Of a stretch of 64,000 nucleotides of DNA, positions 1 to 64,000 are shown piece by piece (the stretch's first letter is position 1; the number at the start of each line of letters is the position of its first letter). Origin of the DNA: Protula sp. h YS-2021 (taxonomy: Eukaryota > Annelida > Polychaeta > Sabellida > Serpulidae); contig OX457027.1 in assembly GCA_949752745.1 (NCBI GenBank), positions 17,688,603-17,752,602 on the forward strand, in the 5' to 3' direction. A program made the position numbers and the translations under genes. Under the pieces are notes generated by a model. The model was not told the origin of the DNA, ran no database searches, and saw nothing but the letters and a program-made list of their open reading frames with translations.

Positions 1-310
1 ATCATCCCGGGGCAGGGGGCGGGGGTTGGGGGGGGGGGCACTGGCATACCAACTGGTTACCATGCGTGTCCATTACTTTTTAAAATGACCCCTAAATGCG
101 GAGTGTTAATTTTGAAATAATACCCTCCTTTTTAACCAAACACATATAGTGAAATTCCGAAACACCCCCCCCCCCCCCGTTTGTGTGGGAGACGCGGAGT
201 ACTGAATGAAAAATACCCTCTTTTTATTGGCACTCAGCTCGGACCGAGTCAGGCTTCAAAATTACATCCTCTCGCCGCGTTTTTGGACACGCATGGTAGC
301 ACACATGATA
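1..310. repeat. Left arm of a host inverted repeat (satellite-related)
   Basis: Positions about 37-170 read, in reverse complement, like 2085-2302. The shared blocks are the GGTTACCATGCGTGTCC motif, the GGAGTG-TTAATTT block and the AATACCCTCCTTTTTAA block. The motif is the same satellite word (GGACACGCATGGTAACC) that fills 22439-23020, here in opposite orientation. Runs of C or G interrupt it. No gene is seen; short open frames here are incidental. Confidence 0.6.
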
Positions 311-596
311 CCAAGTCTCCCCCACCCCCCGCCTCCCAGGGCCAGGACACCATGTTATCACCCGGAGCGGGGGGGGGGGGGGACTCCTGTACCAGCTATG
401 GGATATACTTAGGTTAGGACAAAACTGCAACGATTGTAACAGGATATACTTCAACTGAATTGTAAGTTCAGTGTTACGAAATAATTTGTATATTAATTGT
501 TATTCGTGACTTTTAAAATATATAATGGGACATTTGTTGTTAAGAAATGAGCACCTTGCTACAAAAAGTGAAATAAATTCATGATTAACTAGTCCG

Positions 597-619
597 TTTT
601 CGCTACCGAGTAGCGAAAA
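597..619. repeat. Short perfect hairpin
   Basis: TTTTCGCTACC, a central G-A, then its complement GTAGCGAAAA form a hairpin of about 10 bp. It stands alone in AT-rich repeat DNA, and no function is suggested. Confidence 0.45.
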
Positions 620-654
620 TTACACTTGGGGGTCACAAAAAATACGATTCTAAA

Positions 655-1065
655 CTCTTGACCCCTTACATATCGTTTTTTTTTAGGCCCAAAGGATCGA
701 AAATAAGCTCAAAATCGTTCTATCTCTAACCGTTTTCAAGATAATGGTCAACTTCCAGTTTTTGGTTTTGACCATGGCCGAGGAGGTGAAGGTCACCGAG
801 GTATCTTTTACATAACGTCTTTAGGCCAAAATTTCTAACCGTTTTCGAGATTAGGGCCAACTTCCGGTTTTTTACTTTGACCATGTCCCGAGGAGGTGAA
901 ATGTCACAGAGATATCTCTTACATATCGTCTTTTAGGCCGAAAGGGTGGAAAATAAGCTCAAAATCGCTCTTTCTCTAACCGTTTTCGGGATAATGGTCA
1001 ACTTCCAGTTTTTTACTTTGACCATAGCCGAGGAGATCAAGGTCACCGAGGTACCTCTTACAAGT
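655..1065. repeat. Three tandem copies of a ~130-bp host repeat
   Basis: Three copies share the blocks GAAAATAAGCTCAAAATCG, TCTCTAACCGTTTTC, GGTCAACTTCC and GACCAT-GCCGAGGAGGTGAAGG. The middle copy is shortened. This is noncoding repeat DNA. Confidence 0.7.
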
Positions 1066-1360
1066 CCTACATTACAGTTATCTAAAAAAATAACAATTTT
1101 TGACAAGTCGTCATTTTGGCAATTTTTGACCAATTTGACAAGTAATACGGCATTGCACAACTTCAATATATATATTCACTGTGCACCCTACCATATGCCT
1201 AGGATAAAGGAGCTCGCGCGGAAAGCACAAAAGTCTTACATTGCAGTTATCTAAAAAAATCACAGTTTTTGGCAAGTCGCCTTTTTGGCAATTTTTGGCC
1301 GATTTGAAAAATAACACGACGTTGAACAACTTCAACATATATACAGTCGAATCCATTTAA
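1066..1360. repeat. Two copies of a dispersed repeat ending in ACAACTTCAATATATATA
   Basis: The block from CATTACAGTTATCTAAAAAAAT to ACAACTTCAATATATATA occurs twice, at about 1070-1180 and 1235-1345. Its last part recurs at 46445-46490 and 46630-46675, so it is a dispersed host repeat. The DNA from 1361 to 2084 holds no gene or recognisable element that I can support. Confidence 0.6.
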
Positions 1361-2084
1361 ACCGACATCGCTTTAACCCACATATCGTTTTAACCGACAT
1401 GTTTTCCGACCGGTCCCGAAGGATTTACCCCATTGACCCCCATTATATAACGTCGGTTTAGGCAAATATCGTTTGTCCGACGTATATTTTTCTCTCGAAC
1501 AAATTTTTTCAGCCCCTTTTTCGACAAATAATGATGATTGACAGATCCCTTTTGTACGATATTATACGTATTGTCATTTCACTGTCATGTTATACATTTG
1601 AGCCATTGTTTCTACTAACTTCACAGAAGTTATGTACACACAGAAGCCTATTCATCGGTACTCAGGCCATTCAAAGGTATGACATCTACTCGGGATTTCA
1701 AAGATGTTTGGGTTTGCATGTAATCGTTACATTACAGAAAACAATGCTACATGAGCAAACTTGTGATCAGACATTAAAAAGAGCTGCTCAATAGCTCAAA
1801 CGATTCTTTAGATTTCGATTGATCAGAACATAAAGAAGCGATTATTTCGTGTGATTAAAACTTCACATGTCTTTTTCATATCTGTTAATCATGTCACTTG
1901 ATTGCAATTTTAGCAGAAATTTTACACTGCAATTTAATCAACTGCAATTTTGCGAATGGCAATTTCATCAATTGCAATCAGAAAATAGTGTTGTAAATCG
2001 CAATTTAGACCCTACCTGCACAGTATAAAAAAGACTGTAAGAATGAATGCAAATCAAATCCCAGTAATTATGGGGCTCATTAAA

Positions 2085-2302
2085 AAAGGGGGTGCAGGGA
2101 ATTTTCATTCATTACACAGTGAGGGGTATTACACTCAGCGTTTCATTAAAAAGGGGGTATTAATTCAAATTAGCACTCCACTTTTAGGCGTCGTTTCAAA
2201 AAGTCGGGGACACGTATGCTAACCATGTGACACGTGAGTGGCCACCCGGATCATGGACACGCATGGTAACCATTTGGTGCTTGAGTGCGCCCCTGCATCA
2301 TG
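2085..2302. repeat. Right arm of host inverted repeat and satellite edge
   Basis: Reverse-complement partner of 37-250. From about 2205 it becomes the satellite word (GGACACG-ATG-TAACC, CACGTGAGTGG) that continues to the right of the Polinton at 22439. The Polinton therefore landed inside this satellite. Confidence 0.6.
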
Positions 2303-2308
2303 GACACG
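2303..2308. repeat. Target site duplication, left copy (GACACG)
   Basis: GACACG lies immediately before the AGTAGTGTG terminus and is repeated exactly at 22433-22438 after the other terminus. A 6-bp duplication is the known Polinton/Maverick signature. Confidence 0.95.
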
Positions 2309-2775
2309 AGTAGTGTGAAAACGGGGGTTCTAAAACAGGAAGTGACGTCATAGTGACGTCACATGGTGTTTTAGAACCCCCACGGGGGTTCTAAAACAGT
2401 GACGTCATATTGACGTCATATTAACGTCATATTGACGTCATATGGTTATCATATGGTTATCATATGGTTACCATATGGTTACCATATGGATGTCATAATG
2501 ACGTCACGTGGTGTTTTAGAAGCCCCATGGGGTTTCTAAAACAGTGACGTCATTATGACGTGATCTAGACGTGTTATGGAGGTGATATGGAGGTGATATA
2601 GAGGTCATATGGAGGTGATATGGAGGTGATATGGAGGTCATATGAACGTCATATGAACGTCATATGAACGTCATAATGACGTAATATGGAGAGTGGGCGG
2701 CCATTCAAACAACCATTCAAACGACCATTCAAACGGGTGGCGATTCAAACAACCATTCAAACGGGCAACCATTCA
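2309..2775 (+). repeat. Left terminal inverted repeat
   Basis: The core 2309-2700 matches 22432-22030 in reverse complement by eye, except that the left has three and the right four copies of an 11-bp CATATGAACGT unit (392 versus 403 bp). Beyond it both arms hold CCATTCAAAC-type repeats. Inside the core are palindromes built on GTTTTAGAACCCC / GGGGTTCTAAAAC (2369-2400 and 2512-2544), CATATGGTTA repeats and GGAGGTGATAT repeats. Confidence 0.92.
2343..2552. promoter_or_regulatory. Cluster of seven TGACGTCA (CRE/ATF) sites in left TIR
   Basis: Perfect TGACGTCA octamers start at 2343, 2354, 2400, 2411, 2433, 2499 and 2545, with near-matches such as TAACGTCA at 2422. The right TIR carries the mirrored set. 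TGACGTCA is the cAMP-response element bound by CREB/ATF bZIP dimers. Use as a promoter or origin element is inference. Because each octamer is a palindrome, the array reads the same from both strands. Confidence 0.6.
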
Positions 2776-2842
2776 AACGACCAGTCAAACGGGCAGCCAG
2801 ACAAAATGACACCCGGACAAAATGGTGCCCGGACAAAATGAC

Positions 2843-2974
2843 ACCCGAGCACCCGAGCACTTGAGCACCCGAGCACTCGAGCACTCGAGCACTCGAGCAC
2901 TGAGCACCCGAGCACTTGAGCACTCGAGCACTCGAGCACCCGAGCACTCAAGCACTTGAGCACTTGAGCACCCG
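2843..2974. repeat. GAGCACTC/GAGCACCC minisatellite
   Basis: About 15 copies of an 8-10 bp unit GAGCACYY lie just inside the left TIR, next to GGACAAAATGRC repeats at 2808-2845. The right arm has no counterpart. Open frames through it only mirror the repeat. Confidence 0.8.
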
Positions 2975-3099
2975 GACAGCAAAGGGTTCATAGAGACATG
3001 GTTAGAGCTGGCCTGCTGTGTATTTTGACCCATCAATGACGTCACACAGAGCGACTCAAGCTTGCAACCAACTGATGGATAGGCAATCCGGGGCCAGCC

Positions 3100-3370
3100 G
3101 TACAGTAGGTCGACAGGCCCCCCGGGGCCTGCCACCACCAGCTTGGCAAGCCCCCCGGGGCCTGCCAAACATCAGGTTGGTAGGCCCCCCCTGGCTCACC
3201 AACCCATGAGCCCCCCCCCCCCCCCCGGCCCAGCAATCTTTCAGCATACACTGTATCTATATGGGTGAGCTAGTCGACAGACCCCCCCCCCGGCTCACCG
3301 GCCCATGAGCCCCCCCCCCCGGCCCATGGTGGTCTTAGCCGCTGACTCACGGCTCACCGCCACATGCCAC
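3100..3370. repeat. C/G-rich repeats including a decayed promoter copy
   Basis: Units with CCCCCCGGGGCCTGCCA (3118-3190) are followed by C-tracts joined to CGGCCCA and CATGAGCC. The end, with GCTCACGGCTCACCG near 3345-3359, matches the block just upstream of the TATA box at 6321, so this looks like a duplicated, decayed version of the 6145-6330 promoter region. No gene is supported here. Confidence 0.5.
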
Positions 3371-3596
3371 TGTATGTATACAAGCAATGGCCACTCTTTT
3401 TTTTAGCTTTCTCTCTCCAAACACACGCCAGACCAGACTGGTAACGGGTCAGTCGGACAAACGGACACCCGGACAAACGGACTACCCGGACAAACGGACT
3501 GCTGGACAAACGGACAGTCTTTTTTTTATAGTTTTTTATGCCTCTCTCTCCACACGGTAGCTGGAGGCAAACAAGCAGTCTTTTTCCAGCTTTTCC

Positions 3597-4580
3597 CGTT
3601 CTCCCAGCACACACACCATCACTAATGGATTGCCGTGGCAGCAATTAAAAATGAGCACTCTTTTTCCTTAAGGAAGAGAGGTGTCTCCATGCATTGCGAC
3701 CATATACAAGCAACAATCCTTTCTTTAAAGCTTTCTCACTATTCTAACACCTATGACAACCAAACCAACGGACACCCAGACACACGGACACCCAGACACG
3801 GACACCCAGACACACGGACACCCAGACAGTCCTTTTTTTTTTGTTTTTTTTTTAGTTTTTATCCCTCTTCACCCACATCAAACCAAACCACGGAAACAAG
3901 TGTTTTTTAGGGCTTTTACCGTTCTCCCAGCACACACACCATCACTAATGGATTGCCGTGGCAGCAATTAAAAATGAGCACTCTTTTTCCTTAAGGAAGA
4001 GAGGTGTCTCCATGCATTGCGACCATATACAAGCAACAATCCTTTCTTTAAAGCTTTCTCACTATTCTAACACCTATGACAACCAAACCAACGGACACCC
4101 AGACACACGGACACCCAGACACGGACACCCAGACACACGGACACCCAGACAGTCCTTTTTTTTTGTTTTTTTTTTTAGTTTTTATCCCTCTTCACCCACA
4201 TCAAACCAAACCACGGAAACAAGTGTTTTTAGGGCTTTTACCGTTCTTCCAGCACACACACGTTCACTAATGGATTGCCGTAGCAGTAATTAAAAATGAG
4301 CACTCTTTTTCCTTAAGGAAGAGAGGTGTCTCCATGCATTGTGGTCATTTACAAGCAACAATCCTTTCTTTAAAGCTTTCTTACTCTTTTAACACCTATG
4401 GCAACCAAACCAACGGACACCCAGACACACGGACACCCAGACACGGGCACCCAGACACACGGACACCCAGACAGTCCTTTTTTTTCTTTTTTTTTTTAGT
4501 TTTTATCCCTCTTCACCCACATCAAACCAAACCACGGAAACAAGTGTTTTTAGGGCTTTTACACGCATATCCCATCACTA
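3597..4580. repeat. Three tandem copies of a ~322-bp unit
   Basis: Units start near 3597, 3920 and 4242 with CGTTCT(C/T)CCAGCACACAC. Each holds the same GAGCACTCTTTTTCC block, a short GGACACCCAGACACAC array, a T-tract and CACATCAAACCAAACCACGG. Units 1 and 2 are nearly identical; unit 3 is slightly diverged and cut short. This is noncoding expansion of the left arm. Confidence 0.9.
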
Positions 4581-4591
4581 ATGGCTTTCTC

Positions 4592-4825
4592 AAGCCTGGA
4601 TATTTTTAACCCAGAGAGCAAATTCTTTTTGCTTTCTCAGACAGGCAGACGGACAGATTTAGCGTTTCATTTCTCATGCCAGGGTATTTTTAACCCAGAC
4701 AGCAATTTGTTTTGCTTTCTCAGACGGGCAGACGGACAGATTTAGCGTTTCATTTCTCATGCCAGGGTATTTTTAACCCAGGCAGCAATTTGTTTAGCTT
4801 TTTCAGACGGTCAGACGGACAGATG
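4592..4825 (-). repeat. Tandem ~80-bp copies resembling a 3'-end processing block
   Basis: Three copies contain GGTATTTTTAACCCAG; two also hold AGCGTTTCATTTCTCATGCC. On the minus strand each reads as a weak stem (GGGT...ACCC) followed by GAAATGAAACGC. This is the same order as the intact stem-loop plus GAAATGAAACGC block at 4951-4906, so they look like decayed duplicates of the 3' end of the neighbouring minus-strand gene. Confidence 0.5.
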
Positions 4826-4931
4826 GAGCTATAAATCAATGATTTATAGTCCTCTTTTTTTTTTAGCATTTCCCACACTCTCATTCATACTAAGATTGTC
4901 TGATGAAGCGTTTCATTTCGTAATAATGGGA

Positions 4932-4951
4932 GGGCCGCTAAAAAGCGGCCC
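4932..4951 (-). terminator. Histone-like 3' stem-loop after the left outermost gene
   Basis: On the minus strand an 8-bp stem GGGCCGCT/AGCGGCCC encloses a TTTT loop, 62 nt past the stop codon at 5014. The block ACGAAATGAAACGC follows about 9 nt later, closely matching the block after the stem-loop at 20597-20582. The stem is two pairs longer than the histone norm, so this is the least canonical of the three. Confidence 0.6.
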
Positions 4952-5013
4952 TGGAGGGATTTCCGTAGTCTGGTCCTGGTCACTGCCTCTTGTCATCAGT
5001 TCTCCTGCCGCTG

Positions 5014-6069
5014 TCACTGCCTCCCGCCATCGGTTCTCCTGCCGCCGCCACTGGCGCCGCCGCTGACGCCACCGCTGGCACCGCTGCCGCCACCAACCTC
5101 GCCACAGCCACACTTCCGCTTATGTGCCGCAACCGCGGCCCTGCTCGAGGTGAATCCTTTGCCCTGGACACTACAAAAATAATATTGGGACTTCAAAGCG
5201 TCCGGGCATTGCTGCTCATGCAATCTCATTGAATATTCTACCGGAAAGCCAAAATGGCAGAATTCACAATATTTAACATTATCCAAAGTGCCCAAGATTT
5301 GCATGACCTCCTGGAAATCTGACTCTTTTCTAGAGACATCCTCCAGTTTCATCTGAGCAGGTTCGTTGTTGCGGTCAGTGTTTGAAGGTGACTGTATGAG
5401 GCTGACTGTATCCGAAATACTGGCGACAGCGATTGTAAGCTCATCGTCAGGAGCTGGTGGCGGACTGTCCGGTCTTGTAACGGTTGCGCTTGGTGCCGCC
5501 AGCACCTTCCGGACAGTCACATCAGCTTCCTTTTGATTCACTTTCAACGGGGTCGTCATCGTTGACGCAGCGACTTTGACAGGAGTTGCTCTGGCAGGAG
5601 GAGTCTCTGTCATCGTTGCTGCGATCACTCTGGCTGGAGGAGTCTCTGTCATCGTTGCCGCGGTCACTCTGGTCACTCTGGTCACTTCCTGGCAGGGCGA
5701 CGGGTCCCTGGGCGGCGAACGATGGCGTAGTCGCTTATGGCTCTCCTCCGCCGCCCTGCCAAACAGGTTGAACCGTTCCTCTGGTCTGTTCCCAAGGAAA
5801 TTTCTCCACTTTCGAAACAGAAAAGTTTGATATTCAATGTAAATCTCCTCCCAGAAGTTGATATCCTTCGGTGATAGGAAGTAGCGGCCCCGAAGCTCAT
5901 CCGAAAAAAACTCGTCCTTATACAACATGGTTGAATTTCGATGTGCTCGCGTCCGAAACAGAAAAACTTGATATTCTATAAATATCTCCTCCCAGAGGTT
6001 GACATCCCTCGCTGATAGAAAATAGCGACCTCGAAGCTCATCCGAAAAAAACTCGTCCTTGTACTGCAT
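5014..6069 (-). CDS. Outward-facing Polinton protein with 47-aa tandem repeat and zinc fingers
   Basis: This protein has about 351 residues, starting at the ATG at 6069; the open frame continues upstream without another ATG. The N-terminus has a 47-residue segment present twice (141-bp offset) with the core YKDEFFSDELRGRYFLS and a following WEEI-IEYQ. A Thr/Pro/Ala-rich linker has short internal repeats (TMTETPPAR). Two zinc-finger-like segments follow, near residues 267-290 (CEFC...HEQQC) and 300-322 (FC...H-KRKC), and the tail is Gly/Ser-rich. I recognise no named family. The RYFLS...W core resembles the cassette in the small Polinton genes at 7492 and 14926-16345. The gene is divergent from the one at 6372, across a G/C-tract array, and ends in a histone-like stem-loop. 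It may bind nucleic acid; that is inference. Confidence 0.7.
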   Translation of the reverse strand: MQYKDEFFSDELRGRYFLSARDVNLWEEIFIEYQVFLFRTRAHRNSTMLYKDEFFSDELRGRYFLSPKDINFWEEIYIEYQTFLFRKWRNFLGNRPEERFNLFGRAAEESHKRLRHRSPPRDPSPCQEVTRVTRVTAATMTETPPARVIAATMTETPPARATPVKVAASTMTTPLKVNQKEADVTVRKVLAAPSATVTRPDSPPPAPDDELTIAVASISDTVSLIQSPSNTDRNNEPAQMKLEDVSRKESDFQEVMQILGTLDNVKYCEFCHFGFPVEYSMRLHEQQCPDALKSQYYFCSVQGKGFTSSRAAVAAHKRKCGCGEVGGGSGASGGVSGGASGGGRRTDGGRQ

Positions 6070-6144
6070 GATTAAATTTCGATGTGTTCGCTTCAAAGGT
6101 TCAAAGCAGACTGACTGCACACAGACTGCAAATCAAACTGATCG

Positions 6145-6290
6145 ACCCCCCCCCGGCCCAGCTACCTAGTGAGCCCCCCCCCCGGCCCAGCTACCTAGTG
6201 AGCCCCCCCCCGGCCCAGCTACCTAGTGAGCCCCCCCCGGCCCAGCTACCTAGTGAGCCCCCCCCCCCCCCCCCTCCCGGCTACTTTTTA
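6145..6290. repeat. C-tract minisatellite between divergent genes
   Basis: Five to six copies of a 27-29 bp unit: a run of 8-15 C, then GGCCCAGCTACCTAGTGAG. The C-runs mean G-runs on the minus strand, spaced so that G-quadruplexes could form. A different G-tract array fills the other divergent promoter region (21055-21200). Confidence 0.85.
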
Positions 6291-6320
6291 CGCCGCTGGC
6301 TCACGGCTCACCGTCAGTAG

Positions 6321-6329
6321 TATAAAAAG
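6321..6329 (+). promoter_or_regulatory. TATA box of the 6372 gene
   Basis: TATAAAAAG lies 51 nt before the ATG at 6372. A start near 6350 would leave a short leader, which favours 6372 as the first codon. Confidence 0.7.
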
Positions 6330-6371
6330 GTCGGGTTGACACCACTCTAATCATTGCATTGCCAAACCATC

Positions 6372-7448
6372 ATGGAGACGTCTCGAAACGCAGCAACGGC
6401 TAACAACATGGAAATTGATAGCCTGTTCAGCAATGAAACAATGGCTTTTACAGATGCAGTTTTAACTGCAGAGGAGACTGCTGCCTTCCTAAGTACACTA
6501 AAAGAAGCTGAAAAAGCCTTGGAGGAAGCATTAGGGGCTCCGTCAGCCGTGTCTACAGTACAGCAAACTAGGCCTGAAGAAGTACAGCCAGTACAGCAAG
6601 CAATGCCCGATCCCGAGGGATCTGACTACCCGTTCTGGGTTGCCAATGCGCTTGTAAATGGTAGCGCCAAACCACTTAGTACAAAGTTACAGGCTCATCT
6701 AGAGCATCTTGAGGAGGAAGAAGTGATCATGTCAAGCGATGACGACGGTGACGACGACGATGACGACAATGGCGACAATGACGACAATGACGACAGCGAC
6801 GACGATGAAAAGCAGCTCAAATCTAAATTCGAATTGAGCAAAAGTATTCCTGTTACTGAAGAAGACGTCACGCTGTTGAAACGGAACTTTCAAGCAGTGA
6901 TTCCTCTGATAGATTGTAACATTTTATGGTGCTTATGTGAAGAAGGCTTTTTCGACCAACACACATACATATACCTAACGGAAGAAGTGAACACTGTCAT
7001 TCAGCTTATCTACATGCTAGAAGGAAACATAGAGCATGTTCCCGCGTCAGAGCCACAGTTCTCCGAAGCCATGACCCGACGTTTCGTTCAACTTATTAGA
7101 AGTCTTCATGAGGAACTTTTTAAGACATTATGTCTACCGGCGCCAAAGTGTGTTGACGAAGATTGCGATTCCAAATGTGCAAAGGTCATGCTACATGGCT
7201 TCAAGTACCTTGAAGAACGTATTAAGGTGTACGAGATGATGGCCTACCTCTATGAAAAAGGATATTTCACCATGCCAATGCTCTTCCAATGGATAATTGG
7301 AAGTCGCAAACGAGGAGATTTTTTTAGTGATCGTCATGAGACAATCTCTAACAGACGGTTTACCAACAGCCTTTCTGGATGGTTTCAACGAGATCACTCC
7401 GCGATTTTGCAAACATCTCATGAAAACATACATGTAATGTTCATATAA
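6372..7448 (+). CDS. Acidic Polinton protein with a CARD-like helical segment
   Basis: The protein has 358 residues from METSRNAAT. A Glu/Ala-rich N-terminal part precedes an Asp-rich run at about residues 121-146 (many GAC codons). Residues about 160-220 look helical, with the spacing of a CARD/death-fold domain: a leucine-rich first helix, ID-N-LW-L as second helix, then EEGFF before the third. A second EKGYF motif lies near residue 295. The fold call rests on pattern alone and is tentative; another all-helical domain is possible. The gene is driven by the TATA box at 6321 and is first in the rightward cluster. If a CARD is present, a role against host death or inflammasome signalling would fit its early position, but that is inference. 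Confidence 0.6.
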   Translation: METSRNAATANNMEIDSLFSNETMAFTDAVLTAEETAAFLSTLKEAEKALEEALGAPSAVSTVQQTRPEEVQPVQQAMPDPEGSDYPFWVANALVNGSAKPLSTKLQAHLEHLEEEEVIMSSDDDGDDDDDDNGDNDDNDDSDDDEKQLKSKFELSKSIPVTEEDVTLLKRNFQAVIPLIDCNILWCLCEEGFFDQHTYIYLTEEVNTVIQLIYMLEGNIEHVPASEPQFSEAMTRRFVQLIRSLHEELFKTLCLPAPKCVDEDCDSKCAKVMLHGFKYLEERIKVYEMMAYLYEKGYFTMPMLFQWIIGSRKRGDFFSDRHETISNRRFTNSLSGWFQRDHSAILQTSHENIHVMFI

Positions 7449-7451
7449 AAG
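7444..7451 (+). promoter_or_regulatory. TATA box overlapping the upstream stop codon
   Basis: TATAAAAG at 7444-7451 contains the TAA stop (7446-7448) of the preceding gene. It lies 41 nt before the ATG at 7492, giving the second rightward gene its own promoter. Confidence 0.65.
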
Positions 7452-7491
7452 GAGTGAGGTGTCAAGTGCAGTCATCATTCGACGCGCAGCC

Positions 7492-8112
7492 ATGGAGAAG
7501 ACAAGCAGCTTTAAAATTAGTGCAAACTTAACCATTACTGTGGAGCATGGACAATTTGGATTATTTCTTCGAATCAAACGTGGAGAGAGATGGCTTGCTT
7601 TATCACCATCCTTGTGGAAGATTGTGTGTCAGAACTTGACAAGATTACGTGACATTGGCTTCAAACTGTACTTAACGCAAACGAAATGGCTTGAAGTCAT
7701 TTCATACTTGGACATGCGCTATGTGAGTTTTGTGCAAACATCACTGTTTGAAGGGAAAGAATACAAGTTTTACATCAACATGAATGATTGTGAATGGGAG
7801 ACATTGCTTCAGGAAATCCATAGCATAACCTCAACCTTACTGCCATGCACGGAATGTCATGGTAAGAAAACTCCTATCAAGCTACAAAAGGACAATCGGA
7901 TGAAAGTGTCAAAGCTATCCAAGAAAAGACTGGCTGAAGTTCAATTGGAGAATATGGATGTGCAAAATCAACTTGGACTTACCTGTGAATATTGTGGTGC
8001 TTACGGATATGCTGAGGATTATGATTGTCACTGCCACAAGTACAATTGCAAGTTGTGTGAACCAGACAACTTCTGCAACAAGTGCGGCTCACTAACTGTT
8101 TCTGCGGAGTAA
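7492..8112 (+). CDS. Two-cassette PC4-like protein with C-terminal zinc cluster
   Basis: The protein has 206 residues starting MEKTSSFKIS. The first ~105 residues hold two related beta-rich cassettes, each ending in a hydrophobic strand plus a Trp helix (WLALSPSLWKIVC and FYINMNDCEWETLL), joined by GFKLYLT. The same order (G-F-x-L-x-L, then strands, then E-W-x-x-L-L) occurs in the minus-strand proteins at 15550, 15306 and 15976. From about residue 118 there are paired cysteines and histidines (CTECH, CEYCG, CHCH, CKLC, CNKCG) that should bind two or more zinc ions. A role as single-stranded DNA-binding or transcription factor is inferred from the resemblance to PC4. It has its own TATA box at 7444. 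Confidence 0.7.
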   Translation: MEKTSSFKISANLTITVEHGQFGLFLRIKRGERWLALSPSLWKIVCQNLTRLRDIGFKLYLTQTKWLEVISYLDMRYVSFVQTSLFEGKEYKFYINMNDCEWETLLQEIHSITSTLLPCTECHGKKTPIKLQKDNRMKVSKLSKKRLAEVQLENMDVQNQLGLTCEYCGAYGYAEDYDCHCHKYNCKLCEPDNFCNKCGSLTVSAE

Positions 8113-8176
8113 GACTGAGAGTCATTTGTTTGCCAACCGTCACAGTGTGCAGACGTGTTATATGGATATGTGAAAG

Positions 8177-8464
8177 ATGGATGTAGAAACGTGTTTCAAG
8201 GACAAGTATGTGGACTACATGATAAGTGAACTGGCGCGTTTTGGATCTATTCAACAACAACTGCAACACTTTGACATTTATTGGGAACTTGCGCATTCCA
8301 CGTTAAGTGTACCAAACTTACGTGAGGATTTCATCAAAGAGTGTATGTTTTCAAACATTGACGGAGCTGAGGAGTTTGATGTGGAAGCAGCATATCACTT
8401 CGCTCGATTTGATCCAAGACTGTTTGATGAAGTGAGAGAGTGGTTAATCTACATTGCAGTATAA
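8177..8464 (+). CDS. Small Polinton protein of unknown function
   Basis: The protein has 95 residues beginning MDVETCFKDKY. It is acidic and mostly helical in appearance, with aromatic pairs (YWELAH, REWLIYI) and no motif I recognise. Its stop codon overlaps the next start (TAATG at 8462-8466), so the two small genes are probably expressed together. It lies between the zinc-cluster gene and the integrase. Confidence 0.55.
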   Translation: MDVETCFKDKYVDYMISELARFGSIQQQLQHFDIYWELAHSTLSVPNLREDFIKECMFSNIDGAEEFDVEAAYHFARFDPRLFDEVREWLIYIAV

Positions 8465-8796
8465 TGACAGACATTACATTGAGACAATATATTGTGCAAA
8501 AGACATATTGTGAAGAAATGTTATTAGCTGTAAAAAAGTTTGCATGTTTAGTATGTCCTGCTTGTCAAAATGAAGAGTGTTCAGAACATACCTGTCATTC
8601 TGCATGTGTCTATACATATTGGAATGAAGCTAAATATTACATTCATTTAGATAAAGTGTTAGATAATGCAAATCAACGCTGTGAAAAATATGGTGTAGAT
8701 GCTATCACATTTGATGAATTAAGTTGTTGGTTAATGTTCATTGAAGATCAATGGACTCCAATTATTCACACCATTGTATCAATACTTGATTTGTAA
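8464..8796 (+). CDS. Small Cys-rich Polinton protein
   Basis: The protein has 110 residues from MTDITLRQY; the ATG at 8464 overlaps the previous stop by one base. The middle holds C-x2-C-x2-C-x4-C-x3-H-x-C-H-x3-C, which should bind zinc. The rest looks helical and includes CWLMF near the C-terminus. No family is recognised. It is followed by several AATAAA signals, so it probably ends the first rightward transcript group. Confidence 0.55.
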   Translation: MTDITLRQYIVQKTYCEEMLLAVKKFACLVCPACQNEECSEHTCHSACVYTYWNEAKYYIHLDKVLDNANQRCEKYGVDAITFDELSCWLMFIEDQWTPIIHTIVSILDL

Positions 8797-8927
8797 GATA
8801 TGTTGATTGAGCTTTTATAAAATTTAAGATATGTTAATAAAATTTAAGATGTGTTGATAAAATGCAAGATATGTTGATAAAATAAAATGCAAGATATGTT
8901 AACAAGTGTTGATCATTTAGTGTTAAC
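8797..8927 (+). repeat. AAGATATGTTGATAAAAT repeats with poly(A) signals
   Basis: Four to five copies of a ~20-bp unit contain AATAAA or ATAAAAT, between the small Cys-rich gene and the integrase. They supply poly(A) signals for the upstream genes; the integrase start follows at 8928. Confidence 0.6.
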
Positions 8928-10031
8928 ATGTCGACGTGGAAAGACTACTTAACCAATATTTACTTTAAACCTGGTCAACCCGGGGCATTTGCTGGTCCTT
9001 ACAAACTATATCACATATTAAAAAAACATGATCAACCAGTCACTCATTCACAAGTGAAGAAATGGTTACAGGATCAAGATGCCTTCAGTTTACTACAACC
9101 TGTAAAATACAGGTTTAAAAGGCAACGTGTCATTACACGTGGAATTGATGACATGTGGGACATTGATTTAGCTGACATGGGAAACATAGCTTCCTATAAT
9201 GATGACACCCACTTTTTATTAGTTGTCATTGATGTGTTTTCCAAATATTTGTGGGTGCAGCCAATGCCTAATAAATCACATACCAGCGTCATAGAAGCCT
9301 TTCAAAAGATTTTTCATGAAACACAACGAAGACCACGAACTCTAAGGTCAGATAAAGGAACTGAATTTAAAAACAGATGGGTAAAAGCATTTTTGAAGAA
9401 GGAGGGAATACATGCCTATACGACAAAGAATGAAACCAAAGCCAACTTTGCTGAGAGAGTCATTCGTACTCTAAAGGGAATGATGTATCGATATTTCCTT
9501 CATAATCAAACGTATCGATATATGGACATCCTTCCAGACTTAGTGTATAATTATAACCATAGACCTCATGGCTCCCTCCCTAATAAGTATGCTCCTGCAG
9601 ATATTCGTAAAGACATAGAATCGAAAGTGTGGAAGTATATGTATGTAGACAAATTGAAATTAAAACCAAAGAAGAAGAAAAAACCCTACAAATTTAAAAT
9701 TGGTGATCAGGTTCGCATTTCTCACATGAAATATGTATTTCAACGGGATTATCATATAAAGTGGACGCAAGAAGTGTTCATTATCACACATCGTTGTAAG
9801 AAGCAAGGAATACACTTGTATCGTGTGAAAGACTTTTTGGATGAAGATATTGACGGACATTTTTATGAAGAAGAACTGCAGAAAGTGACAAAAGATATTG
9901 AATCAGTCTACAGAATTGAAAAGGTCTTGAAAACACGAAAAAGACGAGGTGTTAAAGAATTATTTGTGAAGTGGTTAGGTTGGCCAAAGAAGTTTAACAG
10001 TTGGGTGAAAGAAACAGATATTCGAAAATGA
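8928..10031 (+). CDS. Polinton integrase (retrovirus-type, chromodomain)
   Basis: The protein has 367 residues and catalyses insertion of the linear element with a 6-bp target duplication. The rve core shows the acidic triad: D80 in WDIDLAD, D142 in RSDKGTEF and E176 in NFAERVIR. A basic Lys-rich linker follows (about 243-252), then an SH3-like region (KIGDQVRISH) and a C-terminal chromodomain (about 328-367) with RIEKVL, VKWLGWP and SWV. The N-terminal region has KPGQPGAFAGPYKLY, usual for Polinton integrases. The frame is intact. The stop overlaps the ATPase start (ATGA at 10028-10031). The chromodomain may steer insertion toward marked chromatin; this copy sits in a satellite, which would fit. 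Confidence 0.96.
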   Translation: MSTWKDYLTNIYFKPGQPGAFAGPYKLYHILKKHDQPVTHSQVKKWLQDQDAFSLLQPVKYRFKRQRVITRGIDDMWDIDLADMGNIASYNDDTHFLLVVIDVFSKYLWVQPMPNKSHTSVIEAFQKIFHETQRRPRTLRSDKGTEFKNRWVKAFLKKEGIHAYTTKNETKANFAERVIRTLKGMMYRYFLHNQTYRYMDILPDLVYNYNHRPHGSLPNKYAPADIRKDIESKVWKYMYVDKLKLKPKKKKKPYKFKIGDQVRISHMKYVFQRDYHIKWTQEVFIITHRCKKQGIHLYRVKDFLDEDIDGHFYEEELQKVTKDIESVYRIEKVLKTRKRRGVKELFVKWLGWPKKFNSWVKETDIRK

Positions 10032-10687
10032 AGCATCCATTCACGTGTTTGGTCTCTGGACCTACAGGCAGTGGTAAAACTTCTCTAGTTAGAGAAATTC
10101 TAGAACAAAAGTTAATTAAACCCTCTCCAAAAACCATTTTATGGCTCTATGCAGCAGATCAGCCTTTGTATAAGGGAATGAAAGGTGTGGAATTTTACCA
10201 AGGCATTCCAGATAACATTGAAGAGCGTTTTAACCCGAAAAAACCAAACTTACTCATCATTGATGACTTAATGACCAAATGTCATAGTGATGAACGCATG
10301 ACACGTCTATTTAGTGTTGGCAGCAGTCATCAAAATCTAAGCATTATTTTTATTGTGCATAATTTGTTTCATCATGGTAGAGAAATGCGTAATATTAGTT
10401 TGAATACACATTACATCATTCTGTTTAAAAATCCTAGAGACAGTCAACAAATAAGTACATTAGCGCGACAAATGTATCCTGGAAAATCTCAATTTCTCAT
10501 AGAAGCCTATCAAGATGCTACCAGCAAACCTCACGGCTATTTATTCATTAATTTGAAGCCGAAGACAAATGATCAACTACGTATTCGTACAGGCATTTTA
10601 CCAAAAGATACACATTACGTATATGTTGATAAGGTGGTGTATGAACAAGAACCAAGTCACTTAACCATTCGCAGCCAAGATGTCTAA
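10028..10687 (+). CDS. Genome-packaging ATPase (FtsK/HerA-type)
   Basis: The protein has 219 residues starting MKHPFTCLVS at the ATG overlapping the integrase stop. Walker A is GPTGSGKT at residues 11-18, and Walker B is NLLIIDDL at 74-81. A polar sensor-like stretch (SIIFIVHNLF) follows near residue 115. Length and order, directly after the integrase, match Polinton and adintovirus ATPases, which pump DNA into capsids. The frame is intact, and it overlaps the next gene by 8 bp. Confidence 0.95.
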   Translation: MKHPFTCLVSGPTGSGKTSLVREILEQKLIKPSPKTILWLYAADQPLYKGMKGVEFYQGIPDNIEERFNPKKPNLLIIDDLMTKCHSDERMTRLFSVGSSHQNLSIIFIVHNLFHHGREMRNISLNTHYIILFKNPRDSQQISTLARQMYPGKSQFLIEAYQDATSKPHGYLFINLKPKTNDQLRIRTGILPKDTHYVYVDKVVYEQEPSHLTIRSQDV

Positions 10688-11006
10688 ACGTATTCAAGCG
10701 AATCAACCTTTCCTTCACTTGCTTGCACGCAGCGGGCCTAAACGACGTAAATCCTTACTACAACAAGCTACTAAGGAGGAATTAACTAGCTTGTTTGAAA
10801 TTTGTTTGAATATATTGCGAGGACATTTACCCTTAAGCTCAAAAAGGTATAAGTTATTCAAGCGTGAACGTCATACCCTACGTACACTGGCAAATAAGAA
10901 GATATCACTTCGAAGAAAAAAGAAGTTGGTTAATCAGAAAGGAGGATTTATTGGAGCTATTGCTAAATTTGCATTACCCTTGTTAGCTCAGTTGCTGTTA
11001 AAATGA
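10680..11006 (+). CDS. Small basic Polinton protein with hydrophobic Gly-rich tail
   Basis: The protein has 108 residues. The N-terminal half is helical and leucine-rich with LNILRGHLPL, followed by a very basic stretch (SLRRKKKLVNQKGG) and a hydrophobic tail GGFIGAIAKFALPLLAQLLL. Proteins of this plan are common in Polintons beside the ATPase. The amphipathic or membrane-active tail suggests a virion protein acting on membranes, like the lytic segment of adenovirus protein VI; that comparison is inference. It overlaps both neighbours. Confidence 0.75.
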   Translation: MSKRIQANQPFLHLLARSGPKRRKSLLQQATKEELTSLFEICLNILRGHLPLSSKRYKLFKRERHTLRTLANKKISLRRKKKLVNQKGGFIGAIAKFALPLLAQLLLK

Positions 11007-11596
11007 AACATACTTTGAAAATGGTTCTCATTCCTGAATATGAATATAAAATGTTGTTAGAAAAGAAGGGAAAAGATGTTGAAATCAAAACGAAAGTGAA
11101 TAAACTTTTACGTGGGAAACGAACTCGTGAAAAAGCAATAGAAATGTCTCAAGTGCTTGGACGTCATTTACGAACAATTCAATCACAACAACAACAACGA
11201 CAAAAGTCTGTTACAACATCTAATGCAGAAAAATCAGAAAAGTCCTAACAGTTTCTAAACCATTTTCAACCCATTTATCATGTAAAACTAACACAACTTC
11301 TGGCAGAACTTAAGAAATATGGTACGAGATGGACAGATAAAAATGAACTTGTTTTAAAAACAGGTACTGTCATTACAAATTCTAACATTATTGATTTGTT
11401 GAAAGAAGCGTTGGTTGCTACAAAAAGAAAAGAACGACGAGAACCACCGCGTGGTTGGAAGCAGTTTATTGAGGAAATTGTAGACGCTAATATTCCAAAA
11501 ACTGTTTTTGGCAAAAAGACAACTCGTGAAGATATTACAAAAGAGCAACAACAACGTCAACAAAGATTGTTTCCAGAAGGATGGGAAACTTTTTAA
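11003..11596 (+). pseudogene. Conserved Polinton small-protein gene with in-frame stop
   Basis: The ATG at 11003 overlaps the previous stop (ATGA). Reading is open for 81 codons, basic and Gln-rich at the end, then a TAA occurs at 11246-11248. The same frame stays open for about 115 more codons to 11594-11596, with no new ATG. The downstream part has the conserved-looking pieces NIIDLLKEAL, PPRGWKQFIEEI and NIPKTVFG, which I associate with a Polinton virion-region protein of unknown function. The gene therefore looks like one of about 197 codons broken by a nonsense change. Stop readthrough, or translation of the first 81 codons alone, are alternatives. Confidence 0.7.
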
Positions 11597-11790
11597 CATG
11601 GATTAAAGAGCTATGGTGTTGTTGTTGTAAAGAAAATGGAAATAAAAATACTATTCCTGTAAAAATTAGGTGTGTTAGTGCTTGTTGTCAGGGAGAAGTA
11701 GTAGATACCAATTTAGATCATGTAGATAGCAATTTAGACAATAATGTAGACAGCAATGTAGAAAGTGAGGATGAAGAGTGTCAAACATGA
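11581..11790 (+). CDS. Small probably dual-acylated membrane protein
   Basis: The protein has 69 residues beginning MGNFLTWIKELWCCCCKENG. Gly2 with Thr6 fits the N-myristoylation rule (M-G-x3-S/T), and four adjacent cysteines at 13-16 are good palmitoylation sites. The C-terminal half is acidic, with DTNLDHVDSNLDN-type repeats. It starts inside the end of the previous gene (16-bp overlap). Small myristoylated membrane proteins occur in several large DNA viruses. I know of no named Polinton family for this one, so the function is inferred only from the acylation signals. Confidence 0.7.
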   Translation: MGNFLTWIKELWCCCCKENGNKNTIPVKIRCVSACCQGEVVDTNLDHVDSNLDNNVDSNVESEDEECQT

Positions 11791-11844
11791 AGTAATGTAT
11801 ATACACATCTAGTCTATCTACATCACATAAACGATTTAGCTGTC

Positions 11845-12609
11845 ATGGAGTCAACAAGTTTTTACATTACTTTACCCAGCAATGCTAGTATGAACTATTA
11901 TCCCAACAACAAGACTTCGAATTATCAAATTCGTATGCCTCGAACCATCTATCTGAACGGAAAATATGAAGTGGCATTAGCTGAAATTCAATATCCACAT
12001 ACATGGACAACCATGAGACATGGAATGGACTATTCTATTCAGTATCGACAACAACCACTGAATAATATTGTTCTTGACACAATCAATATTCCTTATGGTT
12101 ACTACAGATCCATACAAGAAATATGTCATGCAGTTAATGAAGAAGCAACTAATTCTATGAAAGATGACCTTAAAGAAGGTATTCGGATAAAGTATGATAA
12201 AATTAGACGACGCGTTTTTCTATATCTAAATTATGGCTTTGAAGTGTCATTCTCCACTGGATTAGCTGAGATTTTAGGATTTATCCCAAATCAATGGTAT
12301 ACTGAAACGTGTACAGCTGAATATAAAGCTGATGTGAAACAGGGGTTTTATACACTTTATGTGTACTGTAGTATTTGCGAGCCACAAGTTCTTGGTGATT
12401 ATTATGTTCCTTTGCTACGTTCTGTTGCAATACAAGGACATGATGGAGACATTATCATGAAAACTTATGGAGAACCTCATTATGTTCCTGTAAACACATC
12501 CAAATTTGACGTGATAGAAATGAATATTAAGAATGACACAGACCATAATGTTCCATTTCAAACTGGGAAGGTGATCTGTAAACTTCATTTTCGACCAAAA
12601 GCATTATGA
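11845..12609 (+). CDS. Minor capsid (penton-type) protein
   Basis: The protein has 254 residues starting MESTSFYITLPSNASMNYYP. The opening (FYITLPSNAS...YPNN...Y-I-MP) and the predominance of beta-strands match the single jelly-roll minor capsid protein of Polintons, which forms capsid vertices. It sits in the usual place before the core protein and major capsid genes. The frame is intact. A TATA-like GTATATAC at 11797 may serve as a late promoter. The stop overlaps the next ATG (ATGA at 12606-12609). Confidence 0.88.
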   Translation: MESTSFYITLPSNASMNYYPNNKTSNYQIRMPRTIYLNGKYEVALAEIQYPHTWTTMRHGMDYSIQYRQQPLNNIVLDTINIPYGYYRSIQEICHAVNEEATNSMKDDLKEGIRIKYDKIRRRVFLYLNYGFEVSFSTGLAEILGFIPNQWYTETCTAEYKADVKQGFYTLYVYCSICEPQVLGDYYVPLLRSVAIQGHDGDIIMKTYGEPHYVPVNTSKFDVIEMNIKNDTDHNVPFQTGKVICKLHFRPKAL

Positions 12610-12962
12610 AAGCATACACACACAATCCATCTATATATCACAACCATTTTCTTCGTCAAGTGGGTGGAGAATTACCAGGATTTAAAGGAGCGCGAATACA
12701 ATATGGAGATGGTATTGGTTCAATACTGGGATCATTGGCTCGAAAAGCTATTCCACTGCTTAAGACAGGGGCTAAAATCGTTGCACCACATCTTAAAAGG
12801 GCTGCAAAAGATATCGCGAAAGATGTTACAGGTCGAGTAGCACAACGTATGTTTGGTGGTGGGTTACGAGGACAAAAGAGACCGAAACGAGCAAAACGTG
12901 TCAGAAGGCGAAAGGCAGCTAAACGGATAACATCAAAAAAACATAAGAAAGATATTTTTTAA
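12606..12962 (+). CDS. Basic virion core protein (adenovirus pX/pVI-like)
   Basis: The protein has 118 residues. A typical motif GGELPGFKGARIQYGDGIGS (about 24-43) is followed by an amphipathic helix (LARKAIPLLKTGAKIV) and a very basic tail (KRPKRAKRVRRRKAAKR). This Gly-rich motif plus Arg/Lys tail is the hallmark of a Polinton/adintovirus core protein between the minor and major capsid genes. It probably binds packaged DNA or disrupts membranes. The stop is directly before the major capsid start. Confidence 0.85.
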   Translation: MKAYTHNPSIYHNHFLRQVGGELPGFKGARIQYGDGIGSILGSLARKAIPLLKTGAKIVAPHLKRAAKDIAKDVTGRVAQRMFGGGLRGQKRPKRAKRVRRRKAAKRITSKKHKKDIF

Positions 12963-12964
12963 TC

Positions 12965-14339
12965 ATGTCTTTAATTCATAATCATTCTTGTGAATGTAGC
13001 CTTTCTCCATTAGAATGGTTTCACATACCACCAACGCAAACTGCTGTAGAAAAAAGTTATAATGTAGACTATCAACCAATGACTACCATTAGAGAGGGTG
13101 CTCCAATAGAATTCTACATTCCTGCGAGTACAGAAGAATATCTAGATTTAAAGAACAGTAAACTCCATATTGTATGTCGCATTGTCAAGGCTGATGGAAC
13201 ACTGTGTGGTGTAGATGATAACGTGTCATGTATCAATGATTTGTTTAATGGGTTATGGTCTAATATTGAATTATTTCTAAATGATCGTTTGATATCACAT
13301 AGTAACAATACCCATGGTTATACTAGCATCATATCTCATCTCATTCATGACTCGGAAGAAAGTCTCCATTCTGAGCGCTCTATGCGTCTCATCTTTAAAG
13401 ATACTGCCGGGTCAATGAATACTTATGAGGTGAAAAGACCTAATCATGAAAGATATGTATCAGGTTTTCATGTAAATATTGAAGGTGGTGATATAGCTGA
13501 AACAGGAAATAATGGTTTACATAATCGCTATTTGTATACACGTCTAAGCCGTGAGTTTGCGCTTACAGGTGGTTTAAGGGTAGATTTGTTTGAGCAGGAT
13601 CGTTATCTTCCCAATGGTGTTAGTATGAAATTACGTTTACATAGACAAAAAGATGGATATGTATTAATGGCTGCAAATAATGGTTTTAAAGTAGAAGTGA
13701 GAGAAGCGTTTTTAACCATTCGCAAAGTGAGGGTTAATCCAGGTATTCAGTTGGGACATGCAGATGCATTGATGAAAAGTCCTGCTAAGTTTATTGTTAA
13801 TAGAAAAGAATGTAAAGTTTTAGCTATTCCAACTGGATTTCAATCTTTTGTGAAAGATAGCATCTTTTTAGGCCAATTACCAAAACGTATTGTCATTGGA
13901 ATGGTTCATAATGAATCCTTTGCTGGAACAGTATTGAGAAATCCATACAATTTTGAACATTTTAATCTTAACTTTATGCAGCTTTACTCTGATGGTGAAC
14001 CAGTCCTATCCAAACCTCTCAAGCTTGATATAAATCAAGGCAAATATCTTGATGCTTTTGAAACTCTTTACAAATCTTTTGATAGATTGGATGGCGAGAA
14101 AAGTTCCATTATAAAACGGGAAGATTGGCCCAGAGGTTATTCGTTGTTTTTCTTTTGACTTAACACCTGATTATGATGGTGCTGATCATTATGCCCTTAT
14201 CAAACATGGGAATTTGAGACTAGAAATGAATTTTGCTGGTGCCTTGCAAAATACAGTCAATGTTATAGTGTATGCTGAGTTTGATAACATTGTTGAAATA
14301 AGTGCAAATCGTAGCATTCAATTCGACTACCAGTCATGA
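12965..14339 (+). pseudogene. Major capsid protein gene with a C-terminal frameshift
   Basis: The gene encodes a double jelly-roll major capsid protein. The start (LSPLEWFHIPPTQTAVEKS, then P-EFYIPAS--YLDL) is typical of the Polinton/adintovirus hexon-like protein. The first frame runs 397 codons to a stop at 14158. Near 14147-14156, in a T-rich run, the family-typical continuation (a D-L-T-P-D motif within the last strand) lies in another frame and stays open to 14339, where its TGA overlaps the protease ATG. The first frame lacks the last ~60 residues, which should form strands of the second jelly roll, so capsid assembly would fail unless the slip is bypassed. A single-base gain (real, or an assembly error in the homopolymer) is simplest. 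Confidence 0.85.
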
Positions 14340-14773
14340 ACACGAAGCAGATAGAAGCCATCCTATCCCATGATGCCACGACAAAAGACTTGTTTCAAGG
14401 TGTGTTTGCCATGGACCAGTTACCATCTTTACAACGCGGTGCCTATGTCATCAACACAGACGATCATGATGAGCCAGGAGAGCATTGGGTGGCAGTATAT
14501 TATGACGAAGACCCTGCAGAATATTTTGACTCTTATGGACTTTTACCTATAGACAGTCGTTTGAATAAGTTTTTAAAGTTTAATTTCATTTATAATTCAG
14601 TTCCATTACAAACACCGATATCCTCTACATGTGGATTTTATTGTATATATTATATAATTCAAAGAGCTCGAGGACATAGTCCTTTTGAAATCATTGATGT
14701 ATTAAGAAGAAGTGATGGTGATTTTGTTGTAAAGGATTTTGTATATAGACATTATAAACCATTATTTTATTGA
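14336..14773 (+). CDS. Adenain-like maturation cysteine protease
   Basis: The protein has 145 residues. The C5-type catalytic set is visible: His50 in GEHWVAVYYD, Asp65 in EYFDSYG, Gln92 in LQTPISSTCG and Cys99 in the same motif followed by FYCIYYI. Order and spacing match adenovirus adenain and Polinton PRO, which cleaves capsid and core precursors. It is somewhat shorter than adenain (about 200 residues) but normal for Polintons. The start overlaps the shifted end of the major capsid frame. AATAAA follows at 14840. Confidence 0.93.
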   Translation: MNTKQIEAILSHDATTKDLFQGVFAMDQLPSLQRGAYVINTDDHDEPGEHWVAVYYDEDPAEYFDSYGLLPIDSRLNKFLKFNFIYNSVPLQTPISSTCGFYCIYYIIQRARGHSPFEIIDVLRRSDGDFVVKDFVYRHYKPLFY

Positions 14774-14839
14774 TGTTGTATTAGTTAAGTTGCATTAGTT
14801 AAGTTGTTGGTAATTGTGAATTGTATTATGAATATTGTA

Positions 14840-14880
14840 AATAAACAAGACAGTTTTATACAACATTCTTTTTTTTTATT
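14840..14880. terminator. Convergent poly(A) signals
   Basis: AATAAA at 14840-14845 on the plus strand ends the capsid transcripts. TTTATT at 14875-14880 (AATAAA on the minus strand) lies below the last leftward gene. Only about 150 bp separate the two gene groups. Confidence 0.75.
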
Positions 14881-14925
14881 GTGTTATACATTATTTACAT
14901 TTCACAATTATTTCACATTAAGCTT

Positions 14926-15306
14926 TTATGTTACAAATACATTCAATACATCAATAAACACATGCCATTCATACCAATCTAAATTAATATATGTATCATA
15001 GACATTACATCCACGTTTGTAAATGTTATGAAAACTAGCATAACACTGTCCATTACCAAACTTTATTATTTTAACATCTTTGTGTTCAGACAGTTTCAGT
15101 TCATATCCATGATCATTCATGTCAATGTTCATCACCATAACACACATGGGATGTGTCAGTTCAATGGACTTGGTGCCTCGCATGAGTTGCACTCCTTCCT
15201 CTTTGAATTCAAGCGTCAGGTTCTTTCCAATCCAATGCTTGTAACAGAGCGTGCCATTCCACTGTGTTGAGGGTGATGTAGTCGTAGCATTTTGTAAGCT
15301 CGTCAT
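14926..15306 (-). CDS. PC4-like cassette protein (paralogue 4)
   Basis: The protein has 126 residues from MTSLQNATTT. It has two beta-rich cassettes: LTLEFKEEGVQLM...IELTHP, then HGYELKLSEH...YINLDWYEWHVFIDVL. The second matches the pattern shared with 15550, 15976 and 7492 (G-F/Y-x-L-x-L, strands with a central tyrosine, Y-I-x-L-x-x-x-E-W-x-x-L). Its N-terminal ~30 codons overlap the 3' end of the 15550 gene in another frame. The function is unknown; nucleic-acid binding is inferred. Confidence 0.6.
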   Translation of the reverse strand: MTSLQNATTTSPSTQWNGTLCYKHWIGKNLTLEFKEEGVQLMRGTKSIELTHPMCVMVMNIDMNDHGYELKLSEHKDVKIIKFGNGQCYASFHNIYKRGCNVYDTYINLDWYEWHVFIDVLNVFVT

Positions 15307-15550
15307 ATTGGCGAAATCGTACAAACACGTCTAAATAGTTCTCAGTCACACGCACTTCTAAATCCTCTGAGAGTTTCAGGAGAAAGCCAGGTATCCTCAG
15401 CTTCTCTAGATGGTCTTTCAACACAGACTGTTCGTCAGTTGATAGAATGATATACTTTCCAAAATGTTTTAGCACGATGTCATCATATACGTTTCTCAGA
15501 TATGAGAATCCATGCGTAATGGGTTCATATTCCGATAAAAAGTCTTCCAT
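15209..15550 (-). CDS. PC4-like cassette protein (paralogue 3)
   Basis: The protein has 113 residues from MEDFLSEYEP. The first cassette is KYIILSTDEQSVLKDHLEKL. The second runs PGFLLKLSED through VFVRFRQYDE to YITLNTVEWHALLQAL, matching its neighbours. No signal peptide or membrane segment. It sits in a row of four leftward small genes downstream of the polymerase. Similarity to PC4 lies in the strand-strand-strand-helix order and the W-containing helix; sequence identity is low. Confidence 0.6.
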   Translation of the reverse strand: MEDFLSEYEPITHGFSYLRNVYDDIVLKHFGKYIILSTDEQSVLKDHLEKLRIPGFLLKLSEDLEVRVTENYLDVFVRFRQYDELTKCYDYITLNTVEWHALLQALDWKEPDA

Positions 15551-15604
15551 CTCGTTCAACAGTCAGATGAACTATGAGCTGTCTCCTTGTCTGCAAAGAC
15601 GTTT

Positions 15605-15976
15605 TTATGCTCGCAAGATGGTGAAGAGTGGATGTTGTATCACTTCTAGGAATCGTAAGACTGCGCGCCAGTTCTTGATATCAAAGATGATCAAATCTGT
15701 ATATGGTGTATCTGGCACAACTCCCTTATAATCCTCTGGATAATCCTGTAAAAGATTTCTACAGATTTCTACACGTATGTTAGAATCATATTCAGCCACC
15801 GTCACTTCCACTTTATTTTCAAGTCTACGTTTAAACCCATGTTCAAGTGGTATGTTTTTAAAGTCTTTCCACACTTCAGGTTTAAACCGATGATAACTTC
15901 TCTGAGAATCTAGTATCACTTCATTCCTATCATTTACAGTAAGGTAAGCACCACCGTTCAGCATGAGTGCATTCAT
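15605..15976 (-). CDS. PC4-like cassette protein (paralogue 2)
   Basis: The protein has 123 residues from MNALMLNGGAYLTV. Cassette one is YLTVNDRNEVILDS...HRFKPEVWKDF. Cassette two is HGFKRRLENKVEVTVAEYDS...DLIIFDIKNWRAVLRFL. The layout equals that of the proteins at 15550 and 7492, which argues for one duplicated family. The start lies 12 bp below the stop of the PC4 gene at 15989. Confidence 0.6.
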   Translation of the reverse strand: MNALMLNGGAYLTVNDRNEVILDSQRSYHRFKPEVWKDFKNIPLEHGFKRRLENKVEVTVAEYDSNIRVEICRNLLQDYPEDYKGVVPDTPYTDLIIFDIKNWRAVLRFLEVIQHPLFTILRA

Positions 15977-15988
15977 GTTTTTACCTTG

Positions 15989-16345
15989 TTATGAGCCACC
16001 TTCTTGTCTGCGAAGCCTTTTATCCACTTCTTTCACCTGCTTCTTCAACATTTTCCATTCAGGTATTGTCAGCAAGATACCCTTTTTCGTTGGACGGTTT
16101 TTTCCAGTCCCCTCATCTCTCAGGTACTTGCGAATGTTTACCACTCCTTCATTGCTTTGTTTCATAATCTTGATATACTTTCCATTTCCTAGAGAAAGCA
16201 TTCCATCCCACGACTGTGGTGTTGGTGCTGTCTCCACTTTCAATTTCTTGATGGTAGTGGTAGGATTTTTCACTTTTAAGTCTTTAACTGCATCTGCAAG
16301 AGTATCCATATCAGTTGTAGATCTCTTACGACTTTCACGTTCCAT
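15989..16345 (-). CDS. PC4 (transcriptional coactivator p15)-like protein
   Basis: The protein has 118 residues. After a charged ~50-residue N-terminus, residues about 50-112 follow the PC4/p15 C-terminal domain: LGNGKYIKIM (strand), VVNIRKYLRDEGTG (strand and turn), NRPTKKGILLTIPEWKMLKK (Gly, strand, then W at the helix start) and VKEVDKRLRR. Family PC4 proteins bind single-stranded DNA as dimers and act in transcription and replication. In this element it lies directly downstream of DNA polymerase B, so single-strand binding in protein-primed replication is a reasonable inference. It has its own TATA box, overlapping the polymerase stop. Confidence 0.78.
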   Translation of the reverse strand: MERESRKRSTTDMDTLADAVKDLKVKNPTTTIKKLKVETAPTPQSWDGMLSLGNGKYIKIMKQSNEGVVNIRKYLRDEGTGKNRPTKKGILLTIPEWKMLKKQVKEVDKRLRRQEGGS

Positions 16346-16399
16346 GTTAACGCTTCAATGTTCACACCTCAAATAACTCTTCCGTTGGAGGACCTCCCC

Positions 16400-16407
16400 C
16401 TTTTATA
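16400..16407 (-). promoter_or_regulatory. TATA box overlapping the polymerase stop codon
   Basis: On the minus strand TATAAAAGGGGG covers the TAA stop (16405-16403) of the polymerase. It lies 55 nt before the PC4-like ATG at 16345. The same TATAAAAGGGGG occurs before the polymerase itself at 20532-20521. Confidence 0.7.
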
Positions 16408-19400
16408 CCACAGCCTTGTAATGTCCATGCGCTAAAGTGGAATAGCCATCATTCAGCACATATCGCTTGTCGTCATATGGGGAGAGGGCTACTTTCCTCA
16501 ACTTCTCCGAGAAAAGCTGGTGACTATGACTTCGGATAATGTGTCCTGTAGCCATCGTTTGAGTTTTCTTGAACAAACTGTCTCTATACTGCACATGTTT
16601 AATGCGTCTTTGACACGCGCGAGTGATGCCTTTGGCCGTACGTTTTTCTTTCCCACCACACAATAAACTGTACATTTTCGGTCTGAGTCCAACAAACTCT
16701 TCAATGGGGACGCCGGCCGTCTCATCCTTCATTTTTCCAAGCACTTTTTTGTTCACGTTGGAATGTAGGAAATGATCCGGCGGATAGTCACTTGTGTCGA
16801 ACAGGTCAGCATCCTGCTGCATATCCTTGTAGATATCTTCCGTTTCTATGTCGTAACATAGACTGTCGGTGTCGCTGAACAATAACTTGGCATTGGGATA
16901 CTTGACCATGATGTAGTTGTAATGAAAGTTGAACATAAGCACTTTGCTGAGGTCGAGAATGGTGAAACCAACTTGAATGGGTTTATCCAGAAGCAAATCC
17001 ACTTTGCGTAAATGTACCGCGGTCAAATCTTCGTTGAAAATTTTGAATTTGTGGAAAGAAGGTTTGGCTACAAGTTTCTTGAACCGCTTTTCCTTGTGAA
17101 CAAGTTCAACATTGATTCGCTTTCTCACATTTTCCATGGTTTTGCCAAACACCGAGTTGTTCATCAGTTTGAAGAAGTCTTTCTCAAATGGGTTCTTGGC
17201 CAATTTTCTCTTTTCCGTGTTCAAGGCAATGTATTTTGCCAACCATTTGCTCTGTTCAAACATGATGGCGCGATGTACTTTAGTGACTTTCAACCCCAGT
17301 GAGACGTACTGTTGCAAATTCCTGTAATGAAGTACATATTTCTTCTTGTCAGACAAGTTAGGAATGAGCTTTTCACTGGATTTCTCTTTCATGTTTAGAT
17401 CTTTCCGCAGCTTCTGACTGTACTCTGACAATTCTTCAACTTTGACACATTTCCGTTCTGGAGCCACTGGGTAGTGATTATGATGATCATGGATTGAATT
17501 TGGATATTCTAAATCCACTTCCAAAATGAATCCAATGTCATCATCTTCATCCACATCCATGAAGTCGAGGGATTCTGGCTCGCTCACCCACATAAATCCT
17601 CTTTGTGGCATGCTTTGTGACATGGCCCAGCCATACAAGTTGTTTGCGTCGAGGTACATCAGGTAGTTGTTTGGTATCTCAGAATTGTATTCTGCTACGT
17701 AGGGATTATTCGCTTTCGCATACTTGTGTGTGATCACAGATATTCCTCCACGTATGCCTTGCTCAACCATTTGGTACATGTCAATGTCATTGATCAATTC
17801 CAACTTCACCTTTGTCGCTTTCAACATTGCATCCCACGACAGTCCTGGTGCTGTATAGTAATGAGCAGGATCCAATTCATACGTGTTGAGGCATACTTGA
17901 CGAAAGTTTTCAAACACGTCAGCTAGTAATAACACATCTGATTTCAGGTACAGGTCGTGGTATTCACCAAATGTTGTACAGTTGAATGTATCCCACACCT
18001 TCTGTGCATGCGCATAATCCTCATCGCTAATGTCCTCTTCGCTAAGCTGACTATAAAACTTATCCTTTGATGGTAGCTGTGTTTCAGCAAACTTGGATGG
18101 TTCGTCCACGTAATCATAGGGGTACACACCCTTTCTCAGCAGCAAATCTTGTTGATCACTGTCGTGAATGTGAGAGGTCATGTTGTAGAAGTTATCTTTC
18201 CCTTCTGCTGCAAGGTTGGATACCAACTTCTGTAGAGAGGTACTCATGAACTGAAAGCTGTCTGTAAATTTCAGATTGCTCAGGGTGAATGCAATATATT
18301 TCTCAATGGTGTTGGGAATGACTGTAATCGTTTCACCTTTGAATTTCCCAATTTCCTCCATGATAAGGTGACTGTCATAGCCTCGCAAATTGTGGAAAAA
18401 TACGGGAATGATAAAAGAATCTTGATCCCCTTGCTGATCTTTTCTAAGACGGAATTGTAAGTTGCATTCATTGTGTGCTGCTCCACGATATTTGCCATTG
18501 ATGTGGTCATGATCTCTCACACGATCTGCTCCTAGAGGTTCATGACAAATGTAGCAATCAGTGGCGTTCTTGAAATTCTCTTTGTCTTCACGAGTCATCA
18601 CCATTTCCTTTGGTTGCTCTAAACCACGTACAATACGATCGCGTTCATTCACCATATGGTCTAAAAAGACCTTTACGGCATTGTCTCCTCGATACACAAC
18701 TGGTGCACGTGTGTTGTACTGGCTCACAACCACATAGGCAAAGCTGTTTGGACGATGATGTTGATACTTGTCTCCTTCTTCATGCTTTTGCGTGAAACAT
18801 TCAAAGTCAGCATAAATCACAAACGGTGCTCGCTGTTGTTTAGCCACATTCTTGAACTTGATGAATGGTTCCTTGGGAAATGATAAACGTTGTGCTCCAT
18901 TCTTGTCACACACTTCACGATGCTTATCTAAAAGCTCTTGTCGCATAAACCCGTGAAGACAGTTGAAGCAATAAAAATGTGCACACTTATGCTTTGATCG
19001 ATAAGCCATAAGTCTGCTAAAACTCTTGATGAGGCAGTAATGCCTTGTCTTGTCATTGCTAATCAGAAGTAAGTTGATTTCTCTGACACTGACGTTTCGA
19101 CTAAGTTGTATTGGAACAACTACATCTTGTTCGTATCCAAACACGTTGATGGCTACATCGTTCTCCTTTTCAAACTTTGGAATGTCAGTAATTGGTGTCG
19201 GAAATGTCATACCCTCTACCTTTAATTCCTTCTCAAATGGTTTGTAGTAATTCACGCGATTTGGGTTGTCGTCATGAGGGTGAAGGTAAGCCAATACTGA
19301 CCATAAGAAACACTTGTTATCATCATTCTTAATGTTTATCACACCCTTTGTTTTCTTCACTTTCTTCGGCAGTGGAATAAAACTACTCGCTTCTAGAGGC

Positions 19401-20458
19401 ATCAACGTAGCTGTATGTACTTCAATGTATAGTATGTTATCCAATACCCAGCCAGAGCCTTGTCGCTCATGTTCGTCAAAATTAGTAAATAATTCTTTAT
19501 AGGCTTCTGGCAAGTCCTGTTCAATATCTGCTGGATTGTATGCTGTATATGTTGGACTGCTGATAAATGCATTATCCACTTGTTCTACCATAACACCTTC
19601 AGCATTTGCTGTCAGTTTCTTGAAACGTGCATGTACGACAATGTACCATTTCATTCCATGGTTTAAGGTCTCCAACAAATGTGCCTTGATACGGTTCTCT
19701 TGCTGTCGCATTTCAAGCAGTAAATCTGATCCATCCTCGGGCTCAAACCGTTTTTCCTGCGCGTTTTCACCAAGACTAACCCTTCTACCTCTCCCTACTT
19801 GTCCTGTCTTTTGTTTCTTTGAAACATGTTCTTGAGACACATTTTCCATCTCAGCTGGTTTACATGCATGTGCCTCAAAAGTATCCATAGATGGAAACTC
19901 TTCATTGCATTCCGCACACTGGACTGGACCGTATGGCCAAATGTCATCTTCTTCCATCTTTTCTCTCTTTGCTCCTTTCCCTTCATGTTTCGCTAAAGTT
20001 TTCATCTCAGCTTTACATGTATGTGCTTCAAAAGTATCCATAGATGGAAATTCTACATTACATTCCGCACACTGAACTGGACCGTATGGCCAAATGTCAT
20101 CTTCTTCCATCTTTTGTCTCTTTGCTCCTTTCCCTTCATGTTTCACTAAAGTTTTCATCTCAGCTTTGCATGTATGTGCTTCAAAAGTATCCATAAATGG
20201 AAATTCTACATTACATTCCGCACACTGAACTGGACCGTATGGCCAAATGTCATCTTCTTCCATCTTTTGTCTCTTTGCTCCTTTCCCTTCATGTTTCACT
20301 AAAGTTTTCATCTCAGCTTTGCATGTATGTGCTTCAAAAGTATCCATAGATGGAAATTCTACATTACATTCCGCACACTGAACTGGACCGTATGGCCAAA
20401 TGTCATCTTCTTCCATCTTTTGTCTCTTTGCTCCTTTCCCATACTCTTCACGTTCCAT
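16403..20458 (-). CDS. Protein-primed DNA polymerase B
   Basis: The protein has 1,351 residues with an uninterrupted frame; it replicates the linear element from protein-bound ends. Exonuclease motifs: DFE in FVIYADFECF (~548), HNLRGYDSH (~683), YLKSDVLLLAD (~834). Polymerase motifs: YLDANNLYGWAM (~933), NNSVFGKTMENV (~1101), DTDSLCYD (~1194). All key acidic residues are present. Between Exo I and Exo II is an endonuclease-VII-like segment CYICHEPLG...DHDHINGKYRGAAHNECN, common in Polinton polymerases. The N-terminus has four 51-residue repeats with C-x2-C...H-x-C fingers, then a region with NKCFLWSVLAYL and RHYCLIK that could be OTU-like, then another finger (FYCFNC...H-x3-C). The TATA box is at 20532 (minus). 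Confidence 0.96.
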   Translation of the reverse strand: MEREEYGKGAKRQKMEEDDIWPYGPVQCAECNVEFPSMDTFEAHTCKAEMKTLVKHEGKGAKRQKMEEDDIWPYGPVQCAECNVEFPFMDTFEAHTCKAEMKTLVKHEGKGAKRQKMEEDDIWPYGPVQCAECNVEFPSMDTFEAHTCKAEMKTLAKHEGKGAKREKMEEDDIWPYGPVQCAECNEEFPSMDTFEAHACKPAEMENVSQEHVSKKQKTGQVGRGRRVSLGENAQEKRFEPEDGSDLLLEMRQQENRIKAHLLETLNHGMKWYIVVHARFKKLTANAEGVMVEQVDNAFISSPTYTAYNPADIEQDLPEAYKELFTNFDEHERQGSGWVLDNILYIEVHTATLMPLEASSFIPLPKKVKKTKGVINIKNDDNKCFLWSVLAYLHPHDDNPNRVNYYKPFEKELKVEGMTFPTPITDIPKFEKENDVAINVFGYEQDVVVPIQLSRNVSVREINLLLISNDKTRHYCLIKSFSRLMAYRSKHKCAHFYCFNCLHGFMRQELLDKHREVCDKNGAQRLSFPKEPFIKFKNVAKQQRAPFVIYADFECFTQKHEEGDKYQHHRPNSFAYVVVSQYNTRAPVVYRGDNAVKVFLDHMVNERDRIVRGLEQPKEMVMTREDKENFKNATDCYICHEPLGADRVRDHDHINGKYRGAAHNECNLQFRLRKDQQGDQDSFIIPVFFHNLRGYDSHLIMEEIGKFKGETITVIPNTIEKYIAFTLSNLKFTDSFQFMSTSLQKLVSNLAAEGKDNFYNMTSHIHDSDQQDLLLRKGVYPYDYVDEPSKFAETQLPSKDKFYSQLSEEDISDEDYAHAQKVWDTFNCTTFGEYHDLYLKSDVLLLADVFENFRQVCLNTYELDPAHYYTAPGLSWDAMLKATKVKLELINDIDMYQMVEQGIRGGISVITHKYAKANNPYVAEYNSEIPNNYLMYLDANNLYGWAMSQSMPQRGFMWVSEPESLDFMDVDEDDDIGFILEVDLEYPNSIHDHHNHYPVAPERKCVKVEELSEYSQKLRKDLNMKEKSSEKLIPNLSDKKKYVLHYRNLQQYVSLGLKVTKVHRAIMFEQSKWLAKYIALNTEKRKLAKNPFEKDFFKLMNNSVFGKTMENVRKRINVELVHKEKRFKKLVAKPSFHKFKIFNEDLTAVHLRKVDLLLDKPIQVGFTILDLSKVLMFNFHYNYIMVKYPNAKLLFSDTDSLCYDIETEDIYKDMQQDADLFDTSDYPPDHFLHSNVNKKVLGKMKDETAGVPIEEFVGLRPKMYSLLCGGKEKRTAKGITRACQRRIKHVQYRDSLFKKTQTMATGHIIRSHSHQLFSEKLRKVALSPYDDKRYVLNDGYSTLAHGHYKAVV
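19826..20437 (-). repeat. Four 153-bp repeats inside the polymerase gene
   Basis: Four in-frame units of 51 codons each encode KGAK(R/E)xKMEEDDIWPYGP, a CAECN-EFPSMDTF zinc-finger core and EMKTL-KHEG. The first three units are almost identical in DNA; the fourth (nearest the catalytic part) is more diverged. This indicates recent in-frame expansion. Confidence 0.9.
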
Positions 20459-20524
20459 CTTAGCTAGTTGTTGTTACGTCAACTGCTGAAACTAAAATGC
20501 TGAAATGTAATCTCAAACATCCCC

Positions 20525-20532
20525 CTTTTATA
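20525..20532 (-). promoter_or_regulatory. TATA box of the polymerase gene
   Basis: TATAAAAG (minus) followed by GGGG lies 67 nt before the ATG at 20458. A TTACGTCA half-CRE (plus strand reading) is at about 20474. Confidence 0.7.
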
Positions 20533-20581
20533 CACATTCATACATAGACAGAATTTGCGTTTTCATTTCATAGCAGAGGAT

Positions 20582-20597
20582 GGCCCTTAAAAGGGCC
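20582..20597 (-). terminator. Histone-like 3' stem-loop after the Cys-rich gene
   Basis: The minus strand reads GGCCCT-TTTA-AGGGCC, a 6-bp stem and 4-nt loop exactly in the histone-mRNA format, 24 nt past the stop at 20622. The 5' flank is ACTAACATCT, identical to that of the stem-loop at 21864. The 3' flank contains TATGAAATGAAAACGC. No AATAAA lies nearby. Confidence 0.72.
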
Positions 20598-20621
20598 GAA
20601 AGATGTTAGTAATTTGACGCT

Positions 20622-20975
20622 TCACCAGCAAGTCGGATTGCCACAGTCGCACTGGTATCTGTAAAACTGTTCCATGGAGAACGGTCGTCGCGAGCACTTG
20701 AACGGATGACGGTTATAGTAGCCAAAGTTTTTTAGTGTCGCTCCACACCACCAGCAGTCCGTGCATGGCTGCGGTCCTGGCAATCTCGCAGTAAACTTGT
20801 ACCAGAGCAGTCCACCGCAAGTTTTGCAGCAGTAATGTCGTGGTGCATTGTGGTGCACCGGGCAGTTGTGTGGTTGACCTGGGTACTCCAACCATACCCA
20901 ACACTTATAACACTCAGTCGTTAGCGTCACTGCCTTGCCGTTTCGCATCACTGTGATTTTACGATTTGTTGACAT
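20622..20975 (-). CDS. Cys/Trp-rich probable zinc-binding Polinton protein
   Basis: The protein has 117 residues starting MSTNRKITVM. About 15 cysteines and several histidines come in pairs: CYKCW, CPVHH, CCKTCGG, CTDCWWCG, CDCGNPTC. Two or three zinc ions could be bound. It is not a recognisable RING or C2H2 protein. It is divergent from the RING gene across the G-tract array. The leader has a TATA box at 21021, and the gene ends in a histone-like stem-loop. The function is unknown. Confidence 0.65.
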   Translation of the reverse strand: MSTNRKITVMRNGKAVTLTTECYKCWVWLEYPGQPHNCPVHHNAPRHYCCKTCGGLLWYKFTARLPGPQPCTDCWWCGATLKNFGYYNRHPFKCSRRPFSMEQFYRYQCDCGNPTCW

Positions 20976-21011
20976 CTTGCTGCTTGTGTTGGATAATGAA
21001 GCTGTAACCCA

Positions 21012-21021
21012 CCTTTATATA
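21012..21021 (-). promoter_or_regulatory. TATA box of the Cys-rich gene
   Basis: TATATAAAGG on the minus strand lies 37 nt before the ATG at 20975. Confidence 0.65.
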
Positions 21022-21054
21022 CTACTAGCGAACATCCTCGCATTATATGCTGAT

Positions 21055-21200
21055 GGGGGGGGGGGGGGGTCCCGAGTTTAGCTCGGCTGGGGGGGGGGGG
21101 GGGGGGTCCTGAGTTTTGCTCGACTAGGGGGGGGGGTCCCGAGTTTTGCTCCACTAGGGGGGGGGGGGTCCGAGTTTTGCTCCACTAGGGGGGGGGGGGG
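21055..21200. repeat. G-tract minisatellite between divergent genes
   Basis: Five G-runs of 9-18 alternate with TCC-GAGTTT-GCTC-ACTA units of ~30-36 bp. It lies between the TATA boxes at 21012 (minus) and 21222 (plus). The arrangement mirrors the C-tract array at 6145-6290, with an unrelated spacer. Confidence 0.85.
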
Positions 21201-21221
21201 TCCGATCCTGACTTCAGGTGG

Positions 21222-21229
21222 TATATAAG
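21222..21229 (+). promoter_or_regulatory. TATA box of the RING gene
   Basis: TATATAAG lies 50 nt before the ATG at 21272, directly after the G-tract array. Confidence 0.65.
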
Positions 21230-21271
21230 GCATGCTCATTTCAGTTTGGGCTCACACTCGCTTCCGTCAAC

Positions 21272-21823
21272 ATGGAGTGCTTCTTCGGGTTACATGATGC
21301 TCGCACCATTGCTGAAGTTAGAGAACTTCACCTGCCTGTCACACAGCCACAGACACCGCCAGAAAGAGTCTACTTCTTCCAGCTGCTGCCAGACCCGGTT
21401 CATGGATCCGTCCTGTGCGTGCCCGTCCTGTACAACCGTCAAGTCACGATTGGAAAGAGGCTCAGAGATATAGAGGCTGGTCACTATGAAGAAGCGTTCT
21501 TTAGAACGATGATGCTAGGGGAGTCAATACCTTCGCGGATGGAAGAAGAAGAGTACCCGGCCTGGGGGAGATTCTTCCTCCAGCAAGACTTGGATATTTG
21601 CCCAGGATGTGGGTGTATGATCTCCCCAGACCGGGTGCTGTCTGAGTGCAACCATCAAATGTGTCTGGTCTGCGCGGCGCAGTGGACTGAACTGCTGGCG
21701 CTAAATGACCGCTACTCTGTGAGGTGCTTTACCTGCGGCATGCGAGGGGACCACTTTTTGTTCAACGGGCAACAGCTCACACATTGCAGTAGGCCAGTGC
21801 AGGACATTGTGACATTCTTTTAA
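21272..21823 (+). CDS. RING-finger protein, outward-facing at the right end
   Basis: The protein has 183 residues from MECFFGLHDAR. A C-terminal RING-type finger lies at about residues 110-155: CPGC, then C-NHQMC, C-AAQW and CFTCG, that is C-x2-C...C-x-H-x2-C-x2-C...C-x2-C. The N-terminal ~105 residues have no recognisable domain. RING proteins act as ubiquitin ligases, and viral ones often degrade host defence factors; a similar role here is inference. The gene has its own TATA box and ends in the most canonical of the three histone-like stem-loops. Confidence 0.75.
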   Translation: MECFFGLHDARTIAEVRELHLPVTQPQTPPERVYFFQLLPDPVHGSVLCVPVLYNRQVTIGKRLRDIEAGHYEEAFFRTMMLGESIPSRMEEEEYPAWGRFFLQQDLDICPGCGCMISPDRVLSECNHQMCLVCAAQWTELLALNDRYSVRCFTCGMRGDHFLFNGQQLTHCSRPVQDIVTFF

Positions 21824-21863
21824 ACCGGGACCGGCAGCAGCAGGAGAAAAACTAACATCTCCT

Positions 21864-21879
21864 GGCTCTTTTAAGAGCC
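21864..21879 (+). terminator. Histone-like 3' stem-loop after the RING gene
   Basis: GGCTCT-TTTA-AGAGCC has a 6-bp stem and 4-nt loop in the form of the metazoan histone stem-loop. It lies 40 nt past the stop and is followed by CACCA and then CTGAAATAAGCGC about 11 nt on. The 5' flank ACTAACATCT equals that of the minus-strand stem-loop at 20597. No AATAAA lies between here and the TIR apart from none that I can see. Confidence 0.78.
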
Positions 21880-21969
21880 CACCACTGATACTGAAATAAG
21901 CGCTAATCGTGTCATGGTGTTAGTATGTATGTGTATGCATGAGAGTGTGGGAAATGCTTAAAAAAAAAA

Positions 21970-22432
21970 ATGGTCACCCGTTTGAATGGTTGTTTGAATG
22001 GCCGCCCGTTTGAATGGTTGTTTGAATGGCCGCCCACTCTCCATATTACGTCATTATGACGTTCATATGACGTTCATATGACGTTCATATGACGTTCATA
22101 TGACCTCCATATCACCTCCATATCACCTCCATATGACCTCTATATCACCTCCATATCACCTCCATAACACGTCTAGATCACGTCATAATGACGTCACTGT
22201 TTTAGAAACCCCATGGGGCTTCTAAAACACCACGTGACGTCATTATGACATCCATATGGTAACCATATGGTAACCATATGATAACCATATGATAACCATA
22301 TGACGTCAATATGACGTTAATATGACGTCAATATGACGTCACTGTTTTAGAACCCCCGTGGGGGTTCTAAAACACCATGTGACGTCACTATGACGTCACT
22401 TCCTGTTTTAGAACCCCCGTTTTCACACTACT
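21970..22432 (-). repeat. Right terminal inverted repeat
   Basis: Reverse complement of the left TIR; the core is 22030-22432 (403 bp) with four 11-bp units and seven TGACGTCA sites. CATTCAAAC repeats extend it to about 21970. Homology with the left arm then resumes further in: the reverse complement of about 21930-21965 (AGCATTTCCCACACTCTCAT) equals 4865-4884. Confidence 0.92.
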
Positions 22433-22438
22433 GACACG
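22433..22438 (+). repeat. Target site duplication, right copy (GACACG)
   Basis: Exact copy of 2303-2308, immediately after the CACACTACT terminus. Confidence 0.95.
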
Positions 22439-23020
22439 TATGGTAACTAAGTGGCACGTGAGTGCCCCCCCCCCCCCGCATCACGGTTATGCATGGTAAC
22501 CATTTCGTACGTGAGCGGAGCCCCGGATCATGGACACCCATGGTAACTAATTAGCACGTGAGTGGAAACCCGGATCATGGACACGCATGGTAACCATTTG
22601 GTGCTTGAGTGCGCCCCTGCATCATGGACACGTATGGTAACTAAGGGGCACGTGAGTGCCCCCCCCCCCCGCATCATTGCGCATCATTGCGACCATTCGG
22701 TACGCGAGTTGCCCCCAGATCATGGACACGCATGGTAACCATTTGGTACGTGAGTGCCCTCTTCCCCCTCCCAGATCATGGACACGCATGGTAACCATTT
22801 GGTACGTGAGTCGAGCCCCGGATCATGGACACCCATGGTAACTAATTAGCACGTGAGTGGAGGCCCGGATCCTGGACACGCATTGCAACCATTCGGTACG
22901 CGAGTGCCCCCCCCCCCCCCCGATCATGGACACGCATGGTAACCATTTGATACGTGAGTGCCCCCCCCCCTCCCACATCATGGACCCGCATGGTAACCAC
23001 CTGTCGCATGAGTGGCTCCC
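22439..23020. repeat. Host satellite array
   Basis: About 8-10 irregular units contain GATCATGGACACGCATGGTAA, CCATTTGGTACGTGAGTG and variable C-runs. It continues the partial units at 2205-2308 across the Polinton. Confidence 0.88.
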
Positions 23021-24184
23021 TGGGTGATTAGCAGTGTCCATTAATAACTTTTTACAGAGGTACTCCATTAAACAACAAGCCACATTTTAATGCTCTTAAC
23101 GCATAGGCTAAATATTCCCCCAAAGCAAGAAGTTCTATGCATCCTTTCCTCAAACTGCGACTTGGAAAATACTTCTGGGAAACGTTTGCATAACTGCTCA
23201 AAGCGGACGCTTAAAATAATGCCTCTGGCCAATCCAGCGTGAATCAAGACTGAAAAGAAAAGTTCATGCAAACCCTTAAGGACATTCTCACTGCAAACCG
23301 GAACTGTACCACGAAAGCTAAAAAAAGAAAATATATACGACATTTAATAACTGTGGCCAAATCACACACACTTTAACTATTAACCGGAACAAGCAACCGC
23401 ATAAAATGTTATTTACACGATGAATTATACTGGTTTAACATGAAATCATATTCATAAAGAAAAGCTAAAAATACGACATATACAATTTGTAGACGGTATA
23501 AGTTATCTAAGTGCACTTATGCGTCAACAAATAATTCCACTGAAGTGTCCTGTTTATTTTAAAAGCAGTTGTTTCTGTCAATAACAACCCCAGGAGAGCC
23601 TTTTTAAAAGGCAAACTGTTGCTCCATCCATCAAATTGAGAATTAGTTTGGAGTAAAACTTGAGGTAAAACTTGCTTTGAAACTTGAACCAATATAATAA
23701 ATTTGCCGTTTGAGAGGCTCTGAGACAATGATGGCTAGATAAATTATTTTGGATAAAACAGTTTCAGATCTTTCAAAGGAAATAAATAAGAAAAAATTGT
23801 CGAAAATTATACATAGAACGGAACGTTCAATTTGTTGCGAGTCTAGCGGTTTGCAACGCTATTTCTTGCAAAAATTAAGTGAGCGCTGTTTGGGAAATTT
23901 TGTTCGTGGAAAGTACGAGACAGGGGTGATGGGGTGGGTGGGGGTAGGGGGATGAGCTTAAAGGTCTTCTAGGATTTTTATGTATATGCTCTATACTGGT
24001 CGGTACGACTGAACGGAAATTTATTGCGAACACAATGCCGGGGGGAGGGGGGTGGGGGTGGTTGTAAACCATAAAGTGGCTGTATTTTTTAGCTTACGTA
24101 AAAAAAAACTGCAACTGCGGTTTGGTGTAAAAATATATAATGTTGCACCCTGCAAAAAAAGAGGAAAACAAACAAAGCAACAAA

Positions 24185-24221
<37 letters not shown>

Positions 24222-24279
24222 AACATGTTGATACTTTAAATGAAGGTGTCAATAAGCTTATTGCCTCTTATATTTTCAG
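23021..24279. other. No gene recognised; contains a 36-base poly(A) tract
   Basis: AT-rich DNA without a supported exon. A long A-run at about 24187-24222 precedes the first visible exon of the membrane-protein gene. Upstream exons of that gene may lie here unrecognised, or left of the Polinton. Confidence 0.5.
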
Positions 24280-26269
24280 TATCAGAAGCTAAAAGGGAAT
24301 ATTGCACAGAAAAAGATGGACATGTCTCGGGGTATTCCACCGATAGGTAAGTGGTAGGAGTTCGCTTCATAACATGAAGTTACTAGGTAAACGCAAAAAT
24401 GCATGATTTTCTTTTTGACTTAATTATACCCCCCACCACCCATCAAACCCAACTCTAACACAGAGCCGTAGGACAAAACTAAAAAGCAGTTATGGCTTTG
24501 GGTATTAATTTTATTTTCAGGATTGTTTTTCGATTTTTCGGTTAGTTTTACTTGTGGACAACATTTTCACAAATACGTTAGAAATATATGCAGTACCTTT
24601 TTTAAACCTGAGTAATTTAATCCTTCCGAACTCAATACTTCTTCATTGAAAGTGAATTATTCATTAACAAATTCTAGCAAAACCTGACAAATTTCAGAGT
24701 CTATCTTGGCTACTTATTTATAGAAAATGAACTAAAAAAATTAAAACGAGCAATATTGTTGTCGTTTCAGTGTTTGGATGTATCGGGATTGCGCTGATGT
24801 TGTTATTGTTTATTGCTATTTTCCTCCTGTCTCGCTACGTGCGACGAAGGTAAGTTTATTCTTCCGAGAATTTACTGACAGAGTGCTAGGTCTGCACAAA
24901 AAAATTTTATAGAGATTTTGTCTCTCTCGATAGTATGTTGATAAAAGCAATTACGTATCTTCACTTCATGCAGACGTAAATTTAGTTAAGGTAAATCAAG
25001 TTAAAGCGTTTATACAAAAAACAATACCTCTTGTGAAGGTAGCATCAGTTCTGTACACACTTTAAAAATACGCCAATGCAATTATAAACGCAACAACGAT
25101 ATCAATTGATATTTAAAGAAGTATTCAACATATCTTTCTGAAAATGTAACGAAGCAATAAACATTTTATAAAACAATATTTTACGAAACAAAATAATCAA
25201 GCATTATGGTTGATGCATATCCATCGAAATTCCAGGAAAAAAATTTAAAAGTTTGGCCCCTGCCAAGTCAAGTTTTCGAAAAAAAAAATAAAAGATTGCC
25301 GACGTGCCGGGTAAATTAAAAAAATGGGGAGATAAACAAGACTGTTTTTCTTCCTGGCCTGAAACTGCCAAACTCTAGAAAGTCTTCATGAATGGCATAG
25401 AAACTATTAACTATTTTTTATTCATCAGGAGAATGCCTAAAATGTGTGAAATTAAACACATTGGGTCTTCTAAAAAAGCCAAACCAGTGGCAATAAGAGG
25501 TGTCCCGCAAGCAAACGTCCGTGGCGATGAAGAAGTGGGTGTCCAGAATGTACCAGAAACTGCACCTAAGACAGAATCTGGCGACAACGATACTCGGGTC
25601 AAGGCTGGCTGTGACATCAATGATAATGTATTCGGGATATACGTGCCACCCTCTAGTGATGTGACAGACACACGGGTACAATGTAATACAAGCACAAAAG
25701 AACAACAGCGGCATGTATACTTGAATATGAATAAAAATATACCAACTCCTGCATTCAACGCTTGTGTCCATGGTGACCGACAAGCCGAACTCAAAAATGA
25801 AAGTGAAACAGAGAAAAGAATTCCACCAAAAACACCACAAAAGCCTCCGAAAAAAGATATTCTATCAAAACTACGGACAAATATACCCACTGCGTGTTCA
25901 CGTGAACAGGACCACGTGACAGGTAGCGTGGTGGAGACATCATTTAACCGCACAATGCCGGTGCCCGTAACCGCCCTCTCATCATCACATCAGAACAAAA
26001 CACATCCCCGTAACTTTACAACAATTGGTCAGGCAACAACATCAAATCAAAAAGGACGAAAAACTGTTACATTTTCTGACACGGCCGACAGTGACGGAAA
26101 CTGTGCTCATGACACAGTCAGCGACGGAAACGAGAAAGAACAACTTTTATTAGAGCTCGAAGATGAAGTCTTTGAGACAACACCACCTTATCTGAGAGGG
26201 TTACTACGTCATGCGTACGCTAGTGGCGCTTATGACAATAACGTCAGTGACATACATGGAAGCAGCTAA
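24280..26269 (+). CDS. 3' exons of a single-pass membrane protein (host)
   Basis: Three exons have consistent phases: 24280-24346 (after TATTTTCAG, before GTAAGT), 24771-24849 (after GTCGTTTCAG, before GTAAGT) and 25429-26269 (after TTCATCAG, ending TAA). Together they give 328 codons. The middle exon encodes a transmembrane helix (CIGIALMLLLFIAIFLLS) followed by the stop-transfer RYVRRR. The last exon encodes a ~280-residue cytoplasmic tail with a YLNM (YxxM) site, a Pro-rich KTPQKPPKKD stretch, a PP1-docking-like RKTVTFSD and an acidic Leu-rich end. The ectodomain is not visible, so receptor type is unknown. AATAAA follows at 26422. The exon model rests on splice signals only. Confidence 0.65.
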
Positions 26270-26421
26270 TAGCAGCAGCGGCTTATACCAAATTTCACCA
26301 CTTTGTTTTTAGTATATGCATCTTGTTTTCCGTTTTTTTTTCTGTTCGTTGCCGCTCTTGCTTTAAGTATGTTAGTTTTAGCTGGTGTACAATGTAGTTC
26401 CACAAGTTATTGTGAGACCCA

Positions 26422-26427
26422 AATAAA
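26422..26427 (+). terminator. Poly(A) signal of the membrane-protein gene
   Basis: AATAAA lies about 150 nt after the stop codon at 26269. Confidence 0.55.
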
Positions 26428-26847
26428 GGCCATCGGGAGTTGCCTGTCAGCTAGTAACTAGCAAAAAGACTCGTGTCTGAAAATGGTCACTAATGTAAAT
26501 ACAACCCTCAACACATGGTCCAACATTTAAAAAAAAAATAAATAAAAAATAAACAAACAAAAAACCTGACCTAGCATTGGCAAAAATATTTGGTTCCATT
26601 TTTTTTTTTTTTTTTTTTTTGCAAAATGTTATATAAATGTTTTTATTACGCATGACGCTTGTATCATCTATTTATATATTGTGAACTGTAACAGTTTACT
26701 TGTTTACTGCTGGCCACTTTCAGCTTTATATTTTTGCTTATTTGTTTGTTATTTAATGAATGTGTCATTATAATTTATTTATGAATAAATGTACCTAAGT
26801 TAAAAGAATAAATATTTTATTAAGTCTTGTAAGATGAAGTGTGAAAA

Positions 26848-27153
26848 TTAGGATTAAACAAGAAATTAGGATTAAACAAGAAATTAGGATTAAACAAGAA
26901 ATTGGGATTAAACAAGAAATTGGGATTAAACAAGAAATTGGGATTAAACAAGAAATTGGGATTAAACAAGAAATTGGGATTAAACAAGAAATTGGGATTA
27001 AACAAGAAATTGGGATTAAACAAGAAATTGGGATTAAACAAGAAATTGGGATTAAACAAGAAATTGGGATTAAACAAGAAATTGGGATTAAACAAGAAAT
27101 TGGGATTAAACAAGAAATTGGGATTAAACAAGAAATTGGGATTAAACAAGACA
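26848..27153. repeat. 18-bp minisatellite, ~17 copies
   Basis: AAATTGGGATTAAACAAG is repeated about 17 times; the first three copies have TTAGG instead of TTGGG. The unit is a multiple of three, so several frames stay open; these are not genes. Confidence 0.92.
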
Positions 27154-27424
27154 GCCGTACACTTCTCGCTGGTACAGAAAGTGAATCAACTCAAGATCGA
27201 CACCTGTATCCCTTTTCACCAGATACCGATTTGTGAAAAGATTTTTATATCCGAAGGTAGCAGCCTGCCTTCCCTAAATAATAAATAACAAAAATATAAT
27301 GAAGCATACGAAACAAACACTATATGGCTGGCATCGCAAATATTCGAATTCTCCTACTGCAAAATACGTCGTGAAATTTGGAATACGCATTTATCGATGT
27401 TTTAGTGAATGACCCAGAACCTGA

Positions 27425-27612
27425 CGCATCTCCCCCACCTAGCGGTCTTGGCACAACCCCCGATTCCCCCCCCCCCCCCCCCGCCTAGTGGTCTTGGCAC
27501 AACCCCCGATTCCTCCCTCCCCCCCCCCCCCCCCCCCACCTAGTGGTCTTGGCACAACCCCCGATTCCTCCCTCCCCCCACCTAGTGCTCTTGGCACAAC
27601 CCCTGATGTTCC
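27425..27612. repeat. C-rich minisatellite
   Basis: Four copies of CACCTAG-G-TCTTGGCACAAC followed by CCCCGATTCC and C-runs of varying length, unit about 50-60 bp. Confidence 0.8.
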
Positions 27613-27847
27613 CCGTACCCACTGGTTTTGGTCTTTCACACACCTAATATAACAATGCCTCTAAAGATTTCGCTTTTTTGTATTGATACTTCACGCAGAA
27701 CTGTACGCACAGGCACATGAACCTGCCACCCCACCCCTCCTCTGGCAAGATATGTATTAAGACAAATCACTTTTAAACTTGCTATCGATTTCAGTTGACA
27801 CACAATTCTAACCCATTCCCCCAGAGATCACTTGGGAAAAATGAGAA

Positions 27848-28155
27848 GAGCGTACTGGTACGCACCCCGGTCGAAAAACTGCGTACCCCAACGTAAAAAG
27901 TGCGTACCAATATATATGCAACTGACCTGGTGTTAACAGATATTAATATGAATAAAATGTCTGCCCGAAGGGCGGGAAAAAATCCAATCTTGCAAACGAA
28001 ATGATCAAATTTGGCAGGTACAATACGTACGAATGGTACGCAGTGCCCTGCTAAAAGTGCGTACCCCTTGCTAAAAGTGCATACCAGGGTACGCACCCTC
28101 TCTCTGAAAGTACGTACCAATCGCCAAAAGTGCGCACGGTACGCAGAGTACGCGG
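27848..28155. repeat. GTGCGTACC repeat region
   Basis: Many copies of GTGCGTACC/GGTACGC in both directions, including AAAAGTGCGTACCCC. Irregular spacing; no gene supported. Confidence 0.6.
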
Positions 28156-28549
28156 CCCAGATGAATCCGTGATTCCCACAGAATTCCAGAAACCTTTTTG
28201 CTATTTTTGACGGGGTTGCACTTTGGTATGTAATCGTTTCTAAAAAATTCCTTGGTGCACATAAACAACATTTTTCAATTGCTTTCTCAGTGTTAAAAAT
28301 GTTTAAAAATATGTTAATAGCACCCACAATCCAGCTTTTAGATTGGATTGACGGAAACAGAGACCTCTACATCTCCACCACCTCACCCTTTCCGCTCCCC
28401 TACCCCCCCCCGTACCACCCCCTACTCCCCCCCCCCCCGCTCCCCTACCCTTTCAGTGCTGTGTTACACGCGTAATTTCAGCTCGGTGACCGAAGTGCCC
28501 CTTGCCATGCCAGAAAACAAATCCCCACGGTACTTAAAATGTCGCTGAT

Positions 28550-28757
28550 CACCACATGACATGTAATAAAATAGCCAAATTGCAACAGCACGTGACATGA
28601 AATAACCAATGTGAGGGGAGTAACTTACTGTTACGTGAATTAAATAACCAATCTGCGACTGTAACTTGCTGTCACGTGACATGAAATAACCAATCTGAGA
28701 CAGTAACTTACTGTCACGTGACATGAAATAACCAATCTGAGACAGTAACTCATTGTC
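28550..28757. repeat. ~43-bp tandem repeat with CACGTGACATGAAATAACC
   Basis: About four copies; the last two are identical over the core CTGTCACGTGACATGAAAT. From 28758 to 29885 I see no gene or structure that I can support. Confidence 0.75.
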
Positions 28758-29885
28758 CAATCATTCACATTTGTGTTAATACAGAAGATCCCATTCTGCA
28801 ACGAGACGGTGTTTGAACATTACTTATCAACATTATTTATATTTTATTTAAAACAAACCAAAGAAAACGACAAGAAATGAGTTTTAGTGTTTATTGCCTT
28901 ACGCCAAATATTGCCCCGTGCAAAAATGTACAAAATACTTATGAAAAGCCATTTTGCCGAGTCAGAGAAAACCATAACCGTAGTTTCAAAGACTAAGGTC
29001 GCTACACACTAGTTTGATAGTTCTTTTTTTTTTTTTTAAATTGTGATGAGTATATTTATAAATGCATAAACGTCCACATGATTGCCAATATTCACACTTA
29101 TTATACAGATGCAGGACATCGTAAAAGGGCCGCTGTTCCGGCTAATGCATGGGTGGCACAGACGCCCATAGGACAGTTGCCCACTCCCACCACCATCGCA
29201 CGGTGAGTGCGCGGGATTTGTGTCACTGGTGAAAGGCGCCGCCCATCCCCCCCCCCCCGGTACCACTGCACAGACACGAAGACTGGTCGGGGCCTGTGCC
29301 ACCTAGGTTAGGTCGCCCGGCACCATCGTCGATTGCCGCCGGCAAATTGTTACCACAAATGCGTAACCGTAATTTTTTTCAGAGACAAATCCCTTCCTAA
29401 AACGGTCATTTCGCTCAAGAATACTCATAATTGTACAGTCGGGAGATTTTTTTGTTATTTAATTTCGCAACAACGCTCAGCAAAATTACCAGCTACGGAA
29501 CAAATGGTTCAGTTTTCATTTCAAGTTTTACGAATGATGAAATGCCTGTTTCATAATTTACAAAATGGTTCCAATACCAAAAACCCGATTGCACACATTC
29601 ACATTTACTATTGTTCCATCGCGGCTCTCCCTGAAATGAAATTTATTTCATATAGGCGTATTATGCAAGCTTGACAACCCTAACTAAAGATCTAACCAAA
29701 CTGAAACAAACTTCTTCGATTCCGCCTGTTGTGTGCGCGTGTTTACTGGTAGCTAACCACTTTTATCACGTTTTTTTTTTTTTTTTTTTGGGGGGGGGGG
29801 ATTTTTTTGTTTTAGTTTTTCAGTACACCACTGTTATGTATACACACGTGTGTAGCACTCGTCGCGCCGGTTCCGCTGGCGGGTG

Positions 29886-30065
29886 TACTAGTAAAGCGTT
29901 ATCGAGTACCAGTAAGGCGTTATATAGTACTGCTAAAGAGTTATCGAGTACCAGTAAGACGTTGTGGAGTACTGGTAAAGAGTTATCGAGTACCTGTAAG
30001 ACGTTGTGGAGTACTGGCTAAGAGTTATCGAGTACCAGTAAGGCGTTATGGAGTTATCGAGGTAG
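29886..30065. repeat. GAGTACCAGTAAG / GAGTACTGGTAAAG minisatellite
   Basis: Units of ~21-24 bp alternate between ATCGAGTACCAGTAAGRCGTT and GTGGAGTACTGGTAAAGAGTT. Noncoding. Confidence 0.8.
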
Positions 30066-33000
30066 TACACGGTACTGAAAGATTCACGAGTAGAACACTT
30101 ACTCATTTGACTACTTCCATAAAATTGTCTGCAGTGCTGCGGCCACCAAATGTTATGGTCAGCTCAATCATAGTATATCTTTTCGGATATCTTCTAAATT
30201 ATCCTGTCAAAATCTTAATTTGATAAATCCATCCAGAATTGGCAGATAAACAAAATCCGATAGTATTCACGACAAGTTTGAAAACACTGAACGTTACGTG
30301 TTTGTGTGCAACATTAACCTTTTCAAGACTAGTGCAACTAAATAAACATTAACGTAATACGTAAACAAAACGGACAACACAGTTAGCACCAATAGGAAAA
30401 TAAAAGACACTAAAACCTACCCTGCAGAGTATTATTATGACTGCATTGTAACATCCATCTATCAATATTTTAACTTAACAGGAAATTAGTTGTTTGAGAG
30501 GAAGGTTTAATAAGTACTCAATCAATAAAAACGAAATGATAATGATCAACTTGCATAGCTCTACAGGACGCCATTGTTCTAAAAATACACTTGCTACCTG
30601 GTGTTCTTGGAATATTTCCTAATTAACCTCGCTTCACTTTCCATTTTGTTTACATATTTTTTTTATCTAATTCCAGATACGGAAAAATATAAATCTACAG
30701 GAAATAAATACAGATTTGTACATTGTGTTATTTAACACTCAAAAAAGAAGAAAAAAAAAAAAAGTTGAACTACTACATAATTCATCCGCTATTTGGACTT
30801 GGCAAAAAACTTCTCATTTAATTATACTGCAATTTCTAATCCCAATAGTGATATTAAAACCACACATTTATATGGACTCGGGATTTGTCAAAAACTCACT
30901 GTGATTAAAAAAAATATTTGTCCTACCTAAAATACACGTTTTTTTTTTTTTCATTTGTTTCGTAAATTACCAGATTCAACTGTATAATTCGAATATTTAA
31001 AGTGACTAGACTGGAAACCCTAAAAATCCCTAATGTTGAGTAAAATCGGACAATGCACACAGAACTATAACAACAATAAACATACTAAAATTTTAGATTT
31101 CCATTTGCAAACTTCAGCACACGTTTGACCTCCAAAAAAAACTAAAATAAAATAAATGATTCAATCTGAAACTTTCCCCATCTCCGTCCCGCTAATCGCA
31201 GTTAATGGCCTTTTGTTAGTATAAATTACCTAATTGTGTAAGAGATCAATAAATAATTCTACATAAATTATAATCATTTGTACAAAATTAATTTTTATGA
31301 ATTTTAATGAAAACTAGATTTTTTTGGTAAACCAAAAGTACAATGTCAAAACATTTACAGACTTCCTCACTAAATATTCACAACCCTGTCAAAGCATCGC
31401 ATTTGCTCCGCTGTAGTGTGCACATTGCGATGCGAGTAGCCAGAAAGAAAAACAAACACGAGACGCGAAACGATTCGAAAATAAATAAACAACTGCTGTT
31501 GTTTGGCTGTATACAAATAATTCAGAAAGTAAACGCTTTATCAAAAGCTGCATCAGAATGTCCAAGTACACGACGCAAATGCGTGTTTTGTGAATCACCC
31601 TCTATTTCCGTATTTTATATTTCTTTCCTAGTTGCCAACTCAACATTTTTGAGAACAATTTCGAAACACCACGCAGCAACCCCTCGACATATTTGCAATA
31701 ATATCAAACAATATTTTACATAGATTTTTGGCATGCCTTTTAATTACATCACAGGTTCTCAAGCCAAAGCTTCTGAAGCTAAGCTCAATTCATTGCATCA
31801 ACCAAAAGTGGGTTCTGTGTATGGCGCCACCCGCGTGATGGCGCCACCTGCACACGACAACAACCAATCAAATCACTCCAATGGCAGGCCCAGGACAGTC
31901 CTTCTGCCGTCTTCTCAACGACGTGCTCCTTGTTCCTTCGTCACTAAAATAAAAGAAAAAATGTACCATTAAACTATAATTTTTTATAGTATGCCGGACA
32001 GAACAAAGACAGAAAAGATTGTCCAGACGAAATCATACACCAAGGAAATAGTACTAGGCACAAGGTCTTTTTTTTCCATTAATTAGTCCTAAAATTACAG
32101 TTTTCCAACCCATTAAAATATACTGAAAATGTTAAACTTTACCTTTCTCATTCTTTAAATTTCTTTTTTTATCTTTTTTATTTATTGTTTTAAGCCTTCT
32201 GTTCTTTCAGATTTACAAATCGTACATGGACAGGACCCCCGCCCGCAGTAGCAGCTTACTTCTTCACGCAATCGCCTTTACTTGTAGTAAACATACTTCT
32301 GCACATAAAATTCTCTGCAGTTCTTGTCTACAAATTCTTCCTTACCCACACACAAATTTTATCCAACCAACATGTATGTCTTTGCTGAAACTGCAACATG
32401 GCATCGTTGCTGCTTAAGCCTTCGCCGTGCGGGATTATAGCTTTCGCATTTTTCCTATGTTATGTTACGCCAGCGACACAGGAGGAGAAAGGCAAGAAGA
32501 GAGGAAGAAAGGAAAACGAAAAAGGAAGCCCGATCACCACTAACCAAGGCAGAGAGAGAAGAAAACGAAAAGCAAGCCCGAACACTTCTGCCCAATAGAA
32601 ACACCTGGGCAGTAGTGGTGGCAGTAGTGACCCCTGGCAATAGCCTGCCATGCGTCTTCAAGCTCACTAACTACATGCTACATGCCATGCGTCCACATGC
32701 CGACGTGTGAAGCTGCTGCCTCACCACACGTTCTGCAAGCCCTCAAAGTACCAAATACCACTCGGACCGGTTAAAATGCTATTGCATTGGCAACCCGGAT
32801 AACACTGCAATTATGTCGTTATAACCACTACCAGATGCCATCCTCTACTCGCTCTTTACACAAAAATAAAACAAATCACAAAGTAATCAGTAATCACAAA
32901 GTAATCAGTAATCACAAAGTAAGATACTGCTGGAATGTGCATCATTCACGTGACTGACACGAAGACGAGACAGAATACCCGGATGTACCCTGCATTCCCT

Positions 33001-33904
33001 ACCGCCATCTTAGTTAACATTGCCCCAGTCACCAAGTTAGAAAAAAAATCTCGGATGCTTTACGAAATTGAAAATTGAAAAGACCAATACATTACAGCTT
33101 TTTAATTTATTGCCTTCGATTCTTTTATGTGCATTTTTTCCCAAAACTAGCTCACAGAAAAATGCAGGAAAACATCTATCACATAATATAGGACTAGGTG
33201 CCAAATGTATCTTTATTGGCATTTTCTTATTACCTGGAACCCATTTTCACCTTTTGCTTCTTTTCTTTTTTTTATTTCTTAATTTGTCCATTTTGGTAGC
33301 TTAAAAACCCATATAAAGAAAACGTTATGAAAATTGTCTAAATAACGAAAATAAGTTACGACTCAAAATAAGCACTACAAATAAATAACACTCTGCCTCA
33401 CAGTCAAATGGAATCCGATCACCAAAAGTAACACAAGATGAAATATCTATCTAAATATTCCAGTCTAAACTGGGACAAAATTTACAAGCTTTTCATTCTT
33501 TTTATCTGCTCACAGTTATACAGCAGTTTAACATTTTAACTACTGGAAGTTAAGACACAGAGTACAAAGTATTCTACACCTAAATCTGAGACATAAAACT
33601 ATACAACTACTCAAGCAAAAGACGGAAGTGGCGCCCTCTGTGTGTGCTAGGCATGCATAGCTGAAGAAGTCGTTACAAGCTCAAGAAGTTTTTGTCTGCG
33701 TGCGTTGTCATACTGGCACACGTGTACCAATTCACCTTTTGCCTAAGTGAAGACATGTACTGAGATGCATTTATAATGGAATCGTTTTGCTGACATTTCT
33801 GGAACATCTGCGAACCGTACTCCATGTTGCTCTAACATGGGCACATGTAAAAATCGACTTGTGTAAATCAGAAAAACCGTATGGTTAATACGTCCAGTCA
33901 TGGC
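30066..33904. other. Intergenic DNA, nothing recognised
   Basis: AT-rich sequence with short open frames that lack family features or convincing splice signals. A small AATCACAAAGTAATCAGT triplication is at about 32876-32920. Confidence 0.5.
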
Positions 33905-35128
33905 ACGCGGCGTAAGTCGTTGTAAGGACACGTGCAGGAGGACTGCGTCAGTCGTTGTAAGGAAACGTGCAGGAGGACTGAGTCAGTCGTTGCAAGGACA
34001 CGTACAGGAGGACTGCGGACAGTCGTTGTAAGGACACGTACAGGAGGACTGCGTACAGTCGTTGTATGGACACGTACAGGAGGACTGCGTACAGTCGTTG
34101 CAAGGACACTGCAGGAGGACTGCGTCAGTCGTTGTAAGGAAACGTGCAGGAGGACTGCGTACAGTCGCTGCGAGCACACGTACAGGAGGATTACGTACAG
34201 TCGTTGATAGGACACGTACAGGAGGACTGCGTACAGTCGCTACGAGGACACGTACAGGAGGACTGCGTACAGTCGTTGTAAGGACACGTACAGGAGGACT
34301 GCGTCAGTCGTTGTAAGGACACTGCAGGAGGACTGCGTACAGTCGTTGTAAGGACACGTACAGGAGGACTGCGTACAGTCGTTGTAAGGACACGTACAGG
34401 AGGACTGCGTACAGTCGTTGTAAGGACACGTACAGGAGGACTGCGTACAGTCGTTGTAAGGACACGTACAGGAGGACTGCATACAGTTGTTGTAAGGACA
34501 CTGCAGGAGGACTGCGTACAGTCGCTGCGAGGACACGTACAGGAGGACTGCGTACAGTCGTTGTAAGGACACTGCAGGAGGACTGCGTACAGTCGCTGCG
34601 AGGACACGTACAGGAGGACTGCGTACAGTCGTTGTAAGGACACTGCAGGAGGACTGCGTCAGTCGTTGTAAGGATACGTACAGGAGGACTGCGTCAGTCG
34701 TTGTAAGGACACGTACAGGAGGGCTGCGTCAGTCGTTGTAAGGACACGTACAGGAGGACTGCATACAGTCGCTGTAAGGACACGAACAGGAGGACTGCGG
34801 ACAGTCGTTGTAAGGACACGTACAGGAGGACTGCGTACAGTCGTTGCGAGGACACGTACAGGAGGACTGCGTACAGTCGTTGTAAGGACACTGCAGGAGG
34901 ACTGCGTCAGTCGTTGTAAGGACACGTACAGGAGGACTGCGTCAGTCGTTGTAAGGACACGTACAGGAGGGTTGCGTCAGTCGTTGTAAGGACACGTACA
35001 GGAGGACTGCATACAGTCGCTGTAAGGATACGTACAGGAGGACTGCGGACAGTCGTTGTAAGGACACGTACAGGAGGACTGCGTACAGTCGTTGTAAGGA
35101 CACGTACAGGAGGACTGCGTATAGAAGA
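33905..35128. repeat. ~36-bp minisatellite, ~34 copies
   Basis: The unit is CAGTCGTTGTAAGGACACG plus TACAGGAGGACTGCGTA. Shorter variants lack the TA before CAGT or the ACG before TACAGG. Open frames run both ways through it only because of the periodicity. Confidence 0.93.
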
Positions 35129-38014
35129 TCTATGTTAAGCATCGCAGGTACCGACTGATTGCACGACGTGTCATCTAAAAGAGATAGAATATATACAACT
35201 AAACAAAATACACATAACGTCACGACTAAAATTATGAATACCCTCACCACTTTGCATGCAAAAGCGGCGGGGGGTTAGTTATCCTGGCCTGACACAAAGA
35301 CTTCACGTATTGAAACGGGGCGTGTCTCCAGCATGTTGCCTTGTCTGGGGAGTTTGCCGAGGTGCAATAACCAAGAACAAACGTGTAAGAATAGAACCTG
35401 GGCAATTTCGTGGTTACTTTTTTCATCAATTTTCAATTTCTTAAACTTGATTTGAAAATATCGGAAAATGCCAGAACACCTGACTTGACCTGTATGTTTG
35501 CTCTTAGTCATTTTTCTTTAAGAAAAAAAAAAAAAACCAAAACAACAAAAAGAAAAAAAAAACTCACGTGTCGTGGTTAAGGGGTACAAAATCGGCGTTT
35601 TCAACACTGAAAATACACATTTCTACTTACAGACAAAAATAAATATTGAACGACAAGGCACATTTAATACATACAACGCGGGAAAAAATAAATACTGACG
35701 TCATTCGACATAAAAGAGATGCTTTGTAACATATACATGTAAACTTTTAAAAACAGCAACTTTTTCAACATAAAGTCAAATTAGTAACATTTGCCAAATA
35801 GTTAGGAAATATTAGTTTTATCCAGAAATATGGATATTTTTTTTTTCAAATCGCAGAGTCTGAGGTATAGTGCACTTTTAAAATCGATGTGATATTAACA
35901 ATGCGTTCAACTTCTCACCAATGATTACATACTTTAACGCACAGTCACACATCAACATCTGCTTGTCACCCATTCCTACTGAATGGAAAAACTAAAATAA
36001 AGGATATACACTGGCTAATGGCTACACATTTAAGTATTAAAACATGCAAGGTTAAAATACATTGGTGGCAACGCCCACACCATACATAATAAGTGTGGTA
36101 CTTGAACCACATGGCAGGAAAAGCTATACTCGCAGGTTTTAAAATTTTGCAATTTTGTTTCTTGAAAATAGTTTCATAAAAGGATAGATAACATAATGAA
36201 AGGCTCGAGAACGAAACAAAAACATGCCAAAGCGAACTAAAAAAAAAAAAAAAAAAAAAAGCCGCAGAAATGGTAATTATAGTCCTTGTTTTGCAGAAGC
36301 GCTGCATAAACATCCCTCAAGCCATGTACGGTGTAACTGAATCAACACTCACCATGTGTGTATAGAACAAATACATGACATTTACGTTTATAAATAAATG
36401 TTGTATACCAACCTGCGGCCATCATCATCTCTGTATAAAAACATAATGTTTATTTATCAACTGACAGAAAAAAAATACACGCCGCTAAAGAAAGGGGAAA
36501 AAACAGCATGCATCTCTACGTCGCGGATTTTCTGTCACAAAATTTCCGCTGGGTGGGAGGACTAATGGGGGATAATAAAAGGGGCACTTTCTGCAAACAT
36601 TTTGATGGCAGTTGCGAACAAAAGTGGGGCAGTTTTCGCGAAATATATCGGAGAATTCTACCCCAATCTGCACCCGCCTTTGAAAGTTTTCAATGCTGTT
36701 TCCGCAAGACGAATAGAAGGCTATAAAGACAACCTGTGCAGAGCTTCAGATTGTTTTTCTACTCAACAAAGTAAAAAAACTTAGTTGCAGAACTTGTCTT
36801 TTGTGTAATGAATGCGATAAAGAACGGGGTTGATGAAAAGAGTTACACCTCTGGCATGCACTTCATAATGAGCTGTTATCAATAGATTATTTCAAACAAA
36901 GTGTGGCGAAATTTAAAAAAAAAAAAAACAACAAAAAAACACGGTCCTTTCTTTATATTAAAGAAAAAGCTTGCAACCCGTTTTCGTAATAGGTCATTTG
37001 TATTCATTCAATACAAATTCGCTGTTTATCAAAAGCATTCAAGATACCTGGTCATATAACTTAATGATCTCAAAGATCTGGATTCCTAAACAAACGGGTT
37101 GATACATCAGTATACGCTGATATTTTCGTTGGGTTTCGTTTATCATGTTCATGAATTTTAGCTGGTTTTAAGATAATGGAATTGTAAAGTCAAGTGACCG
37201 GCTGGGTGCATATCAGAAAAATAATTCTGACAAAGTTAAAAGAAACATTTGAGGTCGATTTCAAAACTAAGTCTAGACCGCGGTTAAGACTGGGTTTCAG
37301 ACCATAATGAATTTCACAGCCTCGGTCCAGGAAGTCAAGGAAGAACCCAATCCATGCGCACCACTCGTAATTTTGATGCGCAGTGAGCGCACCACTCGTA
37401 ATTCTGATGCGCACCAAGCACATCAGATCTGAAGCTCTACCCGTGGTTGAAGCAGAGAGAAAAGGAATGAAGGGAAAGAAATCTGAAAAATGTTCGTATC
37501 TATCAGAAGAAGTGACTGATACTAAAAGGATGGAAATTCAGATAACCGAGCTTAGTCCGCTTTATTCCCAGGCAGTGCAGAGTTAACTTTGTGAATACAA
37601 CCCCAGGCAGTGTACGCAGTTATTTAGGTGATCCATTTATATTGACCGTTCTGCACGAATTATCCGTTGTAATGCTACTGTGACAATCGACAGCAATTAC
37701 ACAAATGGAGGAACAGAGGCCTCACTTGGGGCCTGTGTTAAAAAAAAAAAAAAAAACAATCTGAAAACATTCCTTTTATACAATTTGGGGGGGGGGGGGG
37801 AGGTTTATCCTTTTCTGTTAGTACCTTGCGCTTGGTGGACAGTCAAACACTGCCATACCTGAGAAACTACTGGTGCCATGCACATGAATTCTATCTACCT
37901 AGTGTATTTACAAAAAAAAGAAGACATCAACAAAGCAGTCATCATCTAGTCTCACAGTTTAGACTTTTCTGAAAAAAGGGGAAAAAAAAACCGCACTTAA
38001 CTTCCACAAAAAAG
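35129..38014. other. Downstream of Bicaudal-D; no further gene recognised
   Basis: This may contain the Bicaudal-D 3' untranslated region. TTTATT (AATAAA on the minus strand) occurs at about 37561 and again near 36449; I cannot say which is used. The rest is AT-rich with several A-runs. Confidence 0.4.
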
Positions 38015-41000
38015 TCAAGGAAACTCACGTCTAAAGGGGGGAAATCTAGGAGGAGGTGGGAGTGGGTACTCAAGCGGAAGTTCATGTAAGGGTCTACCCC
38101 ACTCGTTAATAGCAACATAACTTACTTTTGGTCCACCCTGGTACTTATTACCCCTTCCTCCTCTCGGAGGTTGGCGCATAAATTTCCTTTCGCGGTCGAA
38201 TTCTAAGTCTTCTAATTTTTGCGTGAGCGCCAGTTTCTGCTGAATGGCCATGCGCAGAAGCGAGTTGAGCGTTTTCTTTTCCTCCTCAGCAGCCCGCAGC
38301 TGTCGCTGCAGCTCATCCAGCTGCGTGACGTACTCGTCACAGCGCTGCGCGAACATGGCGCGCAGCGAGGCGAACGCGGCCGCGTCCTCCTTCAGCCCCT
38401 TCAGCTCGTTCCTCAGCCGCGCCATGGTCTCCGTTACGATCGACTTCTCGTTCTCGTACTTCTGCTTGAGATTGGCCAGCGCCACCTCGGCCGTCGACTT
38501 GTTGGCCTTGAGCACGCTGCGTAGCGTCGCGATCTGCTCGCGCTTCGTCGACAGCATGGCCTTGAGCTTGACGATCTGCTCCTGCAGCTCCGTGACGTCA
38601 GAGCTCTGGTCGCTGTCCGTGCGCCGCTGTCGTGCCTGCTCGATCGTGCGCTCGACGGCGCGTCGCAGGTACTTGATCTGATCGTGAATCGTCTCCGTCA
38701 GCTTGTAGCACTCCATCGGATCTCCCTTCGGCTCGGCATCCTGCTCCACCTGCGTGCCATCCTTCTCGGGGGATTTCTCGCGGTCACTCCCTGAATCGTT
38801 GGACTTATCACCCGGGCTTTCCCGGCGACGGAACTTGCGACCCTGGACATGTTCCAGCATGACCCTGTTCGGGGTCTCACCATTCACCTCACAGACCAAG
38901 TGGTAAATCGTGGCAAGTTCTTCGGTCACTTTGATGAGCTCGTCAGACGTCGTATTTAGGCTACCCGTGCTTTCTCCAACGGCCTAAACAGAGAAAAATG
39001 AACAACCGATAACCAATGTTCAGTTGTCTCCCGTTATCCCGACTTCACTCTGCCTAACTATACTCTACTCAATTTACACACACAGGCAGGACCACATCTG
39101 TGCCCTCTTTTTCGTTTTGTTTTTCTTCAATAGACTCAAAGGTAATGGCAAAGGTTGAACATCAAGTTACGCTGCACCTTGGAAAAAAATGTTGAAAAAA
39201 TATGTCCCGACAATGATAAAAATACGCCACAGAGATCACGCTGTTCATAATTTTTTGGCTGTGAGGTGTGACAACAAGACAGCCTTTTCAGACAGGGCGA
39301 CGGCAAGGGAGAAACACGACGCTTCTCCATACACGCGTATCAATATAACTTGCATGCTGAGGTTAATCAACAACAGCAGATTTTGGTTCTGGCCCCCTTC
39401 CCCCCAAACAAACCGCGTATAAACTGGCGGCCCAATGACGTGTCAGTTAATCGGGTAGAAATGGCCAACATAAATATCTTTTTGCCCAACATATATATCT
39501 TTTACATAAACAATTTCTCAAGCAAACGTTTTCAGATTTTTTTTAACCTTTCCCTGTTAAAGTTTTGACCTATCATACGGTTACCCCTCAATGTCAAACA
39601 ACACACCGAGTTAATTCACCAGAAAATGCTTGGTGTATTTTAAAGCACCCCGTATGAATTTCCCAGAACAGTGGTTGGGCCAGTGATGTGGGTATTTCAT
39701 CACAGCTTTGTCGGTGTCTAGCGTAAGCATAAAACAGTATCTCACCTCGGTCAGGTTCTTTATGGTCTCCTCATACCCGACTACTTTATTTCTGAGTTTC
39801 ATCACCTCGTCTTTCAGATCTGAGTCATCGACTTTGTCTGCAGAAACCTGTAGCCAGAAACAAGCAACAGCTGACAAAATCACTAACACTTGTATTTTAC
39901 ATCTTTGACACTGTCGAAGAAAAAACTATTATTGAAATATGTACGTTTCATTCGCAGCTATTTTCAATCAATCTGCCTGTCTGATAAAAACAAGTATGTC
40001 AGTAAAACTGACTAAGTCCCCCGCCGGAGTGCAATCACAAGATTTCAAGACATTTCGAGGTCTGACTAAGTCAAGTGGCCGCTTTCTCTTCCGACGCCGA
40101 AACCTATACCCAGGTGCACAACTAAAGCGTTTGTGCTATGCATATGTTACAGGCAAACTGTCAAATCAGGCAGATTATAATCTGACTGAAAATTTCAGGC
40201 AGATTATAAAATTCCTGGTTCGACCAGGCACATTGTAATCTGCCTAAAATTTTTAGGCAGATTGTAATCTGCCTGATTTTGGAGCCTGAAAATTTGACAA
40301 TTTGCCTGAAATGAAAGGATCGTTTGTAATCATGATCCCCCCCCATGCGATTAGGTTGTTGTCTATTCAAATATGTGATCGTAGGAATAAAAGGCGATTG
40401 ATGTAGTCAATTGCAATTAAATTTGAGTGAACAATGGGTCAGCTCGCGCGTTTCATGCGATTTGATTGCCATGTATTTTCTATTGTTACTTTTATCGCAT
40501 GTCTTCATTGACAACTGCAGCAATGTATTTAAATGCAATTGTATCGATCTATGGGGTTTTTGAAATTGCAATTAAACGCACATATTTGTTTCTATTTATT
40601 GTACTAGCTAAAAAAATAAATATGTAACACTGTAACTGTATTTATCAGGTGTCAACTTTTCACCCCCTATTTATACTGTACAGTGTACTGTACATTGCTG
40701 ATCTCAAAATACAATACATCATAGAGGTGTGGGGGTGGATTGAGATTTATATCATTGCACTTATTTTATTAAGAAATTGCAATTTCCAATTGCATTCAAT
40801 CATATCAATACAATTGTAAAAGTCTGATCAATCAAGACATAAAACAAAGCAATCACTAAAAATGTCGCGCATTTACTTAATCAAGAAATTGCAATTAGAA
40901 ATTGCATTTAAACATATCAACAGCATTATGCAGGTGTAATAACTCAAGGTATAAAAGAAAGCAAGTGGTAAACAAATGACATTAGACGAACGGGCATACT

Positions 41001-44000
41001 GACCACTCACATGTATTTAATTGCAATTAGACACATCAATCGCTTTTTATCCCTACGATTACATATTAGATTAATGACAACCAAATCCCATAAAACGCAT
41101 CAGTAGATGCTAAAAAAGCTAGTGTTATGCATGATCACAACCGAATATTTTCGTCTATTTAATTGTAATTGATCATATCAATTGCTTTTCATTCTTACGT
41201 GCACATATTTAAATAGGTAACAACCAAATCGCATGAAACAGCCGGTTATGAATGGGGTGGTTCATGATTACAAACGTTCCTTTCATTTCAGGCAAATTGT
41301 CAAATTTTCAGGCTCCAAAATCAGGCAGATTACAATCTGCCTAAAAATTTCAGGCAGATTACAATGTGCCTGGTTGAACCAGGAATTTTACAATCTGCCT
41401 GAAATTTTCAGGCAGATTATAATTTGCCTGATTTGACAGTTTGCCTGTAACACATATACAAGGTGAAAAGAAAATTCCTTCCAATAGCTCTCCAGATCTG
41501 TCGCGGAAACGACAGCCTATCCCACCATTTCAAGGTCTGACATTTTCGGATTTTGGACGTAGGTCAAATTTTTCGGCCAACGGCAAAACCTATACCCAGG
41601 TGCACAACTAGAGCGTTTATTCTATGCATGTGCAAGATTTGAATGAAATAATACCCCCCCCCCCAGCGGTTCTTGAGATCTGTCGCGGAAAGGACATCCT
41701 ATCCCACCATTTCAAGGTCTGACATTTTCGGATTTTGGACGAAGTCTTAGGCCAAATTTTTCGACCGACAGTAAAACTATACCGTGGTGAACAACTGCAA
41801 CCCTCATTCTATGCATGTGCAAGGTTTAAATGACATATCTCCAGTAGTTCTTGAGATCTGTCGCGGAAACGACACCCTATGCCAAATGTTGACGGACAGA
41901 CGGATGGACCCGAATGCAATAGTCCCCCGCTCCGCGCTACGCGACGGCGGGGGACTAAAAAACATAGCTGTCACAGAAGATATAAACGCATTAATTATAG
42001 AGGTAATGAATGTAGAAAAATAACTTACAGTGTTCTCTAAAGATTTAATCTGGTCTTGAAGTTCCGAAATTTGCTTGAGTGCAGCTGCATAGCTCAACTC
42101 CTTTTTCTTCAAGTTTTTCTTCATCTCCAGAATCGTTGGATCTGCTGTCGAATCTGTTTCATCCATATCATCCTCAATATCATTGGCGAAGTCAACCCCT
42201 GGGGGCAGTGACGTCATAGACGATATGTGTGCTTTCATTTGGGCAATCTTTTCTTTTTGTTCCTCGATTTCGCGCTTGGCGGCGTCGAGAGAGGTTTGCG
42301 TGCTCTCTAGCACGCCGCGTAGACCTCCCTTCTCGTTCTCCGCTTCCTCGAGGAGCTTCTCCAACTTGCGAACTTCATTGACGTGAATCTCCGAGAAAAG
42401 ATCACCCACTGGCGAACTGCCCAATTTGTCACCGGAATTTCCGCTCGAATTAAACTGATCTGGTGCTTTAAAATCGGCTTCGATTTTTTTCAAAGCTGCA
42501 TTTTCGCTCGATTCCTGGTCCTCATTGTGCGCCTCCCTTCTGTTACCAAGGTCGAATCCCAGCCCTAAACTTGCGAGGCTCTGCAGATTGAAGATGGATT
42601 CTGACGTCACACGCTGATCGAGTTCCTTTTTTAGCGCATGTTTCTGTTCGCGCTCTTGCTGCAAAGATTCCAATGCCTCCTCGAGATTTTTCTCCACAAT
42701 TTGTTTTAGTTTCGCAAGCTCCAGAATTTCGCTGTTGAGTTCCTCTAAATCTTCCTTGAGACGTTTGCTTTCTAATTTCATAGCTTCATAGTCCACTTGG
42801 TTTTGCTTCAACTGTAGAACCTGGAATCGTAAACACAAAAAATGCCCAATGAGACACTTAACGTTACAGTTAAGACCATGTACAAGACCATGTACAAGAC
42901 CATGAACAAGACCATAACAAAACCATGTACAAGAGCATTACAAACAAAAACGTAACTGATTTCCTACGGATGCACTGATAAAACTGTATAAGCACAGGGC
43001 AAGACCTCTACCAACTAAATTTATGATAAATTTCAGCCCAGCCTCTTACGGCAATAAATACACACCTGCTGTACGTCATAAGTTTATTCCTTTTTATCGG
43101 GAAATAAAAAGCACCTGTTTCTGCAGCTGTATATTTTCTTCTTCCAGCTCTGAGCAGTCGGCTAAGTTACGCGTCTCACGAAATTTGAGTTCTTTAATTT
43201 CCTTTTTATGCTGCAGTCTTTGTGCTTCCAGGTCGTCGACTTGATGCGTGAGGTCACTTGTAAGCTGACCGAGGCGCTCGTTTTCTGAAGCGAGTCTGGA
43301 ACATATTTGGCAACCTTATTGCTACTCTTTACCTTGAACTGTTACTACATAGCCGCAGTCCCGGTTACTTATTTGCATTTTTGAAATTAGAAAAACATCG
43401 ACGTAATATCATAACGGAAGTACTTTCTTGTTTGTTATTTGATTTACATTTTAGAACAGCACACTTACCTTTCAGCATTTTGACGCGTGTGTTTTAATTC
43501 TGCCTCTAAGTCAGAAATATTTTCCACCAGTTGAGCCTCCCGAATGGCAGACTCCTGTAGAAGACTCTCCTCCGCATGCACGCCGGCTTGGGTGGCTTTC
43601 TTCTGGGTTTGCTGCACCTGACTGAAACTCTGTAAGAGAAAAAAACATAGGTTTAAAAAAATCCAGCCAAGCAGTGAAAATAGCGACCGACATATTTTTG
43701 CTTTGAACCAAGAACACGCGTGTGCTTCCTGTGTGGATTCTTAAAGAAACTGAGCATCAAACTGCACATAAACAGGGAAAGTCACGTAGCCGACCGAGGC
43801 TACCTGACTTTCCTACTTATAACCAAGCTGTTATTTGACAACAAGCAAACATCTACGAGTAGTACCGGTAGTTTAATGTTAGGGCTCTTTCATCACTATT
43901 CTCCATACGGCGGACACCAAACCACCGTCTTTTTACCAATTTCATTCTTTTGTTGTAGGACCCCGTAAAACTTCCTCATTGATTGGGCGATTAACATTTT

Positions 44001-47000
44001 TTATTATTTTATCGCCACATTTGCACTGAAGCCATATAATTACACATTTACTCCTTTCTTCCAATGAGTTTCGGACTTTGGTGCACTGTAAATTGCATAA
44101 CGTAAGGATTCCACTGGGCCATTAATGTGATACACCCTTTCTAAAATAACGCTATTGGCCCCAGCCGTGCGGCGAGATAGACATCAATGACATGTACTAT
44201 GCCAGGAACATTGCCTCTTGCTGCCATAGATGACCTCTAGCTCCGAGTCAGTTCTGACTTCAATAACTTCGTATATCTCTCTGTCTGAGCTGCGAAGCCT
44301 TACAATATCAAGCTAATAAAGGCACGAGTCCTGCATACGTGTCTCTATTATTCAAACATTTACTGTAAGTTCATGCATAAAATATTCTTTTTGCAAACCA
44401 GGCACAATTTTTAATGGGCTGGATATCCCTAACTGTTTCGTTAAAGTGCGGAAAAGTTCGCTTCCGCACTCACCTGTCAAATGTTTGTTTACGATCCGGC
44501 CTTTAAATGTCACTTGACCAAAGTCAAGTGGCCAGAAATTTAAACTAGAACAATGGCTGTTTAGGTGGTAGTTTATTTGTTGTACAAATACAACGAAAAC
44601 GCCCTCACAGTATTAGTATTGTAATAGGCCATTGTCGATCCAAGTTCACGGGGTGATAAAAGAGGATTATTGTTAAATATCGGAAAATGTACATTTAATA
44701 TTGTGGGCACCTGTACTGTGATCATCGACCTACGCAAACATGTTGCATCTTTACTCGAACTTAAGAAAATACTTACATTTTGGCAAACTACGCCTATGAT
44801 TTATTTCGCAGTTGCAGAGGTTGTGTGGCCGCTGCCATATTGTCAGCCAACTTGTACTTGACATTACGGTGTTATGAGTCAACTACGGCCACCTTTAGAT
44901 GGCCGTAGTTGCCTCATAGCCAGGGCTGGTATGATTTAAATCAACTTATTTGAATCATGATTTAAATCAATACAAAAAATTTTTTAAAATTCTTTCTTTA
45001 TTTTTATAAATTAAGATTTTTTCAACAAATTTGCCACTTTAAAGACCTACTTAAAAGCCCCAAGTAATGTGTCGAAACTCAGATGTCAGTGTCACCGCCA
45101 AGAAAAACAAGCGCACAGCATTTTGGTTCGACAGTTTGCATCCCAGCTTGCGGAGTAATGGGTCAGTTGACACACTGTTTGATCAATGTGTGCTTTTATC
45201 AAAGCCTTGCCTCATCCACAGAGCTAAAGCCTGAGTAGCTCCAGTCACTGGGGGCTTAAAGTAATCCCTCCACCCTCATTCAAAGCAACTGCCTGCATAC
45301 ATAAGGTATATAAATACTGAATCAGAGAAAAATGAACTGACAAATTGAGACGTGAACAAATTTTGTTAAAGTGACACTGGATATTTGATTTTCGATTTTA
45401 ATTTTGATGAGTGTATCCTTGGACTGGCACTTTGCACCAGAATATCACTTTTGATTGACTCATGTACATAACCATCAACAAAAGCGTGTTTTAAGGTCAA
45501 GTGTGTTCTCTTTCTATCGTGATGATTTAAATCAAAAACATCGATTTAAATCAAAAAAATAAAAAATCATGATTTTTTAAAAGAAATCATGATTTTTACC
45601 AGCCCTGCACTTAGCACCGTATTGTCAAGTACAAGATGGCTAATAATATGGCAGCGGCCACACTGAAAACATACAATATGGCAACCGCTAATGACCTCAT
45701 AGCCCGATAACTACTTTTGCATAATTAAATCGTATATTCATACTCTCACAACATAACGCCTTGCTTTTTGGCCAAACGTTTGCTGGGTTGTAACTACTTT
45801 TCTTCCGCGGTACATAATTAACAGTGGTAAAAAGTTTTTCGGCACGAGTGCTAACAGGGTCAGTTTGAAAACAAACTAAAATAATTCATAGATGCTGAAT
45901 TAGTTATAAATTTATTTTGTACACCCACAATATTTAGCTTTTAATTTTTTCCATGCTTTTTGAAATACCAGTAACCTATGTTAAACCCGCCTGTGCCTGT
46001 AGTTTCGCCACCTCGAGAAAACAACAATTATTGTGGAACTGCCACTAGTTTTCGAATGCAAAATACAGAGCTGCTATAAGTAAACTGTTAGTACCCTCAT
46101 AGCTGTCAGCAGTCATTTTGAAAAGCGAGTTGATGTTTCTTACAGTTTGCACTTAAAATATTGATATTTCGGGATGACAGAATAAAGTGGCGAGTTACAG
46201 CTAGGGTTGGGTATCGCGGCGCAGTCTGTATCGCGATACGTATCGCGATATTGGCTGTGTATCGCGATACATATCGCGATATTTTGAATTCTTTAAAAGT
46301 GAAAAAAATGCAGCTGTTTTATGGCTGTATTTCCAGGAATTGTAACACTTACCTACGGCATTGATCAGTTATAGATAATGGCCTTATAACAAATACAAGT
46401 TACCAGTGAAACTGATGGAATGTCCCCCGCCACGAATTATGGTCGAATCGAAAAATAATGCGACGTCGCACAACTTCAATATATATATGTTCACTGTAGC
46501 AACAGTCACAAGCCAAGGTTGAATAGCGGCTGAGATATCGCGTGTACAATGTTGCACTGTACGCAACAGAAATACTAAAACATTGCCTATTTTCAACAAG
46601 TTGCCATTTCGTCATTTCTTGGACGAATCGAAAAATAATGCGACGTCGCACAACTTCAATATATATATATATTAACTGTAGCAAAAATCAAAAGCCAGGC
46701 TTGTATAGTGTCTGAGATATTGCGGGGGTGGGGAACTAAAAAGTATGTTGGCAATGGTGGTTTCGGATGCCATCAGCGACATTAATCCCATTACACAAAC
46801 AGCATATATAACTAAATTCTAAGAATATCTGTTTGATTGAGTGGCTAAACTTAAATGTCTGATTGGTATATTTTTAACTTGTAACATCAACAGTTCTAAG
46901 TTCTGTGTTTCAAAATGAAACAACAACAAGGCGTCTACTCTGACATTGAATCGCAAAAAGGTCACATGTTCTTTTTATCATTCAATTATCCAATCAGTTC

Positions 47001-47269
47001 ATATCCAATATAGCAGAAAATTATTCATGTTCTATCCCACTATAATTGGCCTACTAAGTCAGAAATTTACATGAAAAAAATACCGTGAAAATATATCTGA
47101 AACGAAAAGCAGCCGAATATGATGTGTAAAATGATGAACAGCAGCATTGCAGATATCACTCGTTAGAATGTAGGAACAGACCCCCCCCCCCCGGACCAGA
47201 CCCCCCCCCCCGGAACAGACCCCCCTTTTTTGGTAGGAACAGACCCCCCCCAGGAACAGACCCCCCATT

Positions 47270-47310
<41 letters not shown>

Positions 47311-49827
47311 TATATATATTTTTCTGTATTTTATAATTTTCAATTATTATTTTAAATTGCGTGTTTATTAGTAATGCAACACCTTTTCATCACGATGAAA
47401 ACATGTCAGTGTCCTTTCATCATAATGAAAGGGATGAAAGGATGTATTGATGTTGTTTCATCGCAATTGCAATTTGATAAAACTATTAGCGATAGCATAA
47501 TTAATGACGGTGAGATCACACAATTAACACAATTACAGAACTCGAATGCAATCAAAATCTATCTGTCAAAACAATTAACGGAGATTCAATCTGCAGATTA
47601 GCGAAACACCCACACCCCGACCCAAGAGCCGGAGATGTATTCAACAGAAAGTGAAAGTGATTCTGGATATCTGCTCGCTGCTCTGTTATTCCCAAAATAA
47701 CTTGATTTTTTTTAATTTCACAGAGATACTGAAACATTATTATAATTATAAAAAATGGGGGAAGGGGTCTGTTCCTACCACTGCAAAAAAGGGGGGGGGG
47801 TCTGTTCCGGGGGGGGGGGGGGTCTGTTCCGTTTACCCATTCATTAGCACATCACCAAAAGATATTGAATTGAACATGCAGCGGAAAATATCGAAAAATA
47901 TCGATATTTCAAAATTCGTATCGCGATACGTATCATGAGAAAAAATATCGCTGTATCGATAAATATCGCCACCCCTAGTTACAGCTATGCTCGAAAATCC
48001 TGCCCGAAGAAAATACATCGGCCTGGCGTTTTCGTGAATCAAGACATTTTACTTCGCGCATATCATAAGACATGTGTAAAATCCTGTATTTGTTACATAC
48101 CGAAGCATTACGCGATCACGTCCAAAACACGAGAGTTGTTGCGCAAAAACCATTGTACAGTGGCGGACGGTCCTAGGTTACTGGTAGCAATTCAAAAGGT
48201 TTTACTAATTACATAATTTACTGTCACTTTTTCACGTAGTAAACCATGCTCCCTGGGTGTAAACAAATGTCAATTACTGCGGAAGATTTGTGGTTATTTC
48301 CCTATTTTGTTCTTGTAAAGAAAGCGTAACACAGAAGTTATGTATCATTGCCGTTGTACTTTGAGGGCCTTTAGCGAATGTCAATAAAGACTGTGGGTTG
48401 TTGAATTTTGCACAACATCGCCACAGAGGTGCCTCAAAGCAAGGGTAGCTGACTTGCATATTGTTAGCGGACCGCTTCTTATAGCTACAAGGACGAGACA
48501 GTAATTGGGACAAAATGTTGAGTTTTTAATGATTTTAGGGGAACATACCTCAACTTACACGTGAACAAATATATACCACCGACAGAAGAGGTATAACCAA
48601 ATATTGCTAGTATAAAACACAGCAACTTCCCAGTATACGGACGTCAAAACACACAAAAGTATAAATTGTGTTTCTAAGGTAAACAATAGACAAGTTTGGG
48701 ACATAAAATGTCGGCCTGAACATGAACCAATCACAAACAGCGTTACAACCGATGTCCCAGAACTTAGATGGCGACGTCAACAGCTGATCAATCTGGCTGG
48801 TTTTATTAACTTTTCTCTTGGAAAACAAATGATACTTTCAATTTTATGTTACAATATTATGAGATACACTTTCCAAAGTATGTTGATCTAAGAATATCCA
48901 ATAATAAAACGAGTAAACCAGGTTTCAGCCTATCTGTGTCAAATGTCTCATTCTACCCTCCGTCCCATTCTACGGTTTGGGCCTTGTAAGAAGATAGTCC
49001 TACATGACTCTTGCGGTCTTCCCATGACAGCAAGAGTCACAGTTCCTATAATAGGAAATGTCATTGATGTCAATTTTTAAATCCCGGCGCACGACTGGGG
49101 CCAACGGCATTATTTTAGAAAGGGTGCATCAGATAAATGGCCCAATTATAAATTATGGCGCACAAGTTTTATGGTCAGATACGATTTTTTCTGCTGAGAA
49201 CAATATGTGTTTCCTTTGATCAGGATATCGAACCCCTCATTATCGCCCACAACAACAATAAATCCACAGTTGAAGAACCACGCTTTACTCTAGTTTGGGA
49301 GTTTCGCTGAGGCCGAAAATAATGCGCCAGGGTACTTCTCAGTGTGCATTTAAAGAAAAAGCCTGCCAGTTCGAGCCTCGGTGTCCTTGAACGTGCGCCG
49401 AAAGATCCAGAGCCTTGAAAATTGAGATCAATGGCCATTTCTATTGAACAGAAAGGAACTGTGACCCTTTCTGTCCTAGGAAGATAGAAAGGGTCCGCTG
49501 GGACTAGTAAGAAGACCGCAAGAGTCGTCACAATTAGAACTAGTATCTTCCCTTGGTTTTATTCGGCAGTGAAACCTGTCGCTGATACAAATTACTTCAT
49601 AAAGAACTTGCCTCTTTCATACAATCAAGCTCATGCTTTGCTGTTTCTAATGCATTTTCTAATTCTTCATAATGTTGTTGAAGCTGTTGTTTTTCTTCCA
49701 AAACCGCCAACCCATATTCAGCGGCCTGAACCTTCTCTTCAGTAGTCTGTTCCAGTTCATTCTGCAAGCGAGCTATTTCTTCACTCAGCTCTCTGATAAT
49801 TTCTTGGGAATCCAAAGGATCCGACAT
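38015..49827 (-). CDS. BICD: Bicaudal-D dynein adaptor, six coding exons
   Basis: Coding exons on the minus strand: 49827-49612, 43629-43469, 43295-43115, 42820-42029, 39847-39746 and 38983-38015. Their sum is 2,421 nt, giving 806 residues, with phases consistent at every junction. Exon 1 has the N-terminal coiled coil with [18 protein letters not shown]. Exon 3 has [20 protein letters not shown]. The last exon has [16 protein letters not shown] and the highly conserved cargo-binding coiled coil [20 protein letters not shown] followed by [19 protein letters not shown]. Bicaudal-D links dynein/dynactin to Rab6, RanBP2 or Egalitarian cargo. Length is close to vertebrate BICD1/2. The tail is unusually Pro/Gly/Arg-rich ([13 protein letters not shown], then [11 protein letters not shown]). 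Intron 1 begins GCAAGT, a GC-AG intron. Confidence 0.95.
40150..41447. mobile_element. Non-autonomous DNA transposon with long TIRs, TA target
   Basis: CAGGCAAACTGTCAAATCAGG at the left end is mirrored at the right end, and the inverted arms extend about 230 bp (built from AGGCAGATTRTAATCTGCC motifs). TA dinucleotides flank both ends (40148-40149 and 41448-41449), as for Tc1/mariner/Tigger elements. The 1.3-kb body has no transposase. It lies in a Bicaudal-D intron. Confidence 0.75.
41460..41960. repeat. Partial tandem repeats with GATCTGTCGCGGAAA
   Basis: Three units at about 41490, 41660 and 41840 share AGATCTGTCGCGGAAACGAC, the ATTTCAAGGTCTGAC block and the CTATACC-GGTG-ACAACT block. A related unit lies at 40045-40145 on the other side of the transposon, which therefore inserted into this array. 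Confidence 0.65.
44921..45607. mobile_element. hAT-like non-autonomous element
   Basis: CAGGGCTGGTA at the start is mirrored by TACCAGCCCTG at the end. The subterminal regions are full of TGATTTAAATCA words. The flanks CTCATAGC and CACTTAGC agree at 6 of 8 positions, consistent with an aged 8-bp hAT duplication. It is inserted into a foldback sequence: 44826-44872 and about 45612-45658 are inverted copies (GTGGCCGCTGCCATATT). Confidence 0.7.
46202..47977. mobile_element. hAT-like element with perfect 8-bp target duplication
   Basis: The left end TAGGGTTGGGTATCG and right end CGCCACCCCTA are imperfect inverted termini, flanked by GTTACAGC at 46194-46201 and 47978-47985. Subterminal DNA is rich in TATCGCGATA words. 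No transposase is present. Inside are two copies of the ACAACTTCAATATATATA repeat (46440-46700), and a block bounded by GGAACAGACCCC (47173) and GGGGTCTGTTCC (47766) that may be a nested element. Confidence 0.82.
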
Positions 49828-52817
49828 CTCTTTATTTTATTTTAGCGAAATAAATGTATACTTAAACGCGGAAATTCCTTTTTCGTGACAGGACAGTCGC
49901 CATTTTTTATTTTTTCTTGGATGTTTCTGTTTGAAGAGTATTTTTGCGACAGTGAATCGTGTTTTCCAATTTTTGTTGTCTGGCTTTGTTGTAATCAGGT
50001 AAAAACAATAAGAAGATATGGTCCATTTTGCACTTCTGTGGTAAAACTGAGAGATGAAGCTCTTATTTGGTTCTTATATGATCATTGTATTGTGGAAGAA
50101 ATGTGACATAATAAGGAGAATTGCCTCATGATAATGTGTTTCAAACTAAAAAGTTGCTTGCACATATGGTAAAGGGGGTAACAACGAAATGTATATAATA
50201 AGAATTATATTGTAATAGATGTGTGGCCTGTTTGGTTCTGTTGAAATGCTTATGAGTTAAAGATTTGTTCGAAACGGGTTAAAGTTTGTTTATTCATGGT
50301 AGAATGCCAATAGTTATTAAGAATTTTGTATTTGGACGATACTTTGTAATACAAATGTGACTCATAAAAGAGGGTTCATACTTTCATGTTGTTATTTACA
50401 TAACAGGAAAAGCTGGGAGATGTTGTTGTGTCCACCGCGTATAAGAAGGGTACCAAGGGGAAGCCTATCAGGTACGACATAATATACTCTGTCATTTTTT
50501 ACGGTCAACCTTAGTTGGGAAATCCTGATCCTGCCATTCAGATGGAATCGGGTGTTATGCCTAAACAAAAGAAGAAAACTGCCAAAACAACACTGTCCTC
50601 CTTGCGAAAAGTTGAAAAGGTGTACTTGCATTCCAAAATAAAACAGAATCCTTAGAAGGTTCAACAAAAGCATTTGATCTGTTAGGATTCATTGTAAAAA
50701 AACCACATTAATACTGAAATTTTAGATTCCCAGGTGAAACTTTACACTGGATTGGACAGAGTGAAACATAGTGATTTGCTTTAAAGCTTGTTTTTAAAAA
50801 GTTTCTAAAATGCTTGTAAAGAAACATCTCTCGACAGAATTTGTCAAATGAAACGTACACCTCGCAGGAGTGGAAGTCAACGCAGGTTTCCTATGTAGTC
50901 GAGTTACGCTTAGTGCTGGTAAAGCTAAAGCATGGTCTTTTAAACCATGATTTCGAAGATAGATCTGGACGGCATCTGGTGTTTTCAATCTGTGGATAAA
51001 AGCGTTGGCAAAAAATGTCTTTATCTATTGGGCAGACGAAATATGTGTTTATGTAATAATTTACCACAAGTATCCGAAAAAATTCCTTGACATATTACAA
51101 CAAAATTTCTATGACGTATGGTTTATTTAAGTAGTTTTATGATGATATTTTGACAAACATTTTCATATCATTTGAGCTATTATTAAAAAGATGGGCACAA
51201 ATATGCTGCTACTATTCTGGAGATCGGAAGCAAAGCATGTCCAAACCCAAGAGAGTTGACCTTGTATTTTTATATAATCTAGGTGACTTCTAGTGCGTTG
51301 GCATACATCAGTCATTACGAACCAAAATGCCACTTTCATGATCCATATCTACAGTATCTCTATCTACGGTGAATATGAAAATTATATTACGTTCTTATTT
51401 TAAACAAAATAATAAGTTTTTGGAAAAAATTTAAAAATGATTTTTCACTTATGTTACTGCTTACAACTTGTGGCATTATCATGATAAACGAGCATTTGTG
51501 ATGCCTTTGCTGTGTTGATAATGTGCTTTTGCGTAATTTTATAGTTGATATAAGATGAAATTTATTTAAAATATTCATTGAACGGTGTTGTGGTTGGAGA
51601 TGGTGCCATGATTATTTTTCTTACTCATTCTGATGGCAGAAGTTGTCACCTGCTTTGCAGAAAGATATTACCAAATGAACTGGAGTATTTAATTTCTTAA
51701 TGTTCATTTTTATGAGTAAAATATCTCGTAGACGTAGTTAACCTTAAAGCAACTGTGAGGTTGATAGATATAAGTAACAGAGGATCATAGCTGTTATATA
51801 GAGAATAAACACATACAGCGGCAAGCAGGGGAAAGACCTCATCATTTGTGCGATCATTTGGACTAATCCAAAAACTATGAGCATAATAGACTCAAAACTC
51901 GTGCTATTTAAGGAAATCAAAGTCAGTTACTCTTAGCCTTGCGATCCTTGATCATCATGTTTTAGGAGGCAAACTGTTCCAACGTTACATGAATGGTAGA
52001 TTTGAAAATTAAGTTGAAGTCATTACTATGTAAGATGTTCATTAAATGGTTGAAATAACTTGAAATGTTTTAGTTCTATCTATCTCATGAAACCACACCA
52101 CCCTTGTATTCTCATAAAATTTGAGTACTGATGAATTAATACAGCGGTTTTACTGTATAAACAGTCTAATATATCCCATTCACAGTTAATGTCTTTCAGC
52201 ACATTGTAGACAACCAAGACCTTGCCAGTTGTTCATTATTCGACCACAAGCACGTCATCATAAACACTAAGAGTTGAAATAGGCAGAAAGTGTACTCATT
52301 ACAAATCGTGTAAAAATTTCCTTTGACAGCACTGCACACAAAATTATAATGTATTGAAGATTTACATGGATGATTAAATTTTCTGAGACTATTGGTTAAA
52401 AAAGCATTGAACGAGTTCACAAAATAGCCATGTTTATAAAACTATTTCTTATCAAGTGATTTTTGATTAATTTAAAATGCATCAGATAATATCACAAAGA
52501 GGCAAAACCCACTCAGATTTGATGGCCAGGGAAAGAGAAAAACCCGAATTAAAATAAAAGAGACACAGCTTTGATTTTCTTTGTCTGCTGTTATTTCTTA
52601 TAAAATATGTAGAAAATACATTTAGGTGGCATTGATAGCCATCTGAAGTGTTAAAAGTCAGATCTGTGCTGTCCTTTGAGGTCATAACTGGTGCCACTTA
52701 TATAAATTATTAAGAAGACCTATAAGTATTATAGCAGTTATTGAAATACCAAGTTTAGAAGTTGAACAGGAAATAAACGGCGAGGTTAACATTAACAATG
52801 AACAACAAGCCAAGAAG

Positions 52818-52943
52818 TCCATACTCCGTTTCGGAGAAAGCTGTGACTCTCGGGCATTTGCGTTGAAGACGTCAGGATATAGATTTGCTATGTTGACTTG
52901 TAAATTGCTGGCGCTGTCATAGGCCAGGGCAAAATGGTCCACT
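52818..52943 (-). pseudogene. Decayed copy of an MSP130-like exon
   Basis: This matches the exon at 60602-60458 (YDSASNLQVNIANLYPDV, then ARESQLSP). The acceptor AG has become AA (GCTACAA versus GTTGCAG), and the donor end is lost at the breakpoint of the 1.6-kb deletion. Downstream exons are absent, so it cannot make a normal product. Confidence 0.75.
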
Positions 52944-53244
52944 TTGTAGCACACACACAAAAATAAAATCTTGAATGGCGTTTTAGCCTTGTATTGCAAG
53001 AGAAAGGACGCTGATTTGAGATGACACTCTCGTACGCCAACTCTTACCCTTGTCTTCTGTCGTATTCAGATATTTTTTGGCTATTATTATGTCATTTAAG
53101 TACTTTATATTATGTCTTGCTCATGGTATCAAGAAATATATGAACAGTTTTGGTCGACAGGTACAGGGAACTCCTGCATTAGGTAAAAATTGATTCAAAG
53201 TGGCATTTCCCTTTGGTATGTTTTCTTAAGAAGCAGTCTGCAAG

Positions 53245-54985
53245 ACTGCCACATTCCCCAAACTAGTACTTGCCACATTGCCAAAGGCTAATGCTTGCCA
53301 CATTGCCAAAGGCTAGTGCCTGTCACATTGCCCAAGCGCGTTCCTGCCACATTGCCAAAGCGTGTCCCTGCCGCATTGCAAAAGCTAGTGTTTGCTACAT
53401 TGCCAAAGTGAGTCCCTGCCACATTGCCAAAGCTAATGTCGGCCATATTGCAAGAGCTAGTGCCTGCCACATTGCCAAAAGTAGTACCTGCCACATTGCA
53501 AAAGCTAGTGCCTTTCATATTGCCAAAGCTAGTGCCTGTCACATTACTAAAGCTAGTGCCTGTCAAATTGCCAAAGCTAATGTCTGTTACCTTGCCACAG
53601 CTAGTGCCTGCCACATTGCAAAAGCTAATGCCTGTCGAATTGTCCAAGCTCGTGCCTGCCACGTTTCTAAAGCTAGTGCGTGTCACATTAAGAAAACGAG
53701 TCCCTGCCACATTGTAAAAAGCTAGAATGTGCCACATTGCCAAAGCTAATCCCTGTCACATTGTGCAAGCTAGTTCCTGTCGCAATACCAAAGCTAGCGC
53801 CTGCCACCTTGCCAAAGCTAATGCCTGCCACATTGCAAAAAGTAGTGGCTGTCACATTGTCAAAACTAGTGCTTGCCATATTGCCAAAGTGAGTCCCTGT
53901 CATATCGCCAAAGATAGTGCCTGCCACATTGCCAAAGCTGATCTCTGTCACATTGCAAAAACTAGTGCCTGCCACTTTGCCAAAGCGAGTCCCTGCCACA
54001 AGGGAAAAGCTAATACCTGCCACATTGTTAAAGTTAGTGCCTGCCACATAACAAAATCTAGTGCCTGCAACATTGTTAAGCGAGACCCTGCAGCATTGCC
54101 AAACCTAGTGCCTGACACATTTCCGAAGCTTAAGCCTGCCACAAGGCAAAAGCTAGTGCCCACTACATTGCCAAAGTTAGTTTGTGCCATATTGTAAAAG
54201 CTAGTACCTGTCACATTGCCAAAGCAAGTCTCTGCCACAAGGCAAGAGCTAATGCCTGAAATATTGCTACAACTGATGTCTGTCACATTGAAAAAGCTAA
54301 TGTCTGCCACATTGCAAGAACTAGTGCCTGCCACATTTCCAAAGTGATTCCCTGCCACATTGCCAAAGCTTATGTCTGCCTCATTGCAAGATCTCGTGCC
54401 TACCACATTGTCAAAGCTAGTCCCTGCTACATCAGCAAAGCTAGTGCATGCCACATTTCCAAAGCTAGTGCCTTTCACATTAGCAAATCTAGTGCCTACC
54501 ACATTACTTAAGCTAATGTCTGCCACATTGCAAAAACTAGTGTATGAGACATTGTCCAAGCTAGTGCCTGCCACATTTCCAAAACTGGTGCCTGTCACAT
54601 TACCAAAGCTAGTGCCTGCCACATTGCCAAAGCGAGTCTCTTCCACATTGCCATAGCTAGTGTCTGCCACATTTCAAAAGCTAGTGCCAGCCACATATCC
54701 AAAGCTAGTGCCTGTCGCATTACTAAGGCGAGTCCCTGCCACGTTGCCAAAAGCTAGTCTCTGCCACATTTCCAAAGCTAGTCCCTTCCACATTGCCAAA
54801 GGTAATGCCTGTCACATTGTACAAGCTAGTGCCTGTCACATCACCAAAGCTAGTGCCTGTCACATTTCAAAAGTTACTGCCTGTCACATTGTCAAAGCTA
54901 GTGCTTGTCACATTGCCACAGCTAGTGCCTGCCACATTGCCAAAGCTAACACTTGCCACATTGCAAAAGCTGGTACCTGCTACGT
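53245..54985. repeat. 24-bp minisatellite in copy A, ~72 copies
   Basis: The unit CCAAAGCTAGTGCCTGCCACATTG is more diverged than in copy B. Both strands stay open for long stretches because 24 is a multiple of three. No protein is claimed. Confidence 0.93.
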
Positions 54986-55644
54986 TGTTCTGTTTTCTTT
55001 TGCTATATTAGCACCTCAGTTTTAACCTTTATCTTACAAATTCTCCTTTAGTAGACATACTCTTTTTTTTGTTTAGACGGATAAAAGATTTTTAAGACAA
55101 AATATTTCTGATAAGGGCCGACACAGGGTTAGGAACTGTGGTCCTTCTTGTAGAGAACCTCTAAGACCGTTTGTATTTCATAACTTAATTAATTACGTAA
55201 ATTATTGAAGCAACGCTTGGAACTAAAACAAAAATTGGGACAGGAAAAATAGCTTTCGGTAGGATATTTTTCTCTATCTTCTTTGTTATTGCTGAGAATA
55301 ATAATCAGATCATTTATATACCGCTCATCCCACTTAAGGCTCGAAACGGTTCACACATTATTATTCCCGTAGACTATTAGAATAAAAGAAAAGGTTGACG
55401 GGTATTCTAGAGATTACAATAGGGCCAATAAAGACTTGTAGGTCGTTGAATTTTGCACAACATCGCCACAGCCTCAAAGCAAGTTGACTTGTATATCGCT
55501 ATATAGCGAGGATTTGAAGCTCAGTAACGGGCCGCTTCTTATAGCTAAGAAGACCACACGAGTCATCCAGGACTGGTGTCTTCCCCTGGTTTGATTCGGC
55601 AGTGAAACCTGTCGCCAATTTAAATTACTTCTTGAACAACTTGC

Positions 55645-55849
55645 CTCTTTCACACAATCAAGCTCATGCTTTGCTGTTACCAATGCATTTTCTAATTCTC
55701 CATAAGGTTGTTGAAGCTGTTGCTTTTCTTCCAAAACAGCCAGCCCATATTCAGCGACCTGGACCTTCTCTTGAGCTGTTTGTTCCAGTTTATTCCGTAA
55801 GCGAAGTATTTCATCAGGCAGCTCTCTGATAATCCAAAGAATCCGACAT
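55645..55849 (-). pseudogene. Broken copy of Bicaudal-D exon 1
   Basis: The start codon and the GC donor are retained (GAGGCAAGT), as is most of the coding sequence ([15 protein letters not shown]). An 11-nt deletion about seven codons after the ATG, relative to 49827-49612, shifts the frame. Confidence 0.85.
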
Positions 55850-58800
55850 CTTTATGCTTTATTTCATTTTATGGAAATAAATGTATAACTTAAACGCGGA
55901 AATTCCTTTTTCGTCTCCATTTTTGTAATTTTTGCTTTAATGTTTCTGTTTGAAGAGTATTTTTGCGACAGTGAATCGTGTTTTCTAATTTTGTTGCCTG
56001 GCTTTGATGTGATCAGGTAAAAACCATAAGAAGATATGGTCCATTTTGCAGTTCTGTGGTAAACTGAGAGATGAAACTCTTATTTGGTTCTGGTGTGATC
56101 ATTGTATTGTGGACGAAATGTGACATAATAAGGAGAATGGCCTCTTGATAATGTGTTTCAACTCAAAAGTTGCTTTGCACATATGGGAATGGGTGTAATA
56201 ACGAAATATATATAAAAAGAATTATGTTGTAATGGATTGGTGGCCTGTCTGATTCTGTTGAAATGCTTATGAATTAAAGATTTGTTTGAAACGGCTTAAA
56301 GTTTGTTTATGCATGGTAGAATGCCAATAATTACTAAGAATTTTGAATTTGCACAATATTTTGTAATACAAAGTGACTCATAAAAAAGGGTCCATACTTT
56401 CCTATTGTTATTTACATAACAGGAAAAGCTGGGAGATACTTTTGTGGCCACCGCGTATAAGAAGGGTACCAAGAGGAAACCTACCACGTACGACATAATT
56501 TAATCTGCCATTTTTTATGGTCAACCTAAGTTGGGAATTCCTGATCCTGCCACTAAGATGGAATCGGCTGTTATGCCTAAACAAAAGTGAAAACTGCCAA
56601 AACAACACTGTCCTCCTTGCGAAAAGTTGAAAAGGTGTACTTCCATTCCAAAATTAAATAGAATGTTTAGAAGATCCAACAAAAGCATATTGAGCTATTA
56701 GAAAATGGCTTCTTTGTAAAGAAAATACACATTAATGCTGAAACTGAAATTTTAGATTCCCAGGTGAAATTTTAAACGGAACTGGATAGAGTGAAACATA
56801 GTGATTTGCTTTAAATCTTGGTTTTAAAAGGTTTCTGAAATACTTGTAAACAAACACTATCGACAGAATTTGTCGAATGAAACGTACACCTCGCAAGAGT
56901 AGAAGTCAACACAAGTTACCCATGTAGTAGAGTTAGGCTTAGTGTTGCTAAAACTAAGGCATGATCTTTTAAACCATGCAGATAGATCTGGCATATTCTG
57001 CTGGACGGTATCTGTGGATAAAAGCGTTGGCAAAAATTTAAATGTCTTTATCTATTAGGCAGACGACATATGTGTTTGTAATAATTTACTACAAGTATCC
57101 GTAAAACTCCTTCGACATTTTACAATAAAATTTCTGTGACGTATACTTCATTTATGATGATATTTTGACAAACATTTTCATATATTTTTTAGCTAGTATT
57201 AAAGAGTTGGACACAGTATGCTGCTACTATTCTACAGATCGGAAGCAAAACATGTCCAAACCCAAGTGAGTTGATCTTGTATTTTGTATGTAATATGGGT
57301 GACTTCTAGTGCGTTGGCATACATCAGTCATTATGCCCCAAAATGTCACTTTCATGATCTATATCTACAATATCTTTATCTACGGTGAATATGAAGATTA
57401 TATTGCGTTCTGATTTCAAACAAAAAAATTAGCTTTTGGAAAAAAAAATTAAAAATGATTTTTTTTTAAAATTATGCTACTGTTTAGAACTTGTTTACAA
57501 CATTATCATGATAAACGAGCATTTGTGACGCCTTTGTTGTATTGATAATGTGATTCTGCGTAATTTGATAGTTGATTTAAGCTGAAATTAATTGAAAATT
57601 GCACATATTCCTTGAACGGTGCTGTGGTTGTGGATAGTGCCATGGTTATTTTTATTACTCATTATGATGGCAGAAGTTGTCATCTGCTTTGCAGAAAGAT
57701 ATTACCAAATGAACTGAAGTATTTAATTTCTTAATATTCATTTTTATGAGTAAAATATCTCGTAGACGTAGTTAACCTTAAAGCAACTGTGAGGTTGATA
57801 GATATAAGTAACTGAGAGGATCATAGCTGTTATATGGAGAATAAACACATACAACGGCAAGCAGGGGAAAGACCTCCTCATTTGTGTGATCATTTGGACT
57901 AATCCAAAAGTTATGAGCACAATGAGCTCAAACCTCGTGCTACTTAACGAAACTAAAGTCAGTTACTCTTAGCTTTGCTATCTTTGATCATCATGTTGTA
58001 GGAGGCAAACTGTTCCAACGTTACATGAAAGAATGGTAGATTTGAAAATTAAGTTGACGTCATTGCTATGTAAAATGTTCATTAAATGGTTGAAATAACT
58101 TGAAATGTTTTAGGTCTATCTATCTCATGGAAGCACACCACCCTTGTATTCTCATAAAATTTGAGTACTGATGAATTAATACAGCGGTTTTACTGTATAA
58201 ACAGTCTAATATATCCCATTCACAGTTAATGTCTTTCAGCACATTGTAGACAACCAAGACCTTGCCAGTTGTTCATTATACGACCACAAGCATGTCATCA
58301 TAAACACTAAGAGTTGAAATAGGCAGAATGTGTACTCATTACAAATCGTGTAAAAATTTCCTTTGACAGCACTGCACACACAATTATATTGTATTGAAGA
58401 TTTGCAAGGATATTAAATTTTCTGAGACTATTGGTTAAAAAAGCCATGGTTACAAAATAGCCATGTTCATAAAAATATTTCTAATTAAATGATTTCTGAT
58501 TAATTTAATTATTATTACAGAAAATCAGGAACATCAGGTAATCAGGTTTGATGGCCAGGGAAAGAGAAGAACCAGAATTAAAATAAAAGAGACACATCTT
58601 CGATTTTCTTTGTCTGCTGTTTTTATTTCATTTAAAATATGTAGAAAATACATTTAGGTGGTATTGACAGATATTTGAAGTGTTAAAAGCCAGATCTGTG
58701 CTGTCCGTTCAGGTCATAACTGATGTCAGTTATATAAATTATTAAGGAAGCCTGTAAGTATTAAAGCAGTCATTGAAATACCAAGTTTGGAAGCTGAAAA

Positions 58801-58906
58801 GGAAATAAACAGTGAAATAAACATTAACAGTGAACAACAAGCAAAGAATAAAGTGCAACATGATTGAAGCATACACTTTGAGAAAGAAAAGTATGCAACT
58901 AATTAA

Positions 58907-61900
58907 TTATTTTCTAACAATTTGACCGGTTTTAGCTTGAAAAAAGGGAGGTAGCTGTATACTTTTGCTAAAACACATACATCTATCTCTTTTTGGAAGC
59001 AGGGTGATGTCGCTACGCACTTTCACGTTACCTTTATTTTCTTTTGAGTTATCTTTGACGTCAAAAAATGAGATTGTACCACTCACTGCCCCGGCAACAA
59101 TAAGCATTGGGTTTTCACGGGGACTTTCATCTGCAGGAATAAATCTGTAATCATAATTAACCGGGCTCTCATATTTTCTATGCATCTTCTCATGTTCATG
59201 AACAATCGAAAGCTCAATAACTGACAAGTAAAACGGGAAGTAATTTTTCCACGTCAGATGTTTAATGTCATTCGAATCGGCGTCTTTTAACTGGCATGCC
59301 TACATCAAGGACACCACTTCACTGTTTGTGTGGTTACTTTCGATGTTAATTAAGAAGAAAATATCACATCGCAAGGCTTAATAGTTTAATTTTGTCGTCA
59401 ATGATGCAAAATAGACATTGTCACATGATTTGGGTGCATGCTGTAATCTGATTGGTCGATTCCACCACTAATAATTTTTCATTTAGGAATGAAGAGTCAT
59501 TTTATAAAGCATATATTGTCTTATTTCGAGCCAGCATAAAGACATTAGAGACCTTTTGCAAGAAGTTAGCTTTTCAAATTTTACGTCTGAGAAAACTTCT
59601 GAAATGAGAAGTAAAATCTTTTGGCAAAAAGTGTTTTGCAAGAAGTAAAATTTATTTTCAATAAAAATGAGTAAATATTCACGATCTTTGTAAAAAGGAG
59701 TATGGATAAGATTATATTACGTTCTTATTTCAAACGTGAGATACTTTGAATAATAAATTGCAAAAGCATATTATTCGAGCAGTAATGGTTACTTCTAAAT
59801 CGTGTTTACCAAGTAAAAACTTTTCAAGAAACGGCAACCGGCTGACAGAAGAAGTAAAACGGGACGTAGTATGAGAAGTTTTTACTGATTGCAAAAGGTC
59901 TCTGTCATTGACCAGTTACTCTTCAATAATACTTCATGTTGACTCAAAATGAATTAATATCTGCTGTTGATACCGCAGATCCTCTGCTTCAAGCGCGTGC
60001 GTTTCTCCGTCCTCATAGAGCTCTTCCCATGAGCGTCCCGTGTCGTTCGCATAACCCCCGCCGTAGTACAGACTCTGAAACTCCAACTCCAGACCGGAGC
60101 CTTCTGCATCGCTGCCAGGCGTTATTGTGTAAATAGCCACCATTCCAGGACGCTCAATCCCGACAAACACGACCGTTTCTCCATTTATGACTACGTATTC
60201 TATGGCTTCCGGCTCAGAACCCTTAAAAAACATTGAGGTGTCATTACAACAAGAGCAACAGTACCAATAAGGCCAAGAGCAATAGAAACAAGATACATTA
60301 AAAAGAAACATGTTATGATAAAAACACATTAGAATGAGACAGACTTGCTTAGAATGGGTCAGTGTCCAAAGGCAGCCATGACACACAAAAAAACCGAGAA
60401 AAGTAAGTAACAGTACTTGTTTCACTAGAAGCTAGTTTTCGGGTGGGAATGTCTCACCCTATTATCTGAGCGGTCGTCCATACTCTGTTCCGGAGAAAGC
60501 TGTGATTCACGGGCATTTGCGTTGAAGACGTCAGGATACAGATTTGCTATGTTGACTTGTAAATTGCTGGCGCTGTCATAAGCCAGGGAAAAATCGTTAA
60601 CTCTGCAACACACCAGAGAAAATTAAAATCTTGAAGGGCGTTGAGGCCTTGTATTGCAACAGAAAGGGCCCTGAATTGAGATGGGCTATTCTTGCGCCCA
60701 AAATCGTGCTCTTATCGTCTGTCGTATCCTGACAATTTTTCGGTTATTATTATTAAGTTATTTAAGTTCTTTAAGTTATGTCTTATTCGTGGTACCAAGA
60801 AATATATCAATATTTTTAGTCGGCTGATACAGGAAAATCGTGCATTAGGTAAAACGTGTTTCGAAGTGGCATTTCCTTTTGGAATGTTTTCTCAGGGAGT
60901 GGTGTGCCAGACTGTCACAATGCCAAAGCTAGTGCCTGCCGCAATGCCAAAGCTAGTGCTTGCCACATTGCCAAAGCTAGTGCCTGCCACTTTGCCAAAG
61001 CTAGTGCTTGCCACTTTGCCAAAACTAGTGCTTGCCACATTACCAAAGCTAGTGCCTGCCACTTTGCCAGAGCTAGTGCCTGCCACAATGCCAAAGCTAG
61101 TGCTTGCCACATTGCCAAAGCTAGTGCTTGCCACCATGCCAAAGCTAGTGCCTGCCACAATGCCAAAGCTAGTGCTTGCCACATTGCCAAAGCTAGTGCT
61201 TGCCACTTTGCCAGAGCTAGTGCCTGCCACAATACCAAAGCTAGTGCCTGCCACAATGCCAAAGCTAGTGCCTGCCACAATGCCAAAGCTAGTGCTTGCC
61301 ACAATGCCAAAGTTAGTGCCTGCCACAATGCCAAAGCTAGTGCTTGTCACAATCCCAAAGGTAGTGCCTGCCACAATGCCAAGGCTAGTGCTTGCCACAA
61401 TGCCAAAGCTAGTGCTTGGCACATTGCCAAAGCTAGTGCTTGCCACAATGCCAAAGCTAGTGCCTGTCACAATGCCAAAACTAGTGCCTGCCACAATGCC
61501 AAAGCTAGTGCCTGCCACAATGCCAAGGCTAGTGCTTGCCACAATGCCAAAGCTAGTGCCTGCCACAATGCCAAAGCTAGTGCTTGCCATTTGCCAAAAC
61601 TAGTGCCTGCCACAATGCCAAAACTAGTGCCTGCCACAATGCCAAAGTTAGTGCCTGCCACAATGCCAAAGCTAGTGCTTGTCACAATCCCTAAGCTAGT
61701 GCCTGCCACAATGCCAAGGCTAGTGCCTGCCACAATGCCAAAGCTAGTGCTTGGCACATTGCCAAAGCTAGTGCTTGCCACAATGCCAAAGCTAGTGCCT
61801 GCCACAATGCCAAAACTAGTGCCTGCCACAATGCCAAAGCTAGTGCCTGCCACAATGCCAAGGCTAGTGCTTGCCACAATGCCAAAGCTAGTGCCTGCCA

Positions 61901-62337
61901 CAATGCCAAAGCTAGTGCTTGCCATTTGCCAAAACTAGTGCCTGCCACAATGCCAAAACTAGTGCCTGCCACAATGCCAAAACTAGTGCTTGCCACATTG
62001 TCCTGTTTTCTTTTTGCCATAATAGCACCTCAGTTTTAACCTTTTATCTTAAAAATTTTTGCTTTAGTAAACATACCCTTTTATGTTTAGGTGGATAAAA
62101 GATTTTGAAGACAAAATGTTTTTGTTAAGGGCCGTGACAGGGATATCAACTGGAGCTCCTCTTGTAGTGAGCCTCTAAAACCGTTCGTATTTAATCATTT
62201 AATTAATTATATAAATTAAGAAAGTAACGCTTGGAACTAAAACAATGATCGGGATAGGAAAAAAAGCTTTTGGTATGATATTTTGTTGTCTTCTTTGTTG
62301 GTGTTGAATCATTTAGATACTATTATTATTAACTCAC

Positions 62338-62397
<60 letters not shown>

Positions 62398-63832
62398 CCG
62401 CTCATCTCACTAGAGGCTCGAAACGGTTCACTCATTATTATTCCCTTAGAATATTACAATAAAAGAAAAGGTGGACGGGTATAATCGAGATTACAACGGG
62501 GATGCCATTGAATTGGAACCTATGCTATGTTAAGTATTAAGTTCAAATCACGCTGTTGGGAATATGATAGAAGGTGTGTCTTTATATTTTCTTTTTAGCA
62601 GTTTTGCCAGTGTTTCTGTTTACCTGTGAACGGCAATGCATCGGCCACCAAATGCGTAGAACGTCTCCACCTTTCCGTCTCCATCCAGACCGTCAATGTT
62701 GCTCATGTAGAGGCGCCCCAGGCGGGAAGGATCGCTGAGCAGCTCAAGCATCTCCGCTGTCACATTATCGCTCAACAACCCATCTGCAAAGTCAAGGTCG
62801 AATCGTTTAAGGAATGCTACAATTTGTTTCGCTTACCTTTCGATAACCAGAACCTACTATAGCTATCATGGTATTTAGAAGAAAACAAAATTATAAAGAC
62901 AGACAAGAAAGGTCGTCTTGAAGATTAGAAATGAGCTTGATGATCAAAAAATCCGTGTGAAATAGAAAGCTTATGTCATCAGGACACAGTTAAATCAACA
63001 GAAAAGGAATGGAGAAGAGTGGAGCTGACGAAACAACACATAAGTTGGCGCATGAGTTATTTGTGTCGGTCGTGATCACATTAGTTGTGATGATCGGACT
63101 GACCGTGACCACCACGCTGGAAATACTGCTGTTAGTACCGATGGTACTGCTGTTGTTAGTACTGATGATACTGATGGTACTGATGGCACTGACAGTACAA
63201 AACGGTAATTGGTACCTATTAGTACCGATTCTACTATTGTTTTGTTATGATAGCTAAGCCACTGATAAAAATAAAAAAAAATATGTGATTTTGAACAGAA
63301 TAAAAACGAATCAACCATTCATTTAAAAAAAAAAAACCACAGTAGAGAAGAGCACCTGTCTGGAAGTCCTCTCCCCTGGTGGTCTCGCTCCAGTCCTCTT
63401 CCAGGCCCAGATCCTCCACTGTGTACTCTTTTGTGTCCCCTTCATTGGCAGTAATGACGTAATCGGTACCCTCGAAATTGAAAAATTTTATACCATCGGC
63501 TTGGAACATCCCCATTATTGGATACTCCTCGATATTGATTTCTGAAATAGTTTTTTTTTGTAATCTGTAAGTGTTTTTGTCAGAGGAAAAGAAACGGAAC
63601 AACAGCAAACTTATTAGAAGGTGAAGCCAAAAAGTCAGTTACGGAGTCAACTGTATTCTTCCGTTAGAAAGAAGTTTCCTCTGTGATAACACAACTTACG
63701 CTGTCCATCTTGATCACTGGGGTCAAGTCTATCACCCAGGGTGTTGCCTTCATGATACTCTTTGTACCCCATGGGATATATATCCACCCAGTCCAGGGCA
63801 TCTACATCAAGGACCGCTATTGCGTTGGCTTC
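58907..63832 (-). CDS. MSP130-like / choice-of-anchor I glycoprotein, six 3' exons
   Basis: Minus-strand exons: 63832-63700, 63541-63356, 62783-62624, 60602-60458, 60221-59974 and 59144-58907. They total 1,110 nt (369 codons plus stop), with matching phases throughout. Family landmarks in order: EANAIAVLDVDALDW; GMFQADGIKFF with VITANEGDTKEY; LGRLYMSNIDGLDGDGK with FYAFGGRC; GSEPEAIEYVVINGE with FVGIERPGMVAIY; RFIPADESPRENPMLIVAG. These fit the beta-propeller-like choice-of-anchor-I domain of MSP130 proteins, cell-surface glycoproteins linked to biomineralisation in echinoderms and molluscs. The 5' exons and signal peptide are outside the window. The C-terminus (about 45 residues after FFDVKD) is Lys-rich and atypical, so the true last exon could differ. 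Confidence 0.85.
60910..62000. repeat. 24-bp minisatellite in copy B, ~45 copies
   Basis: CCAAAGCTAGTGCCTGCCACAATG repeats more uniformly than in copy A. A higher-order duplication is visible: about 61300-61600 repeats at about 61640-61940. It lies in an intron of the MSP130-like gene. Confidence 0.93.
62338..62394. repeat. (ATT)n microsatellite
   Basis: An uninterrupted run of about 18 ATT triplets in the same MSP130-like intron; copy A has only a short relic here. Confidence 0.9.
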
Positions 63833-64000
63833 CTTAAAATAACAAGTCTTTTGTTATGTGAGTATTTGTTAATTGGTTGTTCCATTATGAGAGCGAGCTG
63901 GAAAGGATAAACGTTTTTGTTGTAAAAAGCGCCAAACAAATGACGTCCATGCCGGAAGAATAGATCATGCAAGCAAAAGTCATGGCCAAGTAATAGCAAA

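Follow-up and report, generated by a model that had tools for sequence, protein, structure and literature searches.

Replication-dependent histone genes of metazoans end in a stem-loop with a 6-bp stem and a 4-nt loop (consensus GGYYYUUYUNARRRCC). The stem is preceded by an A-rich flank of the CCAAA type, and cleavage takes place about 5 nt behind it. To our knowledge, 3' ends of this type are nearly private to these genes. As described in PMC7614891, SLBP binds the stem-loop in animals, U7 snRNA pairs with a downstream element (HDE), cleavage behind the stem is carried out by CPSF73 within the histone cleavage complex, and SLBP is upregulated before S phase. In the titles and beginnings of abstracts covered, few of them from subscription journals, histone-type 3' ends were not described in Polintons, adintoviruses or other viral genes. 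In the portions of text covered, PMC12803260 makes no mention of virus, transpos, U7 snRNA or downstream element; PMC11071296 describes a viral histone-like protein and names an integrase with a C-terminal chromodomain as an adintovirus feature, with no mention of a stem-loop; PMC12220804 and PMC5799277 contain the words Polinton, histone and stem-loop; and in PMC6713331 the searched terms matched in the reference list only.

A Polinton/adintovirus-like element occupies positions 2309 to 22432 of the 64-kb stretch of DNA analysed here (the window). Like Polintons/Mavericks, it has long terminal inverted repeats (2309-2686 and 22055-22432; 378-nt arms, 99% identical/complementary) and a 6-bp target duplication, GACACG, directly beyond both element ends (2303-2308 and 22433-22438). 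Its gene content is that of Polintons/Mavericks and adintoviruses, comprising an rve integrase with chromodomain, an ATPase, an adenovirus-type protease, a putative polymerase and a putative capsid cluster. In Polintons the last two are a protein-primed DNA polymerase B and a double jelly-roll capsid protein. The 1351-aa ORF at 16403..20458 (-) is taken to be DNA polymerase B on the basis of motifs and homology. The ORF at 12965..14158 (+) presumably encodes the major capsid protein, judged by position, by likeness and by a 64% identical homolog in family B (see below). Pfam applied to the window ORFs gave neither a polymerase nor a capsid match, and comparison of the capsid candidate with PDB yielded nothing past one chance-level match. 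Pfam matches were obtained for the integrase with its C-terminal chromodomain (8928..10031, +; rve 1.5e-11, Chromo 3.2e-7), for the packaging ATPase (10028..10687, +; Adeno_IVa2 2.6e-8, Pox_A32 6e-6, with the ORF taken from 10001) and for the protease (14336..14773, +; Peptidase_C5 2.2e-4); together with the long inverted repeats and the 6-bp target duplication, these three proteins identify the element as a Polinton. The N-terminal part of the polymerase (19800-20458, -) contains approximately four tandem Cys/His finger-like repeat units (GKGAKRQKMEEDDIWPYGPVQCAEC...).

Three further ORFs are central to this work. The RING gene (21272..21823, +; 183 aa) encodes a protein with a weak RING-like Cys/His pattern, for which the Pfam scores were below the cut-off (IBR 0.027, zf-C3HC4 0.042). 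The CYS gene (20622..20975, -; 117 aa) encodes a small, Cys-rich protein. The left-end gene (5014..6069, -) encodes a protein of 351 aa. The RING and CYS genes are each followed by a hairpin of the exact 6-bp/4-nt histone format, present just as the sequence-only reading had described them: GGCTCTTTTAAGAGCC at 21864..21879 (+), 40 nt past the RING stop (21823), and GGCCCTTTTAAGGGCC at 20582..20597 (-), 24 nt past the CYS stop (20622). They are the only two matches to the pattern GGYYYTTYTNARRRCC in the 64-kb window. A second-order Markov model predicts 0.004 perfect stem-loops per window and 0.001 in the element, and with two such stem-loops found, a chance palindrome was ruled out. Rfam Histone3 (RF00032) scored them at 25.3 and 23.2 bits, under the 34-bit gathering score, and nothing in the window was returned at the gathering threshold. 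A third hairpin, AGGGCCGCT-TTTT-AGCGGCCCT, follows the left-end gene (4931..4952, -). It had been reported at 4951 with a TTTT loop and a stem of 8 bp; the loop is as reported, but the stem comprises 9 bp and the hairpin lies outside the histone consensus, which is thus fitted by two of the three hairpins in the window.

Each of the three hairpins is followed after 11-13 nt by a downstream block. Behind the RING stem-loop an HDE-like block, GAAATAAGCGC, starts after 13 nt (21893..21903, +), and its GAAATAAGC is also present in the host H1 gene L009. The CYS stem-loop is followed after 12 nt by the variant block GAAATGAAAACGC (20557..20569, -), and the left-end hairpin after 11 nt by GAAATGAAACGC (4908..4919, -). 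The sequence of the block differs among the three; the upstream flank ACTAACATCT, said to be shared, is common to two of the three hairpins but not to all of them. Downstream of the left-end hairpin, further GAAATGAAACGC blocks were seen at 4756 and 4673 (-), each behind a hairpin-like sequence GGGTTAAAAATACCC; these repeats may be decayed or spare 3' ends. Elsewhere in the window, inverted-repeat sequences at 40190-41450 and 44860-44930 matched miRNA families. As these matches were below gathering scores and were judged to be repeat-derived, a miRNA identity was rejected; the sequences are probably small transposons.

The genome of the host, presumably an animal in view of its H1 genes and histone signals, provided a direct comparison. 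Rfam Histone3 found at least 73 places; as scoring was limited to 75 candidates, this is a lower bound, and the list may lack core histone genes. Five of the places are histone H1 genes (L001, L002, L009, L011, L012), with a Pfam Linker_histone match (2e-27) in the one H1 gene scanned. The H1 3' ends consist of GGCCCTTCTAAGGGCC or GGCCCTTCTCAGGGCC, then ACCCA, then GAAATAAGC or AAAATAAGC 12 nt past the stem. Thus, the order GGCCCTTCTAAGGGCC-ACCCAATGTTCC-GAAATAAGC in H1 genes corresponds to GGCTCTTTTAAGAGCC-ACCCACTAATAC-GAAATAAGC in most family-A RING copies, with a spacing of 12 nt in both, and in many RING copies ACCCA lies directly past the stem, as in histone mRNA ends. The two groups differ upstream of the stem. 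H1 genes, the only host genes compared, carry TAAA or CAAA, whereas in most Polinton hairpins the A-rich flank is replaced by sequences such as CTCC or TTTC. They also differ in what is encoded: Pfam detected no histone domain in the seven hairpin-gene proteins scanned, and the hairpin genes of the Polintons are non-histone genes with Cys-rich and RING-like products.

Among the other 68 places listed, 40 were read and 28 are outside the count; 38 of the 40 are Polinton gene ends. Fifty-four of the 68 score equally, and the 26 of these that were read are all the 3' end of one family-B RING-like gene. They are near-copies with nine distinct 120-nt versions, and as the equal-scoring matches are near-identical where read, all 54 were counted as one case. 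The remaining places read are 12 other Polinton copies, one H2B-like pseudogene and one place in L040. The pseudogene match (L021/L041) has a broken reading frame; at approximately 5870-6250 (-) of L041 it keeps a canonical stem-loop with the upstream flank TTCTC, as in some Polinton hairpins. The match in L040 (L013; 5037, +) is a canonical stem-loop with a AAAATAAGC block 12 nt behind it; no gene was recognised in front of it, and approximately 4.2 kb away there is a RING homolog.

The sequence-only reading had made its proposal dependent on conservation of the hairpin in related elements. Within this genome, homologous genes of diverged Polintons keep both hairpin and block, the extent of this conservation being biased upward because the related loci were mostly chosen by their Rfam stem-loop match. 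Family B (L027, L029) is sufficiently diverged from the window element (polymerase 53-69%, capsid 64%, integrase 69%, ATPase 76% identical) to rule out that conservation was seen only among near-identical copies. Three family-B genes have histone-type stem-loops: a CYS homolog (62% identical; loop TTTC), a RING-like gene (35-37% identical over approximately 80 residues; loop TATA), whose perfectly palindromic 16-mer occurs on either strand, and a 105-aa gene with no counterpart among the window genes (loop TTTT), whose stem-loop is kept in six of six copies (L003-L008). A second family-B RING-like gene, located just before the polymerase (L027:7096-7383), is without hairpin. Six family-A loci that had been fetched for their RING-side hairpin proved by tblastn to contain a CYS gene as well. 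Four of these genes (L030, L031, L032, L036) have a hairpin with complete pairing, and in the other two (L033, L039) the hairpin is altered. In L035, a paired hairpin with one U-G pair stands behind a shortened CYS remnant that tblastn misses, and L036 has kept the RING-side hairpin at a site where tblastn finds no RING gene.

Most Polinton copies carry behind the stop a stem-loop that fits the 16-nt consensus of metazoan histone mRNA ends. Some members deviate in having a long stem, TATA as the loop or a block that diverges. The RING hairpins of L034 and L040, for example, have longer stems outside the consensus and a block of the same kind. Sixteen of the 22 tabulated Polinton 16-mers, nine of them distinct, were aligned. 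All are fully paired, and 15 conform to the consensus; the one that does not belongs to the family-B RING-like gene, with its TATA loop. Pair 4 varies between C-G, U-A and (once) U-G, and the other pairs are invariant among the nine distinct 16-mers. The covariation score was reached by 25 of 500 shuffles, a modest formal support because the change is confined to one pair.

The downstream block was scored against GAAATAAGC as the best of 27 offsets, for which reason a match of 5-6/9 is about what chance gives. A match of 8-9/9 was obtained for 13 of the 22 tabulated Polinton stem-loops and for all four tabulated H1 genes. By group, it was found in 9/11 RING-side stem-loops of family A, in 4/4 of family B and in 0/7 CYS stem-loops of family A, the blocks of the latter seven matching at 6-7/9 only; five ends lacking the 16-nt core (the left-end gene of the window, RING of L034 and L040, CYS of L033 and L039) are outside this table. 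Among 21 perfect stem-loop readings, which include the antisense strand of one palindrome, 10 have an exact AAATAAGC starting no more than 14 nt past the stem, against a background of 7e-5 per base in the same loci. With the H1 genes as comparison, the block is by its sequence a putative HDE like the host's own, about 12 nt downstream.

For the U7 snRNA itself, an Rfam search of the genome gave no match, nor did control genomes. A U7 pattern search gave a single match in 863 Mb (C8:20145005-20145028, L043) and none with the reversed pattern as control. The 3' hairpin of this candidate is weak and Rfam U7 does not match it, which makes it doubtful as the host U7 gene. Pairing of the window CYS block with it was equalled by 56 of 300 shuffles, and its pairing with AAATAAGC is circular because pairing was built into the pattern search.

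The signals observed behind these Polinton genes, with their order, strand, spacing, conservation within this genome and likeness to host H1 signals, are most simply read as U7/SLBP-type processing, because they match those of the host H1 genes. We consider it very likely that the host U7/SLBP machinery cuts these transcripts to give short, non-polyadenylated, S-phase-biased mRNAs; it is from the sequence signals that we infer cleavage, absence of a tail, S-phase bias, early timing and the functions of the proteins. Conservation and the signal pair of the H1 genes thus support the idea put forward in the sequence-only reading, namely that a subset of Polinton genes has SLBP/U7-type ends, with U7 and SLBP as the presumed factors. 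The case is weaker for the left-end hairpin at 4931-4952 and for GAAATGAAAACGC-type blocks. In the proposed mechanism, the genes of the element would have 3' ends of two types. Ordinary poly(A) signals would close the capsid, integrase and polymerase-side clusters, and CYS, RING and perhaps the left-end gene would end in a histone-type stem-loop plus HDE that may have been copied from, or have converged on, those of host histone genes. Recognition of the loop would fall to host SLBP and base-pairing with the block to host U7 snRNP, and cleavage by the histone cleavage complex would occur about 5 nt past the stem. The resulting mRNAs, short, intronless and non-polyadenylated, would be stable and well translated mainly at high SLBP, in S phase, and the element would in this way restrict these proteins, which are probably early and regulatory, to cells engaged in DNA replication. 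An early regulatory role is suggested because it would suit small Cys-rich, RING-like proteins encoded near the element ends.

Poly(A) signals distinguish the two kinds of gene end. In the window, AATAAA was found where it had been reported for the other gene clusters, 66, 45 and 39 nt past the stops at 14773 (+), 14926 (-) and 8796 (+), and the one at 14840 closes the protease-side cluster. Across copies, AATAAA is present within approximately 130 nt at 2 of 25 hairpin-gene ends versus 8 of 12 other cluster ends, counts for which tblastn limits defined some of the gene ends, the CYS end of L035 is a remnant and distances may be off by a few bases, or by more in broken copies. AATAAA is missing from four of the other cluster ends, namely the two of family B (L029), that of L037 and that of L030, where the sequence ends after 3 nt; as neither family-B end has AATAAA within 130 nt, the contrast is one seen in family A. 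These data bear on a different reading, in which SLBP or a relative binds the hairpin for export, stability or translation while the 3' end arises mainly by downstream poly(A) cleavage, the histone signals acting as a modulator. It would be in keeping with the AATAAA located 115 nt past the stop of a family-B gene (L027:5263-5580), with the poor match of the family-A CYS block to GAAATAAGC and with the polyadenylated transcripts that replication-dependent histone genes can also yield, as stated in PMC3661734. We regard it as rather unlikely, given that 23 of the 25 hairpin-gene ends are without AATAAA in this range (one of them, L033 RING, has ATTAAA right at the stop), that the only other AATAAA, at L034 CYS, overlaps the block itself, and that the block is retained at histone spacing.

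The close similarity to host H1 3' ends and the altered hairpins of L033 and L039 might also be explained by a passive relic, that is, a histone 3' end captured by an ancestral Polinton and carried along without function. Such a relic would hardly be expected behind several genes without detected mutual homology in two diverged families, or to keep its pairing through T-A/C-G switches in more variable surroundings, and we consider this origin very improbable. Least probable of all is that the palindrome acts as DNA, in replication, packaging or protein binding, and not as RNA. The hairpin genes of the window lie towards both element ends, where replication would presumably start, and the palindromic family-B RING 16-mer reads the same on both strands; against this, hairpins are usually located 16 to approximately 61 nt behind stops in the sense of the gene, and both the T-rich loop and the downstream block are oriented by the gene.

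A relative outside this genome was found in IMG/VR. The environmental Polinton-like contig L064 (IMGVR_UViG_3300028392_002905) encodes a 1286-aa polymerase homolog 40-43% identical to that of the window and an rve integrase 28% identical. It was the sole relative in the polymerase alignment; single capsid or polymerase proteins, and alignments of ATPase or integrase, gave none. In the 14,823 of 17,398 bases examined of this distant contig there was no consensus stem-loop and no Histone3 match up to E 5, and a search of IMG/VR for the stem-loop plus HDE pattern gave 0 matches. Unlike Polintons and adintoviruses as described in the literature covered, the element studied here has part of its genes equipped with histone-type 3' ends. 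It may therefore depend, during part of its life cycle, on machinery that the host uses for histone messages. If this is true, a parasite has taken over a cell-cycle-gated mRNA pathway for a number of non-histone genes, and has done so across many copies and no fewer than two families. The signals also offer a hypothesis, open to testing, for how Polintons might keep step with S phase. We give an even chance to the broader proposal that the Polintons of this animal are a class that places defined small regulatory genes under the host histone 3'-end machinery and thereby couples their expression to S phase, that they hold at least half of the Rfam-scored histone-type 3' ends here, and that they may compete with histone pre-mRNAs for SLBP and U7 snRNP. 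In practical terms, mobile elements can dominate histone stem-loop annotation, and some Polinton transcripts may escape poly(A)-selected RNA data.

Two observations concern the organisation of the element ends. The region separating the divergent CYS and RING genes (21050-21200) contains long G-tract repeats, and C-tract counterparts are located at 3185-3226 near the left end and at 6231-6271 before ORF6372. In four other copies (L037, L038, L039, L042), a RING gene with its stem-loop is found beside the ORF6372 homolog, in the slot that the left-end gene occupies in the window; this position is perhaps a modular end-gene slot.
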